NCBI GenBank assembly: GCA_020724545.1
Contig: DYGR01000006.1
Span: 1 to 64,000, forward strand
Direction: 5' to 3'
DNA length: 64,000 nt
Source: Candidatus Methanoperedens nitratireducens
GTDB taxonomy: Archaea; Halobacteriota; Methanosarcinia; Methanosarcinales; Methanoperedenaceae
Below are positions 1 through 64,000 of the stretch, piece by piece. Positions within the stretch are counted from its first letter, which is position 1. Every line of letters starts with the position of its first letter. A program made the position numbers and the translations under genes. The notes below the pieces were generated by a model. That model was given only the letters and a program-made list of their open reading frames with translations. It was not told the origin of the DNA and made no database searches.

Positions 1-2787
1 AGAGCTAACGATTCATATAACAACTGGGGACAAAACTCATCAATTTTAAGTGTTAGGACCGCTCAAGCCGCAGATACTACTCCGCCTGCTTCAGTATCTA
101 GTCCTGCCATGATGACAGGTAACTTCTATATAAATAATACATGGATCAATCCGGTAGATGCTGATTTCAGTTATGTATGGTTCAGGTACAGCAATGGCAC
201 TACTCTGCAGAACGTCAGTAAGCCTACTAACTACCTGAATCTCACCTGGTCACCACATTATACCCAGAATATCAGCGCACAGACTGTGGATACTTCTGGT
301 AACGTTAATCAGATGAAAGTGTGGTTCAATGCCACTATACCCAACAATGCCCCAGCACAATCACAGATCGGAAACAAAGCTGTAGATGAAGGGCAACTGC
401 TGACCTTCACAGTAACAGCAACAGATGCTGATAATGATGCTGTAACCCATGGTACTAATGCCACAAAAGGGAGCTTCAACACGGCTACAGGTGAGTTCTC
501 CTGGACACCAGACTATGGAGATGCGGGAGTTTATATATGGTATTTCAATTCAAGCGATGGCTACGGTGGAGTTGCGAGTGAAACAATAACCGTAACAGTA
601 AACGACATACAGTTATCTATTACTTCATCCCTGCCATCATCAGATCCTACAACTACACAGGGCGAAGCGCAGAGCTTCAGCATAACCCTGAATAGAACTG
701 CTAATGTATCATGGTACATGAACGGTGCTCAGGTTCAGACCAATACAAGCGTTACTTCAGCAAGCTATGCCGATTCTACAGCAAGCATTGGTACATACAA
801 CGTTACAGCTATTGCCAGTGATAGCTATGACTCAGTATCCAGAACCTGGATCTGGAGTGTTATCGAGCAGCCTGCGTATAATGTGAGCGGCTATGTATTC
901 GATAATTATGGCTCAGGACTGGGAGGTGTTCTGGTACAGAACGGCAGCAGCCAGAGCATTACAACAGCATCTGGTTATTACTTGATAACCGGTCTGCTCA
1001 ATGGTACCTATAATTTCAGCTATTCTAAAGCCGGATTTGACACTGGCTATTTAGAAATTACAATCAGCGGCACAGATATCGTGAATGCGAACAGAACGAT
1101 CTACGATACCACTCCGCCGGCAAGTATTGACAGCATTGCCGCTGCCTCTGCACCCCTGTATATAAACTGGACATGGACAGACCCGGCAGATGCTGACCTT
1201 AACCATGTAGAGGTGTACATCGATGGCACTTTCAAGAGCAATGTAACAAAGGGAGTGCAGCACTACAATGCAACCTACTTCAAACCCAGCTCGACACATA
1301 CAATATCGACACGCACAGTGGATATATATGGAAATATGAACATGACCTGGATAAACAATACAGCAACTACCGCATCAGCGTACACCTATGTGTCTGGCTT
1401 CCTGGATATCACAGGCACGGTCACGGACTTTAGCAGTGCCCAGAGCGACAGCGACGGAGGGGCTTCTGCCATGTTCTCAGAATCGCCATCTGGAGGAGGA
1501 AGTAGAGACAATTATACCTATGTGACAGGTTACACTGCTTCAAATGGTACAGTTACGAACTTTGCAGGTATGCAGAGTGCAGGGGATGGTGCTTTTGCCA
1601 CGCTGACTGAAGGGGCAGTTACTTCATCCGCACAGCACAGGTGGACGTTTGATACAACCAATGAATTATGGACATCAAGCTATACCGCACCAGATAGTAG
1701 TGCTACAGTGACAATGAGCTTTAATCCAGCAGATGGAAACCCCCCGGGGAGTATCAATTCAAGCCTGGTGAGCAGTAAAGGTGGCGTCTATACCGCAACA
1801 ACGACCTGGACATCTCCTAACTTCACATGGACAAATGGAACACCTGCATCAGCACGCCTTGATTTTGACTGGAAAGTTGCAACCTATGATAAATCTGCAG
1901 ATACAGGCAGTTATTATGCTATCCTTGTCAAGCCAGATGGCTCCACGGCTCAGATATATCCCACAACTCCATTCAGCTCGACTGCCGCATGGTCGACAAA
2001 ATCAAACACAACTGTTTCAGTTGATGATTTTACCCAGAGCGGGAATTACAGCTTGAGGCTTGTGGCAGTTCTAAAAACACAAGAAAGCGCATCTGCTGTG
2101 GAAGTGGGATGGGATAATCCGACCCTTACGCTTAATTACACATCCTACAGGCTGGATATAACCACAGATACAGCCTCTGTTCCTGCAGATGAAAACTACT
2201 ACCTTGAGATAAACTACAGCCGGGATACAGGCGAGAAAGGCTATGATCTATATGTCTTCAACGGCACGGCATGGAACAACAGGGGCAGCCTGGATTCAAT
2301 CGCCTGGACTGTATTCAATATCTCATTAAGCGATCAGGAATACAATAATGGAAACCCGCGCATCAGATATGTCGATCAGACCCCGGCAGGAATTACGCAG
2401 GGGAATCTGTACATAGACTACCAGCGCATCCACGGCTTCACACCCGTTCCACCAGCCTACAGCCTTAACATAACTACAAATATCACAGATATACCCGATG
2501 CCAGTACCCACATACTCCAGTTAAGATACAATGTCCTGGATGATGACTTCGTACTGCAGATCTGGAACGGATCCGCATGGAACAGCAGGACAATCCTGAA
2601 TGACACTTCGCCGTCCTACCGCAACATCACTCTGTTTCCCGAAGAGTTAATCCCATATAGAATCCTTGCGGGCAGTGCGGGAAGTATAAATAGTTACTAT
2701 GTGCTTGTTCGCTATCTAGACCTGAATGCGAACACAGCACAGCAGGGCAGGCTTTACCTGGACTACCAGAGGGTTTACAGTGAATAG
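1..2787 (+). CDS. Large secreted beta-sandwich surface protein, 5' end cut by window
   Basis: The reading frame is open from base 1, so the gene begins upstream; the Met at 109 lies inside a domain and is not the start. The visible 928 residues contain, in order, the tail of a fibronectin-III-like domain, a module with the text GNFYINNTW, a cadherin/Ig-like domain (around 120-200), a carboxypeptidase-regulatory-like module beginning GYVFDNYGSG (bases about 880-1110), another FN3-like stretch, and C-terminal beta-rich repeats each ending in a YLDYQR motif. There are many N-x-S/T sequons and almost no Cys or Lys, as in archaeal exported surface proteins. No haem motif or C-terminal membrane anchor is seen. 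Close relatives of two modules occur in this window (27061-29919 and 42694-44532). The next gene follows after 8 bases, so co-transcription is likely. Role inferred: S-layer, sheath or adhesin-type structural protein. Confidence 0.8.
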   Translation, partial: RANDSYNNWGQNSSILSVRTAQAADTTPPASVSSPAMMTGNFYINNTWINPVDADFSYVWFRYSNGTTLQNVSKPTNYLNLTWSPHYTQNISAQTVDTSGNVNQMKVWFNATIPNNAPAQSQIGNKAVDEGQLLTFTVTATDADNDAVTHGTNATKGSFNTATGEFSWTPDYGDAGVYIWYFNSSDGYGGVASETITVTVNDIQLSITSSLPSSDPTTTQGEAQSFSITLNRTANVSWYMNGAQVQTNTSVTSASYADSTASIGTYNVTAIASDSYDSVSRTWIWSVIEQPAYNVSGYVFDNYGSGLGGVLVQNGSSQSITTASGYYLITGLLNGTYNFSYSKAGFDTGYLEITISGTDIVNANRTIYDTTPPASIDSIAAASAPLYINWTWTDPADADLNHVEVYIDGTFKSNVTKGVQHYNATYFKPSSTHTISTRTVDIYGNMNMTWINNTATTASAYTYVSGFLDITGTVTDFSSAQSDSDGGASAMFSESPSGGGSRDNYTYVTGYTASNGTVTNFAGMQSAGDGAFATLTEGAVTSSAQHRWTFDTTNELWTSSYTAPDSSATVTMSFNPADGNPPGSINSSLVSSKGGVYTATTTWTSPNFTWTNGTPASARLDFDWKVATYDKSADTGSYYAILVKPDGSTAQIYPTTPFSSTAAWSTKSNTTVSVDDFTQSGNYSLRLVAVLKTQESASAVEVGWDNPTLTLNYTSYRLDITTDTASVPADENYYLEINYSRDTGEKGYDLYVFNGTAWNNRGSLDSIAWTVFNISLSDQEYNNGNPRIRYVDQTPAGITQGNLYIDYQRIHGFTPVPPAYSLNITTNITDIPDASTHILQLRYNVLDDDFVLQIWNGSAWNSRTILNDTSPSYRNITLFPEELIPYRILAGSAGSINSYYVLVRYLDLNANTAQQGRLYLDYQRVYSE

Positions 2788-2795
2788 GTGATAAA

Positions 2796-3686
2796 ATGAA
2801 AGAAAAAATTGCAGCTTTCAGTGCTATCCTGCTGGGTATGGTAGTTGGATTATTCGCAACCGTATCTCTGGTAATCGATGCCTTTATTCTCGATAACCTG
2901 ACAGGTACTTTAATAGATCTTGTTATAATGGGATTCTCCTACCTGACAGCGTGGATCGGGATTCGATATGTGCTCATGGAGAAAATCGCTAAAGATAAAC
3001 TGGACAAAGAATGGGACTATAAGGTTAAACCTCTTACCAACATGCTTACAGATACCATCGGGCGCCTCAATGCAATGGAATTGGAGGTCATGAGGACCAA
3101 CCGTAAAATTGATACCTCTCTTGATTACATAACCAGAATGCAGGACATGGATGCCTCCTCGGTATACATATTCCCTGGTGCATCTTTTAAATTCATATCT
3201 AAAGCTCTTATCCTTATAGTCTTTACCTTCTCTGCACTGGTCTATGTATCTGAGTACCCGCTGGGCATTGTTCATTACTTCATTATGGTGATCTATTTAT
3301 TATGGTGGGCATTATTCACCTCGGAGTACAATCTATTTGATAACAAGACGGCATGGGTATGGGCGCTTATCCCTATTATGACAGTACCTTTTCTTGGCAT
3401 TATCCTGGATTCTACCCTGGGACCAAATAATATGATAGGCATTCTGTTCTTTTTTATGTTCATCTATGCCTATTCCTACTATTCGTGGTCGGCCTATGTT
3501 ACCACCGGATTTAAGCTGATTGATATAAACAAGGTCAAGGGGTATATCATGAGCCACGCCGACACTTACATGCAACAAAATGAGATCAAGACTAAGGTAA
3601 CCAGGATAAACAGGAAATGGATCGATGCCGGAATCCTGTTATGTATAGCGATCGCAGGAGCAATCGCAGTCTGGATGTTTATTTAA
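2796..3686 (+). CDS. Multi-pass membrane protein of unknown function
   Basis: The protein has 296 residues. Two hydrophobic segments lie near residues 8-30 and 38-60, then a charged, probably helical cytoplasmic stretch (about 62-130), then four or five further hydrophobic segments (about 135-225 and 272-295). The stretch with WW, LFD, a Pro-rich helix and a YxTTG motif also occurs in the 481-residue membrane protein at 46816-48261, so the two look like distant paralogues. It starts 8 bases after the surface protein stop and probably shares its transcript. It converges with hisS, leaving only 34 bases between stops. I do not recognise a named family. Confidence 0.75.
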   Translation: MKEKIAAFSAILLGMVVGLFATVSLVIDAFILDNLTGTLIDLVIMGFSYLTAWIGIRYVLMEKIAKDKLDKEWDYKVKPLTNMLTDTIGRLNAMELEVMRTNRKIDTSLDYITRMQDMDASSVYIFPGASFKFISKALILIVFTFSALVYVSEYPLGIVHYFIMVIYLLWWALFTSEYNLFDNKTAWVWALIPIMTVPFLGIILDSTLGPNNMIGILFFFMFIYAYSYYSWSAYVTTGFKLIDINKVKGYIMSHADTYMQQNEIKTKVTRINRKWIDAGILLCIAIAGAIAVWMFI

Positions 3687-3720
3687 AATGCTCGGTCCGG
3701 TGCGACAAGAAGCTGCATCA

Positions 3721-4953
3721 TTATCCGCTCAATCTCCACGCCACTTCCTCTACAGTAAGCAGCACCTGCTCCCCGGTCTTCATATCCTTAAGTGCAACCT
3801 TTCCAGCATCAAGCTCATTCCTTCCCACGATCACAACATGGCTGGCACCTATTGTATTGGCATACGACATCTGGTCTTTGAACTTCCGCCCCATCACATC
3901 AACATACGTCGCCACATGCTCCCTGAGCCTCTTTGCGATGACAATCGCCTCTTTGCGTGTGTCCTCAAAAGAGATTACCGCAATGCGCTTTGTATCGGCG
4001 GGTTTTACCTCGCATATCTCCATGATCCTGTCAAACCCTATAGCATAGCCTGTTGAGGGCGTATCCTCTCCTCCGAACAACTGGGCAAGTCGGTATGAGC
4101 CTCCGCCGCATACCTGGTTCTGCGCTCCAAGGCCCTCACAGTATATCTCAAACACCATGCCTGTATAATAGTCAAGACCCCTTGCGATCCCAAGATCCAC
4201 CTGGTATTCAAGCCCGTAAACATCCAGAAGCGAAAGCAGGGTCTCGAATTGTGAAATTACCTCGATATCCCCCACCAGCTCCCGCGCCTCTGGCATTGCA
4301 TTGATGCCCCTGAGCCCGATCAGGCGGAACAGCTTGCCCTTCACTTCATCAGGCGCTCTGATCTCATCAAGAAAATCCTCAAGTCCTTTATCATCCTTTT
4401 TATCCACCAGCCGCATGATCTTGCTCTGATGCCCGGATGGGATATCCTTCAGCAGGGCGCGCACGATCCCGAGATGCCCGACATGCAGGTCCCCCCTGAC
4501 ACCAATGCTGTTTAGCATCTTAACCGACAGTGCGATAACCTCGGCATCTGATTCAGGACGGGCGCTTCCTATGATCTCAACACCGAACTGGAAAAATTCA
4601 CGAAAGCGCCCTTTCTGGGGGCGCTCGTACCTGAAACAATTATCAAAATAATAGAATTTCAGGGGTTTTGGAGACCTCTGAAGCTCTTCAATGTACATCC
4701 TTATGACCGGTGCTGTGAGCTCAGGGCGCAGCGTGATCTCACGGCCTCCCTTATCTTTGAAGTTATAGATCTCACCCAGGATTCCCTCACCAGATTTTAT
4801 TGTAAAAAGCTCGATGTGCTCAAAGGTAGGTGTCTTTATCTCCCCGTATCCCCATCGTACGGCAACCTCACGTAACCTGTTCTCAGCATACCTTCGCTTT
4901 GCCATCTCATCAGGCAGGAAATCACGCGTACCTCTGGGTCTGTGGAATTCCAT
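3721..4953 (-). CDS. hisS: Histidyl-tRNA synthetase
   Basis: Class II aminoacyl-tRNA synthetase charging tRNA-His, 410 residues, a normal archaeal length. The N-terminus carries the typical [11 protein letters not shown] motif, followed by motif 2 ([16 protein letters not shown]), the histidine-binding signature [11 protein letters not shown] near residue 265, motif 3 (GYAIGFDRI), and a C-terminal anticodon-binding alpha/beta domain. I chose the ATG at 4953 rather than the TTG one codon earlier because GGAAG lies at a suitable distance upstream. Housekeeping gene, cytoplasmic, apparently single. Confidence 0.97.
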
Positions 4954-5186
4954 CAATATACTTCCTTTCGCCCCCGTGTTACGGCTTATTCATTTATAAA
5001 GTCTTCCCAACAGTGATTTATTTAAGAAATATGAAAGAGTAATTTTGGAAAACGTACCTTTAACCCGGCAGCATATTAACTATTAAAATATATAACTCTT
5101 ATTTCTATAACTATATCATAATAATTGTTACCATACGACAATAAGTATTTTAAGCAATGATTACCGTACATAGTACAGGTGACCTG

Positions 5187-6116
5187 ATGTATAAAACTCC
5201 TCTTATCTTATTAATTTTAATTACAGCCCTATCAGGCTGTATAGGCTCTGATTCCTCGACCGATAACGCTCTGATGGAAGTACAAAAATTCGAACGTGCG
5301 AATTCCGACCTTGATGGACGGATCGCTGATGTGAAATTTGACAGGGATTATATGATAGCAGGTGAAACAATCACTGCAGAACTTATTATAGTAAATACAG
5401 GTACAGAAGTAATTAATAGCGAGACTATCGAGATAAAAGCTAAAGTAAAATCACTGGAGAGTTTCCTTACAAATCTTTACTTAAAGATCATGAATGATGA
5501 GGAGAAAACAAGGACTTTTACAATGGACTTCAATGAGGAGATCCAGCCTGGCACCGCTAAACCGATAAGTGCTGTCTTCCGGACACAGAAGGAGATGCAG
5601 GGAAGAGGGCTTGCAGGCACATATGAGATCACGATCATCTTATCAGTCAATGGCCAGAAGGTAGATGCAAAGGCATTTCAGATAACACTTCACTCAGGTG
5701 AGCCCAGGGAATTCACACCTACCCCGACTCCTGCTTCAACACCAACACCTGCACTAACCATAACTCCAGTTATAACCCCAACACTAACGCCTGCTCCCAC
5801 TCCAACTCCCACACCTGAACCAGTTGTGGTAGCCACTCCAACCGGAGCATACACAGAAGTTAGAATAGTTTCTCCCGATAAATTCGGTGTTAATCAGGTA
5901 CAGATAAACGCAGGTGATGAGATCGTCTGGCTCAATCGAGAGGACGAAATATACACTCTTGTTGAATTAGATAATAAAATAGGCAATATTACCCTAACTT
6001 CTAGAGCAAACTATACTTTCACTACAACAGGTAATTACCGTTTAGCTCTGACAAGGCCCAGTTTAAGGACAGTACCCAGCGTGCTCACAGTCACTGTTAG
6101 TGCCAGTGAAAATTAG
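5187..6116 (+). CDS. Lipoprotein with degenerate cupredoxin-like domain
   Basis: The start at 5187 is preceded by AGGTGA with a 4-base gap; the upstream ATG at 5157 would put ten odd residues before the signal peptide. The 309-residue product has a lipobox (TALSGC), a beta-sandwich domain with CARDB/Ig character (about 40-170), a Pro/Thr linker (about 175-220) made of PTPT-type repeats, and a C-terminal domain of about 85 residues. That domain has the strand pattern of a plastocyanin-type cupredoxin (INAGDEIVWLNRE, then YTFTTTGNYRL), but the Cys and His copper ligands are absent, so it should not bind a blue copper centre. It is predicted to be anchored outside the membrane. Its stop lies 7 bases before asnB. 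Confidence 0.8.
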   Translation: MYKTPLILLILITALSGCIGSDSSTDNALMEVQKFERANSDLDGRIADVKFDRDYMIAGETITAELIIVNTGTEVINSETIEIKAKVKSLESFLTNLYLKIMNDEEKTRTFTMDFNEEIQPGTAKPISAVFRTQKEMQGRGLAGTYEITIILSVNGQKVDAKAFQITLHSGEPREFTPTPTPASTPTPALTITPVITPTLTPAPTPTPTPEPVVVATPTGAYTEVRIVSPDKFGVNQVQINAGDEIVWLNREDEIYTLVELDNKIGNITLTSRANYTFTTTGNYRLALTRPSLRTVPSVLTVTVSASEN

Positions 6117-6123
6117 AGCCACC

Positions 6124-7482
6124 ATGTGCGGCATAGCAGGCGCGGCAGGATATGACTCAGGAGTATTGACCAGGAAAATGCTAGAAGCAATAAAGCACAG
6201 GGGACCAGACGGCTGCGGTACATATTCTTTTGACGATATAACAATCGGCAACGTCCTGCTCAAAATTACAGGTAGCAGAGGCCAGCCAATCCACAACAAG
6301 GGCGCGCTCACATATAACGGGGAGATCTATAATTTCACAGAGATAGCAGAAAAGCTTGGCATGATAACAGACTCAGATACTGAGACGCTTTTTAACTTAA
6401 TCGAATCGACTGGCGTGGAGGCTGCAATCGAAGAACTGGATGGTGACTACGCATTCGCCTGTGTATCTGATGATAGACTACAGCTTGTGCGCGACCCTGT
6501 GGGCGTGAAGCCGCTTTATTATGGCAGCACTGGAGCATTATTTGCCTTTGCCTCAGAGAAAAAAGCATTATCTGCAATCGGAATGAGAGAGATTCATACA
6601 CTCAGGCCAGGACACCTGCTCTCTTACAGCAGCGGCAAGCTCATCGAGAAAAAAGTGACCGGATTCGTACCGGGTGAGCGGATTACTGATGAGAACATAG
6701 CATCAGAAAAACTATTCCATACAATAGAGCGGGCGGTGAAAAAGCGCAGCTACACATCATCTGCGATCGCATTCTCAGGCGGCCTTGATAGCTCTCTTAT
6801 TGCTGCACTGTGTCCTGAGGCAGAATTGTATTCAGTGGGAGTGGCAGGCTCGCACGATATACAACAGGCAAAAAAAGCAGCACAGCTCCTTGGCTCTGAG
6901 GATAAACTGCACCTGCATGAACTCACGATAGAAGAGGTAGAGTCTGCGATCCCTTATGTAATAAGAGCGGTTGAGTCGGCAGATCCACTAAAAATAAGTA
7001 TTGCCATGCCGCTGTTCTTCGCATCAAAAGACGCACATGATAACGGCATTCGTGTTATGCTCTCAGGCCAGGGTGCGGATGAGCTGTTTGCCGGGTATAA
7101 ACGATATGAATCCATGAGCCCTGATGAACTTGAAAAGGCGCTAAGGTGCGACCTTTATAAAATAGCAGAGAATAACCTTGAGAGGGATGATGCCGCTACT
7201 ATGGCAAATGCAGTTGAGCTTCGGGTGCCGTACCTTGACAGGGAAGTTGTGGAACTGGCCCTGGCGATTGCCCCGGAGCTTAAAATACATAATAATCAGA
7301 GGAAATACATACTCAGATTGTCTGCCGGGAAGCTCCTTCCTGATGAGCTTGTCTTGAAGGAAAAAAGAGCGGCACAGTACAGCAGCGGGATCTATTCGGC
7401 ACTTGAGAAGCTCGCAAAGAGAAGTGGATACAGAGGAGAGCGATTCTTAGGAAGATACCTGGAAGAGTTTGAGCTTGATTGA
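6124..7482 (+). CDS. asnB: Asparagine synthetase, glutamine-hydrolysing
   Basis: Converts aspartate to asparagine using glutamine and ATP. I chose the start at 6124 because it gives MCGIAG, placing the class II glutamine amidotransferase nucleophile at Cys2; an ATG at 6100 would bury it. The N-terminal amidotransferase domain spans about 1-170 (NGEIYN and YAFA are visible). The synthetase domain has the PP-loop SGGLDSS near residue 220 and SGQGADELFAGY near residue 320. At 452 residues it is a compact archaeal AsnB. No Shine-Dalgarno is obvious in the 7-base gap to the lipoprotein gene, so translation may be coupled. Confidence 0.93.
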   Translation: MCGIAGAAGYDSGVLTRKMLEAIKHRGPDGCGTYSFDDITIGNVLLKITGSRGQPIHNKGALTYNGEIYNFTEIAEKLGMITDSDTETLFNLIESTGVEAAIEELDGDYAFACVSDDRLQLVRDPVGVKPLYYGSTGALFAFASEKKALSAIGMREIHTLRPGHLLSYSSGKLIEKKVTGFVPGERITDENIASEKLFHTIERAVKKRSYTSSAIAFSGGLDSSLIAALCPEAELYSVGVAGSHDIQQAKKAAQLLGSEDKLHLHELTIEEVESAIPYVIRAVESADPLKISIAMPLFFASKDAHDNGIRVMLSGQGADELFAGYKRYESMSPDELEKALRCDLYKIAENNLERDDAATMANAVELRVPYLDREVVELALAIAPELKIHNNQRKYILRLSAGKLLPDELVLKEKRAAQYSSGIYSALEKLAKRSGYRGERFLGRYLEEFELD

Positions 7483-7651
7483 GAGGGATCGAGAGGGGAG
7501 TGGAAAAATTTCGTTAATTTTAAATACAATGGTTATGTTAACTCCGAACCGATGGGCAGGCCATTCTTTTTTAAATAGCTTAACTCCCCCTCCCAACCTG
7601 TCCATCATACCAATTCATAGTAGCATGCCATAAGCCTTATAGTGTTGTAAC

Positions 7652-7658
7652 ATAAATA
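7652..7658 (+). promoter_or_regulatory. TATA-like box of the tRNA-Leu gene
   Basis: ATAAATA lies about 30 bases upstream of the tRNA 5' end, the spacing expected for an archaeal TATA box with transcription starting a few bases before the tRNA. The rest of 7483-7684 shows no gene. Confidence 0.5.
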
Positions 7659-7684
7659 GGCGATAACAATTCAGCATATATTTT

Positions 7685-7769
7685 GCGAGGGTTGCCAAGT
7701 CCGGTCAAAGGCGATAGGTTCAGGGCCTATTCTCGCAGGAGTTCGTGGGTTCAAATCCCATCCCTCGCA
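7685..7769 (+). tRNA. tRNA-Leu (anticodon CAG)
   Basis: The acceptor stem GCGAGGG pairs fully with CCCTCGC. The anticodon stem ATAGG/CCTAT encloses the loop TTCAGGG, so the anticodon is CAG, reading CUG leucine codons. A long variable arm (class II tRNA) precedes the T-arm GTGGG-TTCAAAT-CCCAT. The discriminator is A, as expected for leucine. There is no intron and CCA is not encoded. Length 85. Confidence 0.96.
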
Positions 7770-7780
7770 TCTAAAGCAGA

Positions 7781-7861
7781 GCGGCCCTCGGGCTGACAGA
7801 ACGTGGGGTCAAGGGGTGAGCGCAAGCTCCTGCCGAAAGAAAGGAGATAGCGAACCCCTTG
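7781..7861 (+). ncRNA. Nested stem-loops at the tnpB left side, possibly omegaRNA-like
   Basis: A small hairpin, CGGCC/GGCTG (7782-7786 with 7791-7795), is followed by an 8-bp outer stem, CAAGGGGT (7810-7817) with ACCCCTTG (7854-7861). The outer stem encloses an inner hairpin CTCCT/AGGAG (7827-7831 with 7842-7846) whose 10-base loop is GCCGAAAGAA. The identical loop recurs on a related stem at the element's right end. The outer stem, with the preceding ACGT-GGGGT, recurs beside the broken tnpB at 20706-20760. Transcription is not shown; it could also be a DNA hairpin recognised during transposition. Confidence 0.5.
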
Positions 7862-7918
7862 GAATAAGAACTATGGAAAGCATAACAAGAATGGTAGCTG
7901 AAGAAAAAAGCTACAACC

Positions 7919-8002
7919 GTCCAAGAAGTAACAGTTAATCAGCCACCTACACATATATACGTATTCAAGATAATAATAGTTATTGTCCAAGAAATACCGT
8001 TA
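7919..8002 (+). repeat. Imperfect direct repeat upstream of tnpB
   Basis: GTCCAAGAAGTAACAGTTA (7919-7937) and GTCCAAGAAATACCGTTA (7985-8002) differ at a few positions. The second copy runs into the tnpB start codon. A 6-bp hairpin, GTAGCT/AGCTAC, lies just before the first copy (7894-7914). Function unknown. Confidence 0.5.
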
Positions 8003-9510
8003 TGAAAACTACAACTCCATCATTTATATTAGAACTACCATTAAAAACAACTCCTGTACAGGAATCCACGATACTGGTCCGTCTGGATGCAGGAAGGCAG
8101 TTATACAATGCGTGTCTTGGGGAAAGCAGGAAGCGTCTTGATCTATTGAGGCAGTCAAAAGAGTTTCAAGAAATAAGAATACTTCCAAAAGGAAAAGAAA
8201 AAACCGAAGCGTTCAAAAGCCTGAACAGGAAATACGAGTTCACCGAATATGATATTCATCATTACGCTGCTGGAATAAGACATGGCTGGATTCAGGATCA
8301 TATCAATATCCATATAGCTCAGAAACTAGCCACAAGAGCCTTCAAAGCAGTCCAGAAAAAAGCATTCAGGAAAGCAAAGAACGTCAGGTTCAAAGGTAAG
8401 AACCAGTTCGATACGCTTGAAGGCAAAAACAACGAAACAGGATTGATCTTCAGGGACAATACCTTGTACTGGGCAGGTCTTGAGATACCCTGCATAATCG
8501 ATGATACGAACGAATTAATCTCATACGGTCTGAATCACGAAATCAAGTATTGCCGTATCGTCAGAAGAAAGATCAATTCAAAGAACAGGTTCTACGTACA
8601 GCTCATCCTTGAAGGAACTCCCTACCAGAACCCTGAAAATAAGATCGGTACAGAGGAAATCGGATTAGATGTAGGCCCCAGTACTATAGCTATAGTGGGA
8701 GATACAAAAGCCGAGCTAAAACAGTTTTGCAGCGATCTTGTTCCTAAACAGAAAGAGAAACGAAAGCTGCAAAGGAAACAGGACAGGCAGAGAAGGGCCA
8801 ACAACCCAGAGAATTATAACGAGAACGGTACTGTCAAGAAGGGTAAGAAGAAATGGAAGAAATCCAACCGTTATAAGAAAACAAGCAGCGAAGTTGCAGA
8901 ACTGGATAGAAAGCTTGCTGCCCACAGGAAATCCCTTCACGGAAACGATATCAACAATATCATAGCCATAGGAACGAGGATAAAAACAGAAATAATTCCT
9001 TATATAGCATGGCAGAAGATTTTTGGAAAATCAATTCAGGTAAGAGCACCATCAATGTTCATGAGTAGCCTCAAACGAAAAGCTGAGAATGCTGGAGGCT
9101 ACCTGATAAAATTCCCTACGAACACAACAAAACTATCTCAGGTATGCCATATCTGCGGTAATGCAGTTAAAAAACCGTTAAGCCAGAGGTGGCATATATG
9201 CTGCGGTATAAAGATGCAAAGAGACTTATACTCAGCATATCTGTGCAAATGTGTTGATACAGAAACAAGCACCCTTGATATAGCCAGAGCGAAACAACTT
9301 TGGCCAGGTCTGGAACCAGTCCTGAGCGAGGCGGTATCAAGGGTTATTCAATCTGCAAGTAGCGGGAAAGTTCCTGCTAGCTTTGGTCTGTATGGAAACC
9401 AGAGAAAGAGTGGATCGTCCGTTAAACCAGTCGCGGCTATAACTGAGGCCATGGATGATGTAATCCGAGATAATATCAATGAAGATGAGAGCCATGGAGA
9501 GGTTATATGA
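8002..9510 (+). CDS. tnpB: TnpB-family RNA-guided endonuclease
   Basis: IS605 accessory protein of the TnpB/Cas12-ancestor family, 502 residues and so longer than the usual 370-430. The N-terminal half is basic and predicted to bind RNA. The RuvC-I aspartate is in GLDVGPSTIAI (about 218), the probable RuvC-II glutamate in RIKTEII (about 330), and the RuvC-III aspartate in MQRDLYSAY (about 410). The zinc knuckle has CHIC, but the second pair is compressed to HICCG instead of CxxC. A C-terminal tail of about 85 residues after RuvC-III is unusual. The three acidic residues suggest an active nuclease. Family knowledge: TnpB cuts DNA guided by an omegaRNA made from the element's right end. Confidence 0.88.
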   Translation: MKTTTPSFILELPLKTTPVQESTILVRLDAGRQLYNACLGESRKRLDLLRQSKEFQEIRILPKGKEKTEAFKSLNRKYEFTEYDIHHYAAGIRHGWIQDHINIHIAQKLATRAFKAVQKKAFRKAKNVRFKGKNQFDTLEGKNNETGLIFRDNTLYWAGLEIPCIIDDTNELISYGLNHEIKYCRIVRRKINSKNRFYVQLILEGTPYQNPENKIGTEEIGLDVGPSTIAIVGDTKAELKQFCSDLVPKQKEKRKLQRKQDRQRRANNPENYNENGTVKKGKKKWKKSNRYKKTSSEVAELDRKLAAHRKSLHGNDINNIIAIGTRIKTEIIPYIAWQKIFGKSIQVRAPSMFMSSLKRKAENAGGYLIKFPTNTTKLSQVCHICGNAVKKPLSQRWHICCGIKMQRDLYSAYLCKCVDTETSTLDIARAKQLWPGLEPVLSEAVSRVIQSASSGKVPASFGLYGNQRKSGSSVKPVAAITEAMDDVIRDNINEDESHGEVI

Positions 9511-9550
9511 ACACTGGAATCTCCCGCCGAAAGAAGGGAGAGGTCTCAAC
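9511..9550 (+). ncRNA. Right-end hairpin of the tnpB element (putative omegaRNA 3' scaffold)
   Basis: The 6-bp stem TCTCCC/GGGAGA (9520-9525 with 9536-9541) carries the loop GCCGAAAGAA and is followed by GGTCTCAAC. This is the layout of known TnpB omegaRNA ends, where a GAATC-stem-loop is followed by the element end and the guide comes from flanking DNA. Here the guide would be read from 9551 onward, which is antisense to the DUF89 3' end. Confidence 0.55.
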
Positions 9551-10411
9551 TTATTCCTCCACCCTGGCCACATTCATGTTCTTCTTAAGCCCCATCGCCT
9601 CTGCCACAGATTCGCATTTGGTCTTCAGAAGATATGCTATGGGCCTGAAATTATATTCAGACATGGTCTCGTAATTCGCCATGCCCTTGCTGATTATTAG
9701 CGATGCGCTCCCGAGCGCCTCAACAAGCTCAGGAGGAGCTTCCTTAAGGCATAACCCTATGGCATTTGAGCCTGTCGTGAGCACCCTGTCCACCTTTTTA
9801 TCAAGACCAAGCTCTTTTACCTCTTGCATGGTGACATCATTGAGTATGGGCGCGCCCCTGACCACCAGGGTGATTCTACCTCCAGGCTTTCGTATCTCCT
9901 CAAACAGCAGTGTATCAAATATGATCTCACCGCAGTTATCAGCAAGGTACACCACGTTCTCAAGCAGCGCCTTAATCCTGTCTGAATCATCCACATCAAG
10001 CCCGTGCTGGAATTGTTTCATTATCGTTTCTTTTGCTATTTCTTTATCTGCATCAAATCCCAGCACCCCGAAATCAAATGAATTGCCCGCGATCGATACA
10101 AGCACAGCGCGCCTGAATGAATCCTTCTCGGATACAAAATCCCTTGCAAGGGGCAAAAGCTTTTTTGCAGCCTCATTGCTCTGCTGCTTCTTCGCTCTAT
10201 ATGGGTCGATATCGCCCAGGACCCTGTATGCTTCCCGATGAATCTTCGTGGAAAGATGCGTTGCAGGTGTACCATCAACCAGGTATTTTCTGAGCACCTC
10301 AATCCCTGCAAGCACAGCCTTATTTTGCAAAGATAGATCTTTTGTTGATAGCTCTGCCTCAAACTGGACTCTTGATAATAAACACGGTGCACATCTTGGA
10401 TGTATCTTCAA
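9551..10411 (-). CDS. DUF89/ARMT1-like metal-dependent damage-control phosphatase
   Basis: Member of the DUF89 family (PF01937), cobalt- or nickel-dependent phosphatases thought to remove damaged phosphometabolites. The N-terminus has a CAPC motif near residue 8, and the family signature VVYLADNCGEIIFDT lies near residue 155 with the conserved Asp-Asn-Cys-Gly-Glu. NSFDFGVLGFD is also typical. The 10441 start is a TTG without a ribosome site; the TTG at 10411 has AAGGAGAG six bases upstream and begins directly at the conserved domain, so I prefer it. It lies 19 bases downstream of polB and is probably co-transcribed. Its stop codon directly abuts the right end of the tnpB element. Confidence 0.83.
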   Translation of the reverse strand: MKIHPRCAPCLLSRVQFEAELSTKDLSLQNKAVLAGIEVLRKYLVDGTPATHLSTKIHREAYRVLGDIDPYRAKKQQSNEAAKKLLPLARDFVSEKDSFRRAVLVSIAGNSFDFGVLGFDADKEIAKETIMKQFQHGLDVDDSDRIKALLENVVYLADNCGEIIFDTLLFEEIRKPGGRITLVVRGAPILNDVTMQEVKELGLDKKVDRVLTTGSNAIGLCLKEAPPELVEALGSASLIISKGMANYETMSEYNFRPIAYLLKTKCESVAEAMGLKKNMNVARVEE

Positions 10412-10430
10412 TCTTCTCTCTCCTTTTTTT

Positions 10431-13013
10431 CTAAAAATCAAATAATGAGCGCTGCCCTTTTTGAGTCTTTTTTTCCCTCATCATTCTTAACTTTTCCCCA
10501 TGCTCCCCCAGATCTGCCAGGATGCGCTCAACAGGCGGAAGTATCTGTTTATTGATATAATAATCAACATCCAGAGGTAGATTTTTCTCCCTTGCATACT
10601 CAGGGTCCTCTGCCCGCTCCACGAACAGACCGTTCCCTGCAAGGATGATAAAAGGTATCCTATCCCCCACGTTAGGGACTATCCCGCGGCTTTTTAATTT
10701 TTCCACGACCGTTATATGCGGCTGCCTGCTCTTGTAGTTCTCTACTTTTTTTGTATATTGCCTTGTTAAGATCAGTTCATCAAATAACTCGGGGTTCTTC
10801 CTGGCATCTACTTCCCTGATGCTGTCTATGGTATTCTTTACAAGCTCGATCGCATCATCTACCTTCCCCTCTTTCAGTACAAGCTCAAGAACCCGCTCTA
10901 CAGTCTTCGTAGTAAGCTCGCACCAGTCGCGCCGAACGGTCTCCATGCCCTTGACTTTAATCTTCTCCTTCGTTCCCTGGGGAGATTTTTCACACAGCAG
11001 GACTGCGTACCGCTTTTTAGCTATGAATATGGCGCGTCTGGCAAATGAGTCAAAAACAAGTTCCATCGGCCTCTCAAGTGAAGAAGTTACGGTTTTAGCA
11101 ATCTTGCGCCCGATAAGCTCAGCATCATCATGAGTGATCCCCTCACCAAGGAGATTCACAAAAACGCTGTCAGTATCGCCGTATACTACTGATAGACTAA
11201 TGATCCTTCCCTCTTTTGCCTCATCTTTTGTGAATGCCTCCCCATCCTTTAGTATTATTTCCTTTATCTCATCCTCGATAAGGGTCTTTGTACGCAGGAT
11301 ATTCTGGCGTCCGAAACTTGTGACAGCGCTGGCAAGGGTTAAGCTATAGAGCCGCGCTCTTGCATATCCTGAATAGCCGTAGAAACTATTGAGGAGAATT
11401 TTGAGTGCAAGCTGTGTAGCATCAAGCACCCTGTATTCTTCCTCATCCGCGGTCTTCATTTTTTCTCGTGTTGCCTGCCTGCGGTCAAGGAGTTCCTCAA
11501 GTATGGAGGGCACTATGCCTTTTACAACATTATGAGAGGCAAAAGTACCGCCTGAGGGGGTTTTTATTACATCATCTGGCCTGTCCTTTACCACAACCGT
11601 TGTATAGCACAGGTTATGGGCCATCATGATAGTCGGGTAGAGTGATTTGTAATCGAGTATCACGATATTCTCAAGAAGCCCCTTTTTAGGCTCAAGCACC
11701 TCACCACCTGCGAGTTCCTCACCTTCATCAAACCGCTCATCAGACGTCTCTTCTGAAGGCTTTGCAGACATCACCCGCTCGTGTCTTCTGTACTCACGAA
11801 GAAGGAGGTTCTCGACCATCTGGGTCTGGCCGCCGTCAAGGATATCCTGAAGCAGGGTACCGCTTGTCCTGGCAAGAGCGATGTACTTATCAATAAGCCT
11901 GAGTTTAAGAACAAACCCCAGCGCCAGTTCTGCATCTCGCCTTGCATACTCTATGAATTTTGTAAGTTTCTCCCCATTATCTTTCCAGTATGTTTCCATC
12001 TCAAGGAATGGGATATCAAGCTTCTCTACACCAAGCAGTTCCTTGGCTGCGTTTTTAAGCGTGTACTGCTTCAGGCTGAATCCTCTGCGCACCAGAGGGA
12101 GCGCATCTACGACCACACGTCCGACCGCGCTTATTCGCGTTACGTTGCCCATTTTCCTGTAATAAACAGGTTTCCCATCCCTGCCCATAACTGGATCTAT
12201 CCTGGCCCCTCTCTTATTAAGGGCCTTTATCCTGTCCACAATATAAGGAATATCAAAACTGTTTGAGTTATAGCCCACCAGAATATCTGGGTCGTACTCC
12301 CTTATAATCTCAAAGAACCGCCTCAGCATTGCCTCTTCGCTGCCGCAGCTCTCGATGTTCCCTTCCATATCCGTATGTTTCCCTACAAGGACGAGGGTCT
12401 TTTTATCTTTAAAATCAGGAGCAAAAGCAAGACTTATCAGAATAATGGGCGATGTATCGGGCACAGGCATGGCGCCGTTTAGGGGAAGGCACTCGATATC
12501 AAAGGCAAGATGCCGAAGAGGCGCATTTAACAGGATATCAAGGGGCTCTACTTTTCGTGCTGTTATTCTGATATCGCTGATAACATGTGTCTCAGTTGAG
12601 TCCTGGACCGGCTCTGCCCTGGCCCAGCCCATTCCCCCAAGCCCGTTATCTAGGAGGTACCTGTTCCGAAACAGTATATCTGATTCGTATATCTCATCCA
12701 CCATCTCCCTGACATCATCGCGGATAACAGGCACGCCTTTGGGGTCGTAAAGAATGATCTTAAGCATGGTGATCGGGTTTTTAAAATACCCGATAGGTTC
12801 AAACCGCGAAACTACCTCGATATCTTTTATATGCTCCCTGAACCCTTTCTTTAAGATCTCTTTGCTCTCAGGCCCTGCCTTTACATAAAAATACGGCTCA
12901 AAACCAGGCACCAGGCAGCAGACGCTGTTCCCAGATTCATCTCTCCCATAGAGCCTTACCACTGGCCTGTCGCTGCTGTATGTGTAATCTGCGTCAAGAA
13001 TCTGGAAGTTCAT
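10431..13013 (-). CDS. polB: Family B replicative DNA polymerase
   Basis: DNA-dependent DNA polymerase with proofreading, 860 residues. The 3'-5' exonuclease motifs are present: Exo I FDIECLP, Exo II NSFDIPYI and Exo III YARRDAEL. The polymerase motifs are DYKSLYPTIM (motif A), KILLNSFYGYSGY (motif B) and YGDTDSVF (motif C), followed by KKRYAVL. The C-terminus ends in QRSLFDF, a PIP-box-like peptide for binding the PCNA clamp. The frame is open to 13094, but the ATG at 13013 matches the family N-terminus (MNFQILDADY) and lies about 27 bases downstream of a TATA box, so the message is probably leaderless. No intein. Confidence 0.96.
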   Translation of the reverse strand: MNFQILDADYTYSSDRPVVRLYGRDESGNSVCCLVPGFEPYFYVKAGPESKEILKKGFREHIKDIEVVSRFEPIGYFKNPITMLKIILYDPKGVPVIRDDVREMVDEIYESDILFRNRYLLDNGLGGMGWARAEPVQDSTETHVISDIRITARKVEPLDILLNAPLRHLAFDIECLPLNGAMPVPDTSPIILISLAFAPDFKDKKTLVLVGKHTDMEGNIESCGSEEAMLRRFFEIIREYDPDILVGYNSNSFDIPYIVDRIKALNKRGARIDPVMGRDGKPVYYRKMGNVTRISAVGRVVVDALPLVRRGFSLKQYTLKNAAKELLGVEKLDIPFLEMETYWKDNGEKLTKFIEYARRDAELALGFVLKLRLIDKYIALARTSGTLLQDILDGGQTQMVENLLLREYRRHERVMSAKPSEETSDERFDEGEELAGGEVLEPKKGLLENIVILDYKSLYPTIMMAHNLCYTTVVVKDRPDDVIKTPSGGTFASHNVVKGIVPSILEELLDRRQATREKMKTADEEEYRVLDATQLALKILLNSFYGYSGYARARLYSLTLASAVTSFGRQNILRTKTLIEDEIKEIILKDGEAFTKDEAKEGRIISLSVVYGDTDSVFVNLLGEGITHDDAELIGRKIAKTVTSSLERPMELVFDSFARRAIFIAKKRYAVLLCEKSPQGTKEKIKVKGMETVRRDWCELTTKTVERVLELVLKEGKVDDAIELVKNTIDSIREVDARKNPELFDELILTRQYTKKVENYKSRQPHITVVEKLKSRGIVPNVGDRIPFIILAGNGLFVERAEDPEYAREKNLPLDVDYYINKQILPPVERILADLGEHGEKLRMMREKKTQKGQRSLFDF

Positions 13014-13037
13014 AAGCGTTAGATTCGATTTAACCCC

Positions 13038-13043
13038 TTTATA
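13038..13043 (-). promoter_or_regulatory. TATA box for polB
   Basis: On the minus strand CCTATAAAGG is centred about 27 bases before the polB ATG at 13013. This predicts transcription starting at or next to the start codon, and supports this start over the upstream extension. Confidence 0.5.
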
Positions 13044-13084
13044 GGTTTCTTTAAAAATCTTTACAAATCGCACTAAAGAGCAAT

Positions 13085-13237
13085 TCATCCACAACCGGTT
13101 TGATTAACTCTCAACCGTACTCTGTACGTTTCCCTCAGTTCAATTTGTTTTAATTTTTCATTAGTGTTATATTTTTTTACAAGCCCATCTCCACATAATG
13201 GACAATTCTTGAACTCTGGTTCAAACATAATGCTCAT
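13085..13237 (-). pseudogene. Short ORF with half a zinc knuckle, possibly a transposase remnant
   Basis: Fifty codons starting MSIMFEPEFKNCPLCGDG and ending NQTGCG. A CPLC pair near the N-terminus and a lone Cys at the end look like the first part of a CxxC...CxxC zinc ribbon cut short, as at the start of several transposases or small zinc-ribbon proteins. It lies upstream of polB on the same strand and overlaps the polB promoter. I cannot assign a family; it may be noncoding. The remainder of 13238-13341 shows nothing. Confidence 0.3.
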
Positions 13238-13341
13238 AAAACTAGAATATGTTGTCGTTATATTTAAAGAAGCATTAAACGGTTTATCTCCTAACGAATT
13301 TGAGAGAAGACTTATTGTATAGCATCAACTTGGTCATAACA

Positions 13342-13827
13342 CTATTTCGCCTTTTTCTTTATAATGGCCACATCCCCGAGTGTGGTTCCCCTGATGAACC
13401 CGCCTCCACGCTGGTCCTGAGAGGAAACTCTCTCGGTCAATTTTATATTTAAAGCTATCTCAAGCTTTCTCCTTATTGCATCCTCAGGTATAAGTTCCTC
13501 ACGCTCAATCTTTCTAAGAAGAGTGGATTTCTCCATAATCCTGGAGGCAAGCTCTTCAATAGTCAATCCCTGTGACTCCCTTGTTTTTTTGATGATCTGG
13601 GCATAATCAGGGATAATCTCATCCTGAATCTTATCGAAAACATCTCTTCTTGGCCTGCGGGTAATAACTACCTTCTCGGTGGGTGAGATCTTTCTGGATA
13701 CAGGAGTCCACTTATCCGAGGATTTTCCATAGCGTGCGCATTTTCCGCATACATCCAGTACAGTTCCCTCTACGGTTACTCGTATTGGGCTTCCTTTTAT
13801 ATCGCTTCCGCATATTTCGCATTGCAT
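13342..13827 (-). CDS. Archaeal multiprotein bridging factor 1 (aMBF1)
   Basis: Transcription factor with an N-terminal zinc ribbon (CEIC near residue 3 and CGKC near residue 27), a linker, and a C-terminal cro/C1-type helix-turn-helix (about 85-140; QGLTIEELASRI and STLLRKIEREEL). This two-domain order is diagnostic of archaeal MBF1. The start is placed at 13827 because MQCEICG is the family N-terminus; the longer frame adds 14 residues with no ribosome site. It is divergent from the PAN gene across 52 bases, so both promoters share that gap. Associates with ribosomes and/or the transcription machinery in other archaea. Confidence 0.88.
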   Translation of the reverse strand: MQCEICGSDIKGSPIRVTVEGTVLDVCGKCARYGKSSDKWTPVSRKISPTEKVVITRRPRRDVFDKIQDEIIPDYAQIIKKTRESQGLTIEELASRIMEKSTLLRKIEREELIPEDAIRRKLEIALNIKLTERVSSQDQRGGGFIRGTTLGDVAIIKKKAK

Positions 13828-13879
13828 CTTTGACGAAAACTCTATATACCGTCCACGCTTAAATATCATTCGATAGTAA

Positions 13880-15118
13880 ATGTCTGAAACTCAGGAGAAT
13901 AGGGAAAGCCAGATTGGAATAGGAAGTGACGATTTTTCTCGCTATTTAATGGATAGGATCAAGATACTTGAAGAAAGGAACAATGTTCTGAAGGAACAGG
14001 CTAATAAGATCGAAATAGAGAGACGTTTTACGGAGAACCAGAAACTCAAATACGAAAGGGAGCTAAGACAGTTAAAAAGTGAACTTGAGCGGCTAAAAAC
14101 ACCGCCGATGATCGTGGGGAATGTCGTGGATGTACTGGAGAACGGTAAGGTCATCATCAGAAGCAGCACTGGTCCCCAGTTTGTAGTGGGAGCATCCCAG
14201 TTTATAAACAGTTCAGAAATAGTACCCGGGATGCGGGTCTCTTTAAATTATCAGACTCTTGCGGTAACAGGTATTCTACCTTCCTCACGTGATCCTTTTG
14301 TGAACGGAATGGAGGTTATAGAATCACCTGATGTATCATATTCAGATATTGGCGGTCTGGATGAACAGATCCGTGAGGTGCGGGAGACTGTGGAGATGCC
14401 GCTTACCAGGCCAGAGATCTTTGAGCGCATTGGAATAGAGCCGCCAAAAGGTGTATTAATGTATGGTGCACCAGGAACAGGGAAGACGCTACTGGCCAAA
14501 GCCGTGGCAAGCCAGACAAAAGCCACATTCATAAGGATAGTGGGTTCTGAGCTCGTCCAGAAATATATCGGTGAGGGGGCCCGTCTTGTACGGGATTTAT
14601 TCAAAATGGCAAAAGAAAAAGCCCCGAGTATTATATTTATTGATGAGATCGATTCCATCGGGGCAAAACGTCTTGATACCGCAACATCGGGGGACAGGGA
14701 AGTCCAGCGCACACTGATGCAGCTCCTCTCTGAGATGGATGGTTTTAATGCCCGCGGGAACGTCAGAATCATCGCAGCAACAAACAGGCCTGATATCCTT
14801 GATCCTGCTCTTCTGCGGCAAGGACGGTTTGATAGATTCATCCCCATCCCGATGCCGGATACGGAAGCACGCGCAATTATTCTTAAGATCCATTCCAGAA
14901 GAATGAAGCTCTCAGACGATATTGATATTAATAAACTCGCATCGCTTACAGAGGGATCGAACGGCTCTGATCTCAGGGCGGTTGCTATGGAAGCCGGGAT
15001 GTTTGCTGTAAGGGAAGAACGCTACAGTATTGGAATGGATGATTTCATGAGCGCGATTAAAAAATTAAAAGCCCCTGCAGAAAAACAAAAACCTCATCCT
15101 GAAGGCATGTTTGTCTGA
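13880..15118 (+). CDS. pan: Proteasome-activating nucleotidase (AAA+ ATPase)
   Basis: Regulatory ATPase that unfolds substrates for the 20S proteasome, 412 residues. N-terminal coiled coil (about 25-80), OB domain (about 85-140), and AAA+ domain with Walker A GAPGTGKT (about 195), Walker B IIFIDEID and the SRH region [20 protein letters not shown]. The C-terminus ends MFV, a hydrophobic-Phe-X tail instead of the usual HbYX (hydrophobic-Tyr-X) that docks into the proteasome and opens its gate. Followed after 11 bases by the roadblock gene, so likely one transcript. Confidence 0.95.
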
Positions 15119-15129
15119 TCTGGTATAGA

Positions 15130-15498
15130 ATGGAAACAATTGCAAGATCCCTTAAGAAGATTCTTGATAATCTGGAAGCAGTCGGCGGTATTGAACTTTC
15201 TGCAATCGTTTCAAGACAGGGATTGCTGATGGTTTCTAAAGAGGCCGAGGGTGGGCTTAATAGCGAAGCTTTTGCGGCATTAACAGCAACCCTATATATG
15301 TCGGCTGAATCAACAACAAGACGACTTAGCGAGCAGATACCAAGATCCATTATAGTCGAAACTGAGGACAAGCATCTCATAATATGCGCTGCAGGTCAGC
15401 ATGCATTAATCGTGGTACTGGTAGGGAGAGAGGGCTATATTGGTTTGATCCTGAATGAGCTCAAAAAAGCTGCAGAAAAAGTCAAGAAACTCATTTGA
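15130..15498 (+). CDS. Roadblock/LC7-domain protein
   Basis: The 122-residue product is a single roadblock/LC7 domain: an N-terminal helix, the strand segment GGIELSAIVSRQGLLM, a central helix with ATLYMSAEST, the strands RSIIVETEDKHLIIC and ALIVVLVG, and a C-terminal helix. Such proteins dimerise and commonly act as partners of small GTPases or other NTPases. It sits directly behind the PAN gene; a role with PAN is not established. Confidence 0.85.
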   Translation: METIARSLKKILDNLEAVGGIELSAIVSRQGLLMVSKEAEGGLNSEAFAALTATLYMSAESTTRRLSEQIPRSIIVETEDKHLIICAAGQHALIVVLVGREGYIGLILNELKKAAEKVKKLI

Positions 15499-15505
15499 TA
15501 TGCGT

Positions 15506-15518
15506 TAATTATATATAT
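15506..15518 (+). promoter_or_regulatory. TATA-like element before the ADH synthase gene
   Basis: TTAATTATATATATC lies about 65 bases before the TTG start at 15577, in the 78-base gap after the roadblock gene. A well-formed AAGGTGA ribosome site is at 15565-15571. Confidence 0.4.
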
Positions 15519-15576
15519 CGAGATTGCCGTGTAACTGTGTTACAGACTAACATGGTTAATAGCTAAGGTGATTTGA

Positions 15577-16374
15577 TTGTCAGAACTTGGTAAAAAAATA
15601 CGACTTGAACGGATAATGGATAGGGTGAGCAGGAACATGGTTATAATCCCTGTAGATCACGGAATATCCATGGGGCCTATAAGAGGTATAGTCGATCTTA
15701 CAGATATGGTGAACAGGGTGGCAGAGGGTGGAGCGAATGCGGTTCTTATGCAAAAGGGTATGGCAAAACACGGTCATCGCGGATATGGACGTGATATCGG
15801 GCTTATCATACACATGAGCGCATCCACTTCACTTGGGCCTGACCCCAACGATAAAGTGCAGGTCTGCACAGTAGAAGAGGCTATAAAGATGGGGGCAGAT
15901 GCTGTGAGCGTGCATATCAACATCGGCTCTGAGACTGAATCAGATCAATTAAAAAAACTGGGCTCTACAGCAGAGCAGTGCGATGACTGGGGAATGCCCC
16001 TGATTGCGATGATGTACCCGCGCGGGAAGAATATCAAGAACTCAAACGACCCACAGCTTGTCGCCCATGTTGCGCGCGTAGGTGCAGAGCTGGGCGCAGA
16101 TATCATAAAGACCAACTTCACAGGCGATATCGACTCGTTCAGGGCAGTTGTAGAGGGCTGTCCTGTGCCTGTGGTGATGGCAGGCGGCCCAAAGACCAGT
16201 ACAGATGAGGAATTCCTCTCAATGGTTCGCGCTGCAGTGGATGCAGGAGGCCGGGGTGTGGCAATCGGAAGGAATGTATTCCAGCATGATAATCCCACTG
16301 CCATGACGCGCGCCCTGACACTCATAGTCCATAGAGGCAAGAGCGTGGGTGAGGCAATGGAGGCGCTTCGGTGA
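15577..16374 (+). CDS. aroA': 2-amino-3,7-dideoxy-D-threo-hept-6-ulosonate synthase (ADH synthase)
   Basis: Class I aldolase-type TIM barrel, 265 residues, that starts the archaeal aromatic amino acid route by condensing aspartate semialdehyde with a sugar-derived precursor. Visible motifs: [11 protein letters not shown] near residue 26, the Schiff-base lysine region IIKTNFTGD (about 177), and phosphate-binding GG segments ([17 protein letters not shown]). The start is TTG at 15577, supported by AAGGTGA five bases upstream. It overlaps the dehydroquinate synthase II gene by four bases, so the pair is translationally coupled. Confidence 0.93.
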
Positions 16375-17504
16375 AAAAAGATAAAACCGTCTGGATAAAA
16401 GCAGACGGCATAACCTGGGAAGAGAATAAGCCTCGCATCACAACCGGACTTGAATCAGGCGCTGACTGCATTCTTTTGAATTCTGAGGATATCTCAAGAG
16501 CAAGAGAGCTTGGCAATATCAGGGTTGCTGCACCAGGTGGTGAAGCTGATATCATAGTGGTCGGGTGCGGCAGCGAAGGGGATGGAACAAGAGAGCTACC
16601 AGAGGATTTTGCAGATTCTGCTGATATATCAGAGGCAATACGCCTGTCAAGAGAGGGTAAGACTGTTGCAGGGTATGTTATCATCAGGAATAAGAGATAC
16701 GAGCAGTTTGCACTTGAGCTTGGCAAAACATGCGATTACCTGATCACTGTAGGCACTGACTGGAAGGTCATTCCGCTTGAGAACCTGATAGCAGGTCTTC
16801 AGCAACTCAATGTCGGGATTATAGCAGGTGTTCAGGACTCAGAGGAAGCAAAACTTGCGCTTGAGACACTGGAGCACGGCTCAGACGGTGTGCTTCTTGA
16901 TACCGACAATCTATCGGAGATAAAGAACGTTATATCCATACGTGATAGATCGGGAATGGAAAGAATACCGCTAATAAAAGCCAGGGTGATAAAGGTAAAG
17001 CCTGTTGGCATGGGAGACAGGGTATGCGTAGATACGGCATCCATGATGATCCCCGGGGAGGGAATGCTGATAGGCTCACAGAGCAATGGATTGTTCCTTG
17101 TGCATTCAGAATCAGAGGAGAGCCCGTATGTGGCCGCACGCCCGTTCAGGGTGAATGCAGGGGCAGTTCATGCCTATATCAGGATCGGGGAGAAGACGCG
17201 CTACCTCTCTGAGATTGTATCTGGCGATGAGGTCCTGATAATCAACTCAGAGGGAGAGACAAGACCTGCAATTGTCGGAAGGGTCAAGATCGAGCGCCGC
17301 CCATTGATGCTTGTTGAAGCAGAGGTAGAAGGAGCCATTATCAAGACATTGCTGCAGAACGCAGAGACCATAAAACTTGTGGGGAATAACGGAAGACCAA
17401 TGCCTGTGACCGCGCTCAAGGAAGGCGATGAGGTGCTGGTGTATTATGAGGCATCAGCCAGGCATTTCGGGATCAAGATCGAGGAGACGATAATAGAGAA
17501 ATGA
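16371..17504 (+). CDS. aroB': 3-dehydroquinate synthase II
   Basis: Second step of the archaeal aromatic pathway: NAD-dependent oxidative deamination and cyclisation of the ADH synthase product to 3-dehydroquinate. 377 residues, the usual length; N-terminal KTVWIKADG, and the conserved C-terminal block with [20 protein letters not shown] and [10 protein letters not shown] is typical of the family. GTG start, overlapping the previous stop by 4 bases. Confidence 0.92.
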
Positions 17505-17582
17505 TGATTTTTTAACCACGTCTTGCAACAGGCATTAGTGAAGAGATAAATAGATTATAGAACAGATTAGAATTAGATCCAA

Positions 17583-18836
17583 ATGCCAAAAGCGAGAAGT
17601 CTGATTGAAGCGTATAACAACTTCGTTGTAGAACCACTTAAGACCGATGAAGAATTTAAGGAGTTCTATGTTGAAAGACCGGAGGGCGCGCCATCTCCTA
17701 TAGAGGAACTTAAAGACAGGATAGAGAACTCAATAAATTCTGAGAAATACCTTTTCCTTGGTTTCAGGGGTTCTGGCAAAAGCACTGAATTGAATCGATT
17801 ATCTCGATTGATCGATAAAGATAGATTCATTATTGTCAGGTATTCGATTAATGAACTGAATGTTAGCGACTTTGATTTCAGAGATTTTTTTGCTTCGATG
17901 GCTTTAAAAGTCTATGATACAGCCGAGAAAGCTGTCGGGATTGAGAGGGATATCAGAGATGATTTCAGGGATTTCATGATGAACATCACAAAAGTCTCAG
18001 AGCAGGATATCACGAGTTATAGCAAAACCGGAATATCGTTCTCAAATCTCATAATACTGAAATTAGGAAGGGAAGCGAAAACAAGAGAGTATATACGAAA
18101 AGAACTTGAAACAAAGATAAGTGATCTGATACAAAAGCTTAACTGGCTTATAAGGGAGATTGAAACAAAGGCAAAAAAGAGAATTGTTGTAATTGTTGAT
18201 GATCTTGATAAGCTTACCCGAGGGCAGCAGGCTGAGGACTTTTTCTATAAAAACTATAGACTGCTGATTCAGCCGAACTGTTTTATCGTATATACATTCC
18301 CAATACCACTGGCTTTCAATCCCTATTACGAGAATGTCAGGCATGATTTTGATGATGATGTTATCCTTCCCCAGCTTCCACTGAAAAGTCGAGATGGAAA
18401 GAGAATAAATGAAGAGAACTTAAATTTCTACAGGCAATTGGTGGGGAGAAGAATGGATCTGGGTTTGATAGAAGAAGATGCTTTGAGTGAAGCCATATTA
18501 TCAACTGGAAAAACCTCTGAGTTCATTGCTGTTATGAGGGATGCTGCTATAAAAGCATACAGGAAAGAGAATGGGAAGATAACAAAAGAAGAGATAAAAG
18601 AAGTGCTGGAGAAACTGAGGAGGACATTTGATCGAACACTTACCGAGGCACATAAGAAGAGACTTTTAGAGATCTCCCAGAAAAAGGAGGCGCGTGATGA
18701 GAATATAAGCGATTCCATAACCCGAGAGCTGCTTTTTAGCTTAACTGCTGTGGAGTATGAGGATAAAGAGGGAAGGTGGTGCGATATTAACCTGCTGCTT
18801 CAGCCACTGGTGGAGAAATGGAAAAAACCATCCTAG
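17583..18836 (+). CDS. P-loop ATPase, AAA/STAND-like, paired with a TPR protein
   Basis: 417 residues. Walker A GFRGSGKST lies near residue 63, a Walker B IVVIVDDLDKL near residue 207, and a winged-helix-like region follows (about 290-400). The early block EEFYVERP...IEELKDRI is a feature of P-loop ATPases that act as signalling switches. There are no membrane segments. The stop overlaps the start of the TPR gene by 19 bases. The arrangement looks like a STAND NTPase whose sensor repeats are on a second polypeptide. Function unknown; a sensing or defence role is inferred, and a general regulatory ATPase is the alternative. Confidence 0.75.
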   Translation: MPKARSLIEAYNNFVVEPLKTDEEFKEFYVERPEGAPSPIEELKDRIENSINSEKYLFLGFRGSGKSTELNRLSRLIDKDRFIIVRYSINELNVSDFDFRDFFASMALKVYDTAEKAVGIERDIRDDFRDFMMNITKVSEQDITSYSKTGISFSNLIILKLGREAKTREYIRKELETKISDLIQKLNWLIREIETKAKKRIVVIVDDLDKLTRGQQAEDFFYKNYRLLIQPNCFIVYTFPIPLAFNPYYENVRHDFDDDVILPQLPLKSRDGKRINEENLNFYRQLVGRRMDLGLIEEDALSEAILSTGKTSEFIAVMRDAAIKAYRKENGKITKEEIKEVLEKLRRTFDRTLTEAHKKRLLEISQKKEARDENISDSITRELLFSLTAVEYEDKEGRWCDINLLLQPLVEKWKKPS

Positions 18837-20119
18837 AAGATATTGAAGATATAGACACAATAATAGCGGAACTTGAGATATCAAGAGGTAGAGGGAACCT
18901 GATACTGTGCGTTGTAAATTCTCCGCTTTATAGGGATAGGATCATCCATGCTTTGAGGATTAGATTCTCAACAAAAGTGATTGATGTAAAAAACGGTGAT
19001 GAAATTATCTCTATATTGAAAAGTAAAGCGTTCGATAGCGCCGAGGTTTTAATATGGGTTATGCCTGAAGAAGCGACTGATGATCTACTCAATACGTTAA
19101 ATAACTTCAGGGAACTGTTTTATGAGGCTAAGATTCCCAATATCGTGTTCTATAATCAGGCGTTTTCAGAGAACGTGATAAGAAAGGCGCCTGATTTCTG
19201 GCGATATAGAGGGAATTATTATGAGTTTAGAGAAGCTGAAAAAAGTTTGACATTTGAGGCGCTGGGGGCTTTAACTACGCCTCTCACTTATAAAGATAAA
19301 GAGGAGTTGTTAAGAAGAAAGAGGATAAATGAATATCTTCTTGAAAAAGTCAAAGATAAGGAAGAAAAGAGCAAGATTTTGGGCGAATTGGGTTTAATTT
19401 TTTATAATTTGGGGGAACTTGATACGGCTTTAGAATACTATGAGAAGGCATTAAAATTGAATGAGGAGTTAGGGAGAAAAGAAGGAATTGCAGTACAGCT
19501 TGGAAACATGGGAATTATCTATGAAGTTAAAGGAGAACTTGATAATGCTTTAGAGTACCATGAGAAGGCACTAAAACTAGATGAGGAGTTAGGTAGAAAA
19601 GAAGGAATTGCAAAAGATCTTGGAAACATAGGACTTGCCTACCAAGATAAAGGAGAACTTGATAAAGCTTTAGAATACTATGAGAAGGCACTAAAATTAG
19701 ATGAGGAGCTAGGGATAAAGAAGGGAATTGCAGCAGGTCTTGGAAATATAGGCCGTATATATAAAATCAAAGGAGAACTTAATAAAGCTTTAGAATACCA
19801 TGAGAAGGCACTAAAATTAGATGAGGAGTTAGGTAGAAAAGAAGGAATTGCAGCACATCTCGCAAACATTGGACTTGTCTATAGAGATAAAGGAGAACTT
19901 GATAAAGCTCTGGAATATATCAGTAGGGCATTAGAGATTTTCAGGGAAATGGGAAGCAGAATAGAAACAGCCCGAACTTTGATGAACCTTGGTAATATTT
20001 TTGCTCTTAAAGGTGAGAAGAAGCGCGCACTGGATTATTATTTAGAAGCACAGAGCCTTGCGGCTGGTAGTTCTCTTTCAGAAGTTATCAGCAAAAGGGT
20101 CAGTATTGCATACCATTGA
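18818..20119 (+). CDS. TPR-repeat protein with Rossmann-like N-terminal domain
   Basis: 433 residues. The first 150 form an alpha/beta domain without a Walker A motif (NLILCVVNSPLYRDRI, then NIVFYNQAF and the signature APDFWRYRGNYYEF). Similar APDFW-W/Y-R blocks precede TPRs in many bacterial STAND-associated proteins. Residues about 185-425 carry six 40-residue TPRs with the EALKLDEELGRKEGIA consensus. The last residues (about VSIAYH) are read from DNA that, on the other strand, encodes a tnpB fragment, so the native C-terminus was probably replaced when that element inserted. Translationally coupled to the ATPase upstream. Confidence 0.78.
   Translation: MEKTILEDIEDIDTIIAELEISRGRGNLILCVVNSPLYRDRIIHALRIRFSTKVIDVKNGDEIISILKSKAFDSAEVLIWVMPEEATDDLLNTLNNFRELFYEAKIPNIVFYNQAFSENVIRKAPDFWRYRGNYYEFREAEKSLTFEALGALTTPLTYKDKEELLRRKRINEYLLEKVKDKEEKSKILGELGLIFYNLGELDTALEYYEKALKLNEELGRKEGIAVQLGNMGIIYEVKGELDNALEYHEKALKLDEELGRKEGIAKDLGNIGLAYQDKGELDKALEYYEKALKLDEELGIKKGIAAGLGNIGRIYKIKGELNKALEYHEKALKLDEELGRKEGIAAHLANIGLVYRDKGELDKALEYISRALEIFREMGSRIETARTLMNLGNIFALKGEKKRALDYYLEAQSLAAGSSLSEVISKRVSIAYH
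19384..19960 (+). repeat. 120-bp tandem repeats encoding TPRs
   Basis: Four to five near-identical 120-base units (one 40-residue TPR each), for example the repeated GATGAGGAGTTAGG blocks near 19579, 19699 and 19819. The high DNA identity points to recent duplication and makes repeat number prone to change. Confidence 0.8.
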
Positions 20120-20604
20120 TCAACATCTTTCTTGATAGTGCAGGTTTTGATCTTGCCTTCTATATCTCTGTGCTGGAATATTCGTACCGTTCCTATTTTT
20201 GATAGCCACAAATTGTTACCGCTGATCTCAAAACCGCTTTGAGGATACGTGAACGTATTGTACCTGTTCCTTCCTTTGAACCTTGGATACCCGAAACCGT
20301 TATAGAAATTTTGAAAGCTTCTATCTATTCTTTTGACCACATCCTGGAGTACCTGAGAGTGTACTTCTTTCTGAATATCTGTTTTTGTAGCGGTCAGTTC
20401 TCGTTTCTGGCTGTAGTAATCTATCCATTCAGGCTTTCCCCAAGGAAAAACATCAAATTCCCGCTTTAACCTGTTAAGTTCTGCTTGCCTCCTTCTTTGG
20501 GCAAGAGCATCGTTATAGAGGTGTCTGCATGTGTTAAGTGTTTTATTGAGCTTAGCCTCCTGTTTCTTATTCGGATATATCCTGAAAGTATAGGCTTTTT
20601 TCAT
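20098..20604 (-). pseudogene. Truncated tnpB (N-terminal half only)
   Basis: The minus-strand frame starts MKKAYTFRIYPNKKQEAKLN, the standard TnpB N-terminus (OrfB_Zn-ribbon helix-turn-helix part), and continues through PRFKGRNRYNTFTYPQ to about DQWYAIL. It then leaves the family where the sequence joins the TPR gene; the RuvC and zinc-finger halves are missing. The frame stays open to 20038 only because it runs antisense to the TPR gene. It is a different TnpB lineage from the copy at 8002-9510. Non-functional as a nuclease. Confidence 0.8.
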
Positions 20605-20648
20605 GCAACCTCAGCAAACTCTATATTCTTTTAATACTACATATCCTT

Positions 20649-20697
20649 TGCCTATCCCTTGAATGCGACCTCAGCAATCGTTTTTTGGGGATAGGCA
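20649..20697 (-). repeat. Inverted repeat upstream of the broken tnpB
   Basis: TGCCTATCCC (20649-20658) and GGGATAGGCA (20688-20697) form a perfect 10-bp stem. A direct repeat, TGC(A/G)ACCTCAGCAA, occurs at 20604-20617 and 20664-20677. Probably part of the element's left end. Confidence 0.5.
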
Positions 20698-20705
20698 TCA
20701 TAATC

Positions 20706-20760
20706 TCAAGGGGTACGATTCATCCCACGACTGAAGTCGCGGGGATTCTCTACCCCTTGA
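20706..20760 (-). ncRNA. Nested stem-loop beside the broken tnpB, omegaRNA-like
   Basis: A perfect 10-bp outer stem, TCAAGGGGTA (20706-20715) with TACCCCTTGA (20751-20760), encloses an inner hairpin. Read on the minus strand, the inner hairpin is GAATCCCC-GCGACTTCAGTC-GTGGGAT followed by GAATC. Stem-loops with the ATCCC...GACTTCAGTC...GGGAT form are common at the right ends and omegaRNA scaffolds of IS605 elements. The outer stem and the adjacent ACGT(T)GGGG match the structure at 7801-7861. Confidence 0.5.
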
Positions 20761-20782
20761 CCCCAACGTCCTAAATCATCAC

Positions 20783-21472
20783 TTAAGACTCCCAATCTTC
20801 AGGATCATCATCCAGTTCAGACTCATCTTCCGGGGAACTCGATTGTACCACTGAACTTGATTGCACCACTGAAGATGATGAATTCTGGGAGGATCTGACA
20901 ACTACCATCTGCCTTGAATTATTGGTCACAGAAACAACGGTCACATTGCTCCCATCTCTTGTAACTGTCGCATTGCCGCCTTCAGTGTGCACAGAGACAT
21001 CCCCGTTAACAACGCTGACTTTAACCCTGCTCCCGCCTGAGGAACTGCTCGCCTCAATAATGCTCTGCTGAACGATGCTGATCTTTCCCGTACTTTTTAA
21101 TGCCTTTGTTCTGTTTTTATGTTCCTCTATTTTTTCCTTTATACTGGCCCGAATATTCTCAGTGTTATTATGAACATCCTTTTCTATAATATCCTCAAGG
21201 TCTTCCAGATGACCAGTGTATTCTTTCATAGCCCTTTCAAAGGCTCTTGAGTTGTTCTCTACTTTTTCGGCCTCATCTAGCCGTTTCTCTGCCATATCAA
21301 GCATCTTCTGGGCTTTCTCTGTCTGGCTAAACACAAAATTCAGGCTGAACTTTTCCATCCATATCTTTAAAGGATACAGAAAATCTTCAGGGCTTGTCCA
21401 GAGGGAATTTTCTCTGGCAGCACCAACCTGAGTCAGCAGGATTATTACAATTACTACTGAAATTAGTCTCAT
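20783..21472 (-). CDS. Secreted DUF5667-domain protein (surface operon A, last gene)
   Basis: 229 residues with a signal peptide (about 1-19). The DUF5667 pattern follows: SPEDFLYPLKIWMEKFSLNF, then helices with AQKMLDMAEKRLDEAEK up to about residue 110. The second half is beta/Ser-rich (VKVSVVNGDVSVHTEGGNATV), with repeated QSSSVVQSSS and a strongly acidic tail. It overlaps the PGF-pre-PGF gene by 4 bases and is the terminal gene of copy A; copy B has no counterpart. DUF5667 has no settled function; extracellular location is inferred. Confidence 0.75.
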   Translation of the reverse strand: MRLISVVIVIILLTQVGAARENSLWTSPEDFLYPLKIWMEKFSLNFVFSQTEKAQKMLDMAEKRLDEAEKVENNSRAFERAMKEYTGHLEDLEDIIEKDVHNNTENIRASIKEKIEEHKNRTKALKSTGKISIVQQSIIEASSSSGGSRVKVSVVNGDVSVHTEGGNATVTRDGSNVTVVSVTNNSRQMVVVRSSQNSSSSVVQSSSVVQSSSPEDESELDDDPEDWES

Positions 21473-23946
21473 TTTCTCCCTCCATTCTCGTTTGATATCC
21501 TATGGTTCATTTTAAGATAAATAATCGCACCAATAATTCCAAGCATTAAGATAAAAGCCGCAGGCAGCTTTAAAGCATTACCAGGCGGCTCAACACTTGA
21601 GAGATTTAAATCTGCTGACATCTGGCTTGTGTTGCTTGTGTTATTTGCCGATTCATCTGAAGGCATGGAGATGTTTTGTAGAGATCCAGAGTCTACCTCT
21701 TGTTTTTTAACCCCTGCTATGGCAAAACTGCTGAAGTTCCCGACCAGGCTGGCATAATAGGTATAGTCTTGCTTTCTCTCAACAATCTCAGTTTTCTTCT
21801 CTACCCAGCTTCCTTCCCATTTATACAGGCCTATATCCCCTGGATCGAGATCATTCTCATCAAGCCAGGTGTTGTTGATCCGATAAACCACGACCCCATT
21901 GCCTATCTTCCTGCTAAAGCCGCTCATGCCGGCGAAGATATTGAAGTATTTATAGAATTTGCCCGGAGCATCAACCTCTATCTTTTTTGATCTGTTCTTC
22001 AGTACCTCAACAGCGACCGGCACTCCATTCTCGCTCACACTGCTCTCAAAACTCACCACCATAACAGGATCTGCACTACGGAAGACATAAGCTGATAATG
22101 ATCTGGCAAGTATGTCCATTTCCCTTACCTCCCTCTGCTCTATATTTTTGAAGTCCTCACTGGGCGGCATTCCACCGCCGCCACTGCCGCTACTGCTGCC
22201 GCTGCTACCTCCTCTGGCACCTGAGTTGCTACCTTCATTACTGGGAACAGTGCCTTCGTAGCACTTATTCACACAGATCTTCACGTAATCAGTATCGTAA
22301 ATCATATCCCCGGACTCGGTTGTGCCTGAGAAGTTTGCTATATTTATAATACATGGGTACCCTCTTTCGGTCTCTTCACACTTAAATTTAGATAGGTCAT
22401 TTATCGTAACAGGATAAGTATAGCTTATGTTCTGGGGCTTGTTTGCCTCAAGTTTCTCAATAGAATACTTCTCTTTTCCTGAAACCAGTGAGTATATGGG
22501 ATCATAGATTGAAACATTTGTCAGATTGACAGTACTGTTGGCTTCAAGGGTATAGGTAATGGAGGTTGTACGGCCCTCAATAACTACTGCCGCGCCTCCG
22601 CTGGCCTGTTTTATTCTGAAAATGGGAAGTATTGGAAGCGAGATGGTAGTGATATTAGTGTAGTTAAATGCCCAGGAACCACTCTTGCCTGTAACATCTA
22701 TTTTCAGGGTGAGATTGAAAAATCCCTCTTTACTCTGGATATAATTCACTCCATCAGGCTCTATGTAAAAGGCCAATCTGCATCCTGTGACATTATCCTG
22801 GCACAACTTAGACTCATTTTTTGATAAAGTTACTTTAAAGGATTGATCATCGTGGGATCTATTATTATAGATCTCAGTCACTGTAAGAACCAGCGAGTCC
22901 GCACCCATGTTCTTAAAGGTACTGCTGTACCCGATGAATTTCCCTGTGTGGCCAACCCTGGCATCAACCCACCTCTCAACCCACGTTCCAGCATCATCTA
23001 TCACAGTCGGCTCAATGAATCTTATATCAAGCTCAAGAGGGTAAAAGATATTATTAATACTTGAATTGCTATACGCCGAGGAGTTGCTGGCGTTGAAGCT
23101 GAACACCTGATAATATATTGATTGACCTGTTAACCCATCTATTACGATAGTGGGATTATCAGTATTATTATTCCATGAACTCCAGTTACCATCCTCCAGG
23201 TCCGGATGATAGCCGTACAGTACCCTGTTAGAGCTATAGCTTTGATCTGTAGTCCACTCTACTTTTATGGTGCTGTTAGTTATTATAAATGCCTTAACAT
23301 TATCTATACTCGGGACTGGTACTATCTGGAAATCGGGTGTTTTTGACTGGTTGCTCCAGTTCGATATGGCCAGGGAATCATTAGCCCTCACCCTCCAGTA
23401 ATATGTACCCGGAGATAAAGATAGATCTGAGAAGAGATCAGCAGTATTTCCGGATCTCAGGATATTGGGAAAACCTGACTGATTGCTTAACTGCCAGTCG
23501 TAGGTAAGATTATCTCCATCTTCATCAGTACTGCTCTTCCAGGTAAGCCTGATGTTTCCATCCGATAGATTCTGCCAGTTTACAGGAGCTATTCTTGCTG
23601 GAGATGAGGGAGCACGGTTCACATTATTTACAGTGATGGTAATCTCCTCGCTGTCAGCAAGACCATCAGGATCGGTCACCGTAAAATTAACCCGGTATGT
23701 CCCGGCCTGGGTAAAATCTGGTGTCCAGGTAAATACATGGGTATCAGGGTCAAAGCTTGCCCCTGCTGGTAAATTGCCTGCAGAATACGTCAGGTTCTCA
23801 CCTGTAGCATTGATGGTGAACTGCAGGAGCTCTCCTTCATTTACGGTCTTATTGCCTATGGGTTCCAGTACTGGAGCATCGGCTCTTGCCCCTGAAGAAA
23901 ATAAAAAGATTGAAGAGACCAGAAGTATGATAAGGATATTTTTCAT
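21469..23946 (-). CDS. PGF-pre-PGF domain surface protein (surface operon A)
   Basis: 825 residues. Signal peptide (1-22), cadherin/Ig-like domain (NKTVNEGELLQFTINAT, about 28-110), FN3-like domains (about 112-300), NEW3-like beta domains (about 300-560), a Gly/Ser linker, then the PGF-pre-PGF domain (about 600-765; VPVAVEVLKNRS and GNFSSFAIAG are typical). A C-terminal membrane helix (about 795-815) with a basic tail anchors it, so the bulk faces outward. Paralogue of 27061-29919. The stop overlaps the DUF5667 start. Confidence 0.85.
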   Translation of the reverse strand: MKNILIILLVSSIFLFSSGARADAPVLEPIGNKTVNEGELLQFTINATGENLTYSAGNLPAGASFDPDTHVFTWTPDFTQAGTYRVNFTVTDPDGLADSEEITITVNNVNRAPSSPARIAPVNWQNLSDGNIRLTWKSSTDEDGDNLTYDWQLSNQSGFPNILRSGNTADLFSDLSLSPGTYYWRVRANDSLAISNWSNQSKTPDFQIVPVPSIDNVKAFIITNSTIKVEWTTDQSYSSNRVLYGYHPDLEDGNWSSWNNNTDNPTIVIDGLTGQSIYYQVFSFNASNSSAYSNSSINNIFYPLELDIRFIEPTVIDDAGTWVERWVDARVGHTGKFIGYSSTFKNMGADSLVLTVTEIYNNRSHDDQSFKVTLSKNESKLCQDNVTGCRLAFYIEPDGVNYIQSKEGFFNLTLKIDVTGKSGSWAFNYTNITTISLPILPIFRIKQASGGAAVVIEGRTTSITYTLEANSTVNLTNVSIYDPIYSLVSGKEKYSIEKLEANKPQNISYTYPVTINDLSKFKCEETERGYPCIINIANFSGTTESGDMIYDTDYVKICVNKCYEGTVPSNEGSNSGARGGSSGSSSGSGGGGMPPSEDFKNIEQREVREMDILARSLSAYVFRSADPVMVVSFESSVSENGVPVAVEVLKNRSKKIEVDAPGKFYKYFNIFAGMSGFSRKIGNGVVVYRINNTWLDENDLDPGDIGLYKWEGSWVEKKTEIVERKQDYTYYASLVGNFSSFAIAGVKKQEVDSGSLQNISMPSDESANNTSNTSQMSADLNLSSVEPPGNALKLPAAFILMLGIIGAIIYLKMNHRISNENGGRK

Positions 23947-24008
23947 GACAATTTCTCCACAGATAGCGTCACCCTACAGGCGAAAGAGGTCTTGGAAAAC
24001 CTATTCGT

Positions 24009-24986
24009 TCAATCGCTTATCATCCTCATTTCCAGACCCTTTATTTTCATGCCGTTTAAGGGCACTTCTACCTCTCCCTCGAATCCACGCATTCTGGGAA
24101 CAGTGTAGCTACCAATCTCAATGCTCTGCTTCTCTGGTATTTTGATTTCACTATTGAAATTTTCTTCCATCAATTTGAATTGAACCCCTTCAGTATTGAT
24201 TCTCTCAACACTTCCATCGATATCCGGGATATTAATTCTCGGCGTCAGATCCAGCATAAGTGTAGCATTATAGGTCTGTTTACCGAAGTTATGAGCGTAG
24301 AACTTTATTTTCAGGCTGTCGTTCACCCTTGTTATGTTCCATTTTGTAAGAGTAATATGTGGTGTGAGGTTCTCAGGAGGGAAAACATTGTATTCCGACT
24401 CAAGATAATCCAGCATATAATAATCGCGGTCAGTTGCACTTCCATTGAATATTCTCTTGGCGATTTTTTCAGCGCAAAGGGGCAATCCACCTTTGCCATC
24501 AGTCGCTTTTCCGCAGAACGTCCATGTGCCCATTTGATCTTCTTGATTCGCCTTGGGATCAGGGAATAGGATTTTCTTTAATCCTCCAACAATCTGCTTC
24601 AGATACAGGTTCTCTGAGTTTCTGATATTGATCGTCTGGTTCACATCGCCCTTGTTCCACTGCCATATGAAACCTGAATCACCGATACTGTCCAGATTAA
24701 GGGTCCTCTCCTCATAGGGCATATCACCGGATTCACCCCATTGGATGATGCTTCCATTCCTGATATTATCATAAGAGACCGTCTGGGTAACGCTCCCGTC
24801 TGATGAATAGCCTATCTGTCTTGATTCAGCAGTATCAAAACCCGACACCAGAGCATCCTGACTGGAATCCCCCATTATGTCTACCGCAAACTGAACGAGC
24901 TGGGCTGAACTCATGTTCTCCTCAGCCGCCGCTGTTCCGGCTGCTAATACCATCAGACATGCTGACAGCAGATAAATCCATCTCAT
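24009..24986 (-). CDS. Secreted protein with N-Q-T strand motifs (surface operon A)
   Basis: 325 residues, paralogue of 29939-30877. Signal peptide ending near TAAAEE, then a segment of short strands with alternating polar residues (GSVTQTVSYDN, GDVNQTINIRNSENLYL), a conserved FCGK...LPLC cysteine pair, EYNVFPPENLTP, and a C-terminal beta-sandwich (about 220-325). I chose the ATG at 24986 because GGTGAG lies just upstream; the GTG at 24998 adds four residues. The N-terminal strand motif is shared with the small protein upstream, suggesting the two interact. Unknown family. Confidence 0.72.
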   Translation of the reverse strand: MRWIYLLSACLMVLAAGTAAAEENMSSAQLVQFAVDIMGDSSQDALVSGFDTAESRQIGYSSDGSVTQTVSYDNIRNGSIIQWGESGDMPYEERTLNLDSIGDSGFIWQWNKGDVNQTINIRNSENLYLKQIVGGLKKILFPDPKANQEDQMGTWTFCGKATDGKGGLPLCAEKIAKRIFNGSATDRDYYMLDYLESEYNVFPPENLTPHITLTKWNITRVNDSLKIKFYAHNFGKQTYNATLMLDLTPRINIPDIDGSVERINTEGVQFKLMEENFNSEIKIPEKQSIEIGSYTVPRMRGFEGEVEVPLNGMKIKGLEMRMISD

Positions 24987-24998
24987 TATGCTCACCAC

Positions 24999-25415
24999 TC
25001 AGCCGATAAGCACTATGATATCCTGGTCCAGGATCTGCACATTATCATCCACCAGAACTTCAATACCCTGGGCAATGCTGCCAGAGCCCGAGTTATTTCC
25101 ATACTGGTCAAGGTCGATCACGATACGATTAAGTCCTTTAATCGTATTGTTTATATCAGCTGCATAATCTGGATCTAAAACAAGCGAACTATTCATGAGC
25201 ACCAGCTTGCTGTCCTGGTCGATCATCTGGTAATTCCCTGTTACATGAATGCCTATATCCTGGTTTATATCACCGCTGCCGTAGTTCCATGCTACCTGGT
25301 CTACCCTGACCAGCACCATGTTCTCACCTCTTAGATTTGCGTTCTGGTTGATATCCGCCACTGCGGGAACCATTAAGATCAGAATTACTGCCAGCATCAT
25401 CAATATTTTCTTCAT
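24999..25415 (-). CDS. Small secreted Asn/Gln-patterned protein (surface operon A)
   Basis: 138 residues with a signal peptide ending PAVA. The mature part repeats a strand pattern with Q and N at fixed places: DINQNANLRG, NYGSGDINQDIGIHV, NYQMIDQDSKLVL, NNSGSGSIAQGIEV, NVQILDQDIIVL. This resembles the spaced Gln/Asn ladder of curlin-type repeats but is not a clear match to them. Start at 25415 after a strong GGAGGTGA; the frame's earlier start lies inside that ribosome site. Paralogue of 30887-31300. Possible fibre subunit (inference). Confidence 0.72.
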   Translation of the reverse strand: MKKILMMLAVILILMVPAVADINQNANLRGENMVLVRVDQVAWNYGSGDINQDIGIHVTGNYQMIDQDSKLVLMNSSLVLDPDYAADINNTIKGLNRIVIDLDQYGNNSGSGSIAQGIEVLVDDNVQILDQDIIVLIG

Positions 25416-25466
25416 CTCACTCACCTCCAATTTAAATAATTTAACTAAAAAAATATAAAAAATGGA

Positions 25467-25492
25467 TTAGAGGATAGTTTTATCTCCCCTAA
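25467..25492 (-). other. Imperfect hairpin between subunit genes, operon A
   Basis: TTAGAGGATA (25467-25476) pairs with TATCTCCCCTAA (25481-25492) apart from two extra bases. It lies in the 76-base gap after the acidic protein gene, the same place where copy B has two stronger hairpins. Possible 3' stability or attenuation element. Confidence 0.35.
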
Positions 25493-25507
25493 ATCCCCTA
25501 TCAGGTT

Positions 25508-26131
25508 TTAAGCCGAGAGCTTGTTCTTATCTTCAAATGCGTCGTCGCCTGCTACAACCGCGATTCCATCAACTTCGTTGTTCTCAAATAATATGGAGTC
25601 ATCGATGTCTATCTTCTGGAACTCATCTATCTTGACAGTCTGAATAAGTTTCTGGTTGATATCAGTTTTTGCAAAGGCTTTCTGAACAACAGCATTATCT
25701 TGTTTGACATCCTTTACATTGGAATCTCCGCCATTGGCAATAGCCTTGGAGTCAGCCCAGGCGAAATTATCTGCCTTACTATCAGCATCGCACTTGGATT
25801 TAGCCTTGGCAGTATTTGAAGCTTTACTGTGATCTTCAGCCTCAGCATCTCCAGCCTCAGCAGTAGCCGGGCACTTATTGGTAGCATCACCGCTCTTTGC
25901 ATCATTATCATTCGCTGCTATGGATACCGCTGTTGCATCACCGGCTTTGCTAGTAAGCACATTTGTCAGGTCACCTTCATTGATCAGTTTCTGCGTTGTA
26001 GTGCTTGTGGCAGCGTTAAAGCCACTTATATCTATATCGATTGCCTTCTTGTTCGTTGGATTAGCCATCGCAGGGACAGCCATCCCTATTACTGTTGATA
26101 CCAACAGTAACAGTACTAATATTTTCTTCAT
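25508..26131 (-). CDS. Acidic low-complexity secreted protein (surface operon A)
   Basis: 207 residues. Signal peptide to about PAMA, a conserved block (IDIDISGFNAATSTTTQKLI), a central Ala/Asp/Lys/Ser low-complexity region with repeated SKAD and AGDA motifs, then the Q-patterned strands DVKQDNAVVQKAF and DINQKLIQTVKI. Both flanking blocks align with the 785-residue protein of copy B (31427-33784), whose middle has expanded enormously. Good GAGGTG ribosome site upstream. Secretion is predicted; function unknown. Confidence 0.72.
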   Translation of the reverse strand: MKKILVLLLLVSTVIGMAVPAMANPTNKKAIDIDISGFNAATSTTTQKLINEGDLTNVLTSKAGDATAVSIAANDNDAKSGDATNKCPATAEAGDAEAEDHSKASNTAKAKSKCDADSKADNFAWADSKAIANGGDSNVKDVKQDNAVVQKAFAKTDINQKLIQTVKIDEFQKIDIDDSILFENNEVDGIAVVAGDDAFEDKNKLSA

Positions 26132-26155
26132 ATTTTACACCTCTTATATATCTCT

Positions 26156-26192
26156 GCCCGGCTCTCCAGCAGGGACTGCTGGCCAACCGGGC
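26156..26192 (-). other. Strong composite hairpin upstream of the acidic protein gene, operon A
   Basis: The outer stem GCCCGG/CCGGGC (26156-26161 with 26187-26192) encloses a 7-bp inner stem CCAGCAG/CTGCTGG (26166-26172 with 26176-26182). It lies between the tRNA-like element and the ribosome site of the next gene. Copy B has a simpler GCCCGGC hairpin at the same place. Confidence 0.6.
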
Positions 26193-26196
26193 CACT

Positions 26197-26245
26197 TACG
26201 CCCCCGGGGTTTGAACCCGGTCACTCCGGCCTGCCGACAGGCGTA
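26197..26245 (-). ncRNA. tRNA-like element (acceptor stem plus T-arm) at the lipoprotein 3' end, operon A
   Basis: On the minus strand TACGCCT (26245-26239) pairs with GGGCGTA (26203-26197) as a 7-bp stem with one G-T pair. Directly inside its 3' strand is a T-arm, CCGGG-TTCAAAC-CCCGG (26220-26204), whose loop fits the TTCRANY rule of tRNAs. There is no anticodon arm. The lipoprotein stop codon falls immediately before the T-arm, and the acceptor 5' strand is coding. An equivalent element is at 33840-33888. Resembles t-elements cut by RNase P or tRNase Z in other systems. Confidence 0.55.
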
Positions 26246-26769
26246 TCAAATGTAACGTTCCATGCAGCCCTCTTTACCACAGTATCGTTCTCAGAGATCT
26301 GGACGAGCATCATGACATAGCTGACGTTTCCCTTTGGCGTCAGGGAGAAATTCTGAGTCCAGTTACCATCGGCAATGTACGTTATATTGGTCTGATTGTA
26401 CCACTCCCGCCCCAGATCAGGCTTGAATATCGTAAGCACGGTATCATTCAGCCTGGGATTTATGATCTTTAACGTGATCGTCAGCCTGCCGGTTCTATTG
26501 AATTCATTGTTCCTGAGGATCAGAAGTATCTGGTTTGGCGAACTTGCCATGTCTATATCTTGCTCGCTTATACTGGAGGAAGCCAGCGCCAGGGTCATGT
26601 TGTTATCGCTGATATTCTGGTCAGGGAGATTTTCATCTGTAAGCTCATTTCCAGGCTCACTTTCCCGATCTATGCATCCCCCCAGCGCCAGTACGAGGAT
26701 CAGCATTCCCAGGATTCTCCAGAACATGGAAACGGATGTTAATCCTTTTATAGTTGACCTACAGTCCAA
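26221..26769 (-). CDS. Lipoprotein heading surface operon A
   Basis: 182 residues. TTG start with GGAGG upstream; the first codons align with the copy B paralogue (33864-34439), which also starts with TTG, so this start is preferred over an internal ATG. Lipobox LALGGC, a polar Asn/Asp/Ser linker (about 33-75), then a beta-sandwich domain (about 78-182) containing REWYNQTNITYI, WTQNFSLTPKGN and the conserved end VVKRAAWNVTFDTPVGRP. Predicted to be lipid-anchored outside the membrane. First gene of the operon and the part followed by the tRNA-like element. Confidence 0.75.
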   Translation of the reverse strand: MDCRSTIKGLTSVSMFWRILGMLILVLALGGCIDRESEPGNELTDENLPDQNISDNNMTLALASSSISEQDIDMASSPNQILLILRNNEFNRTGRLTITLKIINPRLNDTVLTIFKPDLGREWYNQTNITYIADGNWTQNFSLTPKGNVSYVMMLVQISENDTVVKRAAWNVTFDTPVGRPE

Positions 26770-27060
26770 ATTTTTTCCTCCCTTTTTACGATGCCCACAA
26801 CCATCTTTTTGTTTTCAAATCCATTAGTTTATAAACAGTCTTTTAAGATATTTATAAATCTGTCAAGGATTTTTAGTCACACATCAATAACCTAGTATTA
26901 CCCGATACTTTATAAACCATTAAGAAAAGATACTAGATGACAGAAGCACATAACAACAGCATAATTCAAATACACATATCACTGACATCTACTCTAGAAT
27001 AGTTCTTGAGTTTTCTTCGTTTATCTACGGTTTATTTTGTTCAAAAATTGTTTTGATCGT
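26770..27060. promoter_or_regulatory. Intergenic region between surface operons B and A
   Basis: 291 bases. On the minus strand it holds the presumed promoter of operon A: TTTATAAAT near 26850-26858 and GTTTATAAAC near 26829-26838 are TATA candidates. AT-rich remainder without an ORF; the last part is the 3' flank of operon B. No clear terminator hairpin seen. Confidence 0.4.
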
Positions 27061-29919
27061 TTAAGAACCTGATCGCAGCATTTTAAGGTAATAGATTATT
27101 CCTATTATCCCAAAAAAGAGAATAAAAGCTACTATCAACTGCAAGTTTCTTCTAATCGGTTTAACATCCTGGGGATCTGGATCATCTGATGTTTGTGTGA
27201 TGTTCTCTGTTGATTCATCTGAAGGTACGGAGATCTCTGGCATAGATCCAGAAGCTACATCCTGTACAGTTACCTCCTGTTTTTTAATACCTGCTATGGC
27301 AAAACTGCTGAAATTCCCGACCAGGCCTGCATAATAGGTATAATTTTGCTTGCTCTCAACGATCTCAGTACTCTTTTTCACCCATTTCCCCTCCCATTTA
27401 TACAGGCTTATATCCTCAGGGTCCAGGTCATTCTCCTCAAGCCAGGTGTTGTTGACACGGTAAGCCACAACACCTTTACTCACCTTCTTGCTAAAACCGC
27501 TCATACCAACAAAGATATTGAAGTAATTATAGAGTTTGCCCGGAGCATCAACCTCTATGTGTTTTGATCTGTTCCTCAGTACCTCAACAGCGACTGGCAC
27601 TCCGTTCTCGCTCACACTGCTCTCAAATGCTACCACCATAACAGGGTCTGCCGCATTGAAGACGTATGCTGGTGATGATCCGGCGGGTATGTCCATTTCC
27701 CTTACCTCTCTTCGTTCCATGTTATTGAAGTCCTCACTGGGCGGCATTCCACCGCCGCCACCGCCCCCGCCACCACTACTACCTCCGCTGCCTCCTCCAC
27801 CGCTGCTTCCTCCGCTGCTTCCTCCGCTGCTGCCTCCGTCTCCTCCGCTCCCGCTACTACCACCGCTTCCACCGCTTTCACTGCCAGTGACAGTGCCGGA
27901 TGGGAAGCAGTTTGTATCTGTATCCTTACATACATATAACTCTATATAATCAGTATCACTGATCTTGACACCGGATTCAGTTTCACCTGTGAATGTTGCC
28001 AGATTTATAATACATGAATACGACCCTTCGCATTTGAATTTAGATAAATCACCGGTTGTAGCAGGATAAGAAAAGCTTATATTACTGGGTATGTTAGCCT
28101 CAAGTTTTGAGACATTAAAGTACCCCTGGTTCTCTGGATAAAGCGGATCATAAATAGAAACATTTGTTAAATTGATGGCACTGCTGGCTTCAAGCGTATA
28201 AGTAACAGTGGTAGTCCTGCCTTCACTGACCACGATCGCATCCGTATTTGCTTGTTTTATCTTGAGAATGGGGTTTATCGGAAGTGAGATGGAAGTGGTA
28301 TTAGTGTAGTTAGATGTCCAGGTACCGTTCTGCTGACCTCTAACATTTACTTTTATAGTAAAATTAAAGAACCCATCTTTAATCTCAGTGGAATTTATTG
28401 GAAATGCCGGTCTTCCGAAGGCCTGCATATAGGACTTGGACTCGTTCTTCTCCAGTATTGATGTAAAGGGTCCCCTCGATTCGTTACCATTGATCTCAGT
28501 TACCGTAAGAACAAGCGAATCATTCCCTGTATTATTAAAGGTGCCGTCGATTCCAATAAATTTGCCTGCATGGCCTGCCTCTGCATCACGCCATGTCTTT
28601 ACCCATGTTCCGTTATGATTAATTACATACGGCTCGATAAATCTAAGATCAATATCCAGAGGATCATTAACTGTTACTTTTATGGTCTCGCTGGCTATCC
28701 CACCGTAACCGTCACTGCTGTTGAATTCCCACATATACACTCCTGTATCGCTCTCATCCGTGGTCCAATTGTAGACCCCGGTACTGCTATTCAGGCTACC
28801 CTTCGTTGCATTGGTTCCGTAGGTTATAGGATCTGAATCTGCATCGGTTGTATTTATGAGCAAATCCAGTGTCTGACCTGTGTACACCACCCTGTCCCCT
28901 ATAATGGATTGGTTGGGAGGATTGTTAGGTACCCGGGTATCCTGGGATATACCCTGGCCTAAGACATTAAAAGTACTGTTCCATCCATAAACTGTAATAT
29001 TTCCCCAGCCGTGCGGGCCTACAGTATGATTGGTAAATGTTTCCGAACTTCCATTACTCCACCTATCATTGAAACTAACATTAAACGAATCCGTATTCAC
29101 TCCTTTTTCCCATGTGTAACTTACCCAGAAATTGCCTGTACTGTTCTGTAAATTCTCAGGCTTCCTGGGCTCCCCGGGCTCAAAGGTCGTATTATTCCCT
29201 GTTGTATTATCCTCTGTCGCATTATCCTCTGTCGTATTATCCCCTGTCGTATTATCCTCTGTCGTATTATCCCCTGTCGTATTGTCCCATGTTGCATGAT
29301 CTCCTCCGACTGTTATGGTTGCTGGGTATTCTGAGACAGACCCGTACCTGTCCCGTACTCTGAATACCCAGTAGTATGTACCCTCGTCACCCTTCTGTGT
29401 TGTCCATTTGAAAACTCCTGTCCATTTATCCAGTGTGCCTTTTGTTGCACTTGTTGTAAATATGCCTGTATCGTCATCTGCATCCTCGTAATCAAAATCT
29501 AGATACACAGTCTGTCCTTCTTTGCCTGACCAATCCGATGTGTTGGTTATTATGATGGGGTTATTGGGTATCGTATCGTTGAACCAGACTTTTGTCGGGT
29601 TAACATTCCCATATATATCTACCGTTTGAGCGCTGATATTCTGTTTATAATGTGGCCGCCAGGTAAGGTTAAGATAATTAACAGGTGCGCTAACATTTTG
29701 CAGCGTACCACCACTCTTATACCTGAACCATATGTGACTGAGATACGTATCTTCAGGGTTGGTCCATGTGTTGTTTATATAGAAGTTGCCAGTTGTTGTC
29801 CGGGGATTGGATACATTGCCGCTCACACTATAACCATTAGAGGCACTTGCTCCTAAAAAAGGAATTAAAAAAAGGATTAAGAGAACAGCGAGTCCGATTA
29901 TTATATTTTTAAGATCCAT
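27061..29919 (-). CDS. PGF-pre-PGF domain surface protein (surface operon B)
   Basis: 952 residues. Start at 29919 after GGGGGAG; the longer frame would overlap the previous gene. Signal peptide (to about ASAS), a GNFYINNTW module almost identical in layout to one near base 118, cadherin/Ig-like domains, a (T/E)DNTT pentapeptide repeat (15-base DNA repeats near 29200-29290), more beta domains, a long Gly/Ser linker, then the PGF-pre-PGF domain (VPVAVEVLRNRS, GNFSSFAIAG) and a C-terminal membrane helix with basic tail. Paralogue of 21469-23946, about 130 residues longer through extra modules. Last gene of operon B. Confidence 0.85.
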   Translation of the reverse strand: MDLKNIIIGLAVLLILFLIPFLGASASNGYSVSGNVSNPRTTTGNFYINNTWTNPEDTYLSHIWFRYKSGGTLQNVSAPVNYLNLTWRPHYKQNISAQTVDIYGNVNPTKVWFNDTIPNNPIIITNTSDWSGKEGQTVYLDFDYEDADDDTGIFTTSATKGTLDKWTGVFKWTTQKGDEGTYYWVFRVRDRYGSVSEYPATITVGGDHATWDNTTGDNTTEDNTTGDNTTEDNATEDNTTGNNTTFEPGEPRKPENLQNSTGNFWVSYTWEKGVNTDSFNVSFNDRWSNGSSETFTNHTVGPHGWGNITVYGWNSTFNVLGQGISQDTRVPNNPPNQSIIGDRVVYTGQTLDLLINTTDADSDPITYGTNATKGSLNSSTGVYNWTTDESDTGVYMWEFNSSDGYGGIASETIKVTVNDPLDIDLRFIEPYVINHNGTWVKTWRDAEAGHAGKFIGIDGTFNNTGNDSLVLTVTEINGNESRGPFTSILEKNESKSYMQAFGRPAFPINSTEIKDGFFNFTIKVNVRGQQNGTWTSNYTNTTSISLPINPILKIKQANTDAIVVSEGRTTTVTYTLEASSAINLTNVSIYDPLYPENQGYFNVSKLEANIPSNISFSYPATTGDLSKFKCEGSYSCIINLATFTGETESGVKISDTDYIELYVCKDTDTNCFPSGTVTGSESGGSGGSSGSGGDGGSSGGSSGGSSGGGGSGGSSGGGGGGGGGMPPSEDFNNMERREVREMDIPAGSSPAYVFNAADPVMVVAFESSVSENGVPVAVEVLRNRSKHIEVDAPGKLYNYFNIFVGMSGFSKKVSKGVVAYRVNNTWLEENDLDPEDISLYKWEGKWVKKSTEIVESKQNYTYYAGLVGNFSSFAIAGIKKQEVTVQDVASGSMPEISVPSDESTENITQTSDDPDPQDVKPIRRNLQLIVAFILFFGIIGIIYYLKMLRSGS
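29190..29295 (-). repeat. 15-bp tandem repeats coding D/E-N-T-T
   Basis: About seven units of the form ATTATCC(T/C)CTGTCGT on the plus strand, giving the (E/G)DNTT repeat. A simple variable-number repeat inside the operon B PGF-pre-PGF gene. Confidence 0.75.
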
Positions 29920-29938
29920 TTCTCCCCCATTCAAGCAG

Positions 29939-30877
29939 CTATCCACTTATCATCTTCATTTTCATGTTCTTTACTTTCATACCATCAAGAGGTACTACTA
30001 CTTCTCCCTCTATCTCCTTCATGCTGGGAACCGTGTATCTCCCGATCTCAACGACCTTCTTATCAGGCACCTTAATCTCCCAATTCTGCGCATCTTCTGC
30101 CCTGAAAGTCTTTCCATCTCCATCAAAACCTTCTATATCAATCTTCGGGATAATGTCCATCATAAGGGTCGCATTGTAGGTCTCCTTACCAAAGTTATGT
30201 GCCCTGAACTTTATAGTGAGGTTATCACCTGCTCTGGTTATATTCCACTTTGTCAGTATTACACGGGGCGTAAGATTCTCAGGAGGGAAAACATTGTAAT
30301 CTTCCTCAAGAACATGCAGCATATAATAATCCCGCGGAGTGGCTTTTCCTTCTAATATCCTCTTGGCTATTTTTTCAGCGCACAGAGGCAGGCCCCCTGT
30401 ACCGTTTACCGCCTTACCGCAGAACCACCAGTCACTGGCCATCTCTTTATCAGGATCAGGGAAGAGGATCTTCCTTAACCCTCCCATGATCTGCCTTAGA
30501 TACAGGTTCTCGGAGTTTGTAATATTGATCGTCTGGTTCACATTGCCCTTGTTCCACTGCCATGTTAGGCCTGGATCTCTCACACTATCTATAAACATAG
30601 TCCTCTCCTCACGGGGCATATCTCCAGATTCGCCCCACTGAATAACGCTTCCATTCTCGATATTATCATAAAAGATCGTCTGGGTAACATTGCCATCTGA
30701 TGAATAGCCTATCTGGCTTGAATTGGCAATCCCAAAGCCTGAGATCTGTGCATCCTGGCCTGAGTCCCCCATCATATCCACCGCCAGTTGAGCAAGCTGG
30801 GCAGAACTCATATCTTCCTCAGCAGCCGCCATGCCCATGACCAATAGACCTGTAAATAGCCAGACCCATTTCACCAT
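29939..30877 (-). CDS. Secreted protein with N-Q-T strand motifs (surface operon B)
   Basis: 312 residues, paralogue of 24009-24986. Signal peptide ending MAAAEE; MSSAQLAQLAVDMMGDSGQDAQ; strands GNVTQTIFYDN and GNVNQTINITNSENLYL; Cys pair FCGK...LPLC; DYNVFPPENLTP; C-terminal beta domain. Ribosome site GGAGTAAGC sits at the previous stop, so translation is coupled. Strong conservation of the strand part and the Cys pair suggests a folded partner of the fibre-like subunits (inference). Confidence 0.72.
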   Translation of the reverse strand: MVKWVWLFTGLLVMGMAAAEEDMSSAQLAQLAVDMMGDSGQDAQISGFGIANSSQIGYSSDGNVTQTIFYDNIENGSVIQWGESGDMPREERTMFIDSVRDPGLTWQWNKGNVNQTINITNSENLYLRQIMGGLRKILFPDPDKEMASDWWFCGKAVNGTGGLPLCAEKIAKRILEGKATPRDYYMLHVLEEDYNVFPPENLTPRVILTKWNITRAGDNLTIKFRAHNFGKETYNATLMMDIIPKIDIEGFDGDGKTFRAEDAQNWEIKVPDKKVVEIGRYTVPSMKEIEGEVVVPLDGMKVKNMKMKMISG

Positions 30878-30886
30878 GCTTACTCC

Positions 30887-31300
30887 TTACTCTCCGGCAA
30901 TGGCCACTATGACATCCTGATCCAGCATCTGTATATTATCCTCTATTGTAACTTCAATACCCTGGGCGACATTGCCAGACCCCATGTTCTTTGTATACTG
31001 GTCCAGATTGAGTATTACGAGATTAGTCCCGTTCATGGTATTGCTTATATTACTTGAGTGATCAGAGTCAGAGATAAGTATTATACTGTCCTGGGATACC
31101 ATCTGGTAATTTCCTGCTGCAACAACGTCTATATACTGGTTTACATCTCCACTGCCGTAGTTCCAGGCCGTCTGCTTTACATTGATCTCTATTACATTAT
31201 CGCCTGTCATCTTTGCTTTTTGATTGATATCTGCAAGTACAGGGATTGCCAGAATCAGGATTACCGACAGTACAGCCAGAATTTTCTTTATACTACTCAC
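30887..31300 (-). CDS. Small secreted Asn/Gln-patterned protein (surface operon B)
   Basis: 137 residues, paralogue of 24999-25415: signal peptide ending PVLA, then DINQKAKMTGDN, NYGSGDVNQYIDVV, NYQMVSQDSIILI, KNMGSGNVAQGIEV, NIQMLDQDVIVAI. The start is uncertain. The GTG at 31300 lies inside what looks like the ribosome site (GGGGGTGA), and the codon aligned with the ATG of copy A is ATA (31285-31287). Unknown family; possible fibre subunit. Confidence 0.68.
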   Translation of the reverse strand: MSSIKKILAVLSVILILAIPVLADINQKAKMTGDNVIEINVKQTAWNYGSGDVNQYIDVVAAGNYQMVSQDSIILISDSDHSSNISNTMNGTNLVILNLDQYTKNMGSGNVAQGIEVTIEDNIQMLDQDVIVAIAGE

Positions 31301-31330
31301 CCCCGGTTACTGTAACTATGCTAAGGGGAA

Positions 31331-31415
31331 TAGAGGAAGGTTTTGCCTTCCTCTAGACCTTGTAGCTGTAGCTTTATGGATCAGATCACTGTTGAAGCTC
31401 ATAGAGCTCCAACAG
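31331..31415 (-). terminator. Two hairpins after the giant repeat gene, operon B
   Basis: TAGAGGAAGG/CCTTCCTCTA (31331-31340 with 31346-31355) is a perfect 10-bp stem with a 5-base loop. CTGTTGAAGCTC/GAGCTCCAACAG (31389-31400 with 31404-31415) is a 12-bp stem with one mismatch and a 3-base loop. They fill the 3' flank between the repeat gene and the next gene. No T-run follows, so stabilisation or attenuation is as likely as termination. Confidence 0.5.
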
Positions 31416-31426
31416 TGCTTTCTACC

Positions 31427-33784
31427 TCACCGTCTTATGTCTGTTCTCTCCTCTCGTATATCTGTTATCTCTGTTGTTTCCTCTGTTGTTTCCTCTGTTG
31501 TCTCTATATCTGTCTCCTCTGTTGCGTCTGCGGTTGCTTCTGAGTCTGTATCTGTGGCTGCATCTGAGGCTGCATCACCTGCTGCATCTGAGGTTACATC
31601 TGTCTCTGCATCTGAGGCTGTGTCTGTTGCTGCATCTGAGGTTATATCTGTCTCTGCATCACCTGTTGCATCTGTTGCTGCATCTGATGTTGTATCTGCG
31701 GTTGCATCTGATGTCGTATCTGTTGCTGCATCTGATGTTGTATCTGTTGCTGCATCACCTGTTGCATCTGTTGCTGCATCCGATGTTGTATCTGCGGTTG
31801 CATCTGATGTTGTATCTGTCGCTGCATCTGAGGATATATCCTTGGTTATATCTGAGGCTGTGTCTGTCGCTGCATCACCTGTTGCATCTGTGGTTGCGTC
31901 TGAGGCTGTGTCTGTTGCTGCATCTGATGTTGTATCTGCTGTTGCGTCTGAGGCTGTGTCTGTTGCTGCATCTGATGTTGTATCTGCTGCTGCGTCTGAG
32001 GCTGTGTCTGTTGCTGCATCAACTGATGGATCACTGGTTGCTTCAGATGTTGCATCTGAGGCTGCATCAACTGATGGATCACTGGATGCTTCAGATGTCG
32101 GATTTGCCTCTGCATCTATATCTCCGCCGCTAGCGTCTCCATAGTAGTCTATGGTTGCTGTCTGGTCAAGTCTCTGATCATTGTCGATCTCTGCCCAGGC
32201 GATCTGCACATTGGCATTTACCTGCGTGACATCGCCGTCGAATCCCTTAGGATCTCCGCCAGTGGCAGTAGCTGTGCTGTCGCCGCTATCTCCACCATTG
32301 GTTTCAACTACGGCATCTACGCTGCCGTCGGTTGTGCTTTCGCCGCCAGTGCCTTCGCCGCCGTCACCGCTTGTGCTGTCTCCTGCTCCATCGCCCTGTC
32401 CAGTGCCTTCGCCAACGCTGTCAGCGTCTCCGCCTGTGGCTTCGCTGCTGGCATCGCCTTCACCGGTGGCCTCGCTTTCGACATCGATTTCGCTCGCGCT
32501 CTCAGCTTCTCCGCCTTCGCCAACACTTTCGACATCACCGCGGCCTTCTGCCGTGCTCCTGGCCTCGCCGCTTTCGCTCTCTCCGCCTTCACCAGCTCTG
32601 CTATCAGCATCACCGAACTCATCGCTATCGCTCCGAGCTTCGCCGCCTTCGCCGCCAACGCTCTCGCCGCTCGTGGCTTCGCTCACGCCTTCGCCAGTGC
32701 CTTCAGCAACGCTGCTTCCTTCGCCGCCAAGGCCTTCACTGTCGCCTTCGCCAGTTGCAACGCTCTCGCCTTCGCCAGTTGCAGTGCCAACGCTGTCAGC
32801 ATCTCCGCCAACGCTCTCGGCTTCGCCTGTGCCGGTACCGGTGCCTTCACCAGTAGCTGTGCTGTCGCCGCTGTCGCCGCCAAGTCCTTCGCCGCCGTCG
32901 CCGCCCTCAACGTCATAGTCTATATCTGAGCTTGTCGTTGCATCTGTCCTTGAGTTCGAGCTTGAGCCTGCTACCGCGTTACCGCCTACTGCCGATCCCC
33001 TTGCAGAATTTTCCTGGTCGCCAGTTGTTTGCCTCTGGTCTACAGAGTTGGTGGCTATGTTGTTTCCATCCATGTCTACAGCGATATCTGTAGAAGCGGT
33101 TCCCCCTGCAGCATCAGCGTCTGTTGTCCCCAGGGCTTCCGACTCAGCGGTACCTGTGACATCAGCGTTAGTGGTCCCTGTGCCTGTTGCATCAGCAGTT
33201 CCTGCTACATCAGACTCAGTAGTCCCTGTGCCTGTTGAGTCAGCTGTCCCTGAGACATCAGCGTCAGTGGTACCTGTGCCTGCTGAGTCAGCGGTCCCTG
33301 CTACATCAGACTCAGTAGTCCCTGTGCCTGTTGAGTCAGCTGTCCCCGCGACATCAGATTCAGCAGTCCCTGCTACATCAGAATCTGTTGTCCCTGCTAC
33401 ATCAGACTCAGTAGTCCCTGTGCCTGTTGAGTCGGCTGTTCCCGCTACATCAGACTCAGTAGTACCTGCTACATCAGAATCTGTTGTCCCTGCGGCTTCA
33501 GAGTCGGTAGTTCCTGTGCCTGTTGCATCAGCAGTTCCTGCTACATCAGACTCAGTAGTACCTGCTACATCAGACTCAGCAGTTCCTGTGCCTTCCGAGT
33601 CAGCAGTTCCCGTGGCTGCAGAGTCAGTAGTCCCTGTGCCTGTTGAGTCAGCTTCTCCTGTGGCTGCAGAGTCAGAAGTCCCTGCTACATCAGAAGCTGC
33701 ATCAGCCGTTGGTTGAGCTGCTGCTGGAAGTATCAGTCCTATAGCTATCGACACTATCAGTATTAGTGTCAGTGCTTTCTTCAT
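31427..33784 (-). CDS. 785-residue acidic repeat protein (surface operon B)
   Basis: Signal peptide ending AAAQ; an octapeptide repeat of form VAGTTESD (residues about 30-225, over 20 units); a conserved block (TDIAVDMDGNNIATNSVDQRQ) shared with the copy A homologue; a Gly/Glu/Asp/Ser-rich stretch (about 270-510) nearly without hydrophobic residues; a Q-patterned strand block (DVTQVNANVQIAW, DQRLDQTATIDYYG); and a C-terminal tetrapeptide repeat with Asp every fourth residue (TSDAATDT type, about 570-750), ending in an arginine-bearing tail. No Cys. Strong GAGGTGA ribosome site. Homologue of 25508-26131 with a vastly expanded middle. Likely an extended, highly charged, possibly cation-binding extracellular polymer. 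Confidence 0.75.
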   Translation of the reverse strand: MKKALTLILIVSIAIGLILPAAAQPTADAASDVAGTSDSAATGEADSTGTGTTDSAATGTADSEGTGTAESDVAGTTESDVAGTADATGTGTTDSEAAGTTDSDVAGTTESDVAGTADSTGTGTTESDVAGTTDSDVAGTAESDVAGTADSTGTGTTESDVAGTADSAGTGTTDADVSGTADSTGTGTTESDVAGTADATGTGTTNADVTGTAESEALGTTDADAAGGTASTDIAVDMDGNNIATNSVDQRQTTGDQENSARGSAVGGNAVAGSSSNSRTDATTSSDIDYDVEGGDGGEGLGGDSGDSTATGEGTGTGTGEAESVGGDADSVGTATGEGESVATGEGDSEGLGGEGSSVAEGTGEGVSEATSGESVGGEGGEARSDSDEFGDADSRAGEGGESESGEARSTAEGRGDVESVGEGGEAESASEIDVESEATGEGDASSEATGGDADSVGEGTGQGDGAGDSTSGDGGEGTGGESTTDGSVDAVVETNGGDSGDSTATATGGDPKGFDGDVTQVNANVQIAWAEIDNDQRLDQTATIDYYGDASGGDIDAEANPTSEASSDPSVDAASDATSEATSDPSVDAATDTASDAAADTTSDAATDTASDATADTTSDAATDTASDATTDATGDAATDTASDITKDISSDAATDTTSDATADTTSDAATDATGDAATDTTSDAATDTTSDATADTTSDAATDATGDAETDITSDAATDTASDAETDVTSDAAGDAASDAATDTDSEATADATEETDIETTEETTEETTEITDIREERTDIRR
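31500..32110 (-). repeat. 12/24-bp tandem repeats encoding the Asp-every-fourth-residue tail
   Basis: Dozens of 12-base units (GCATCTGATGTT-like on the plus strand) coding xSDx/xTDx tetrapeptides. The plus strand shows long spurious open frames through this low-complexity DNA. Confidence 0.85.
33100..33690 (-). repeat. 24-bp tandem repeats encoding the VAGTTESD octapeptide
   Basis: Over 20 units, seen on the plus strand as recurring CCTGCTACATCAGACTCAG and CCTGTGCCTGTTGAGTCAG blocks. Two unit types (VAGT-type and GTGT-type) alternate irregularly, suggesting repeated unequal exchange. Confidence 0.85.
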
Positions 33785-33815
33785 GTATTCACCTCGTTTC
33801 TTTTTATTCTATTGT

Positions 33816-33835
33816 GCCCGGCACTATTGCCGGGC
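33816..33835 (-). other. GC-rich hairpin upstream of the giant repeat gene, operon B
   Basis: GCCCGGC (33816-33822) and GCCGGGC (33829-33835) form a perfect 7-bp stem with a 6-base loop, between the tRNA-like element and the ribosome site of the repeat gene; counterpart of the hairpin at 26156-26192. Confidence 0.6.
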
Positions 33836-33839
33836 CAAA

Positions 33840-33888
33840 TACGCCCCCGGGGTTTGAACCCGGTCAGTTCGGCCTGCCGACAGGCGTA
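33840..33888 (-). ncRNA. tRNA-like element at the lipoprotein 3' end, operon B
   Basis: Same structure as at 26197-26245: TACGCCT (33888-33882) pairs with GGGCGTA (33846-33840), and the T-arm CCGGG-TTCAAAC-CCCGG occupies 33863-33847, directly after the lipoprotein stop. The middle differs at a few bases (CGAAC versus CGGAG around the stop codon), while both stems and the T-loop are unchanged. Confidence 0.55.
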
Positions 33889-34439
33889 TCAAATGTAACA
33901 TTCCATGCAGCCCTCTTTACCACAGTATTATTCTCAGAAACCTGGACAAATATGTGGACATAGCTGGTATTCCCTTTCGGTTTTATGGAGAAGCTCTTGG
34001 TCCAGCTACCGTTGTTGATGCGAGTCACCCTTGCCTTGTTATACCACTCAGAACCGAACTCTGGCCTGAACGCCGTAAGCACTGTCTCGTTCATCCTGGG
34101 ATTGATGATCTTTACCGTGACCGGGAGCTTGCCAGTCTTCTGGAACTGCTTTTGATTTAGAATTAAACGTATCTGGTTTGGTTCTGATTTGTTGGATGCA
34201 GATTTTGTCTTAGTCAGGCTATTCACACTTATATTCCCGTCAGGAAGTCCTGCGCCCATCTCATTTTCCTTACCTGTCAGGGTGAGGTTATCCCCGCTGG
34301 TATTCTGGTCAGAAGACCCTACACCCAGCTTACTTTCACCGTCAATACATCCCCCCAGGGCAGATATGAGTAACAGTATCCCGATAACTCCACCTATCCT
34401 GGTAAATAATAGTCTTACTGATGTTGATTTGTTATCCAA
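33864..34439 (-). CDS. Lipoprotein heading surface operon B
   Basis: 191 residues, TTG start, GGGGAT upstream. Lipobox ISALGGC; polar linker (about 35-85); beta-sandwich domain with SEWYNKARVTRI, WTKSFSIKPKGN and the C-terminal block VVKRAAWNVTFDTPVGRP identical to copy A. Codons in this last block are also nearly identical between copies, whereas the rest of the genes has diverged. Confidence 0.75.
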   Translation of the reverse strand: MDNKSTSVRLLFTRIGGVIGILLLISALGGCIDGESKLGVGSSDQNTSGDNLTLTGKENEMGAGLPDGNISVNSLTKTKSASNKSEPNQIRLILNQKQFQKTGKLPVTVKIINPRMNETVLTAFRPEFGSEWYNKARVTRINNGSWTKSFSIKPKGNTSYVHIFVQVSENNTVVKRAAWNVTFDTPVGRPN

Positions 34440-34596
34440 GTCTTATCCCCACTTTTCTACGTCTTCTATGATATCCCCGCAGTATCTTTTGAGTTTTTGC
34501 TGGTCACCCGATTCCCGAAAGAATTTATGAGATATTTCTTAACTTGCGGTAGTAGTTACTATAATAGCACAACCTTAAAAAATGTTAAGAATAATT

Positions 34597-34660
34597 GACA
34601 TATGGGAGTGCATATGACAAGACATATGGGAGTGCATATGACAAGGCATATGTCAGACCA
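34597..34660. repeat. 24-bp tandem direct repeat with CATATG half-sites
   Basis: The 24-base unit beginning GACATATGGGAGTGCATATG occurs twice back to back (34597-34620 and 34621-34644) and is followed by a partial GGCATATGTCAG. Each unit contains two CATATG palindromes, and GACATATG/CATATGTC make a larger inverted pair. It lies in the 257-base gap between the divergent operon B and the oxidoreductase gene, about 40-100 bases before the latter's start. Likely operator-type DNA. Confidence 0.65.
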
Positions 34661-34696
34661 TCTTTTTTATATTTCTTATAACTATATCCCTCTATC

Positions 34697-35989
34697 ATGA
34701 AAACAGTAATTATTGGCGCAGGACTGGCAGGGCTTGCTGCTGCATACAGGCTTGTGGAGAGTGACGAAATAGTGATCATAGAGAGAGAGCCTGAACCTGG
34801 CGGCATGGCATCAAGTTACAGTATAAAGACCCCGGATACGGGGACATATCATATCGAGGAATACTATCACCATATCTTTGCAGGCGATAAGGAACTCATA
34901 GCGCTCATATATGAGCTTGGTCTTGGGGACAGGCTTGAGTGGCAAAGAGGTACAACAGGATACTACTTTAACGGCAGGATATATCCGATGAACACTCCTT
35001 TTGAGATCCTAAGAGCCCTTCCACTGGTGGATGTTATCAGGCTGACACTGCTCGTGCTGAGGGCAAAAGCCATAAAAGACAGGTCTCATTACGACAATAT
35101 AACAGCAAGGGAGTGGATATACGATACTGCAGGTGAATCGGTATATAATAATTTCTTTGAGCCCCTGCTTCAGAGCAAGTTCGGGGACAATAAAGAAAAA
35201 GTATCAGCAGCATGGCTATTAGGACGTGTGCAGATACGCTCAAACAGGGGGACAAAAGGTGAAAGGCTGGGTTATATGCGCGGTGGTTTTAATGCACTTA
35301 TAGAGGCTATGGCAGATAACATCAGGAAAAAAGGGGGTAAGATAGTAAACGGCACTGTATTGCAGATCGAGGTCTCGGATGGTTCTGTGCAGGGCATTGT
35401 TGTGGATAAGGAGTATATCAGGTGCGACAGGGTTATTTCAACAGTCGCCCCCCGTGTTCTGGAAAAAATAATCGATACAGGGCTTTTGGGATGTAATCTG
35501 GATATCAGCTACCAGGGTACAGCATGCGCGCTATTTGGATTGACAGAAAGGATCATGGATGATATATACTGGCTCAATATCAAAGAGGATGTGCCTTTTG
35601 GCGCTGTGATAGAGCATACCAACTTTATCCCTGCATCGGATTACGGAGAGCATCTCATGTATGCGACCTCGTATTTCCAGAGCCCTGACAGCGTTCTGTG
35701 GAGATCATCTGATGAAGAGGTGATCGAATTATACCTTGGCGGACTTGAGAAGCTCTTCCCTGGATTCAGGGAAAAGGTGAAATGGTGGCGCCTGCGCCGT
35801 GATATGGATACTGCGCCTGTGTATGAGACAGGATACGGGAAAAAGATCCTGCCGTATGTAACAGGTATAAAAGGACTTTATCTGGCAGGCATGTTCTCGC
35901 AGGCGAATTATCCAGAGAGGAGCATGAACGGCTCGATAGTGGCAGGGTTTAAGTGTGCTTTTTATACACACTTCCTGAGCCTGAGTTGA
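34697..35989 (+). CDS. FAD-dependent oxidoreductase, amine oxidase/desaturase-like
   Basis: 430 residues. Dinucleotide-binding GAGLAGLAAAYRL at residue 6 and the ERExxPGG continuation (IEREPEPGGMASS) place it in the flavin amine oxidase/protoporphyrinogen oxidase-like superfamily; the C-terminal FAD block GLYLAGMFSQANYPERSMNGSI is present. HHIF and YMRGGF segments resemble members acting on lipids or sugars (UDP-galactopyranose-mutase-like). The substrate cannot be told from sequence. No signal peptide; cytoplasmic. Preceded by a TATA-like TTTTTTATAT and the CATATG repeats. Confidence 0.82.
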   Translation: MKTVIIGAGLAGLAAAYRLVESDEIVIIEREPEPGGMASSYSIKTPDTGTYHIEEYYHHIFAGDKELIALIYELGLGDRLEWQRGTTGYYFNGRIYPMNTPFEILRALPLVDVIRLTLLVLRAKAIKDRSHYDNITAREWIYDTAGESVYNNFFEPLLQSKFGDNKEKVSAAWLLGRVQIRSNRGTKGERLGYMRGGFNALIEAMADNIRKKGGKIVNGTVLQIEVSDGSVQGIVVDKEYIRCDRVISTVAPRVLEKIIDTGLLGCNLDISYQGTACALFGLTERIMDDIYWLNIKEDVPFGAVIEHTNFIPASDYGEHLMYATSYFQSPDSVLWRSSDEEVIELYLGGLEKLFPGFREKVKWWRLRRDMDTAPVYETGYGKKILPYVTGIKGLYLAGMFSQANYPERSMNGSIVAGFKCAFYTHFLSLS

Positions 35990-36143
35990 AGAAAATGGGG
36001 CTGGTTTCTCTTTCTTCATTACTCTAAATTGCTGCAAGAACCTTTACACCTGTTTTTCTTAAGAGAGAAAGTATGACAAATAAGGTCCCCAGTCACGGCG
36101 AAAACAAAAGCAGAGTAGTGAGCGATGGGGTGATCATGGTAGT

Positions 36144-37268
36144 TTACTCTTCTGTTTCTATCAGCTCAGAAACAATCTCTTCAAGCTCTTTTTTCCTCTT
36201 CTTACTCGATGACTCCACTGTCCCATCAGCTTCAACCACAGACACCATGATATCAAACCTCTCTGCTGCTGCAACATCCGCAGATGACATTATCGGATTA
36301 TCAGCACACGGCGGGGTCCATGGATTTGCCATGAACTCCATCTCCTGAAGTGTTGGGGTGTATGAGTGAATAACCTCAAGTTTTCCATCTTTTTCATGCT
36401 TGTATGCGCGGTAAAGAGACCTGTTCTGTCTGAAGCCCACATATATCTCAAGAAGCGTGACACCGATGAGGGAATTGGTATGTTTTCCCACAACAAGGTC
36501 GCTTATGATCTTCTCACCCTCATCCGTGTGAAGTACAATAAAACCGCTCTCTTTATTCTCGTTGTTTGAGATTTCGATCATCATCCTCAAGCAATCAACC
36601 AGAGCCATGTCCTTTGTGGGGATTATCCTGTCAAAATCCCTGATCGTCCTTGAGATCTGATCCTCTGAATAATCTGCCACACCATCGCGCTTTAAGATAT
36701 CAGTGATCTTTGCTCCCTGAATGCCCAGCAGGTTTGATTCTATCCCGTACTTCTTCTCTTTTTCAAGTAAGGTAGAAAGCCGCTCTTTTGCGTCAAGGTG
36801 GCGTGCAAATCTCCTTTTTACGAGTTCCTCATCGCTGGCTGTAAGCTCAATTGCTTTTGGTACTGTGCCTAATTTTCGGGTCAATAACGATATCTGCCTG
36901 ATCAACTCATGCTCTCCAAGCTCCATCACATCGAATATGCTCTCGACCAGCAATTTAACCTGGTCGTAGATCGAAACATCGACAAATACAGGTTCATCGT
37001 CTTCAAAGATCGGAAGCTTTCTCTTTTCGTAAAGCTCCCCTTTCATTTTTTCAACAAAATCCTTCCTGATAAGTACCACAGGCTGGGCTGAACGCGCCCT
37101 ACCTTCAAACATGGCTCCAGTATTCTCTGAGAGCATCTGGATAGCCAGGGTTGTTTTTCCACCTCCCTGCGGCCCGGTCAATATTAAAATGGGATGTTTT
37201 TCCAGTTCTTCTGAGAGAATCCTGACTGATTCTTCTTTTGTATGCGTAGAGGTATCAAGAATATCCAT
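36144..37268 (-). CDS. P-loop NTPase of unknown function
   Basis: 374 residues from the ATG at 37268; the longer frame to 37310 would run through a strong palindrome and is unlikely. Walker A LTGPQGGGKTTLA near residue 32; a likely Walker B is not obvious. The rest is charged and helical, with a Lys-rich C-terminus (SSKKRKKELEEIVSELIETEE-like, read in part). The mention of ions or DNA as ligand would be guesswork. It stands alone between the oxidoreductase and thermosome genes. I do not recognise the family. Confidence 0.68.
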   Translation of the reverse strand: MDILDTSTHTKEESVRILSEELEKHPILILTGPQGGGKTTLAIQMLSENTGAMFEGRARSAQPVVLIRKDFVEKMKGELYEKRKLPIFEDDEPVFVDVSIYDQVKLLVESIFDVMELGEHELIRQISLLTRKLGTVPKAIELTASDEELVKRRFARHLDAKERLSTLLEKEKKYGIESNLLGIQGAKITDILKRDGVADYSEDQISRTIRDFDRIIPTKDMALVDCLRMMIEISNNENKESGFIVLHTDEGEKIISDLVVGKHTNSLIGVTLLEIYVGFRQNRSLYRAYKHEKDGKLEVIHSYTPTLQEMEFMANPWTPPCADNPIMSSADVAAAERFDIMVSVVEADGTVESSSKKRKKELEEIVSELIETEE

Positions 37269-37289
37269 CAATAAAACCCTGAGCAGAAT

Positions 37290-37316
37290 ACACGTATGCC
37301 CTTTGGGCATACGTGT
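37290..37316. other. Perfect 12-bp inverted repeat
   Basis: ACACGTATGCCC (37290-37301) and GGGCATACGTGT (37305-37316) are separated by TTT. It lies 22 bases upstream of the NTPase start and 44 bases downstream of the thermosome stop. It may end the thermosome message, act as an operator, or shield the NTPase 5' region. No T-run follows on either strand. Confidence 0.7.
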
Positions 37317-37359
37317 GGCCTTTCAACGGCGCAACTATAGACGTTTATCCATTTTTTGT

Positions 37360-39015
37360 CTATTCCATTCCTTCCATGCCGCCCATACCGCCCATTCCGC
37401 CCATGCCTCCTGGTCCGCCTGGTGGCATTTCTGATCTCCTGCTTGACAGCACATCATCGATCCTGAGGATCATGGTAGCTGCCTCAGTTGCAGAATCTAT
37501 TGCCTGCATCTTAACCCTGAGAGGCTCGACCACGCCCTCCTCAAGCATATCCACGACCTGACCTTTGAACACATTAAGCCCTGCCGTCTTATTGCCTCTC
37601 TCATGCTGGCTTCTCATATCAACAATCATATTTATAGGATCAAGACCTGCATTCTCAGCCAGGGACCTCGGTATGATCTCAAGCGCCTCAGCGAACTTGC
37701 CCACAGCAAGCTGCTCCCTTCCTGTCAACGTTGCTGAATACTCCCGCAATCTCAGTGCCAGTTCGATCTCAGGTGAACCTCCGCCTGCAACAAGCTTTCC
37801 ATCCTCGATCGTAACCCCGACTACACGCAGTGCATCATGCAGTGCCCGCTCTGCCTCATCCACCACATGCTCAGTTCCGCCGCGCAGTATGATCGAGACC
37901 GCCTTGGGATTGTGGCATTCTGTAACATACGTCATTGCCTCCTCACCTATCTTTTTCTCCTCAACCAGTCCTGCCCTGCCAAGATCCGATTCATTGATCT
38001 CCTTCAGGCTTGTGAGTATCTTGGCACCTGTTGCGCGTGCAAGCTTCTCCATATCGCTCTTCTTGACACGCCTTGCAGCATAGGTGCCTGCCTTTGCAAG
38101 GTAGTGCTGCGCAATATCATCTATTCCTTTCTGCACAAACACGACATTTGCACCGCTTGCGACGACCTTGTTGACCATGTCGTGCAGCATCTGCTCCTCC
38201 TGGTCAAGGAACAACTGGAGTTGATCGGGTGATTTTATTGAGATCTCAGCATCCACTTCTGTCTTTTTGATCTCAAGGGCTTCATTGAGCAGAAGGATCT
38301 TTGCGTCCTTTACTCTCTTAGGCATGTTGGTATGAACCCGCTCTTTATCAATTACCATGCCTTCTATCAATTGTGATTCTTCTACGCTTCCGCCCACTTT
38401 CTTCTCGACTTTGATGTCATCAACATCAACAGTGTTCTTACCGTTCTCGGTATTTACAACTGCCAGTACTGCGTTCACAGCAAGGCTGGCAAAAGCCTCT
38501 TTGGATGACTCAGCCCCTTTTCCTGTTATTGCAGTTGAGGCTATTTTAATCAGTAAATCCCTGTCATCCGGGCGCACATCCATTGCAAGTGTCGCAAGGA
38601 TCTCTTTTGCTTTTATTGATGCAAGCCTGTATCCGTTGGCGATTACGGTCGGGTGTACGTTCTGGTCCAGAAGTTCCTCTGCGTTCTTTAAGAATTCACC
38701 TGCAAGAACTGCTGCTGTTGTTGTTCCGTCCCCGACCTCGTCGTCCTGGGTCTTTGAGACCTCCACGATCATCTTGGCTGCAGGGTGCTCGATATCCATT
38801 TCCTTAAGAATTGTGGCACCGTCGTTTGTGATTACGATGTCCCCGAGTGAATCTACAAGCATCTTATCCATGCCTCTCGGTCCAAGTGTTGTTCTTACAG
38901 CGGCTGCGACTGCTTTTGCAGCCATGATATTGTTGCTCTGTGCTTCTCTTCCTCTTGTTCTCTGACTGCCTTCTCTTAAAATCAAGATAGGCTGTCCTGC
39001 TAATTGTCCTGCCAT
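37360..39015 (-). CDS. Thermosome subunit (group II chaperonin)
   Basis: Archaeal HSP60/CCT-type chaperonin, 551 residues. Typical N-terminus ([20 protein letters not shown]), ATP-binding [12 protein letters not shown] and [29 protein letters not shown] near residue 400, and a GGM-rich C-terminal tail (GGMGGMGGM). Strong GGAGGT ribosome site just upstream. Eight- or nine-fold double-ring complexes with a built-in lid are known for the family; whether other subunits exist is not visible here. Confidence 0.97.
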
Positions 39016-39345
39016 AAATAACCTCCGTTAAAATCTTATCGTTTGATTTTATCTAATTTTTAATAGTATGTACAAATTCTAAGCTTGTACGAGGAATTCT
39101 CATTGTTTGTAATTCTATATAAAAATTGCGGTAGTAGGCTCTGGTGAATCTTCGGTGAAGAGAAAGGGCTGGAAAACGCTCTTTCTTATTCAACTGAACT
39201 ACACTCTACCTGGAAACTCTATATACTCTGAAACCACAGTAAGATATATAACTGTTGCATATAGAGAAGATATATTTAATACCGTTTGGGAATTGCGGAT
39301 ATAAAATGGATAGGATAAGGAATTGTAGAGATAATAATATGACTT
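39016..39345. promoter_or_regulatory. Divergent intergenic region thermosome/glycosyltransferase
   Basis: 330 bases, no gene. On the minus side the GGAGGT ribosome site and an AT-rich ATTAAAAATTAGAT promoter candidate serve the thermosome. On the plus side AAGATATATTTAATACC near 39269-39285 is a TATA candidate for the glycosyltransferase. A short hairpin-like GAGAAAGGGCTGG...CGCTCTTTCTT lies at about 39160-39187. Confidence 0.45.
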
Positions 39346-40104
39346 ATGGTAAAAGATAATCAGGTGATTCAGAGAGCTCTGTATATCTCAGTTATCATCC
39401 CGACATATAATGAGCGGGGAAATATAGAAAAACTAATTCCGCAGGTTGCAGAAGTTCTCCAGAACTATAAGTATGAGCTTGTTGTTGTAGATGATTCATC
39501 CCCTGATGGCACAGCCGAAACTGCAAGGGAATTCGCAGAAAAGTATAATGTCAGGGTTTTAGTTCGACAGGAGAAATCGGGCCTATCATCGGCTGTGGTT
39601 GAAGGATTTAATGCATCCCTGGGCGATATAATTGGTGTAATAGATGCAGATTTGCAGCATCCTCCTGAATATATAATAAATCTCATACAGGCTATTTCTG
39701 ATGGCTACGATATTGCAGTTGGATGCAGGTATATAGAAGGCGGGAAAACAGAGGGATGGAGTATGTTCAGACTACTGGTTTCAAGGGTTGCAATTACGCT
39801 CTCAGTGCCTTTAACAGATGTAAAAGACCCACTGAGCGGGTACTTTTTTCTAAAAAGAAAGGTTATTGAGAATGTTTCATTCAATCCCATAGGCTTTAAG
39901 ATACTGCTGGAGATACTGGTGAAAGGATTTTATAATAAAGTAAAAGAGATTCCGTATTCCTTCAAACTCAGGGAGAGGGGAGAGAGCAAGCTTGGTGTCA
40001 GCGAATATGCCAGTTACCTTAAGTTACTGTATTATCTCTATGGATTCAAGCTGAAGAGATATACCAGATCTGTACCAACAGATATTTATGATATGAGAAC
40101 ATAA
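39346..40104 (+). CDS. Dolichol-phosphate-mannose synthase-like glycosyltransferase (GT2)
   Basis: 252 residues, GT-A fold. N-terminal SVIIPTYNERGNIEKLI, the metal-binding VIDADLQHPPE (DxD variant), and VKDPLSGYFFLKR typical of polyprenyl-phosphate mannose/glucose synthases. It lacks C-terminal membrane helices, so it belongs to the soluble type acting on a dolichyl phosphate at the membrane. Archaeal homologues provide donor sugars for N-glycosylation of surface proteins, fitting the many N-x-S/T sequons in its neighbours. The cytochrome cluster begins 17 bases downstream. Confidence 0.85.
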   Translation: MVKDNQVIQRALYISVIIPTYNERGNIEKLIPQVAEVLQNYKYELVVVDDSSPDGTAETAREFAEKYNVRVLVRQEKSGLSSAVVEGFNASLGDIIGVIDADLQHPPEYIINLIQAISDGYDIAVGCRYIEGGKTEGWSMFRLLVSRVAITLSVPLTDVKDPLSGYFFLKRKVIENVSFNPIGFKILLEILVKGFYNKVKEIPYSFKLRERGESKLGVSEYASYLKLLYYLYGFKLKRYTRSVPTDIYDMRT

Positions 40105-40121
40105 GCCATTCTGGTGTTGGA

Positions 40122-41783
40122 ATGGATAGGATTGACTTGAATTTAGTAAATCTACTTGTGGCTTCTAATAAAAAGGAGTCTGTTGCCCGTATTCTTAGCG
40201 GCATTACTGTTATACTCTTGATCCTGGCTGGCTCTCCTTTTTTTAATATAGCTACCAATATCGGGGCTGATGCTGCTTCAAATCCTTACACCCCTGCTTC
40301 TATTTTAAATCTAATAAATTCTGATCCTACTTCAAGCGGCTCTTTTGTTTTCTGGGATACCAACGAGTCCAGTAATAGCAGAGTATATTACGGTCTGAAT
40401 GAGACAGATGTTAATAATCTTGTAAATGGGACATGGAGCCACTGGTATAATAATACGTTCAGTGTGAGTATCAGATTATCAGGTCTTTCTGCAAATACCA
40501 CCTATTATTATAAGCCTGAGAGCTGGTCATCAGGAATTGTCAATAATTCAGTGCCTGCCAGTGCATTTGTAACTCTAAGACCAGGTGTCTGGGTAAATCC
40601 ATCAGAATATATGGTCAGTCCACCAGGATGGATGGGCTCGCCTGTTAACTTCCGTACGGTTAATATATCAGCAGCAATTTTAAATAGTAACGGGCGTTAT
40701 GTCTCTGGACTTTCACTTGAAGCTGTTATCTACAACAGTACAGGCAGCGAGATCGGTAGGATCAGTTTAAGCGGTGATGGTCCTTATTCAGGTGATTTCA
40801 CTCTGCCGGATTATCTGGATGAAGGTGGATATGTGGTAAGAATCACCGGCTATCCGATTGCTGGAGAATTCAGCGTTCTCAGATGGGGCTGCGCCAATTG
40901 CCATGTTGGTCCCGGCGATAACTATCCCTCTACATTCGATCCCGCAACCGTTCATCCCGAACATTTTGATACTACTGATATATATGTGATACATGATGAA
41001 CAGGTTATAACCTCCACAACACAGTGCGGATGGTGTCATCGTATTAAGCCCCCGTACTGGGTAGCCCATCCCAATGATTATGGATGCAGTAACTGCCACA
41101 GGCTTCCCTCAGGCACTACCGCTGCTCTATCATGCGAGAACTGCCATAATGACAGGACAACGAACCAGAATGTTATGTCCCAGCGCTATGGCCAGGATAA
41201 ACACTCAGGTCAGGCATGCAGCAACTGCCACGGCAGTCTGACATCTCTTAACACCAGACCAAACTGCATAACCTGTCATCCAAGGTCGGGATCAAATATC
41301 ACTGTTCCCGATTCTATCAGAGATAAAAGCCATTCTACCGGGAAGACAGTGGCCTGTGGCCTGTGCCATAACCGTGAACACGATGTTAAGTCCCTGACAC
41401 TTGATGCTAAAACATGCAGGAGCTGCCACACTGGTATAAACCATGACGGAGGAGCACAGTGTACAACCTGCCACGGAAGCGACCCCCATGAAGTAACGTT
41501 CGCAGGGGGAGAGACCTGCATCGAATGCCACGGTACCAATTACCCGGGCGCAAACCCCATGGCAAAAACGACCCTGGTTGATATAACCGCATTTGGTGAA
41601 TCCATCCACCTGAACATCAGTAAAACTCCTCCTGATACTGTAACTAATGATGACTGCTGGTCATGCCACTATCTAAAAGATATGAACCGCCAGAACATAA
41701 AGAAATGCAGCGACTGCCACAGGAAGCCGCAGCAGTGGCATGGTAATGCTAATATCACGACCAACATTTCGAAACTCTGGTAA
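40122..41783 (+). CDS. Dodecahaem c-type cytochrome with N-terminal FN3-like domain
   Basis: 553 residues. Membrane-spanning or signal helix (about 25-50), a fibronectin-III-like domain (SSGSFVFWDTNESSNSRVYYG, about 65-145), a second beta domain (about 150-255), then twelve CxxCH motifs between residues about 259 and 534 (first CANCH, last CSDCH), with further His residues able to act as distal ligands. Predicted extracellular multihaem electron carrier. Family knowledge: Methanoperedens-type archaea use such cytochromes for extracellular electron transfer. Start by the ATG at 40122. Confidence 0.88.
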   Translation: MDRIDLNLVNLLVASNKKESVARILSGITVILLILAGSPFFNIATNIGADAASNPYTPASILNLINSDPTSSGSFVFWDTNESSNSRVYYGLNETDVNNLVNGTWSHWYNNTFSVSIRLSGLSANTTYYYKPESWSSGIVNNSVPASAFVTLRPGVWVNPSEYMVSPPGWMGSPVNFRTVNISAAILNSNGRYVSGLSLEAVIYNSTGSEIGRISLSGDGPYSGDFTLPDYLDEGGYVVRITGYPIAGEFSVLRWGCANCHVGPGDNYPSTFDPATVHPEHFDTTDIYVIHDEQVITSTTQCGWCHRIKPPYWVAHPNDYGCSNCHRLPSGTTAALSCENCHNDRTTNQNVMSQRYGQDKHSGQACSNCHGSLTSLNTRPNCITCHPRSGSNITVPDSIRDKSHSTGKTVACGLCHNREHDVKSLTLDAKTCRSCHTGINHDGGAQCTTCHGSDPHEVTFAGGETCIECHGTNYPGANPMAKTTLVDITAFGESIHLNISKTPPDTVTNDDCWSCHYLKDMNRQNIKKCSDCHRKPQQWHGNANITTNISKLW

Positions 41784-41875
41784 GGGTGGATAGGCTCAGA
41801 GATAATTACGAAAAATTATTAAATCTTAAGATTATTGTTACATCAAGGTAGTATAGGAAATTTAAAACAAAGCCA

Positions 41876-42697
41876 ATGGTAAATAACGCAAAAATATTGA
41901 TACCAGTCTTTATCACAATTTTCGGCATATACATGATGCCGTCTATCCTCGCAACATTTTATAGCCCCCATACTATCGAATCATCATCTGATGCACGGGA
42001 TTTGAAGTGTATCTCCTGCCACGATTACATAGCAAGAGAACTCAACTCTTCAAGTGAATCCAGGCGTGTCCTCGATAAACATGCTGCAGCAGCAAATAAT
42101 ATTAATTATACAACATTTATAAAATACGGTTATCATTATAATATAAGCGAAGGCAGAATTTACACTACAAGGGATATTTCAACATGGGATCTTGGAGCAA
42201 GCGCCGATCCTGCCAGCTATATCTACTGGGAGCCGTCTTTGAATTCGTGGATAGATAACAGAACAGGAACGATGCACCTTGCAAGTGTAAACCTTGAGAA
42301 TAATGGTATCCAGGGTATCCAGTTAGAAGAGATATGTCTCTTTTGCCACAGCAGCGATATCCTCGGTATCTCAACTCATACCAGCGTATCGGTAACAGGA
42401 TGCACTGATATTAAATGCCACGGGAACTCAAGCGGTACTGGATATGGAAAAGAGTTATATACAACAGTGATGACAGGATACAATCTCTCAAGCAACAATG
42501 TCCATGCCCGGTGGTTTAAGGCTATGGGAAATACATCCAGCCCATATAACTACATGGTGCACGGCGATTCCCATGTTAGCTCAGACTATCTCACCTGCAT
42601 TGGCTGTCATACATATACCAGAGTGAGTTTAAACATCACAAGCCCTGAGAAATATATGCACAATAATTTTAGCACAGCAAAAATAAGATATCAATGA
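41876..42697 (+). CDS. Tetrahaem cytochrome with a CX4CH site
   Basis: 273 residues. Hydrophobic N-terminal helix (about 8-28) ending SILATFYSPHTIE; haem motifs CISCH (about 44), CLFCH (about 152), the unusual CTDIKCH (CX4CH, about 175) and CIGCH (about 240). It shares its architecture and motif order with 49349-50410, so the two are paralogues. Its stop overlaps the next cytochrome's ATG (ATGA), showing an operon. Confidence 0.85.
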   Translation: MVNNAKILIPVFITIFGIYMMPSILATFYSPHTIESSSDARDLKCISCHDYIARELNSSSESRRVLDKHAAAANNINYTTFIKYGYHYNISEGRIYTTRDISTWDLGASADPASYIYWEPSLNSWIDNRTGTMHLASVNLENNGIQGIQLEEICLFCHSSDILGISTHTSVSVTGCTDIKCHGNSSGTGYGKELYTTVMTGYNLSSNNVHARWFKAMGNTSSPYNYMVHGDSHVSSDYLTCIGCHTYTRVSLNITSPEKYMHNNFSTAKIRYQ

Positions 42698-44532
42698 TCA
42701 ATGAGAATTACCTTAACAAAGCATTAATAATTTTTATATTCTTAGTTATATTGGCTGCTGTAACGCATATGGTGGCTGCATATTATATATCAGGCTACGT
42801 AACAGACTCATCCACTGGCATGCCCCTCTCCAACGCCAGTGTAACCACAAATACAGGCCTTGTTACAAGTACAGATACTTACGGTTTTTACAACTTAACT
42901 GATATAGATAATGGCACCTATCTCATAAATGCAAGTCTGCCCGGCTATTCCACCAGCTCCTCAGAGAGGGTGATCAACAGCACGGACATAGATAATGCAA
43001 ACATCTCGCTGTCACCGCTATTAGACCCTACTTATTCGATAAGCGGCTATGTATTTGATAATTATGGTTTGGGACTGGTAGATGTTCTGGTGCATAACGG
43101 CAGTTACCAGAATACCACGGTAGAGTCAGGTTACTATCTAATAACCGGTCTACTCAATGGTACCTACAACTTCAGCTATTCTAAGACCGAATTTGATACA
43201 GGCTATTTAAATGTGACAATTAGCGGCGCAGATAACATCAGTGCGAACATAACGATCTATGATACTACGCCACTTGCTCAGGTTACCGGGTTGATGAACG
43301 ATACTCCGACCCAGACGACTGTTAATCTGAGCTGGGATCCAATATCAGATGCAAACTATTACCAGGTATTCAGAAACTCCACCAGTCTTGGGTTTACACA
43401 GAACACTTACTGGAATGATACCGATCTAACCCCAGGTGCTTCATATCAATATGAGATCAGAGCTAACGACTCCTATAGTAACTGGGGTCAAAATTCATCA
43501 GTTCTAACAGTAACTATGAATAATGTGTCTCTATCAATTACAGCCTCATCGCCTGATAATGATACAACTACAACAGTTGGTACAGCACAGGAATTTGAGA
43601 TAGTTCTTAATAGAGATGCAGATATTACATGGTATATTAATGACTCTATAATTCAGAGTAATTTAAGTGCAATATCCGCAAATTATACCAACTCTACAGC
43701 AGGCGCAGGAGTGTACAACGTTACTGCAATTGCCAGTGATGATTATTATTCAATATCCAGAACATGGAACTGGACTGTTATAGATCAGACCGCCCCAGGT
43801 GGTGGAGGTGATGGTGGCGGTGGGGTCGGATCTTATAATATAAGCGGCTATGTACTTGACTCATCCAATCTAAAACCATTGAGCATAGCCAATGTAACTA
43901 CAAATACAAGTCTGCAAACAACAACAGATCTAAATGGCTTCTATAATTTCTCCGGGCTTATAAATGGCAGCTACATGATAAGTGCAAGCTTGATGGGTTA
44001 TGCTGATAACTATATAAACAGAACGATAAGCGGCGCGGATGTTTCTTATGCTAATATAACCCTATCTCCGCTGTCGTGCACTGACTGCCACTACTCTATT
44101 AGTTACATGAATAGCTTTGGCAGGTCGGATCTGTATGTAAACCAGACCATGGTCAATGAGAGTGTGCATGTGGCGCTCAGTTGCAAGGATTGCCATACAG
44201 ATACAAGTATACATCCGCCTCCCAAATCAGGATGGAAGTGGTGCGAGGACTGCCATGCAAATACACAGAATCCCAGGACAGATAAGGGCAGGCACAATAT
44301 TGTGAACAATCCCTGGAACAATCTCTACAATGGGATAAGTGTAGTAAATATAACCTCATGTACAACCTGCCATGATCCTACACTTTATAATAACTCCAAA
44401 AATACATATGGAAAAGAGAAGGGAATAGATTGTGATTACTGTCATAGTTTTCCTGACAACGTCGTTGAGGTGTTCTCGATTACTGCCGCACTTTTCCTGA
44501 TAATACTATCGAATAGATATAATAATAATTAG
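42694..44532 (+). CDS. Pentahaem protein with carboxypeptidase-regulatory-like domains
   Basis: 612 residues. Signal/anchor helix (about 8-28), a carboxypeptidase-regulatory-like domain (ISGYVTDSSTGMPLSNASV), a second one (ISGYVFDNYGLGLVDVLV) closely matching the module near base 880, an FN3-like domain, an Ig-like domain, a Gly-rich linker, a third regulatory-like domain, then five CxxCH motifs in residues about 463-590 (CTDCH, CKDCH, CEDCH, CTTCH, CDYCH) and a C-terminal hydrophobic helix. Likely an outward-reaching, surface-anchored haem protein. Confidence 0.86.
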   Translation: MINENYLNKALIIFIFLVILAAVTHMVAAYYISGYVTDSSTGMPLSNASVTTNTGLVTSTDTYGFYNLTDIDNGTYLINASLPGYSTSSSERVINSTDIDNANISLSPLLDPTYSISGYVFDNYGLGLVDVLVHNGSYQNTTVESGYYLITGLLNGTYNFSYSKTEFDTGYLNVTISGADNISANITIYDTTPLAQVTGLMNDTPTQTTVNLSWDPISDANYYQVFRNSTSLGFTQNTYWNDTDLTPGASYQYEIRANDSYSNWGQNSSVLTVTMNNVSLSITASSPDNDTTTTVGTAQEFEIVLNRDADITWYINDSIIQSNLSAISANYTNSTAGAGVYNVTAIASDDYYSISRTWNWTVIDQTAPGGGGDGGGGVGSYNISGYVLDSSNLKPLSIANVTTNTSLQTTTDLNGFYNFSGLINGSYMISASLMGYADNYINRTISGADVSYANITLSPLSCTDCHYSISYMNSFGRSDLYVNQTMVNESVHVALSCKDCHTDTSIHPPPKSGWKWCEDCHANTQNPRTDKGRHNIVNNPWNNLYNGISVVNITSCTTCHDPTLYNNSKNTYGKEKGIDCDYCHSFPDNVVEVFSITAALFLIILSNRYNNN

Positions 44533-44541
44533 GATATAATA

Positions 44542-44964
44542 ATGATTAAGAAGCTTGCTCTCATTACAGTTTCGATTATACTTTTGATATATACGATACA
44601 GCCGCTCCTGAGCACCTTTGCAGGAAGCCACGCTATAGAGAAGCAGAGAAATTCTACAGATTACGGTAACATCTATATCTGCGCCAATTGCCATGAAGAA
44701 GAAGCATCACTGAACAGTATCTCTGCTCACAGAGCGGTCGGGTGCGTGTGCCACGGTTATGCGCCCAACCTGACCCAGGAGTATAATATCAATGCTGCAC
44801 ATAATCTGACAAAAAATCTATATTGTACCAATTGCCATTCCAGTTATGATACAGATGGACGCCAGGAGATATATCCTGGAATAACAACCTCCAATCAATC
44901 AGGTCATTATATTAAGAAAAACAGGACTATTGCCTATGATCATGCACAGAAATTCTTTCCCTGA
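44542..44964 (+). CDS. Small c-type cytochrome with CxCH variant
   Basis: 140 residues. N-terminal helix ending LLSTFAGSHAIE, matching the same segment in the two tetrahaem proteins; CANCH (about 51), CVCH with only one residue between cysteines (about 69), and CTNCH (about 96). The middle site may not bind haem or may need a special lyase. Nine bases after the previous gene, nine before the next. Confidence 0.78.
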   Translation: MIKKLALITVSIILLIYTIQPLLSTFAGSHAIEKQRNSTDYGNIYICANCHEEEASLNSISAHRAVGCVCHGYAPNLTQEYNINAAHNLTKNLYCTNCHSSYDTDGRQEIYPGITTSNQSGHYIKKNRTIAYDHAQKFFP

Positions 44965-44973
44965 AGCGATGCC

Positions 44974-46761
44974 ATGAGTATAAGACCTTATAAAATAGCC
45001 TGTATAATAAGTATATTATTGATTGCCGTACCTGTTAGCCTGGCTGAAGAAGAGAACGATCGGGAAGCAAACTGGGTACATGCTAAAAATATTAATGAGC
45101 AGTCTATTACATGGGTCAGCCACTATAATGGAACCATAAGATGGGGGGACAGGATAAACATAGATGACTGGACTCTTGGAAACTTTACCATTGAGCTAAC
45201 TGACCTGATGAAAGATACTACAGGCAGCAAGATAATCGGGTCTCTTATGACTGTAACCATAGGGGATAAAAAAAGCACGGTAATGATAAATAGCGATGAG
45301 TCTGAGATTGTAACATTCGATGCGCCGTTTTATGATGATGAGATGAAAATATATGCTAATATCAGCGGGGAAAGAACGTGGAGCAGAGAACTTTTAGAAC
45401 CAGATGTATCGATCCAGGTCTTCCTGAGGGATAAGCCTGAAATCAACATGTCATATAAGGTTTATAATGAAGATCCCCGGAGCAATGCCAGTATCAGCGC
45501 ATCTGATTATATAAAATCTAATAAAATGTTCTATATCCAGATATCCCTTGAGAATAAAGGCAATGTATCCCTTATGAATGCTCTACTGGATGTGAATCTT
45601 ACTGATTTTACTATTCCCCAGAAACAACTATCAGAGCAAAAACAGGGCATGAGCTTTAAACAGGTCGGGAATTCTATAATCTACAATTTAAATGAACTAA
45701 AGGCAAATGAGACCAGGATTATAAATCTAAGCATGATAGCGCCTATTTCACCCGTTAATAAGACCTTCCCTATCCCCTTAAGATTAAGCGGCAGAGATAA
45801 CAAGGATGTTGAGTATATCCACAGAGCAGAGGAACAGATTCTCGTAAAACCATTCATTGAGATTAATAAACAAATCGGGTCTTATATTAATTATACAAGC
45901 ACTGAGGGAGACTATGAGAATGTATTGTATTTAAATGAATTCTCTAAGGTTTTCCTGTATATAAAAAACAATGGAGATCAGGCTACTGTCATCAATCTGA
46001 TAGATTATGTGCCTGATAATTTTGAATATAAAACAGAGGATAATAAGAGCTTGAACTGGACAATAACAATCCCTGCTGAATCATCTGATATAATAACATA
46101 CTCAATTAGACCAATAAAATATAAACCAAATTTAATAATACCTGTAGCAATTGCAACATTTGAATTTGACGGCAAGAACTATAGTGTGGACTCAGATGAC
46201 ATTGATGTAAAGATAAAAGGCGCAGATGTGTCCCTCACAAAAGATGTAAAGGTCAATCAGCAGAGTAACGGGATTATTAATGCGACGATAACGATACATG
46301 CTAATAATCAGGGAGACCAGCGTGTTTCTATTAATATAGCAGATAGACTTCCGGATAATGCAGGCTTAATAAACGGCACTACTTCAAGGGATAATATATT
46401 TCTTGAGAAGGATGAGTTATATAGCTACAGCTATGAGATCTCGATTCCATTTGAGGAAAGGATAGTTCTGCCCGCTGCAAAAGGATATTTCATAGATTTT
46501 AGAGGATTTATAGAAAAAGACAGTAGAAAGGGCGATTATCGGCGTGAGATAGAATCCAATCAACCGGTGATAGAATCAAGACCGCCTGCACCTGAGTCAA
46601 CTCCAGAAGATATAGGTCAGGAGACGCTGGAGAAAATCACCAATACCACCTTATCCAGCAAGGTTGAGAAAGAAGATATAAAGACAAAGCTTGAGATAAT
46701 AAAGGAGTTCATATTAAAGTTGCTTAATCTTATTTTGGGTAACCAGAAGGAAGATAGATAG
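44974..46761 (+). CDS. Secreted repeat-beta-domain protein in the cytochrome operon
   Basis: 595 residues without haem motifs. Signal peptide (to about SLAE), an S-layer-like N-terminal beta domain (about 30-140), then three or four CARDB/DUF11-like domains with repeated ISLENKGNVSL, FLYIKNNGDQATVINL and IHANNQGDQRVSI, and a charged C-terminal helix plus a hydrophobic stretch (LKLLNLILG). Such proteins usually form stalks or scaffolds. It is last in the plus-strand cluster; 54 bases separate it from the convergent next gene. Confidence 0.75.
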   Translation: MSIRPYKIACIISILLIAVPVSLAEEENDREANWVHAKNINEQSITWVSHYNGTIRWGDRINIDDWTLGNFTIELTDLMKDTTGSKIIGSLMTVTIGDKKSTVMINSDESEIVTFDAPFYDDEMKIYANISGERTWSRELLEPDVSIQVFLRDKPEINMSYKVYNEDPRSNASISASDYIKSNKMFYIQISLENKGNVSLMNALLDVNLTDFTIPQKQLSEQKQGMSFKQVGNSIIYNLNELKANETRIINLSMIAPISPVNKTFPIPLRLSGRDNKDVEYIHRAEEQILVKPFIEINKQIGSYINYTSTEGDYENVLYLNEFSKVFLYIKNNGDQATVINLIDYVPDNFEYKTEDNKSLNWTITIPAESSDIITYSIRPIKYKPNLIIPVAIATFEFDGKNYSVDSDDIDVKIKGADVSLTKDVKVNQQSNGIINATITIHANNQGDQRVSINIADRLPDNAGLINGTTSRDNIFLEKDELYSYSYEISIPFEERIVLPAAKGYFIDFRGFIEKDSRKGDYRREIESNQPVIESRPPAPESTPEDIGQETLEKITNTTLSSKVEKEDIKTKLEIIKEFILKLLNLILGNQKEDR

Positions 46762-46815
46762 TCTGGAAACTGCCAAGATCCAGAGAACAGATAAAATTAT
46801 CCAAACTGAGGTTAT

Positions 46816-48261
46816 CTATAAATTATTCTTTCGTTTGACCCTCGCAATGAGAATATCCAGTACTAAGAGGAAAAGACCTGCAGTGTATTGTATCGTAATC
46901 TTGAATATATTTTCCTCAAGCGATGAGGGGGACAGGAAGTAGAAGGAGACCGCTGCTCCAAGGGAGAGGAGGACTCCTGCAGGGAGTAGAAAGGAACCGA
47001 TGGCAAATACTCTTTTCCCTTCTTTTCCTGCAATGGAATGACCGGCAGCAAGCATTATTATACCAATAAAGATGGCCTCAAGGGATATATCCCCGTAGGT
47101 GCCCCCAAGAGCGATAATAGATACGGCGCCAAGAGAAGCCAGGATGACACCTGCAAGTGAGATCTTTTTACCGCTCTGGCACAACTGCTGAGGCCAGACC
47201 ATGTCCGTGAGGATGAGACGGAGTTTTCTAATCTTTATCATGAAAGCGCTACTGATGACATCCTTAACATTGATCTCCACCTGTTCTGTCCCGATCTGAG
47301 AAACAGGCAAGGGAGATGATTCCTGAACTGGTTCTGGCTTACTGATTCTTAAGAGCGCCCGTTCCAGAATGCTCTTCTTTTTATCCTCTATTTCCACTGC
47401 TATCTGTTTTTCTGCCCTTGCTTTCTTTGACGCTGCCAGTTCCTCTTTTAGCTTTGTGATTGAAAAGGGGGAGATTCCTGTGGTCAGGTACTTATAATGA
47501 TAATACATGGCTGCCACATAAAAGAACAGCACCAGGAAGACAACGAACAGCGCCTGATATGGTGCAAGATATATACGGAGCATAATGCTGAGTGTAGGAA
47601 GTACCGCTACGAAAAAGGCAGGTATATATACCGCCCTTGGATCAAAGAGAAGGCCGAAGTATCTGGCCATCAACACCCACCAGGCTATGCCCAGGATGAT
47701 GACGCTATATGGCACCATCTCGAAGGGATGGGCCTCCAAGTATACATATAAGCCTATACTGATATTGGTGAGCAGTGCCACGAAGAGAAGGAACTCCCAC
47801 CATTTAATAGAGTCAGGATTTGGATTCTCAGGATGCGCTGATGCGCTCTCAATGCTTCGCTTCTCCAGTGCCTCAAGCTTATCTATCACCTTCTCTACAA
47901 CCAGGCGCTGTCTTATGACCTCCTCGATAAATGGCTTTGTGTAAAGTACAAAGTCCTCAAATTCCTCACCTATCTTCTTTGAGAGCAGTTTATTGAGGAA
48001 AGCTATACGGTAGATGGCAAAGAAACAGGAGATCGCTCCATAGGCAGAGGCCAGCATCAGTCCCATGCTGAAGATTATAGCAAAGGTTATGTCTATACCT
48101 TTAGCACTGAAGGTGGAGTATAGGTCGTTGAATAGTACAATGGCGCCTGTGGTGAGGATGATGCCGCCAAGGAGAAGACCGATGTAAGTACCTGAGTCCT
48201 GATGCTCTGGTGCAGTCAGTGGCTTCTTCTCTGAGGACTTTTCTGTATCTATCTCATTCAT
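46816..48261 (-). CDS. Multi-pass membrane protein of unknown function
   Basis: 481 residues. Hydrophobic helices near 25-47, 58-85, then a charged helical stretch (about 90-145), four or more helices (about 150-260), a basic cytoplasmic segment (about 265-360), and three helices at the C-terminus (about 365-470). The WW...FDPRAVYIPAFF...YLTTG region resembles that of the 296-residue protein at 2796-3686. Faces the cytochrome genes convergently. Confidence 0.75.
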   Translation of the reverse strand: MNEIDTEKSSEKKPLTAPEHQDSGTYIGLLLGGIILTTGAIVLFNDLYSTFSAKGIDITFAIIFSMGLMLASAYGAISCFFAIYRIAFLNKLLSKKIGEEFEDFVLYTKPFIEEVIRQRLVVEKVIDKLEALEKRSIESASAHPENPNPDSIKWWEFLLFVALLTNISIGLYVYLEAHPFEMVPYSVIILGIAWWVLMARYFGLLFDPRAVYIPAFFVAVLPTLSIMLRIYLAPYQALFVVFLVLFFYVAAMYYHYKYLTTGISPFSITKLKEELAASKKARAEKQIAVEIEDKKKSILERALLRISKPEPVQESSPLPVSQIGTEQVEINVKDVISSAFMIKIRKLRLILTDMVWPQQLCQSGKKISLAGVILASLGAVSIIALGGTYGDISLEAIFIGIIMLAAGHSIAGKEGKRVFAIGSFLLPAGVLLSLGAAVSFYFLSPSSLEENIFKITIQYTAGLFLLVLDILIARVKRKNNL

Positions 48262-48325
48262 TTAGCAAGTTGTTTTTCTCGGTTAATAATAGCAAATATA
48301 TTTTTTATAGAATGCACATACTGGC

Positions 48326-48342
48326 TTTTATATGATAAAAGT
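48326..48342. repeat. Short inverted repeat CTTTTAT/ATAAAAG
   Basis: CTTTTAT-ATG-ATAAAAG, 7-bp arms, in the divergent promoter region between the membrane protein and the small regulator pair. AT-rich, so it could be fortuitous. Confidence 0.3.
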
Positions 48343-48395
48343 TTTGTTTCAATAATGGATCATAGGATATGTTTATGTACACCTAAATCTCTTCC

Positions 48396-48402
48396 TATAT
48401 AA
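48396..48402 (+). promoter_or_regulatory. TATA box, probably for a leaderless message
   Basis: TATATAA lies 24 bases before the ATG at 48420, so transcription should start at the start codon. No ribosome site is present between them, consistent with a leaderless mRNA. Confidence 0.5.
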
Positions 48403-48419
48403 TAATTGTTGGTAAAAAT

Positions 48420-48671
48420 ATGCATTACTTTATCATTGATATAATTCGTTTTAGTATAGGTTTCATACTGCTGGCTCTAGCCATGCGGGCGTTTTTGAAA
48501 ACAGGACTTCCTGCAATGCTCTATCTCACTATTGGTTTTGGCTTACTTACAATCGGGCATCTATTCGCTGATATCTATTTTTTTAACTCTGCGGATATGG
48601 CCAAATTATTCTCTGAGGTTTTTGATATCCTCGGACTGATGGCCCTGATAATAGCAGTAAAAAAAAGCTAA
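48420..48671 (+). CDS. Small DUF7521-like membrane protein
   Basis: 83 residues, three hydrophobic helices (about 5-25, 32-52, 62-80). The pattern of a small three-helix protein with LALAMRAFLKTG and IGFGLLTIGH, followed directly by a winged-helix regulator, is a recurrent pair in haloarchaea and methanogens (DUF7521-like). Presumed to sense or transmit a membrane signal to the regulator 35 bases downstream; not shown. Confidence 0.65.
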   Translation: MHYFIIDIIRFSIGFILLALAMRAFLKTGLPAMLYLTIGFGLLTIGHLFADIYFFNSADMAKLFSEVFDILGLMALIIAVKKS

Positions 48672-48706
48672 TCAAGTGATCGAAAACGAATAATGAAGAA
48701 TAAATA

Positions 48707-49090
48707 ATGATAACAAAAAAGGACAGCGCAGAAGCATTCATTGAACTCCTGGCAGATGGTTATGCAAGAGCGATAATGAGCATGACCTCCAAAAAGGAGT
48801 GCTCTGCCCTGGAGTTGAGTCAGGAGCTTGATATACCTCTGGCAACTGTGTACCGCAAATTAAAGCTCCTGGAGGATTCTATGCTGATACAGAATGTAAA
48901 GACGATAATAACGTTCTCGAGCAACGAGGAGAAGTATTACCGCTGTGTACTCCGCGAGGCCACAGTGCGCTTCCGCAACGGGGAGTTATCGGTCAGTCTC
49001 GATAAGGAGGACTACAGCGACAGCATTGTCAGGCTGTGGAAAAGGCTTGCCAGACCTGAGAGCCATGATGCCGGAATGAGGTCAAGATAG
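48707..49090 (+). CDS. Winged-helix transcriptional regulator, ArsR-like
   Basis: 127 residues. HTH at about 25-75: ECSALELSQELDIPLATVYRKLKLLEDSMLI, then a beta hairpin wing (IITFSSNEEKYYRCV). No metal-binding cysteine pair of the classical ArsR type. The tail is charged. It precedes the strongly promoted cytochrome at 49349, so it may control it or the neighbouring cytochrome genes. Confidence 0.78.
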   Translation: MITKKDSAEAFIELLADGYARAIMSMTSKKECSALELSQELDIPLATVYRKLKLLEDSMLIQNVKTIITFSSNEEKYYRCVLREATVRFRNGELSVSLDKEDYSDSIVRLWKRLARPESHDAGMRSR

Positions 49091-49172
49091 TCATTAAAAC
49101 ATTAGATCCAGGCAGAGAGTTTTTATCGCTATGCTTATGCTCATAATACTAATTCTCTTTTATGATAACGGG

Positions 49173-49185
49173 TTATATATTTTAT
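49173..49185 (+). promoter_or_regulatory. Promoter candidate for the tetrahaem cytochrome
   Basis: TTATATATTTTATA (49173 onward) would start transcription near 49205, giving a 5' leader of about 145 bases before the ATG at 49349. The leader has no ORF and could hold regulation. The ribosome site GAGGTGA is at 49334-49340. Confidence 0.4.
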
Positions 49186-49348
49186 ATTCTATGGTGTTAT
49201 AATATTGGACATGGATAGGATGTAGGATTCGATACTACGTTCTTATGCCATTAAAACTGCATAGGTGCGGGCTTAGTTTGTGCTTTTAGCGTGAGCTATG
49301 TCTGCATTCTTGCTTTGAATTAGAGATAGGATAGAGGTGAATATAAAA

Positions 49349-50410
49349 ATGGGAAATACTAAATATTTAATGGTGCTTGCCGTGGCTGCAGTGGGGCTTT
49401 TTGCGATGCCAAGCATGCTTGCCACGTTCGCAGGCACGCACAGCGTGCAGGGAAATTATGACTCTGTATCCGGCGGCACGACCAGCGGGAAGGCACTGAA
49501 CTGCCTTGAATGCCACCAGTACATTGGTAATGAAGCTGATGTGAACAATAATACAAAGACAGTGTACAATTTTCACTCAGCCGCAGCAAGCAATAAGAAC
49601 TACACAACATACATGGCCTACTATGGAGATGACTACAGCACGGCTCCCGCGAGCAGCACATGGGGAGTAAATGCAGTCTTCGGCGGTCCGTGGTTCACGG
49701 CGAGGAGAAATAACTCTGCGGCAACCGTTAAGCCAGATGATATACTTGCGCTTGCAACTGCAAGCGGCACAGTCGGTACCACAAATGTTGCAGCCGGTGA
49801 ATGGTATGCAGTTTATAGAAATAGTTCATCAATAGCTAATCCTGTAAAAGCTACTGACGATATCAGTGGTGCTTATGATGCAGCACCAGGTGGTGCGGAC
49901 TGGAGGGCATGCCTGCTATGCCACAGGAGCGCATTCTTCTTCGGTGGTACCCACACAAGGATAACTGTGAGGAGCTGCACAAACTCGTACTGCCACGGTG
50001 ACGGCAGCGGCGGTGTTTATACCAATGGTTCCAGGCTGTCTGATCTGCCTGAATATAACCTGCCAGGTGCTGGCGGCAGGAAGGCAGGTTTCGTGGGCAA
50101 TGCCTTGAACAGCAGTGCGGATGCTCACAATACCTGGTTCAAGAAATCCCAGGAGCAAAAGACAAACAAGTACTACAACTATGAGGAAGACCCGAATAAT
50201 CCCACGCCAGTGAGTGATGACTACTACACATGCCTGGGATGCCACAGCCATGCGAATATGAAGCTGACTGTCAAAAGGCCGGATACTCTTGAGGTATTCA
50301 CAGACAAGCTGACTCAAGGTCAGCCCTTCACCAACACTATAAATGTCACATCGTACAACGAGAGCTTCTCGTACAAGGCAGGCTCTGCCTGGGGACAGCA
50401 GTCACCGTAA
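49349..50410 (+). CDS. Tetrahaem cytochrome with a CX4CH site (paralogue)
   Basis: 353 residues; start at 49349, nine bases after GAGGTGA (the GTG at 49337 is inside that site). N-terminal helix ending SMLATFAGTHSVQ; CLECH (about 48), CLLCH (about 189), CTNSYCH (CX4CH, about 210), CLGCH (about 296). Longer than 41876-42697 by insertions between the first and second haem. Its own long leader and strong ribosome site suggest high expression. Confidence 0.87.
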   Translation: MGNTKYLMVLAVAAVGLFAMPSMLATFAGTHSVQGNYDSVSGGTTSGKALNCLECHQYIGNEADVNNNTKTVYNFHSAAASNKNYTTYMAYYGDDYSTAPASSTWGVNAVFGGPWFTARRNNSAATVKPDDILALATASGTVGTTNVAAGEWYAVYRNSSSIANPVKATDDISGAYDAAPGGADWRACLLCHRSAFFFGGTHTRITVRSCTNSYCHGDGSGGVYTNGSRLSDLPEYNLPGAGGRKAGFVGNALNSSADAHNTWFKKSQEQKTNKYYNYEEDPNNPTPVSDDYYTCLGCHSHANMKLTVKRPDTLEVFTDKLTQGQPFTNTINVTSYNESFSYKAGSAWGQQSP

Positions 50411-50479
50411 ACAATAATGGTTTGGACCAGCAGGTTCAAACCAATCTTTTTTATTATTATCTGATGTATCTCTTATCCA

Positions 50480-51256
50480 ATGTTTGATCTTGCCAGAAGT
50501 ATCATACCAGAAGAGCTATTAGCTAACCCTGGCATTCTCTATCAGTTCTATATATACCCCATAGCAACTGCAATAACGATATCAGTGTTGATGCTTACAG
50601 TATGTACAGGGAGAAGACCCCTTAAACAACTCGCAGGCCGCGTTCTCATCCATGCAGCAGATCTTTTGAACAACAGAAACAGGAGACTGGAGGAAAAAAG
50701 GATCATGGAAAATTATTTCTCACTCAGGAAGAAAATGTTTGAGCCTGGTACCTTGATCGGATCGGGATTTTATGTAGCAGGAGGATTGCTTATATTAATG
50801 ATCCTTACCAAACTGGTTTTCTTTGGTATCGTTCCAACCCAATCAATGGTTCCAACTATTATGGCAGGCGACCTTGTGCTTGCTGAGGGACTATCAAAAA
50901 ACATATCAGCAGGGGATGTAATAATATTTAATCCTCCCAGGTCAAACGAGATGTACGTGCACAGGGTATACAGCATATCAGGTGATTATATAATAACTAA
51001 AGGTGATAATTCAGATATCGATCCATGGAAACTCAGTAAAACGAACGTTCTGGGCAAGGCGGTGACCATAGGCGGACAGCCCATAAAAATCAGAGGTGTG
51101 GGAATCTATTTCCTGAATGTGAAGGACCCGAGGGTTGCAGGTGACCCAACAATAAAATCTGTCAGGAAGACCATAGCCACGATACAGACGTTTGGCCCAT
51201 TGATAGCCGTTGCTCTTATATTATTTGCACTGCTAACCGTTTCTAAGAGAAGATGA
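50480..51256 (+). CDS. Signal peptidase I (S26 family, archaeal type)
   Basis: 258 residues. Membrane helices near 22-42, 92-115 and 232-252. The catalytic serine is in PTQSMVPTI (about 123); the box VHRVYSI with His and the downstream KGDNSDIDPW with Asp are as in archaeal/ER-type signal peptidases, which use Ser-His-Asp instead of Ser-Lys. The extended N-terminal region (about 1-90) is longer than usual. The following cytochrome gene overlaps it by 4 bases, so it may serve cytochrome or surface-protein export. Confidence 0.86.
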   Translation: MFDLARSIIPEELLANPGILYQFYIYPIATAITISVLMLTVCTGRRPLKQLAGRVLIHAADLLNNRNRRLEEKRIMENYFSLRKKMFEPGTLIGSGFYVAGGLLILMILTKLVFFGIVPTQSMVPTIMAGDLVLAEGLSKNISAGDVIIFNPPRSNEMYVHRVYSISGDYIITKGDNSDIDPWKLSKTNVLGKAVTIGGQPIKIRGVGIYFLNVKDPRVAGDPTIKSVRKTIATIQTFGPLIAVALILFALLTVSKRR

Positions 51257-51885
51257 TAAGATATATCATAATGTCGATCCTCATGCTTGGTCTTCTAACA
51301 GGCCAGGCAGGAGGTGTATTCGAGGATACGCACTCAGGAAGAGTATGTGCTTCCTGCCACACTATTGTCTCCTGCTCAGGGACGCTGTGTCATCCTTCTA
51401 ATGAAGGCAGCTTTGATTTTAGAGCGCGCCACACCCAGCCTGATACATGCAGCCGATGCCACAGCACTTCGTTTGCAGGACAGAACGTACATCTCACCCA
51501 TGATAATAAAGTTAAGTGCGAAACATGCCACAATCCTCCAGAGAATTTCACTTCAACAAAAGCTGTAATCCCGACCCAGGACAGAGCAGGAGAATTCATA
51601 CTTCCAAAAAGCAGTCAGTGCAGCTACTGCCACAGAGTGGGAGGTAGCGGCCTCCACGGCATACACAGGCCAGTACTGAATGGAAAATGCCAAAAATGCC
51701 ACGGTGAAGGCTTTAGCCCGAGTAAAGCAGATGTTGCAAAAGCTACAGGTAAAACACCCCCTGTAACTATAGGTACAGGGGGTATGAAATTTGAAGTCTC
51801 TGAACTAATATTGTTACCAATAAAAATAATATCCGACCTGTTCGACAGCATTGCCAGTATCTGGATGAAGATACTGGGGATATAA
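51253..51885 (+). CDS. Hexahaem c-type cytochrome with C-terminal anchor
   Basis: 210 residues. Signal peptide (to about AGG), six haem motifs: CASCH (about 32), CSGTLCH (CX4CH, about 41), CSRCH (about 67), CETCH (about 89), CSYCH (about 124), CQKCH (about 145). A C-terminal hydrophobic segment (about 178-208) should anchor it to the membrane. Co-translated with the signal peptidase (ATGA overlap). Confidence 0.88.
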   Translation: MIRYIIMSILMLGLLTGQAGGVFEDTHSGRVCASCHTIVSCSGTLCHPSNEGSFDFRARHTQPDTCSRCHSTSFAGQNVHLTHDNKVKCETCHNPPENFTSTKAVIPTQDRAGEFILPKSSQCSYCHRVGGSGLHGIHRPVLNGKCQKCHGEGFSPSKADVAKATGKTPPVTIGTGGMKFEVSELILLPIKIISDLFDSIASIWMKILGI

Positions 51886-51897
51886 TTCAGCAATTAC

Positions 51898-52593
51898 TTA
51901 AACCTTCGTATTGCTTCGGCGAGACTCAATCCCGAATCTGACAAGGGCAGCCTCAAAATCAGAGAAGCGATAGGAAAGGTTAGCCTGTTCCCAGAGTTCT
52001 TCAAGCTCAGTGAGAATCTTCTTTTTCTCCTCATCATTCTTTCCTTCCAATCCTGTAAGCCCTAGACTTCGGGCTGCAGTAATAACAGGATCGCCAGGCA
52101 GCGGGTCAGCTTTTTGCCAGATTCCTCGAAGCTCCCTGAGAAATATATTCACAGTTACATGACCCACACCTTTGAACTCCATGAGTTTTGATTCCAGATC
52201 CCGCGAATCGCTTGCTTCTTCATGGAGTAAATTTAAGTCGCCATTATACCTTTTGTTCAGCATCTGTGCAATACCAAGAAGTTTTGTTGCTGTCTTAAAG
52301 TCATAGCGCGCATACCCGCCTGCATCCAGGATTTTCACAAGGCCATCCCAGCCTGTCCTGAGAATTGCGTCAGGCGTGAGCACATTTTGCTTCTCAAACT
52401 CATGGTATGTCTTTATGGCCGCATCCTTCCTTATCCTGGCACCAAAAAGGATCGAGGCCAGGAACCACTTGAATATCTCTTCTGGGCTGCCCGAATCTGT
52501 ATCAATGCCAAGTTCAGCAGAGAACCTGCCGCCCCGCTCCTCCATGAGTCGCCTGAGGATCTCTCTCTTACTCTCATGCTCATGTATACTCAT
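51898..52593 (-). CDS. HhH-GPD family DNA glycosylase/endonuclease III-like protein
   Basis: 231 residues, all helical. The helix-hairpin-helix GVGHVTVNIFLREL lies near residue 142, followed by KADPLPGDPVI in place of the usual catalytic aspartate region. There is no C-terminal 4Fe-4S cysteine cluster of endonuclease III. Base-excision repair is likely; substrate unknown. Convergent with the cytochrome, 12 bases between stops. Confidence 0.72.
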   Translation of the reverse strand: MSIHEHESKREILRRLMEERGGRFSAELGIDTDSGSPEEIFKWFLASILFGARIRKDAAIKTYHEFEKQNVLTPDAILRTGWDGLVKILDAGGYARYDFKTATKLLGIAQMLNKRYNGDLNLLHEEASDSRDLESKLMEFKGVGHVTVNIFLRELRGIWQKADPLPGDPVITAARSLGLTGLEGKNDEEKKKILTELEELWEQANLSYRFSDFEAALVRFGIESRRSNTKV

Positions 52594-52726
52594 AACGCCC
52601 TTCCATATGCATAGAAGGATTATATAATGGCAAAGGAATATATGCTACTTCGGATTGATTAACTTGCTTATAATGAATTATGATAAGCCCAGAGGATACA
52701 GTAATATTAAAACAGGTTGAGGTCTT

Positions 52727-54271
52727 GTGGCACAGGATATAGGTTCATACTTTAAATCAGGATTCCACCAGCTTAAGTTCGCTCCAAGACTCATAATTCC
52801 TTTCCTGATCTCTGAGGCATTGTTTTATGGATTAGCATGGACAATCATATTTACCTTTGCATTATTTGCATTGCCTGTTTTAGAAAAGGTTCTACCCATT
52901 ATTGAGAAAAACCAGGATCTACTCCCTGAAATTATGATAGAGAACAGGGTTGGGAATGTTGCAAATTATACTGATCCGCGAATACAGGAATTAGAGAGAG
53001 AATTCTCAAGCCTGTTTCCTGAGATGATGTATATTTTAATCATTTTTTTTGTTTTATTTTTTATATTTATTATCATCTCCTTTGTTTTATATGCATGGGC
53101 AAGGGCAGGAACTACAGGATATATATGGCAGGGGGTCACTACTTCACTGGACTTCAAAAACTTCCGATATTACGCTAAACAAAATTTATATCGGATAGCA
53201 GGCCTGTGGGCCTTAATAATCGTATTTTCCGCTATACTCTTTCTTATACCGTTTTTCACATTCATAATCATTCCTTCACCTTTAAATATTATTATATTTA
53301 TGCTATTAATGCTGATATTTTTTATTATATGGATTATAGCAATGCTATTGTTATTTTTTGCTGAGGAGTGTATTGTAGTAGAGAATAAAGGTATAATAGA
53401 GGCGATTAAACGAAGCAAAGAGATAGCCGCTGGAGATATCGGATCTATCTTACTTTTCATTTTTATTCTGATTAGTGTGATTGTAATATACACTATTACA
53501 TCTGGTGTATTCGACCTGATAGCAGTGATATTTAATTCCAGTCTTTCAGCATTTTTCAATCTTCTTTTCCTGGTTTTTCTGAATCCATGGCTGCAGTTAG
53601 CCAAGCTAAATTTCTTCCTCGATAGAACCGGGAGAACCGTCAGGGTAATGGAAAAGGAGCTTGAGGTTATTAAGGCAGCGAAAGAATTTATAATAGAATC
53701 GCCCAGGATTTTAGTTAATTTCGCTAAAAAGAATATTAGCTATATTCTTCTAGCTCTTTATTTTTATGTGATAGGATTTGGTATAGGATATTACATAGGG
53801 GATTCTTTTTCTTTTCTGAGTGAAGAGTTTATGAGGCTCATATCAGCAGGATATATAGAGAGTAAGTTAATCGGTCCTTACATTTCAATGCCATTCATTG
53901 ATTTAGTATATTATTTCTCAAATAATAGCATAGTAGCATTAAATCAGGGGCTAAGTGGTCTCTTTTTTGTAATACCATCTGTACTGGGCATAGCAGTTAA
54001 TGGAATTATAGTTGGATTATTTTATGGAGTATTACCTGCAGAGACTGCATCAGCTTTCATTGCTGTGCATGGCGTCTTTGAGATAACGGCATTCGTGATT
54101 GCTACAGCCGCTGGTATAAGGCTGGGAGTAAAATTCATAAAAGGTTTAGAAAATGAAAATGAGATCATCGATGAGACTATTAAGGTCGTGCTTGCTGCAT
54201 TATTGTTGATAGGCATTGCTGCATTTCTTGAAGCTTTTATTACCCCGATCGTGGCTTTATTAGTGATCTAA
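52727..54271 (+). CDS. Membrane protein: GlpQ-membrane-like half fused to SpoIIM/DUF95-like half
   Basis: 514 residues, about ten hydrophobic helices. The N-terminal half (about 1-310) has the DUF7847/GDPD-membrane-domain pattern, with EECIVVENKGIIEAIKRSKE. The C-terminal half (about 315-510) carries the DUF95/SpoIIM hallmark AVHGVFEITAFVIATAAGIRLG. GTG start preceded by TTGAGGT. Function unknown; SpoIIM-like proteins often take part in membrane remodelling or vesicle processes. Followed after 22 bases by the lipoate ligase gene. Confidence 0.75.
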   Translation: MAQDIGSYFKSGFHQLKFAPRLIIPFLISEALFYGLAWTIIFTFALFALPVLEKVLPIIEKNQDLLPEIMIENRVGNVANYTDPRIQELEREFSSLFPEMMYILIIFFVLFFIFIIISFVLYAWARAGTTGYIWQGVTTSLDFKNFRYYAKQNLYRIAGLWALIIVFSAILFLIPFFTFIIIPSPLNIIIFMLLMLIFFIIWIIAMLLLFFAEECIVVENKGIIEAIKRSKEIAAGDIGSILLFIFILISVIVIYTITSGVFDLIAVIFNSSLSAFFNLLFLVFLNPWLQLAKLNFFLDRTGRTVRVMEKELEVIKAAKEFIIESPRILVNFAKKNISYILLALYFYVIGFGIGYYIGDSFSFLSEEFMRLISAGYIESKLIGPYISMPFIDLVYYFSNNSIVALNQGLSGLFFVIPSVLGIAVNGIIVGLFYGVLPAETASAFIAVHGVFEITAFVIATAAGIRLGVKFIKGLENENEIIDETIKVVLAALLLIGIAAFLEAFITPIVALLVI

Positions 54272-54293
54272 TCAAAAAGGAGAAAAAAGTTAA

Positions 54294-55106
54294 ATGTCAA
54301 ACGAATCGTGGCGCTTCCTTGACCTTGATAGGATCGATGGCTTCTGTAGCGCAGCACTTTTTGAAGCCATTGCCAGACATGCCGGCGCAGGCTCGGTTCC
54401 TGAAACTATCCTTTTCTGGCGCGTGCGCTCACCTGTTGTATATCTTGGCTATCATCAGTGCGTTGAGGATGAGGTTAATGCTGATTTTTGTAGGCAGAGC
54501 AATATCGGGATAGTACGCAGGACACTGGGCGGAGGGTGCGGTTTCTGCGATGAGAACCAGATACTCTACTCTGTGATCGGCAGAGAGGGAGGTGTTATAC
54601 CCCGCGATATCCAGGCCGCATATATAAAAGTCCTGGGCGGTGTAGTCATGGCGCTTGAAGCCCTCGGGTCAGGAGGAGAGATCGAACCTGCCCGCAATGC
54701 TGTTTATTCAAGGGGCAGGAAAATCTCCGGGAATGCGCAGGGGCGTTTTGATGGCGCTGTACTGATAAATGGCAGCATGTTAGTGGATTTTGATTTTGAG
54801 CTAATGGATAAAGTCCTTAAAAACCCGACAAAGAACCTGCGTCCCGTGCAGCGCGCGAGAGATGGGATGATAACCCTGAAGGAAACAGGCATTACTGATA
54901 TAGAAGCTGTTAAAAAAGCATTGAGACAGGGCTTTGAAGAAGCGCTTGGAATAACATTGCAAAATGGCATATTAACAGAGGGTGAAGTGGATACGGCAAA
55001 CCAGTTACTGGGTAGGTACCTGGGGCATGACTGGATATACAGGATGGATATCAAACGCGCGCTCAGGAAACGGTCTTTCGCGCCTCCTCCTCAGCAAGCC
55101 GAATAA
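54294..55106 (+). CDS. lplA: Lipoate-protein ligase A-like protein
   Basis: 270 residues, BPL/LPL domain. Motifs RRTLGGGCGFCDENQILYSV near residue 78 and SRGRKISGNAQ near residue 140 (with the catalytic-type lysine) match the lipoate/octanoate transferase fold. AAAAGGAGAAAAAAG is a good ribosome site. The gene overlaps the convergent larC gene by 44 bases. Protein substrates (such as glycine-cleavage H or OADH-type E2) are not in this window. Confidence 0.83.
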   Translation: MSNESWRFLDLDRIDGFCSAALFEAIARHAGAGSVPETILFWRVRSPVVYLGYHQCVEDEVNADFCRQSNIGIVRRTLGGGCGFCDENQILYSVIGREGGVIPRDIQAAYIKVLGGVVMALEALGSGGEIEPARNAVYSRGRKISGNAQGRFDGAVLINGSMLVDFDFELMDKVLKNPTKNLRPVQRARDGMITLKETGITDIEAVKKALRQGFEEALGITLQNGILTEGEVDTANQLLGRYLGHDWIYRMDIKRALRKRSFAPPPQQAE

Positions 55107-56253
55107 CATCCCTGACAGGAATACCGGACTCATGCGCCGCTCTCTTACAGTCCTCAAATTCAGCCGAGATATTAAGTAGAACCCCGCGCAGATCCCTGGC
55201 AACTTTGATAGCTATCGGAAAGACCCTGTTATCTATAGTGATCTCTACTTTGCTCATCTCCCTCCGGGCTATCAACCTGTGTTTTATCGGGATTATCCTG
55301 ACGCCCAGAGAACCTGTCTCTTCTATTATCCTCCGCACAAGCTTCTCAGAGTCACCGGGTTTTGCAACTACCTGGATAACATGGCCGCTTCGTCCTTTTT
55401 TCATGGTAGCGGGTATTATGGCAACATCCAGAGCCCCTGCCCTGAGCAATTCATCAATAAGGTTGCCCAGAACCTGGCCAGTGACATCATCAACATTGGT
55501 CTCAAGTACCTCGATTCTATCCGGAATGAGCGCTTCATCGATCTCACCAGATATCACGCGAAGGACATTTGGCACAGCAGTATCCCTGCTCCCTGCTCCA
55601 TAACCGATTAGTTCTGTCCTCACTGGAGGACATACCCCCGCCTCATTGATAAAATGGGCAAGCAGCGCTGCACCTGTGGGTGTGAGTAATTCTCCTTCGA
55701 CTGGCCCGTGCTGCCACGGCAGTGAATACTTCTTTAAAATCTCAAGCGCTGCAGGCGCAGGCACAGGAAATTTCCCGTGCGAGAACTCAATAAATCCCAT
55801 TCCAACAGATATGGGTGTGCAGTAGATCCTGTGCTGTTTTAGCCCGAGCTCATGAAAGGCCGTACATGCGCCGATAATATCCGCAATAGCATCCTCCTGC
55901 CCGAGCTCATGGAAATGTAATTCATCGAGGGCTACACCGTGGACTTTTGCTTCTGCTTTTCCAAGGATGTTAAAGACCAAGATCGCATCCGATATGATCT
56001 CATGAGGAAGATCCAGGGGTTTGATTCGATCCAGGATTTGCGCAAGTGTTAGACTACCATCTTTTTTTGTTGCTACATTAACCGAGTGTGCCGAGATTCC
56101 TTTCCTGGTGGTTTTAGAGATCTCAACATCCACGCAGGCGGCCAGTTCCATGGCTTCTTTTGTTTTGCCAGCATCTGCTCCAAGATTAAGAAGGCTGCTG
56201 ATTATCATATCGCCTGAGGCGCCGGAGAATGGATCGAACAGGGTTGCTTTCAT
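55063..56253 (-). CDS. larC: LarC family nickel-pincer cofactor metallochelatase
   Basis: 396 residues of the DUF111/LarC family, which inserts nickel into the pincer cofactor of lactate racemase-type enzymes. N-terminal LFDPFSGASGDM, HELG near residue 118, ISVGMGFIEFSHGKFPVP, the TNVDDVTGQVLG start of the C-terminal domain, and RREMSKVEI. Start placed at 56253; the longer frame adds 14 residues. Both LarC halves are in one frame, whereas some bacteria use a programmed frameshift. No larA, larB or larE is seen here. Confidence 0.88.
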   Translation of the reverse strand: MKATLFDPFSGASGDMIISSLLNLGADAGKTKEAMELAACVDVEISKTTRKGISAHSVNVATKKDGSLTLAQILDRIKPLDLPHEIISDAILVFNILGKAEAKVHGVALDELHFHELGQEDAIADIIGACTAFHELGLKQHRIYCTPISVGMGFIEFSHGKFPVPAPAALEILKKYSLPWQHGPVEGELLTPTGAALLAHFINEAGVCPPVRTELIGYGAGSRDTAVPNVLRVISGEIDEALIPDRIEVLETNVDDVTGQVLGNLIDELLRAGALDVAIIPATMKKGRSGHVIQVVAKPGDSEKLVRRIIEETGSLGVRIIPIKHRLIARREMSKVEITIDNRVFPIAIKVARDLRGVLLNISAEFEDCKRAAHESGIPVRDVIRLAEEEARKTVS

Positions 56254-56404
56254 GTTATCAGTAGTTACTATAGTCGTGTTGTTATAAAAATTCACCCGAC
56301 AGGTTGTAGGGATGGATTTCTAGAATTACCCTGCTCTCTTAACCTGAATATAACATGATTGGCATTTCAAACAAAAAACCCAACTGCCAGAGGAACACGT
56401 TCTT

Positions 56405-56566
56405 TTAATCCGCCCTGGTCTGACAAGGTACATGATTGAGAGGATGTGGTGGAACTATCTCGTCTATCGTCTTTGCTATCTCTAAGTGTCTCATACATGC
56501 TGCGACCAGCGGGAGATGGTCTAAGCGCTTAATATCTATTATTTTTAAATCGTTTGTATCTGCCAT
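56405..56566 (-). pseudogene. N-terminal remnant of an IS1634-like transposase
   Basis: 53 codons read MADTNDLKIIDIKRLDHLPL and then a helix ending IVPPHPLNHV. This matches the start of DUF4277/IS1634-type transposases, where a DIKRLDHLPLV-like segment precedes helix-rich IxPPH. It ends at a stop soon after; the catalytic domain is missing. The surrounding 56254-56734 contains no other gene; GCCAT...ATGGC near 56562-56578 is a short inverted pair. Confidence 0.6.
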
Positions 56567-56734
56567 GATAATATGGCATCTAATATGGAGTTCATTATCA
56601 AAAATCAGATGGGTAAATCAGAACCTCTTGAATGTGGGTTGCATTTATGCACCTTCATTTTTATTAATGTTTCATTTAAAGATAAATTCCTTTAAGGACT
56701 TATAAATCTTGGGTTGATAATTCACCAGAAAAGT

Positions 56735-57391
56735 TTATCTCTTCCTCACCAGTATCTTCTCTGCAAGCTCTTTTCCAAGCGATCTCTCTTTATCTGCCAC
56801 CCTTACCAGTATCGGCCCCCCGAATGGAGCGATACTTTTTACCTCAACCTCTGCATCAGGATATAACCCAAGGCTGCCTATATATTGCAGCATCTGCGGG
56901 TCCTCCTCAGAGACACTCTCAATAACACCAGCCTCACCCGCTTTCAATTCTGATAACTGCACTGTATCTTCACGGGCTATCTTTCCGTGGATATCAGGTA
57001 TGGGATAACCATGAGGGCACGTCCTGGGATCACCCAGCTTCTCTGCGATTTTCTCTTCCATCTTATTGCTGATATCGTGCTCAAGCCTGCATGCCTCATC
57101 ATGTACCTCATCCCACCCGAAGCCCAGGATATCTGTAAGGAGCCGCTCAGAGAGCCTGTGCTTCCTTATCACTCTCTTGGCTGCAAGTTCGCCCTCCTCT
57201 GTTAATACCACTCCCCTGTCCGCATACCTTACAAGTCCCTTCTGTTCAAGCTGTTTTAGCATCTCTGAAACGGATGATGGACTCAGCTCCAGACGCTCTG
57301 CTATCCTGGAAGTGGTGGCGGGTTCCTGCATCTCATACAGCTTATATATAGACTCAAGATACTCCTCTGTTCTGGGTGATTTTTTTGCCAT
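56735..57391 (-). CDS. DtxR/MntR-family metal-dependent regulator
   Basis: 218 residues. Winged helix (about 5-65; SRIAERLELSPSSVSEMLKQLE), dimerisation/metal domain (about 70-140) with the EVHDEACRLEH and DPRTCPHGYPIPD motifs that hold the metal ligands, and a C-terminal FeoA/SH3-like domain (about 145-215). Senses Fe or Mn. ATG with AGGCGG upstream. It is the last gene after the ABC exporter on the same strand (66-base gap). Confidence 0.88.
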   Translation of the reverse strand: MAKKSPRTEEYLESIYKLYEMQEPATTSRIAERLELSPSSVSEMLKQLEQKGLVRYADRGVVLTEEGELAAKRVIRKHRLSERLLTDILGFGWDEVHDEACRLEHDISNKMEEKIAEKLGDPRTCPHGYPIPDIHGKIAREDTVQLSELKAGEAGVIESVSEEDPQMLQYIGSLGLYPDAEVEVKSIAPFGGPILVRVADKERSLGKELAEKILVRKR

Positions 57392-57423
57392 GTCCGCCTG
57401 TATAATTAAAAATATGACTTGGG

Positions 57424-57455
57424 TATAATTAAGTTTTGCTAATCTACTTTAATTT
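57424..57455. promoter_or_regulatory. Possible operator upstream of the DtxR-family gene
   Basis: AATTAAGTTTTGCTAATC-TACTTTAATT is an imperfect inverted repeat with AATTAA/TTAATT ends, in the gap between the ABC and regulator genes. It has the AT-rich dyad form of metalloregulator sites but no exact DtxR consensus. Confidence 0.3.
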
Positions 57456-57457
57456 TG

Positions 57458-58099
57458 TTATACAGTAACCTCACCGTGGGACATCTGTATGATCTTGTTC
57501 CCTATCTCACCTATCTCGGGGTTGTGGGTTACGATCACTATCGTCCTCCCCTCTCTGTGGAGTTCCCTGAATATCTCAAGAACCGCCTCCTCGTTCTTTT
57601 TATCAAGGTTCCCTGTTGGCTCATCCGCAAGTATTATCTGCGGCTGGTTGATAAGCGCGCGGGCTATGCATACGCGCTGTTGTTCCCCGCCTGAGAGCTG
57701 GGACGGCAGGTGGTTCAGCCTGTGCTCCATGCCCACGCGCAAAAGCGCCTCTTTTGCCTCTTCTTCATCCTCTATGCTGTGGAAATACTGTGCTATCATT
57801 ACATTCTCAAGCGCGGTAAGGTGGGGAATCATGTGGAACTGCTGGAAGACCAGTCCAATGTTCTCCCTCCGAAACCCTGTCCTCTCTTTCTGATTGAGAA
57901 AAGCAGTTTCAGTCCCGTTCACAATCAAAGAGCCACCTGTCGGTGTATCAAGGCATCCTATCAGGTTCAAAAGCGTGGTCTTTCCGCTCCCTGAAGGCCC
58001 CATTATATTTGCCCATTCTCCTCTCTGGATAGTGAAACTGGCCCCTTTGAGGGCACAGGTAGTATCGTATTTCTTAACAAGATCTTTAGCTGTAATCAT
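57458..58099 (-). CDS. ABC transporter ATP-binding protein, MacB/LolD type
   Basis: 213 residues. Walker A GPSGSGKTTLLN, Q-loop VFQQFHMIPHLTALENV, signature LSGGEQQRVCIARAL, Walker B IILADEPTGNLD. The GPSGSGKTTLLNLIGCLDTPT and THNPEI pattern marks the LolD/MacB subfamily, which works with FtsX-like permeases. ATG at 58099 has AGAGGTGA upstream; the GTG at 58108 lies in that site. Confidence 0.92.
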   Translation of the reverse strand: MITAKDLVKKYDTTCALKGASFTIQRGEWANIMGPSGSGKTTLLNLIGCLDTPTGGSLIVNGTETAFLNQKERTGFRRENIGLVFQQFHMIPHLTALENVMIAQYFHSIEDEEEAKEALLRVGMEHRLNHLPSQLSGGEQQRVCIARALINQPQIILADEPTGNLDKKNEEAVLEIFRELHREGRTIVIVTHNPEIGEIGNKIIQMSHGEVTV

Positions 58100-58100
58100 C

Positions 58101-59159
58101 TTATTCACCTCTGAGTGTTATAACCGGATCGATCGATAGTGCCCTGCGTACAGGCAGGATGCTTCCAATGAATGCGATAAGTATCGAGGTCAGGATGGTG
58201 AGTACAAGTACCTCTGGCTTAACTGATACAGGGATATTGAATATCCTCATTCCTATAAACTGGGCAAGTGCAAGTCCAGCAATGAACCCGAGAATACCGC
58301 CTGCAGTTCCCACTATCCCTGCCTCGGTGAGGAATATGGATGCTATCTTTCTATCTGTGCAGCCCAGGGCTTTCATAAGTCCTATCTCGCGGCTTCTCTC
58401 AAGCACGCCTGTTATCATAGTGCTCATCAGGCCGAGGAACGCGGATGACAGGACAAAGAGCGCTACAAGGGACATTAAAAGCTGGGTTTTGCCAAGGAGA
58501 ACTTTCTCACTCTCTGCTACCTGCCGTATCTTCTTTACTTTGTAGTTATTACTCTCAAGGTATTCTGAAACCTCATCGATATCCCCAAGAACGCTTACCT
58601 GTACAGATGTTGCCCCGCTTTTACCTGAGATCTTCGAAGCTGTAGTAAGATGCATGAATACCCTGTCATCATCTGATGTGCCTGTGTCCAGGATACCTGA
58701 GACCCGAAAGGAATTCCCCTGAATTCTGAGGGTGTCATCCGTTTTAAGCCCGAGCCTGTTTGCAACATTAATTCCGACCAGGACCTCATCCCGATCAGGA
58801 AGCGTGCCTTCGATATGCCACCAGGGGTTCATTCTTTTTGCAGCCTCAAGATCAGTGCCCGCAAACTCGATCTTTTTAAAGTTAATATCAGACTTGAAAT
58901 AAAGGAAGGGGACAGAATCGATGATAGAGCTATGCGTGGCATCGAATCTTTCGATGTATTCCCCATCGCCTGGCAGGACAACAAGGTTGGCTCCGTAGCT
59001 ACGCAACTCTTTTCCCATCCTCTCTTTTATATCAAAGGAGATGGTCAGCAGTGAAGCAACCATGGCAGCGCTGAGCATTACTGCAACCATAGCTATCAAA
59101 AACCGCTCTTTTCTTACCCAGAGGGATCTCATTACAAGACGGATGAACAATTCAATCAC
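58101..59159 (-). CDS. FtsX-like ABC permease 2
   Basis: 352 residues. N-terminal helix (about 20-42), a large extracytoplasmic MacB-type domain (about 45-215), then three helices (about 222-250, 275-300, 315-340) of the FtsX fold. GTG at 59159 overlaps the upstream stop; AGGAG sits so close that the TTG at 59150 is an alternative start. Pairs with the permease below to make a heterodimer. Confidence 0.88.
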   Translation of the reverse strand: MIELFIRLVMRSLWVRKERFLIAMVAVMLSAAMVASLLTISFDIKERMGKELRSYGANLVVLPGDGEYIERFDATHSSIIDSVPFLYFKSDINFKKIEFAGTDLEAAKRMNPWWHIEGTLPDRDEVLVGINVANRLGLKTDDTLRIQGNSFRVSGILDTGTSDDDRVFMHLTTASKISGKSGATSVQVSVLGDIDEVSEYLESNNYKVKKIRQVAESEKVLLGKTQLLMSLVALFVLSSAFLGLMSTMITGVLERSREIGLMKALGCTDRKIASIFLTEAGIVGTAGGILGFIAGLALAQFIGMRIFNIPVSVKPEVLVLTILTSILIAFIGSILPVRRALSIDPVITLRGE

Positions 59160-60402
59160 TCCTGAGTATGATCGATGGCTCTACTTCTGCCGCCCTTTTC
59201 ACAGGCAGCAGACTGCCAAGAAGGGCAAATACAATTGCAAGTGCCTCTGAGATCAGTGCAGGCATGAGGGATGGGCTTATGCTGGCCCCGAATACCCACA
59301 GACCCACCATTCTTGAGAGCACAAAACCAATGAGAATCCCGATTGCCCCGCCTATGATGCCGATAACAACCGCCTCTGCAAAGAATAACTGGGATATCTG
59401 AACACTATCTGCGCCTATTGCCTTCATCAAACCGATCTCTTTTCTCCTCTCGAAGATAGAGGTTGTCATGGCCGCACTCACGCCCAGAGAGGCTGAGACC
59501 ATGGCTATTCCCGTTATCAAAAACATCAGTAATTCAAATTTTTTAAGTAATTTTCCCTCGTTATCCGCCACCTGACGTATTGGCTTTGCGCTTGCATCTG
59601 GTATTGCCTCTTCGATCTGGAACATGATAGAAGAGATGTACGGAGTACAGTACCAGACCTCGTACTCTTCTGGCGGAAGAAGGGAGGGATCTATATTTTC
59701 CCGAGGCTCAGGTGTGGTCAATGCGCTTACCACCACGCGATCCACCATGCCCTGCCTTTCAAACAGCCTCTGCGCCTCCCCCAGGGAAACTATCACCTGG
59801 TCATCCTCATCTCCACCTGTGGAGAGTATGCCTGATACCTTATAGGTTGCATTATTATCTCCATATTCTGCCCTGAATATATCTCCCTTCTTTATGCCCA
59901 GCTTCTCTGCTGCACCTATGCCTGCCAGAGCCTCCCCGGATGCGGGCCATTCTCCCTCAATATTCCACCAGGGCGCTATCTTCTTTACCCCGGTCTTAAA
60001 ATTTGTCGTGCTCTCTTCTGCCTTCCTGTTCCCGATAAACGTCTTTTTGAGTTCAGGCAGCCAAATCTCCTCATCGAAGTATGTACCACTCAACACTATT
60101 TCCTCATCTTTTATCTTCACTGCGTCACTGAGATAGGGAGAGTATCCCACTATATTATGCCTCCAGAAGATGGTCTTCATTTTATAAAGTTCACTCTCCT
60201 GTATGAATTTCCCCTCTGATGATGGCATTAAAAGAATGTTTGCACCGTAGCTCTTCAGCTCCCTTCCCATCTTATCATTGATATCAAATGATATCGTAAA
60301 TAAGGTCGAGGCTATGGACGCTCCCATAACCACGGCCAGAACTGCCAGGGCTATCCTTAGCTTTCTTCTTTGAATAGCAGAGAAGAGAAGATGGAAAAAC
60401 AT
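59152..60402 (-). CDS. FtsX-like ABC permease 1
   Basis: 416 residues from the ATG at 60402 (the frame's TTG at 60408 adds two). MacB/FtsX layout: helix at about 14-40, extracytoplasmic domain (about 45-285), three C-terminal helices. RELKSYGANI is shared with permease 2, showing that they arose by duplication. No ribosome site upstream; an AT-rich promoter lies close, so the message may be leaderless. First gene of a three-gene exporter operon; substrate unknown. Confidence 0.88.
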   Translation of the reverse strand: MFFHLLFSAIQRRKLRIALAVLAVVMGASIASTLFTISFDINDKMGRELKSYGANILLMPSSEGKFIQESELYKMKTIFWRHNIVGYSPYLSDAVKIKDEEIVLSGTYFDEEIWLPELKKTFIGNRKAEESTTNFKTGVKKIAPWWNIEGEWPASGEALAGIGAAEKLGIKKGDIFRAEYGDNNATYKVSGILSTGGDEDDQVIVSLGEAQRLFERQGMVDRVVVSALTTPEPRENIDPSLLPPEEYEVWYCTPYISSIMFQIEEAIPDASAKPIRQVADNEGKLLKKFELLMFLITGIAMVSASLGVSAAMTTSIFERRKEIGLMKAIGADSVQISQLFFAEAVVIGIIGGAIGILIGFVLSRMVGLWVFGASISPSLMPALISEALAIVFALLGSLLPVKRAAEVEPSIILRSD

Positions 60403-60663
60403 AGTCAATCAATATATTACTTTTAACTTAAATGTTTCGGTAATCCGAATATATTAATTAGGAATTCCTGATGGTTTTTCATATATCTCTCAATATTATC
60501 ACCTACTTTGATGAGATGCTGGGATCATTCCTATACAAAATTTATTTTGAGGAATCACTAAATACTCCAGATACCCTTGTAAACCAATTTCAAAGGTAAA
60601 TAATATATATATTCACTACCAAGTGAGCGGAGCAATCATGGAATAATCACAGGAGAAAAAAAT

Positions 60664-62712
60664 ATGAATTCGTTATTGTACTCGGCCCCACTTGCGGGCA
60701 TTATAGGTTTAATATTCGCAGGTTATCTTGTTTTGTATATTCTCAAACTGGATGCCGGAAGCGAAAGGATGAAAGCAATTGCATCGGCCATACAGGAAGG
60801 TGCCATGGCTTATCTGAACAGGCAGTATAAGACAGTGGCCATCATAGCGGTAATACTTGCCGTTTTACTTACACTGGCAATTAATGTGGATATCGCTGTC
60901 GGATTTATTCTCGGTGCAGTTATGTCAGCGGCAGCAGGTTATCTCGGTATGAGCATCTCTGTTCGGAGCAACGTCCGCTGTGCCAATGCCGCAAGAGAGG
61001 GCCTGCAGAAAGCACTGAAAGTGGCATTCAGGGGTGGAGCAGTCACAGGGATATCTGTTGCAAGCCTTGCGCTCCTGGGTGTGAGCGGACTGTTTATTGC
61101 ATATGGCGGGGATGTAGAAGCGATTGAAAAAATCATAGGGTTCGGGTTCGGGGCATCGCTCATCAGCCTGTTTGCAAGGGTTGGCGGTGGCATATATACT
61201 AAGGCTGCTGACGTAGGTACAGACCTCGTAGGAAAAGTCGAAGCTGGAATACCTGAGGATGATCCGCGCAACCCCGGCGTCATTGCTGATAATGTTGGGG
61301 ATAACGTGGGCGATTGTGCTGGAATGGCAGCAGATCTTTTCGAGACCTATGTCGTAACAGTGCTTGGTGCTATGCTGATCGGTGTGACAGTTCTGGGCGT
61401 CTTTCCTAATGCAGTCGCATACCCCCTGGTACTTGGCGCTGCAGCGATCTTCGCATCCATAATAGGGATATTCTTTGTAAGGCTCGGAAAATCAGGCAAC
61501 ATAATGGGTGCAATGTACAAAGGCGCTATCGTGGCAGGAGGGATCTCTGCTATCCTGTTCTACATAATCACACAGGTCATGATGGATGGGAATATTGGCC
61601 TTTTCATAAGCGCACTTGTGGGTCTTGGCGTCACCGCAGCCATGATAATGATAACTGATTACTATACTTCGTTATCCCACAGTCCAGTAAAGGACATTGC
61701 CAATGCCTCAGTCACAGGTCCGGGAACGAATATCATTACTGGACTTGCAGTCGGGTTGCGCAGTACAGCTTTACCGGTACTGGTCATCAGTGCAGGAGTA
61801 TTGATCGCATATTATGTTATGGGCGGCGCAACAGACCCAATTCTGGGACTTTACGGTATTGCCATAGCTGCGGCAGCCATGCTGTCTGTTACAGGCATTA
61901 TAATCTCCATAGACTCCTACGGCCCGATAACAGATAATGCAGGGGGCATCGCTGAGATGGCAGAGATGCCAAAGGAAGTGAGGGATATCACCGACCCGCT
62001 CGATGCGGTCGGAAACACCACAAAAGCGGTTACGAAGGGTTATGCTATAGGTTCGGCAGCACTTGGGGCTCTTGCACTTTATGCAGCATACAGCAGCGAG
62101 GTAAACAGGCTGCTTGCAGAGCAGGAACTACCGCCACTATTGCTTGTGCTGTCAGATCCGCTCGTCCTGGTTGGATTATTCATAGGAGGCATGATCCCTT
62201 TCCTGTTTTCAAGCTTCCTTATGGGGGCAGTCGGCAGGGCGGCATCCACTATAGTCTCAGAGATCAGGCGCCAGTTCAGGGAGATCCCGGGAATCATGGA
62301 AGGAAAGTCAAAGCCTGATTACGGGCGCTGCGTGGATATCGTTACGATAGCAGCCCAGAAAGAGATGGTAGTACCCGGGCTTCTTGCAGTGCTCTCTCCT
62401 GTATTCGTTGGTTATATCTTCGGCCCGATAGCACTGGGAGGTTTGCTGATCGGTGTAATTATCTCAGGCCTGCTCCTGGCACTCATGATGACAACAGGAG
62501 GGGCAGCATGGGATAATGCCAAAAAATACATCGAATCAGGCAACCTTGGCGGGAAGAGATTACCTGATGGCAGACCTAACCCGACACATGCAGCAGCGGT
62601 TGTGGGCGACACAGTAGGCGATCCAACCAAGGACACAGCAGGCCCGGCAATCAATCCTCTCATAAAAGTGATGAATATTGTAGCAATACTGATTGCCGCA
62701 TTGATTCTATGA
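60664..62712 (+). CDS. hppA: Membrane-bound H+-translocating pyrophosphatase
   Basis: 682 residues, about 16 membrane helices. Hydrolyses pyrophosphate and pumps ions outward. Substrate loops [23 protein letters not shown] and [19 protein letters not shown], plus C-terminal [15 protein letters not shown]. The GNTTKA motif (residues about 449-454) carries Lys where K+-dependent enzymes have Ala, which predicts a K+-independent H+ pump. AGGAGAAAAAAAT is the ribosome site. The 261 bases upstream (60403-60663) hold AT-rich promoter DNA with no gene. Confidence 0.96.
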
Positions 62713-62715
62713 TAG

Positions 62716-62744
62716 GCTCTGTAGGAGTACAGAGCTTATTTTTT
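62716..62744 (+). terminator. Terminator hairpin 1 after hppA
   Basis: GCTCTGTA (62716-62723) pairs with TACAGAGC (62728-62735) over a 4-base loop, followed by a T-rich run (TTATTTTTT). Confidence 0.65.
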
Positions 62745-62746
62745 GC

Positions 62747-62778
62747 TTACAGCCTTGAAAGAAGGCTGTAATTTTTTT
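62747..62778 (+). terminator. Terminator hairpin 2 after hppA
   Basis: TTACAGCCTT (62747-62756) pairs perfectly with AAGGCTGTAA (62762-62771), followed by seven T residues. Two hairpins in tandem make a strong stop. Confidence 0.7.
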
Positions 62779-62832
62779 CGTTGACAATCTTTAAATAATA
62801 TAAATTCGGAATACTACGAACAGAGAAAATAT

Positions 62833-63843
62833 ATGGACTTCGTAGAACGGGTAAGGGAAAACCTTGAAGGAAAGTTGCATATAGAAGAAGGAAACTGCGG
62901 CACGACCCATAAGGTACTAAAAGAGATATCCAGGTTAGGTGGTAAAGCAGTAACCTGGGAGCGGCCTGACGGGGTGGGCTCAAGGATACTTGATGATAAA
63001 GGGAACATTGCAGGTGAGGGCGAAGGCATAACATGGCCTCCTGCAATCCTGTTTGCAATGGTAGAGGGAGGTTTCTTCCCGAAGCATATAGAATCTGAAC
63101 TTATAAAGTCGTTGCAGTGCATTATCGATATGGAGAGAGTTGCAGATATCTATGGCTACGGCAGGGTGGTCACACCTGTAGCCTCTGCCTATAACGAAGT
63201 CTGGAAGAGCGGAGGAAGGGTAGCTATAAGACGGAACTCATGGGGGGTTGAAGTTGCTTTTATTGATAAAGATAGTAATGAGATAGCTGTTGGCCCGATC
63301 TCCTATTGCCCGACATGCGGAACAGCAGCGACTATTCCCAGGGCTATTGAGCTTGCTGCAAGGATAAAAGAGGAACTCAAAAACAAAAGGAACACTGGAA
63401 AAGAGAAATACGAGCGCGGGATGGAGAACTGGTTCTTCTATAAGAACGACAGGATATGCTGCGAGATAGTGGAGAACGGTAGCGTGATCGGAAGAGCGAT
63501 GAGGTGCTGTATTGCCTATGCAGGAGTGGTTGCTGAAGCGCACGCCGGGATCGCAGGACCAAAATGGGGCGCTCTATTTAAGGAATACTGCAAGATATGC
63601 CCTGTGAAACTGTGCAGAAAAGGGAAGAATACAGGAGAAGAAGCAAATAGACTTCTTGTTAATCTTGAGAAGAAGAACATGACAACAGATGTAAAGATGA
63701 ATACATATATCACAGCAATGGTGAAAAAGGATGGGGAACTCATTGGCAAAGGCGCAGGGACGGTGTGCGCGTTCTCGTCATTGCTATATGCTGCGGCTAA
63801 ATGTATACAATTAAAATCCGAAATAGAGGTTGTAAGGGAGTGA
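62833..63843 (+). CDS. Cys-rich protein of unknown function upstream of hypA
   Basis: 336 residues without a signal peptide or membrane segment. Contains CPTCG near residue 157, CCEI near 212, RCC near 225, YCKICPVKLCRKG near 255-267, and a C-terminal VCAFSS. Two or more metal sites are likely. An N-terminal NCGTTHK motif and GITWPPAILFAM are conserved-looking, but I cannot name the family. Six bases separate its stop from hypA, so it probably joins an operon with nickel-maturation genes. Confidence 0.72.
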   Translation: MDFVERVRENLEGKLHIEEGNCGTTHKVLKEISRLGGKAVTWERPDGVGSRILDDKGNIAGEGEGITWPPAILFAMVEGGFFPKHIESELIKSLQCIIDMERVADIYGYGRVVTPVASAYNEVWKSGGRVAIRRNSWGVEVAFIDKDSNEIAVGPISYCPTCGTAATIPRAIELAARIKEELKNKRNTGKEKYERGMENWFFYKNDRICCEIVENGSVIGRAMRCCIAYAGVVAEAHAGIAGPKWGALFKEYCKICPVKLCRKGKNTGEEANRLLVNLEKKNMTTDVKMNTYITAMVKKDGELIGKGAGTVCAFSSLLYAAAKCIQLKSEIEVVRE

Positions 63844-63849
63844 GAACAT

Positions 63850-64000
63850 ATGCATGAGGTATCAATTGCAGGCGCTATAATAGATGCAGTGCTTGATGCA
63901 GCGAAGAAGAACAATGCAGAAAAGGTGAGCGAAGTTTTCATTGAGGTAGGAGAGCTTACTGCACTCTACCCTGACCAGCTCAGGTTCATTTTTGAAACAA
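63850..64000 (+). CDS. hypA: HypA-like nickel chaperone, cut by window end
   Basis: The first 50 residues (MHEVSIAGAIIDAVLDAAKK, then VGELTALYPDQLRFIFET) match HypA, which delivers nickel to [NiFe]-hydrogenase together with HypB. The N-terminal Met-His nickel ligand pair is present. The zinc-binding half lies outside the window. Confidence 0.9.
   Translation, partial: MHEVSIAGAIIDAVLDAAKKNNAEKVSEVFIEVGELTALYPDQLRFIFET

Follow-up and report, generated by a model that had tools for sequence, protein, structure and literature searches.

Within the window, the whole 64,000-nucleotide stretch analysed here, the open reading frames (ORFs) reveal two five-gene copies lying in tandem on the minus strand, each encoding, in this order, a lipoprotein, an acidic low-complexity protein, a small N/Q-ladder protein, a protein of about 310 residues (310-type) and a PGF-pre-PGF protein. 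The original prediction had claimed this common order and strand, and the ORFs were found where it placed them. Copy B starts with the lipoprotein gene (33864..34439; 191 aa, lipobox LGGC), supported by its ORF and a conserved family alignment. It is followed by ORFs for the acidic protein (31427..33784; 785 aa, predicted to be secreted), the small protein (30887..31300; 137 aa), the 310-type protein (29939..30877; 312 aa, domains assigned by homology to the copy A model) and the PGF-pre-PGF protein (27061..29946; 961 aa). Copy A comprises the lipoprotein (26221..26769; 182 aa, ORF and family alignment), the acidic protein (25508..26131; 207 aa, also predicted to be secreted), the small protein (24999..25430; 143 aa), the 310-type protein (24009..24998; an ORF of 329 aa with its ATG start likely at 24986) and the PGF-pre-PGF protein (21469..23946; 825 aa). 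A DUF5667 protein (20783..21472; 229 aa, predicted to be secreted) accompanies type A loci only; PF18915 scores 54.9 bits here (cut-off 27) and exceeds its cut-off in copy A alone, as anticipated.

The two PGF proteins score 101.4 and 102.1 bits against TIGR04213 (PGF_pre_PGF; cut-off 28, 2.8e-29 in copy B), which bears out their assignment. Pfam places He_PIG/PKD-type Ig domains in the copy A protein. Like known PGF-pre-PGF surface proteins, both carry this domain above its cut-off, but they differ from them by their ladder-protein neighbours and by a predicted C-terminal transmembrane (TM) segment, as against a sorting signal. Acidic protein B is expanded by 24/48-bp DNA repeats, and its composition is like that of the repeat stalks of surface adhesins, with matches far below the cut-offs. 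Sub-threshold Rfam matches to isrG, miRNA and pestivirus families within the repeats were taken as chance or low complexity.

At the protein level, copies A and B share 52% identity in the lipoprotein, 52% in the small protein, 64% in the 310-type protein and 45% in the PGF protein (tblastn, aligned parts). The two acidic proteins had no reported match to each other in this comparison; by eye, they resemble each other in a block at the N-terminus and in a core rich in Q at the C-terminus. The gene order is conserved at 13 loci in 8 of the 31 Methanoperedens genomes, some of them cut by contig ends, and was not found in the rest of the class outside Methanoperedens. The suggested look at related genomes thus yielded the same order. 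Searches for viral, phage or plasmid relatives returned none, and an order-level tblastn match in genome G031 (E 0.003) was dropped, as a profile search gave no support. The tandem arrangement occurs only in the window and in G015 (Ca. M. nitroreducens ANME-2d). Since G005, G007 and G009 carry their type A and type B loci on different contigs, and since a tree of the small protein splits the sequences of the various species, at moderate support, into A-like and B-like ones, a recent tandem duplication does not explain the pair. Of the predicted tandem duplication, the tandem placement in the window therefore holds and a recent duplication does not; copies A and B are diverged paralogues.

Between the first two genes of each copy lies a 50-nt tRNA-like element (33839..33888 in copy B, 26196..26245 in copy A, minus strand). 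In 13/13 operons it covers the stop codon of the lipoprotein gene, a short way ahead of the acidic gene; in copy B, the last codons of the lipoprotein overlap it. Directly 3' of the element, folding indicates a GC stem-loop (33812..33838 in copy B, 26156..26192 in copy A). The element consists of a 7-bp acceptor-like stem, a 4-bp D-like hairpin and a 5-bp T-arm with a TTCAAAC loop (copy B). The canonical T-arm abuts the acceptor stem, and an anticodon arm is missing. The earlier reading of the locus had not included this element.

In the alignment, 89-91% of cells in the stems are paired, compared with 24-55% on sliding. Five pairs covary, and 12-13 cells show a double change where shuffles give 3.8-3.9; none of 500 shuffles reached this cell count. 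The minimum free energy fold equals the proposed structure in both window copies and is similar in most others tested, with modest fold z-scores in some copies (-0.6, +0.4). Within the acceptor stem, the outermost pair fails in 7 of the 13 sequences and the next in 4 of the 13. A model of the element scored 74.7 bits for copy B and 71.0 bits for copy A, and 37-75 bits over all 13 operons and four elements in other contexts, against a T-arm background of about 20 bits. Thus, the element is a conserved RNA, backed by covariation, in which a canonical T-arm directly adjoins the acceptor stem, and nothing else in the locus has equally strong evolutionary support for a function.

The element and its GC hairpin also lead two other secreted-type low-complexity genes in two genomes. 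All 17 elements lie upstream of a secreted-type gene, and all are followed by a GC hairpin by sequence (16 when folded). Relics of the lipoprotein tail flank the extra, non-operon copies. In viral contigs, the sole match to the model was a real tRNA-His, and ARAGORN called no tRNA at the elements in the window or at loci L145 and L146. Rfam family RF01684 (mascRNA-menRNA) aligns end to end with the two window copies at 22.2 and 20.9 bits (E 1.2 and 2.8), below its gathering score of 42.5, and no match was listed at three further loci. The element resembles mascRNA/menRNA and the mitochondrial and engineered Haloferax t-elements in its acceptor stem and T-arm, its shortened D side and its missing anticodon arm. 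It differs from them in its sub-threshold Rfam scores and in sitting naturally in archaeal operon or leader mRNAs before secreted-type genes.

Turning to the proteins, the mature small protein has 9 Gln residues, none of which varies across 13 sequences (hypergeometric P 2e-7), so that the proposed Q/N spacing goes beyond chance. Conservation alternates from residue to residue in both halves, with even versus odd column entropies of 0.49 versus 1.59 (P 2e-4) and 0.61 versus 1.50 (P 1e-3). The small protein is an internal duplication: an HMM of the first half matches the second half in 13/13 sequences at 30-45 bits (best shuffle 10.8), and the two half-repeats of copy A are 64 residues apart. 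Its structure model is of low confidence (pLDDT 47), and comparison with solved structures found no homologue.

The 310-type protein combines a Gln-ladder N-terminus, helices and an Ig-like C-terminus. Its modelled N-terminus (mature residues ~21-120) forms a strand ladder with block pLDDT values of 79-94, in which the topology is not visible. A chain of five Gln residues spaced 11/14/11/14 was equalled in only 68 of 20000 shuffles, and the spacing claimed for this protein is therefore also beyond chance. With regard to the suspicion that ordinary globular folds might underlie these proteins, the 310-type protein has, besides its ladder, an ordinary Ig-like C-terminal region, and the small protein has a model of low confidence. 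Matches of the 310-type protein among solved structures were limited to de novo designed beta proteins (E 0.04), and Foldseek returned Ig-like and enzyme matches at low TM-scores, with no significant curli or solenoid match. A phylum-level match of its N-terminus in G322 (E 0.003) falls within a peptidase-like beta-propeller protein and was rejected. The 310-type and small proteins share a weak motif (up to 12 bits, best shuffle 11); profile-profile links among the small, 310-type and acidic proteins were not significant, apart from a signal peptide match. At the junction of these two genes in copy A, an in-frame TGA is conserved and an ATG follows 12 nt further on. Therefore, simple coupling is more likely than stop-codon readthrough of the small into the 310-type gene.

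Short strands, conserved Gln/Asn, alternate-residue conservation and a small ladder protein encoded beside a second one recall curli, the bacterial functional amyloid of CsgA and CsgB. In addition, the 310-type N-terminus shows QX10Q spacing and five curlin half-kernels (0.8-1.3 expected), and each 310-type protein holds one loose kernel (P about 0.02). We consider a true archaeal branch of curli highly improbable nonetheless. The Pfam curlin profile (PF07012) matched none of the operon proteins scanned, that is all except acidic B, at E<=1, nothing at E<=10 in the genome to which the window belongs, and nothing above cut-off in the 31 genus genomes, while the E. coli positive control was found. 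Alignment to CsgA/CsgB by hhalign reached a probability of about 1% or less. For the strict kernel N-x-Psi-x-Psi-x-Q-x-G-x-x-N-x-Psi-x-Psi-x-Q the count was 0, where CsgA has 5 and CsgB has 3, and family scans of the operon products found no CsgE/F/G secretion or other Csg accessory family. The operon further departs from curli in its N-x7-Q and 11/14 spacing, its archaeal origin and the extra C-terminal domain of the 310-type protein. The profile check thus gave no sequence homology to curlin, and the prediction of a curlin-like ladder that does not match curlin stands for two proteins with conserved Gln/Asn ladders. Compared by description only, the archaeal sheath amyloids (SH of Methanospirillum/Methanothrix, MspA) are likewise archaeal, beta-rich surface-layer proteins predicted to be secreted, and Ig-like decorations as in the 310-type protein are known from SH. 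A survey of SH proteins lists Methanotrichales, Methanomicrobiales, ANME-1 and Thermofilales, with Methanoperedens unmentioned (PMC11576556).

What, then, might the operon build? With confidence a little short of even, we favor a surface assembly operon of stacking ladder proteins and anchors whose expression is organized by the RNA module, in two paralogous types so far seen in Methanoperedens only. Signal-peptide-like N-termini suggest that its products are secreted. The small protein and the 310-type N-terminus would act as Gln/Asn-ladder beta-arch modules, most likely polymerizing by stacking into an extracellular fibre or coat that the Ig-like C-terminus may decorate, cap or dock. The acidic protein could provide a hydrated matrix or spacer, and the lipoprotein and the PGF-pre-PGF/TM protein would presumably anchor the assembly in the membrane. 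Of the secretion and assembly set originally proposed, the conserved operon and its secreted or anchored types of product agree with the data; a secretion channel does not, as no product resembles one. A monomeric or oligomeric adhesin or S-layer-associated complex, with the ladders as compact beta-solenoid domains and the acidic protein as a stalk, is a competing view to which we give appreciable, if minority, weight. The helical and Ig-like parts of the 310-type protein, the Ig domains of the PGF protein and the stalk-like composition of acidic B all fit it, and beta-solenoids are common in non-fibre proteins, as the curli authors point out (PMC10192328). It accounts less well for a separate small Q/N protein, without an obvious cap, beside a larger Q/N partner in the manner of a subunit/nucleator pair, or for ladder residues invariant throughout the genus.

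The core by which tRNA-processing enzymes recognize their substrates is a canonical T-loop set against a 7-bp acceptor stem, and it is conserved here. Most likely, the element serves for processing by RNase P/tRNase Z or for protection of the 5' end, which would uncouple lipoprotein from subunit expression; cleavage by these enzymes is inferred from its sequence. Assuming that the lipoprotein and acidic genes are cotranscribed, an RNase P cut at its 5' end would remove the lipoprotein stop codon, because the element overlaps the end of that gene, and a tRNase Z cut at its 3' end would leave the subunit message with a clean 5' end capped by the hairpin. Lipoprotein expression would thereby be given up in favor of subunit expression. 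t-Elements are cut in Haloferax (PMC4946936), and cleavage of bacterial polycistronic mRNAs by RNase P is cited in PMC4919922. The processing of operon mRNA is common to the bacterial case and to ours, where it is proposed; Methanoperedens differs by a conserved, covarying tRNA-like module overlapping the upstream stop codon. The broader notion of a portable mini-tRNA plus GC hairpin leader, cut by tRNA-processing enzymes on archaeal surface-matrix messages and, through its overlap with the upstream lipoprotein stop codon, making each transcript give either anchor lipoprotein or fibre subunits at a ratio set by RNA processing, is offered tentatively.

A 5'-end cap, stabilizer or translation/termination control structure left uncut by RNase P and tRNase Z seems less likely to us, since a T-loop conserved against a 7-bp acceptor stem would be superfluous in a plain hairpin, although the second GC hairpin would suit 5' stabilization. 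Moreover, in the C77 and C2 contexts, an AT-rich, possibly promoter-like stretch directly upstream might place the transcript start close to the element. A decayed tRNA or integration scar without function today could explain both the tRNA look without an anticodon arm and the lipoprotein-tail relics around the extra copies. This reading is very unlikely, given stems maintained by compensatory changes over 8 genomes and a position and architecture fixed ahead of the same gene class.

Methanoperedens, an organism of aggregates and anode biofilms, drives anaerobic methane oxidation, and no paper that names proteins of its extracellular matrix turned up in our literature search. The operon supplies concrete candidates for such proteins, and its two Gln/Asn-ladder proteins would represent a curli-like design in Methanoperedens. 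Its leader is a previously unrecognized conserved RNA motif, reached by no Rfam family at its own threshold, and offers a way to test whether tRNA-processing enzymes shape the natural mRNAs of archaea.

Both operon copies of the original prediction were found as open reading frames on the minus strand of the window, copy B from 34439 to 27061 and copy A from 26769 to 20783, separated by 291 bases. Over their aligned parts, the copies share 52% identity in the lipoprotein, 52% in the small N/Q-ladder protein (small protein), 64% in the ~310-residue protein with a Gln-ladder N-terminus and an Ig-like C-terminus (310-type) and 45% in the PGF-pre-PGF protein. As described earlier, copy A contains the DUF5667 gene and copy B lacks it, and the longer repeats of copy B are found in its acidic protein, which is enlarged by 24/48-bp DNA repeats. 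An ORF resembling a transposase (OrfB/IS605-type appearance; 20038-20604, minus strand) lies immediately downstream of copy A. In several loci resembling copy A (type A), the TGA of the small protein shares the reading frame of the 310-type gene (window 24980-25005, minus strand, and orthologues); its spacing to the 310-type ATG is kept among orthologues, which suggests translational coupling of the two genes.

With three queries (small protein, 310-type protein and lipoprotein), we found the gene set in 13 loci from 8 of 31 genomes of the genus, its order being kept wherever contigs permit. The small protein had no match beyond these eight among 238 genomes of the class. The 310-type N-terminus revealed no further operon in a phylum sample, and its single extra match is a peptidase-like protein. 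Type A and type B loci lie on different contigs in three genomes (G005, G007 and G009), and tandem arrangement occurs only in the window and in Ca. M. nitroreducens ANME-2d (G015). The small-protein tree, with moderate support, places A-like sequences from different species together, and B-like ones likewise. Because of the separate contigs and this tree, the neighbouring copies are better seen as old paralogues adjoining here than as the tandem duplication first proposed. In the 310-type tree, the two copies of G005 cluster together, as do those of G009, with limited support, which could mean gene conversion.

In the window (34697-35989) and at loci L015, L017, L019 and L021, type B operons adjoin a divergent FAD-dependent oxidoreductase-like gene, and a Fae-like gene lies near the type A-like operons of G005, G007 and G009. 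Surface-type proteins with related C-termini adjoin the operon in three genomes (L022 12482-17133, L023 4350-6843, L024 4860-6299), and a protein with a CFKCH motif of heme-binding type lies beside it in L022 and L023.

The lipoprotein-acidic junction carries an identical CCGGGTTCAAACCCCGG in both copies, and the predicted fold of each is a tRNA-like structure of 50 nt. The 5' strand of its 7-bp stem falls in the final codons of the lipoprotein gene. Its other parts are a hairpin of 4 bp and a T-arm (5 bp, 7-nt TTCAAAC loop) that abuts the 7-bp stem as in tRNA, whereas the anticodon arm is missing. Across the 13 loci, 89% of the cells are paired, versus 25-52% when the pairing was slid, and both-sided changes affect 5 pairs and 12 cells, a cell count reached by 0 of 500 shuffles. 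The Rfam hits of both window copies include mascRNA-menRNA, a product of RNase P and RNase Z; this match spans the full length, yet scores far below the gathering threshold, and it was not listed for three further loci. Conservation of the leader as RNA is well supported.

A covariance model scored all 13 operon elements at 58-75 bits, against a background of about 20 bits for T-arms alone, and found four more at 37-50 bits on contigs G000:C77 and G015:C2. These precede other secreted low-complexity genes sharing the same kind of signal peptide; upstream of them, only what may be a remnant of the lipoprotein tail is left. Behind 16 of the 17 elements, at a distance of a few bases, stands a folded GC hairpin, which an SD-like stretch separates from the gene; on G007:C188 the same hairpin sequence follows the element. 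Class-wide, strong elements are confined to the eight operon-bearing genomes. Secreted low-complexity proteins cluster at L145 8865-11331 (G000:C77) and L146 7303-11687; they share one type of signal peptide (MRKLLILALLVS..PAMA), and their bodies are very unlike (NV-rich, RER-rich, HKKFDD repeats). A CRISPR array (L145 15461-17961; many identical copies of a repeat like CRISPR-DR39, sub-threshold) lies ~5 kb downstream of the two tRNA-like leaders on G000:C77 and the low-complexity genes. Sub-threshold tRNA-like elements (25-28 bits), not called as tRNA by ARAGORN, occur around 1501-1550 of L147, L148 and L155 (G110, G118 and G133, respectively), in L147 with a hairpin after it; the conserved module holding them looks like a mobile element.

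Structures with a tRNA-like acceptor and T-arm are trimmed by RNase P on the 5' side and by tRNase Z on the 3' side. Engineered t-elements in Haloferax are cleaved by both enzymes (PMC4946936), and the known substrates of RNase P include bacterial operon mRNAs as well as mascRNA precursors (PMC4919922). Cutting at the element would deprive the lipoprotein message of its stop codon, and the subunit message would then begin at the GC hairpin; in turn, a ribosome translating the lipoprotein would open the element. We infer that lipoprotein translation and cleavage could be coupled in this way; the main rival explanation is a purely structural role of the element at the 5' end.

The mature small protein (118 residues in copy A) is an internal duplication, since a profile of its first half detects the second in 13/13 sequences (30-45 bits; best shuffle 10.8), at an offset of 64 residues in copy A. 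Its invariant columns are mainly Gln, Asn and Gly, and all nine Gln are invariant over the 13 sequences (P 2e-7, obtained, like the other ladder-protein statistics, from a test picked after the pattern was seen and on non-independent orthologues). In both halves, conservation falls on even positions and variation on odd ones, the pattern that strands turning one face to a core would give. Each half reads N-x-Psi-x-Psi-x-Psi-x-Q-x3-N-x3-G-x-Psi-x-Q, resembling the published curlin half-kernel N-x-Psi-x-Psi-x-Q (PMC10192328) but one step longer. In the 310-type N-terminus, Gln is invariant at mature positions 12, 23, 37, 48, 62, 97 and 111, the first five spaced 11 and 14 in turn (matched by 68 of 20000 shuffles). 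An AlphaFold2 model places nine strands across residues 7-113, seven of them bearing an invariant Gln, with block pLDDT 79-94 between residues ~21 and 120; the remainder consists of helices and three-strand pairs of Ig-like character. Each 310-type protein holds five curlin half-kernels, versus about one in shuffles.

No operon product matched the curlin profile or a Csg accessory family; the strict curlin kernel is absent from the ladder proteins, and their profile comparison with CsgA/CsgB was null. Searches of open-access literature found no report of these proteins or of the leader in Methanoperedens; as far as could be found, the leader is undescribed as a natural archaeal mRNA feature. 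What had been observed in the original prediction stands, and its interpretation is supported in part: a fibre or coat built by the operon products is a reasonable hypothesis, and the system may work in the manner of curli.
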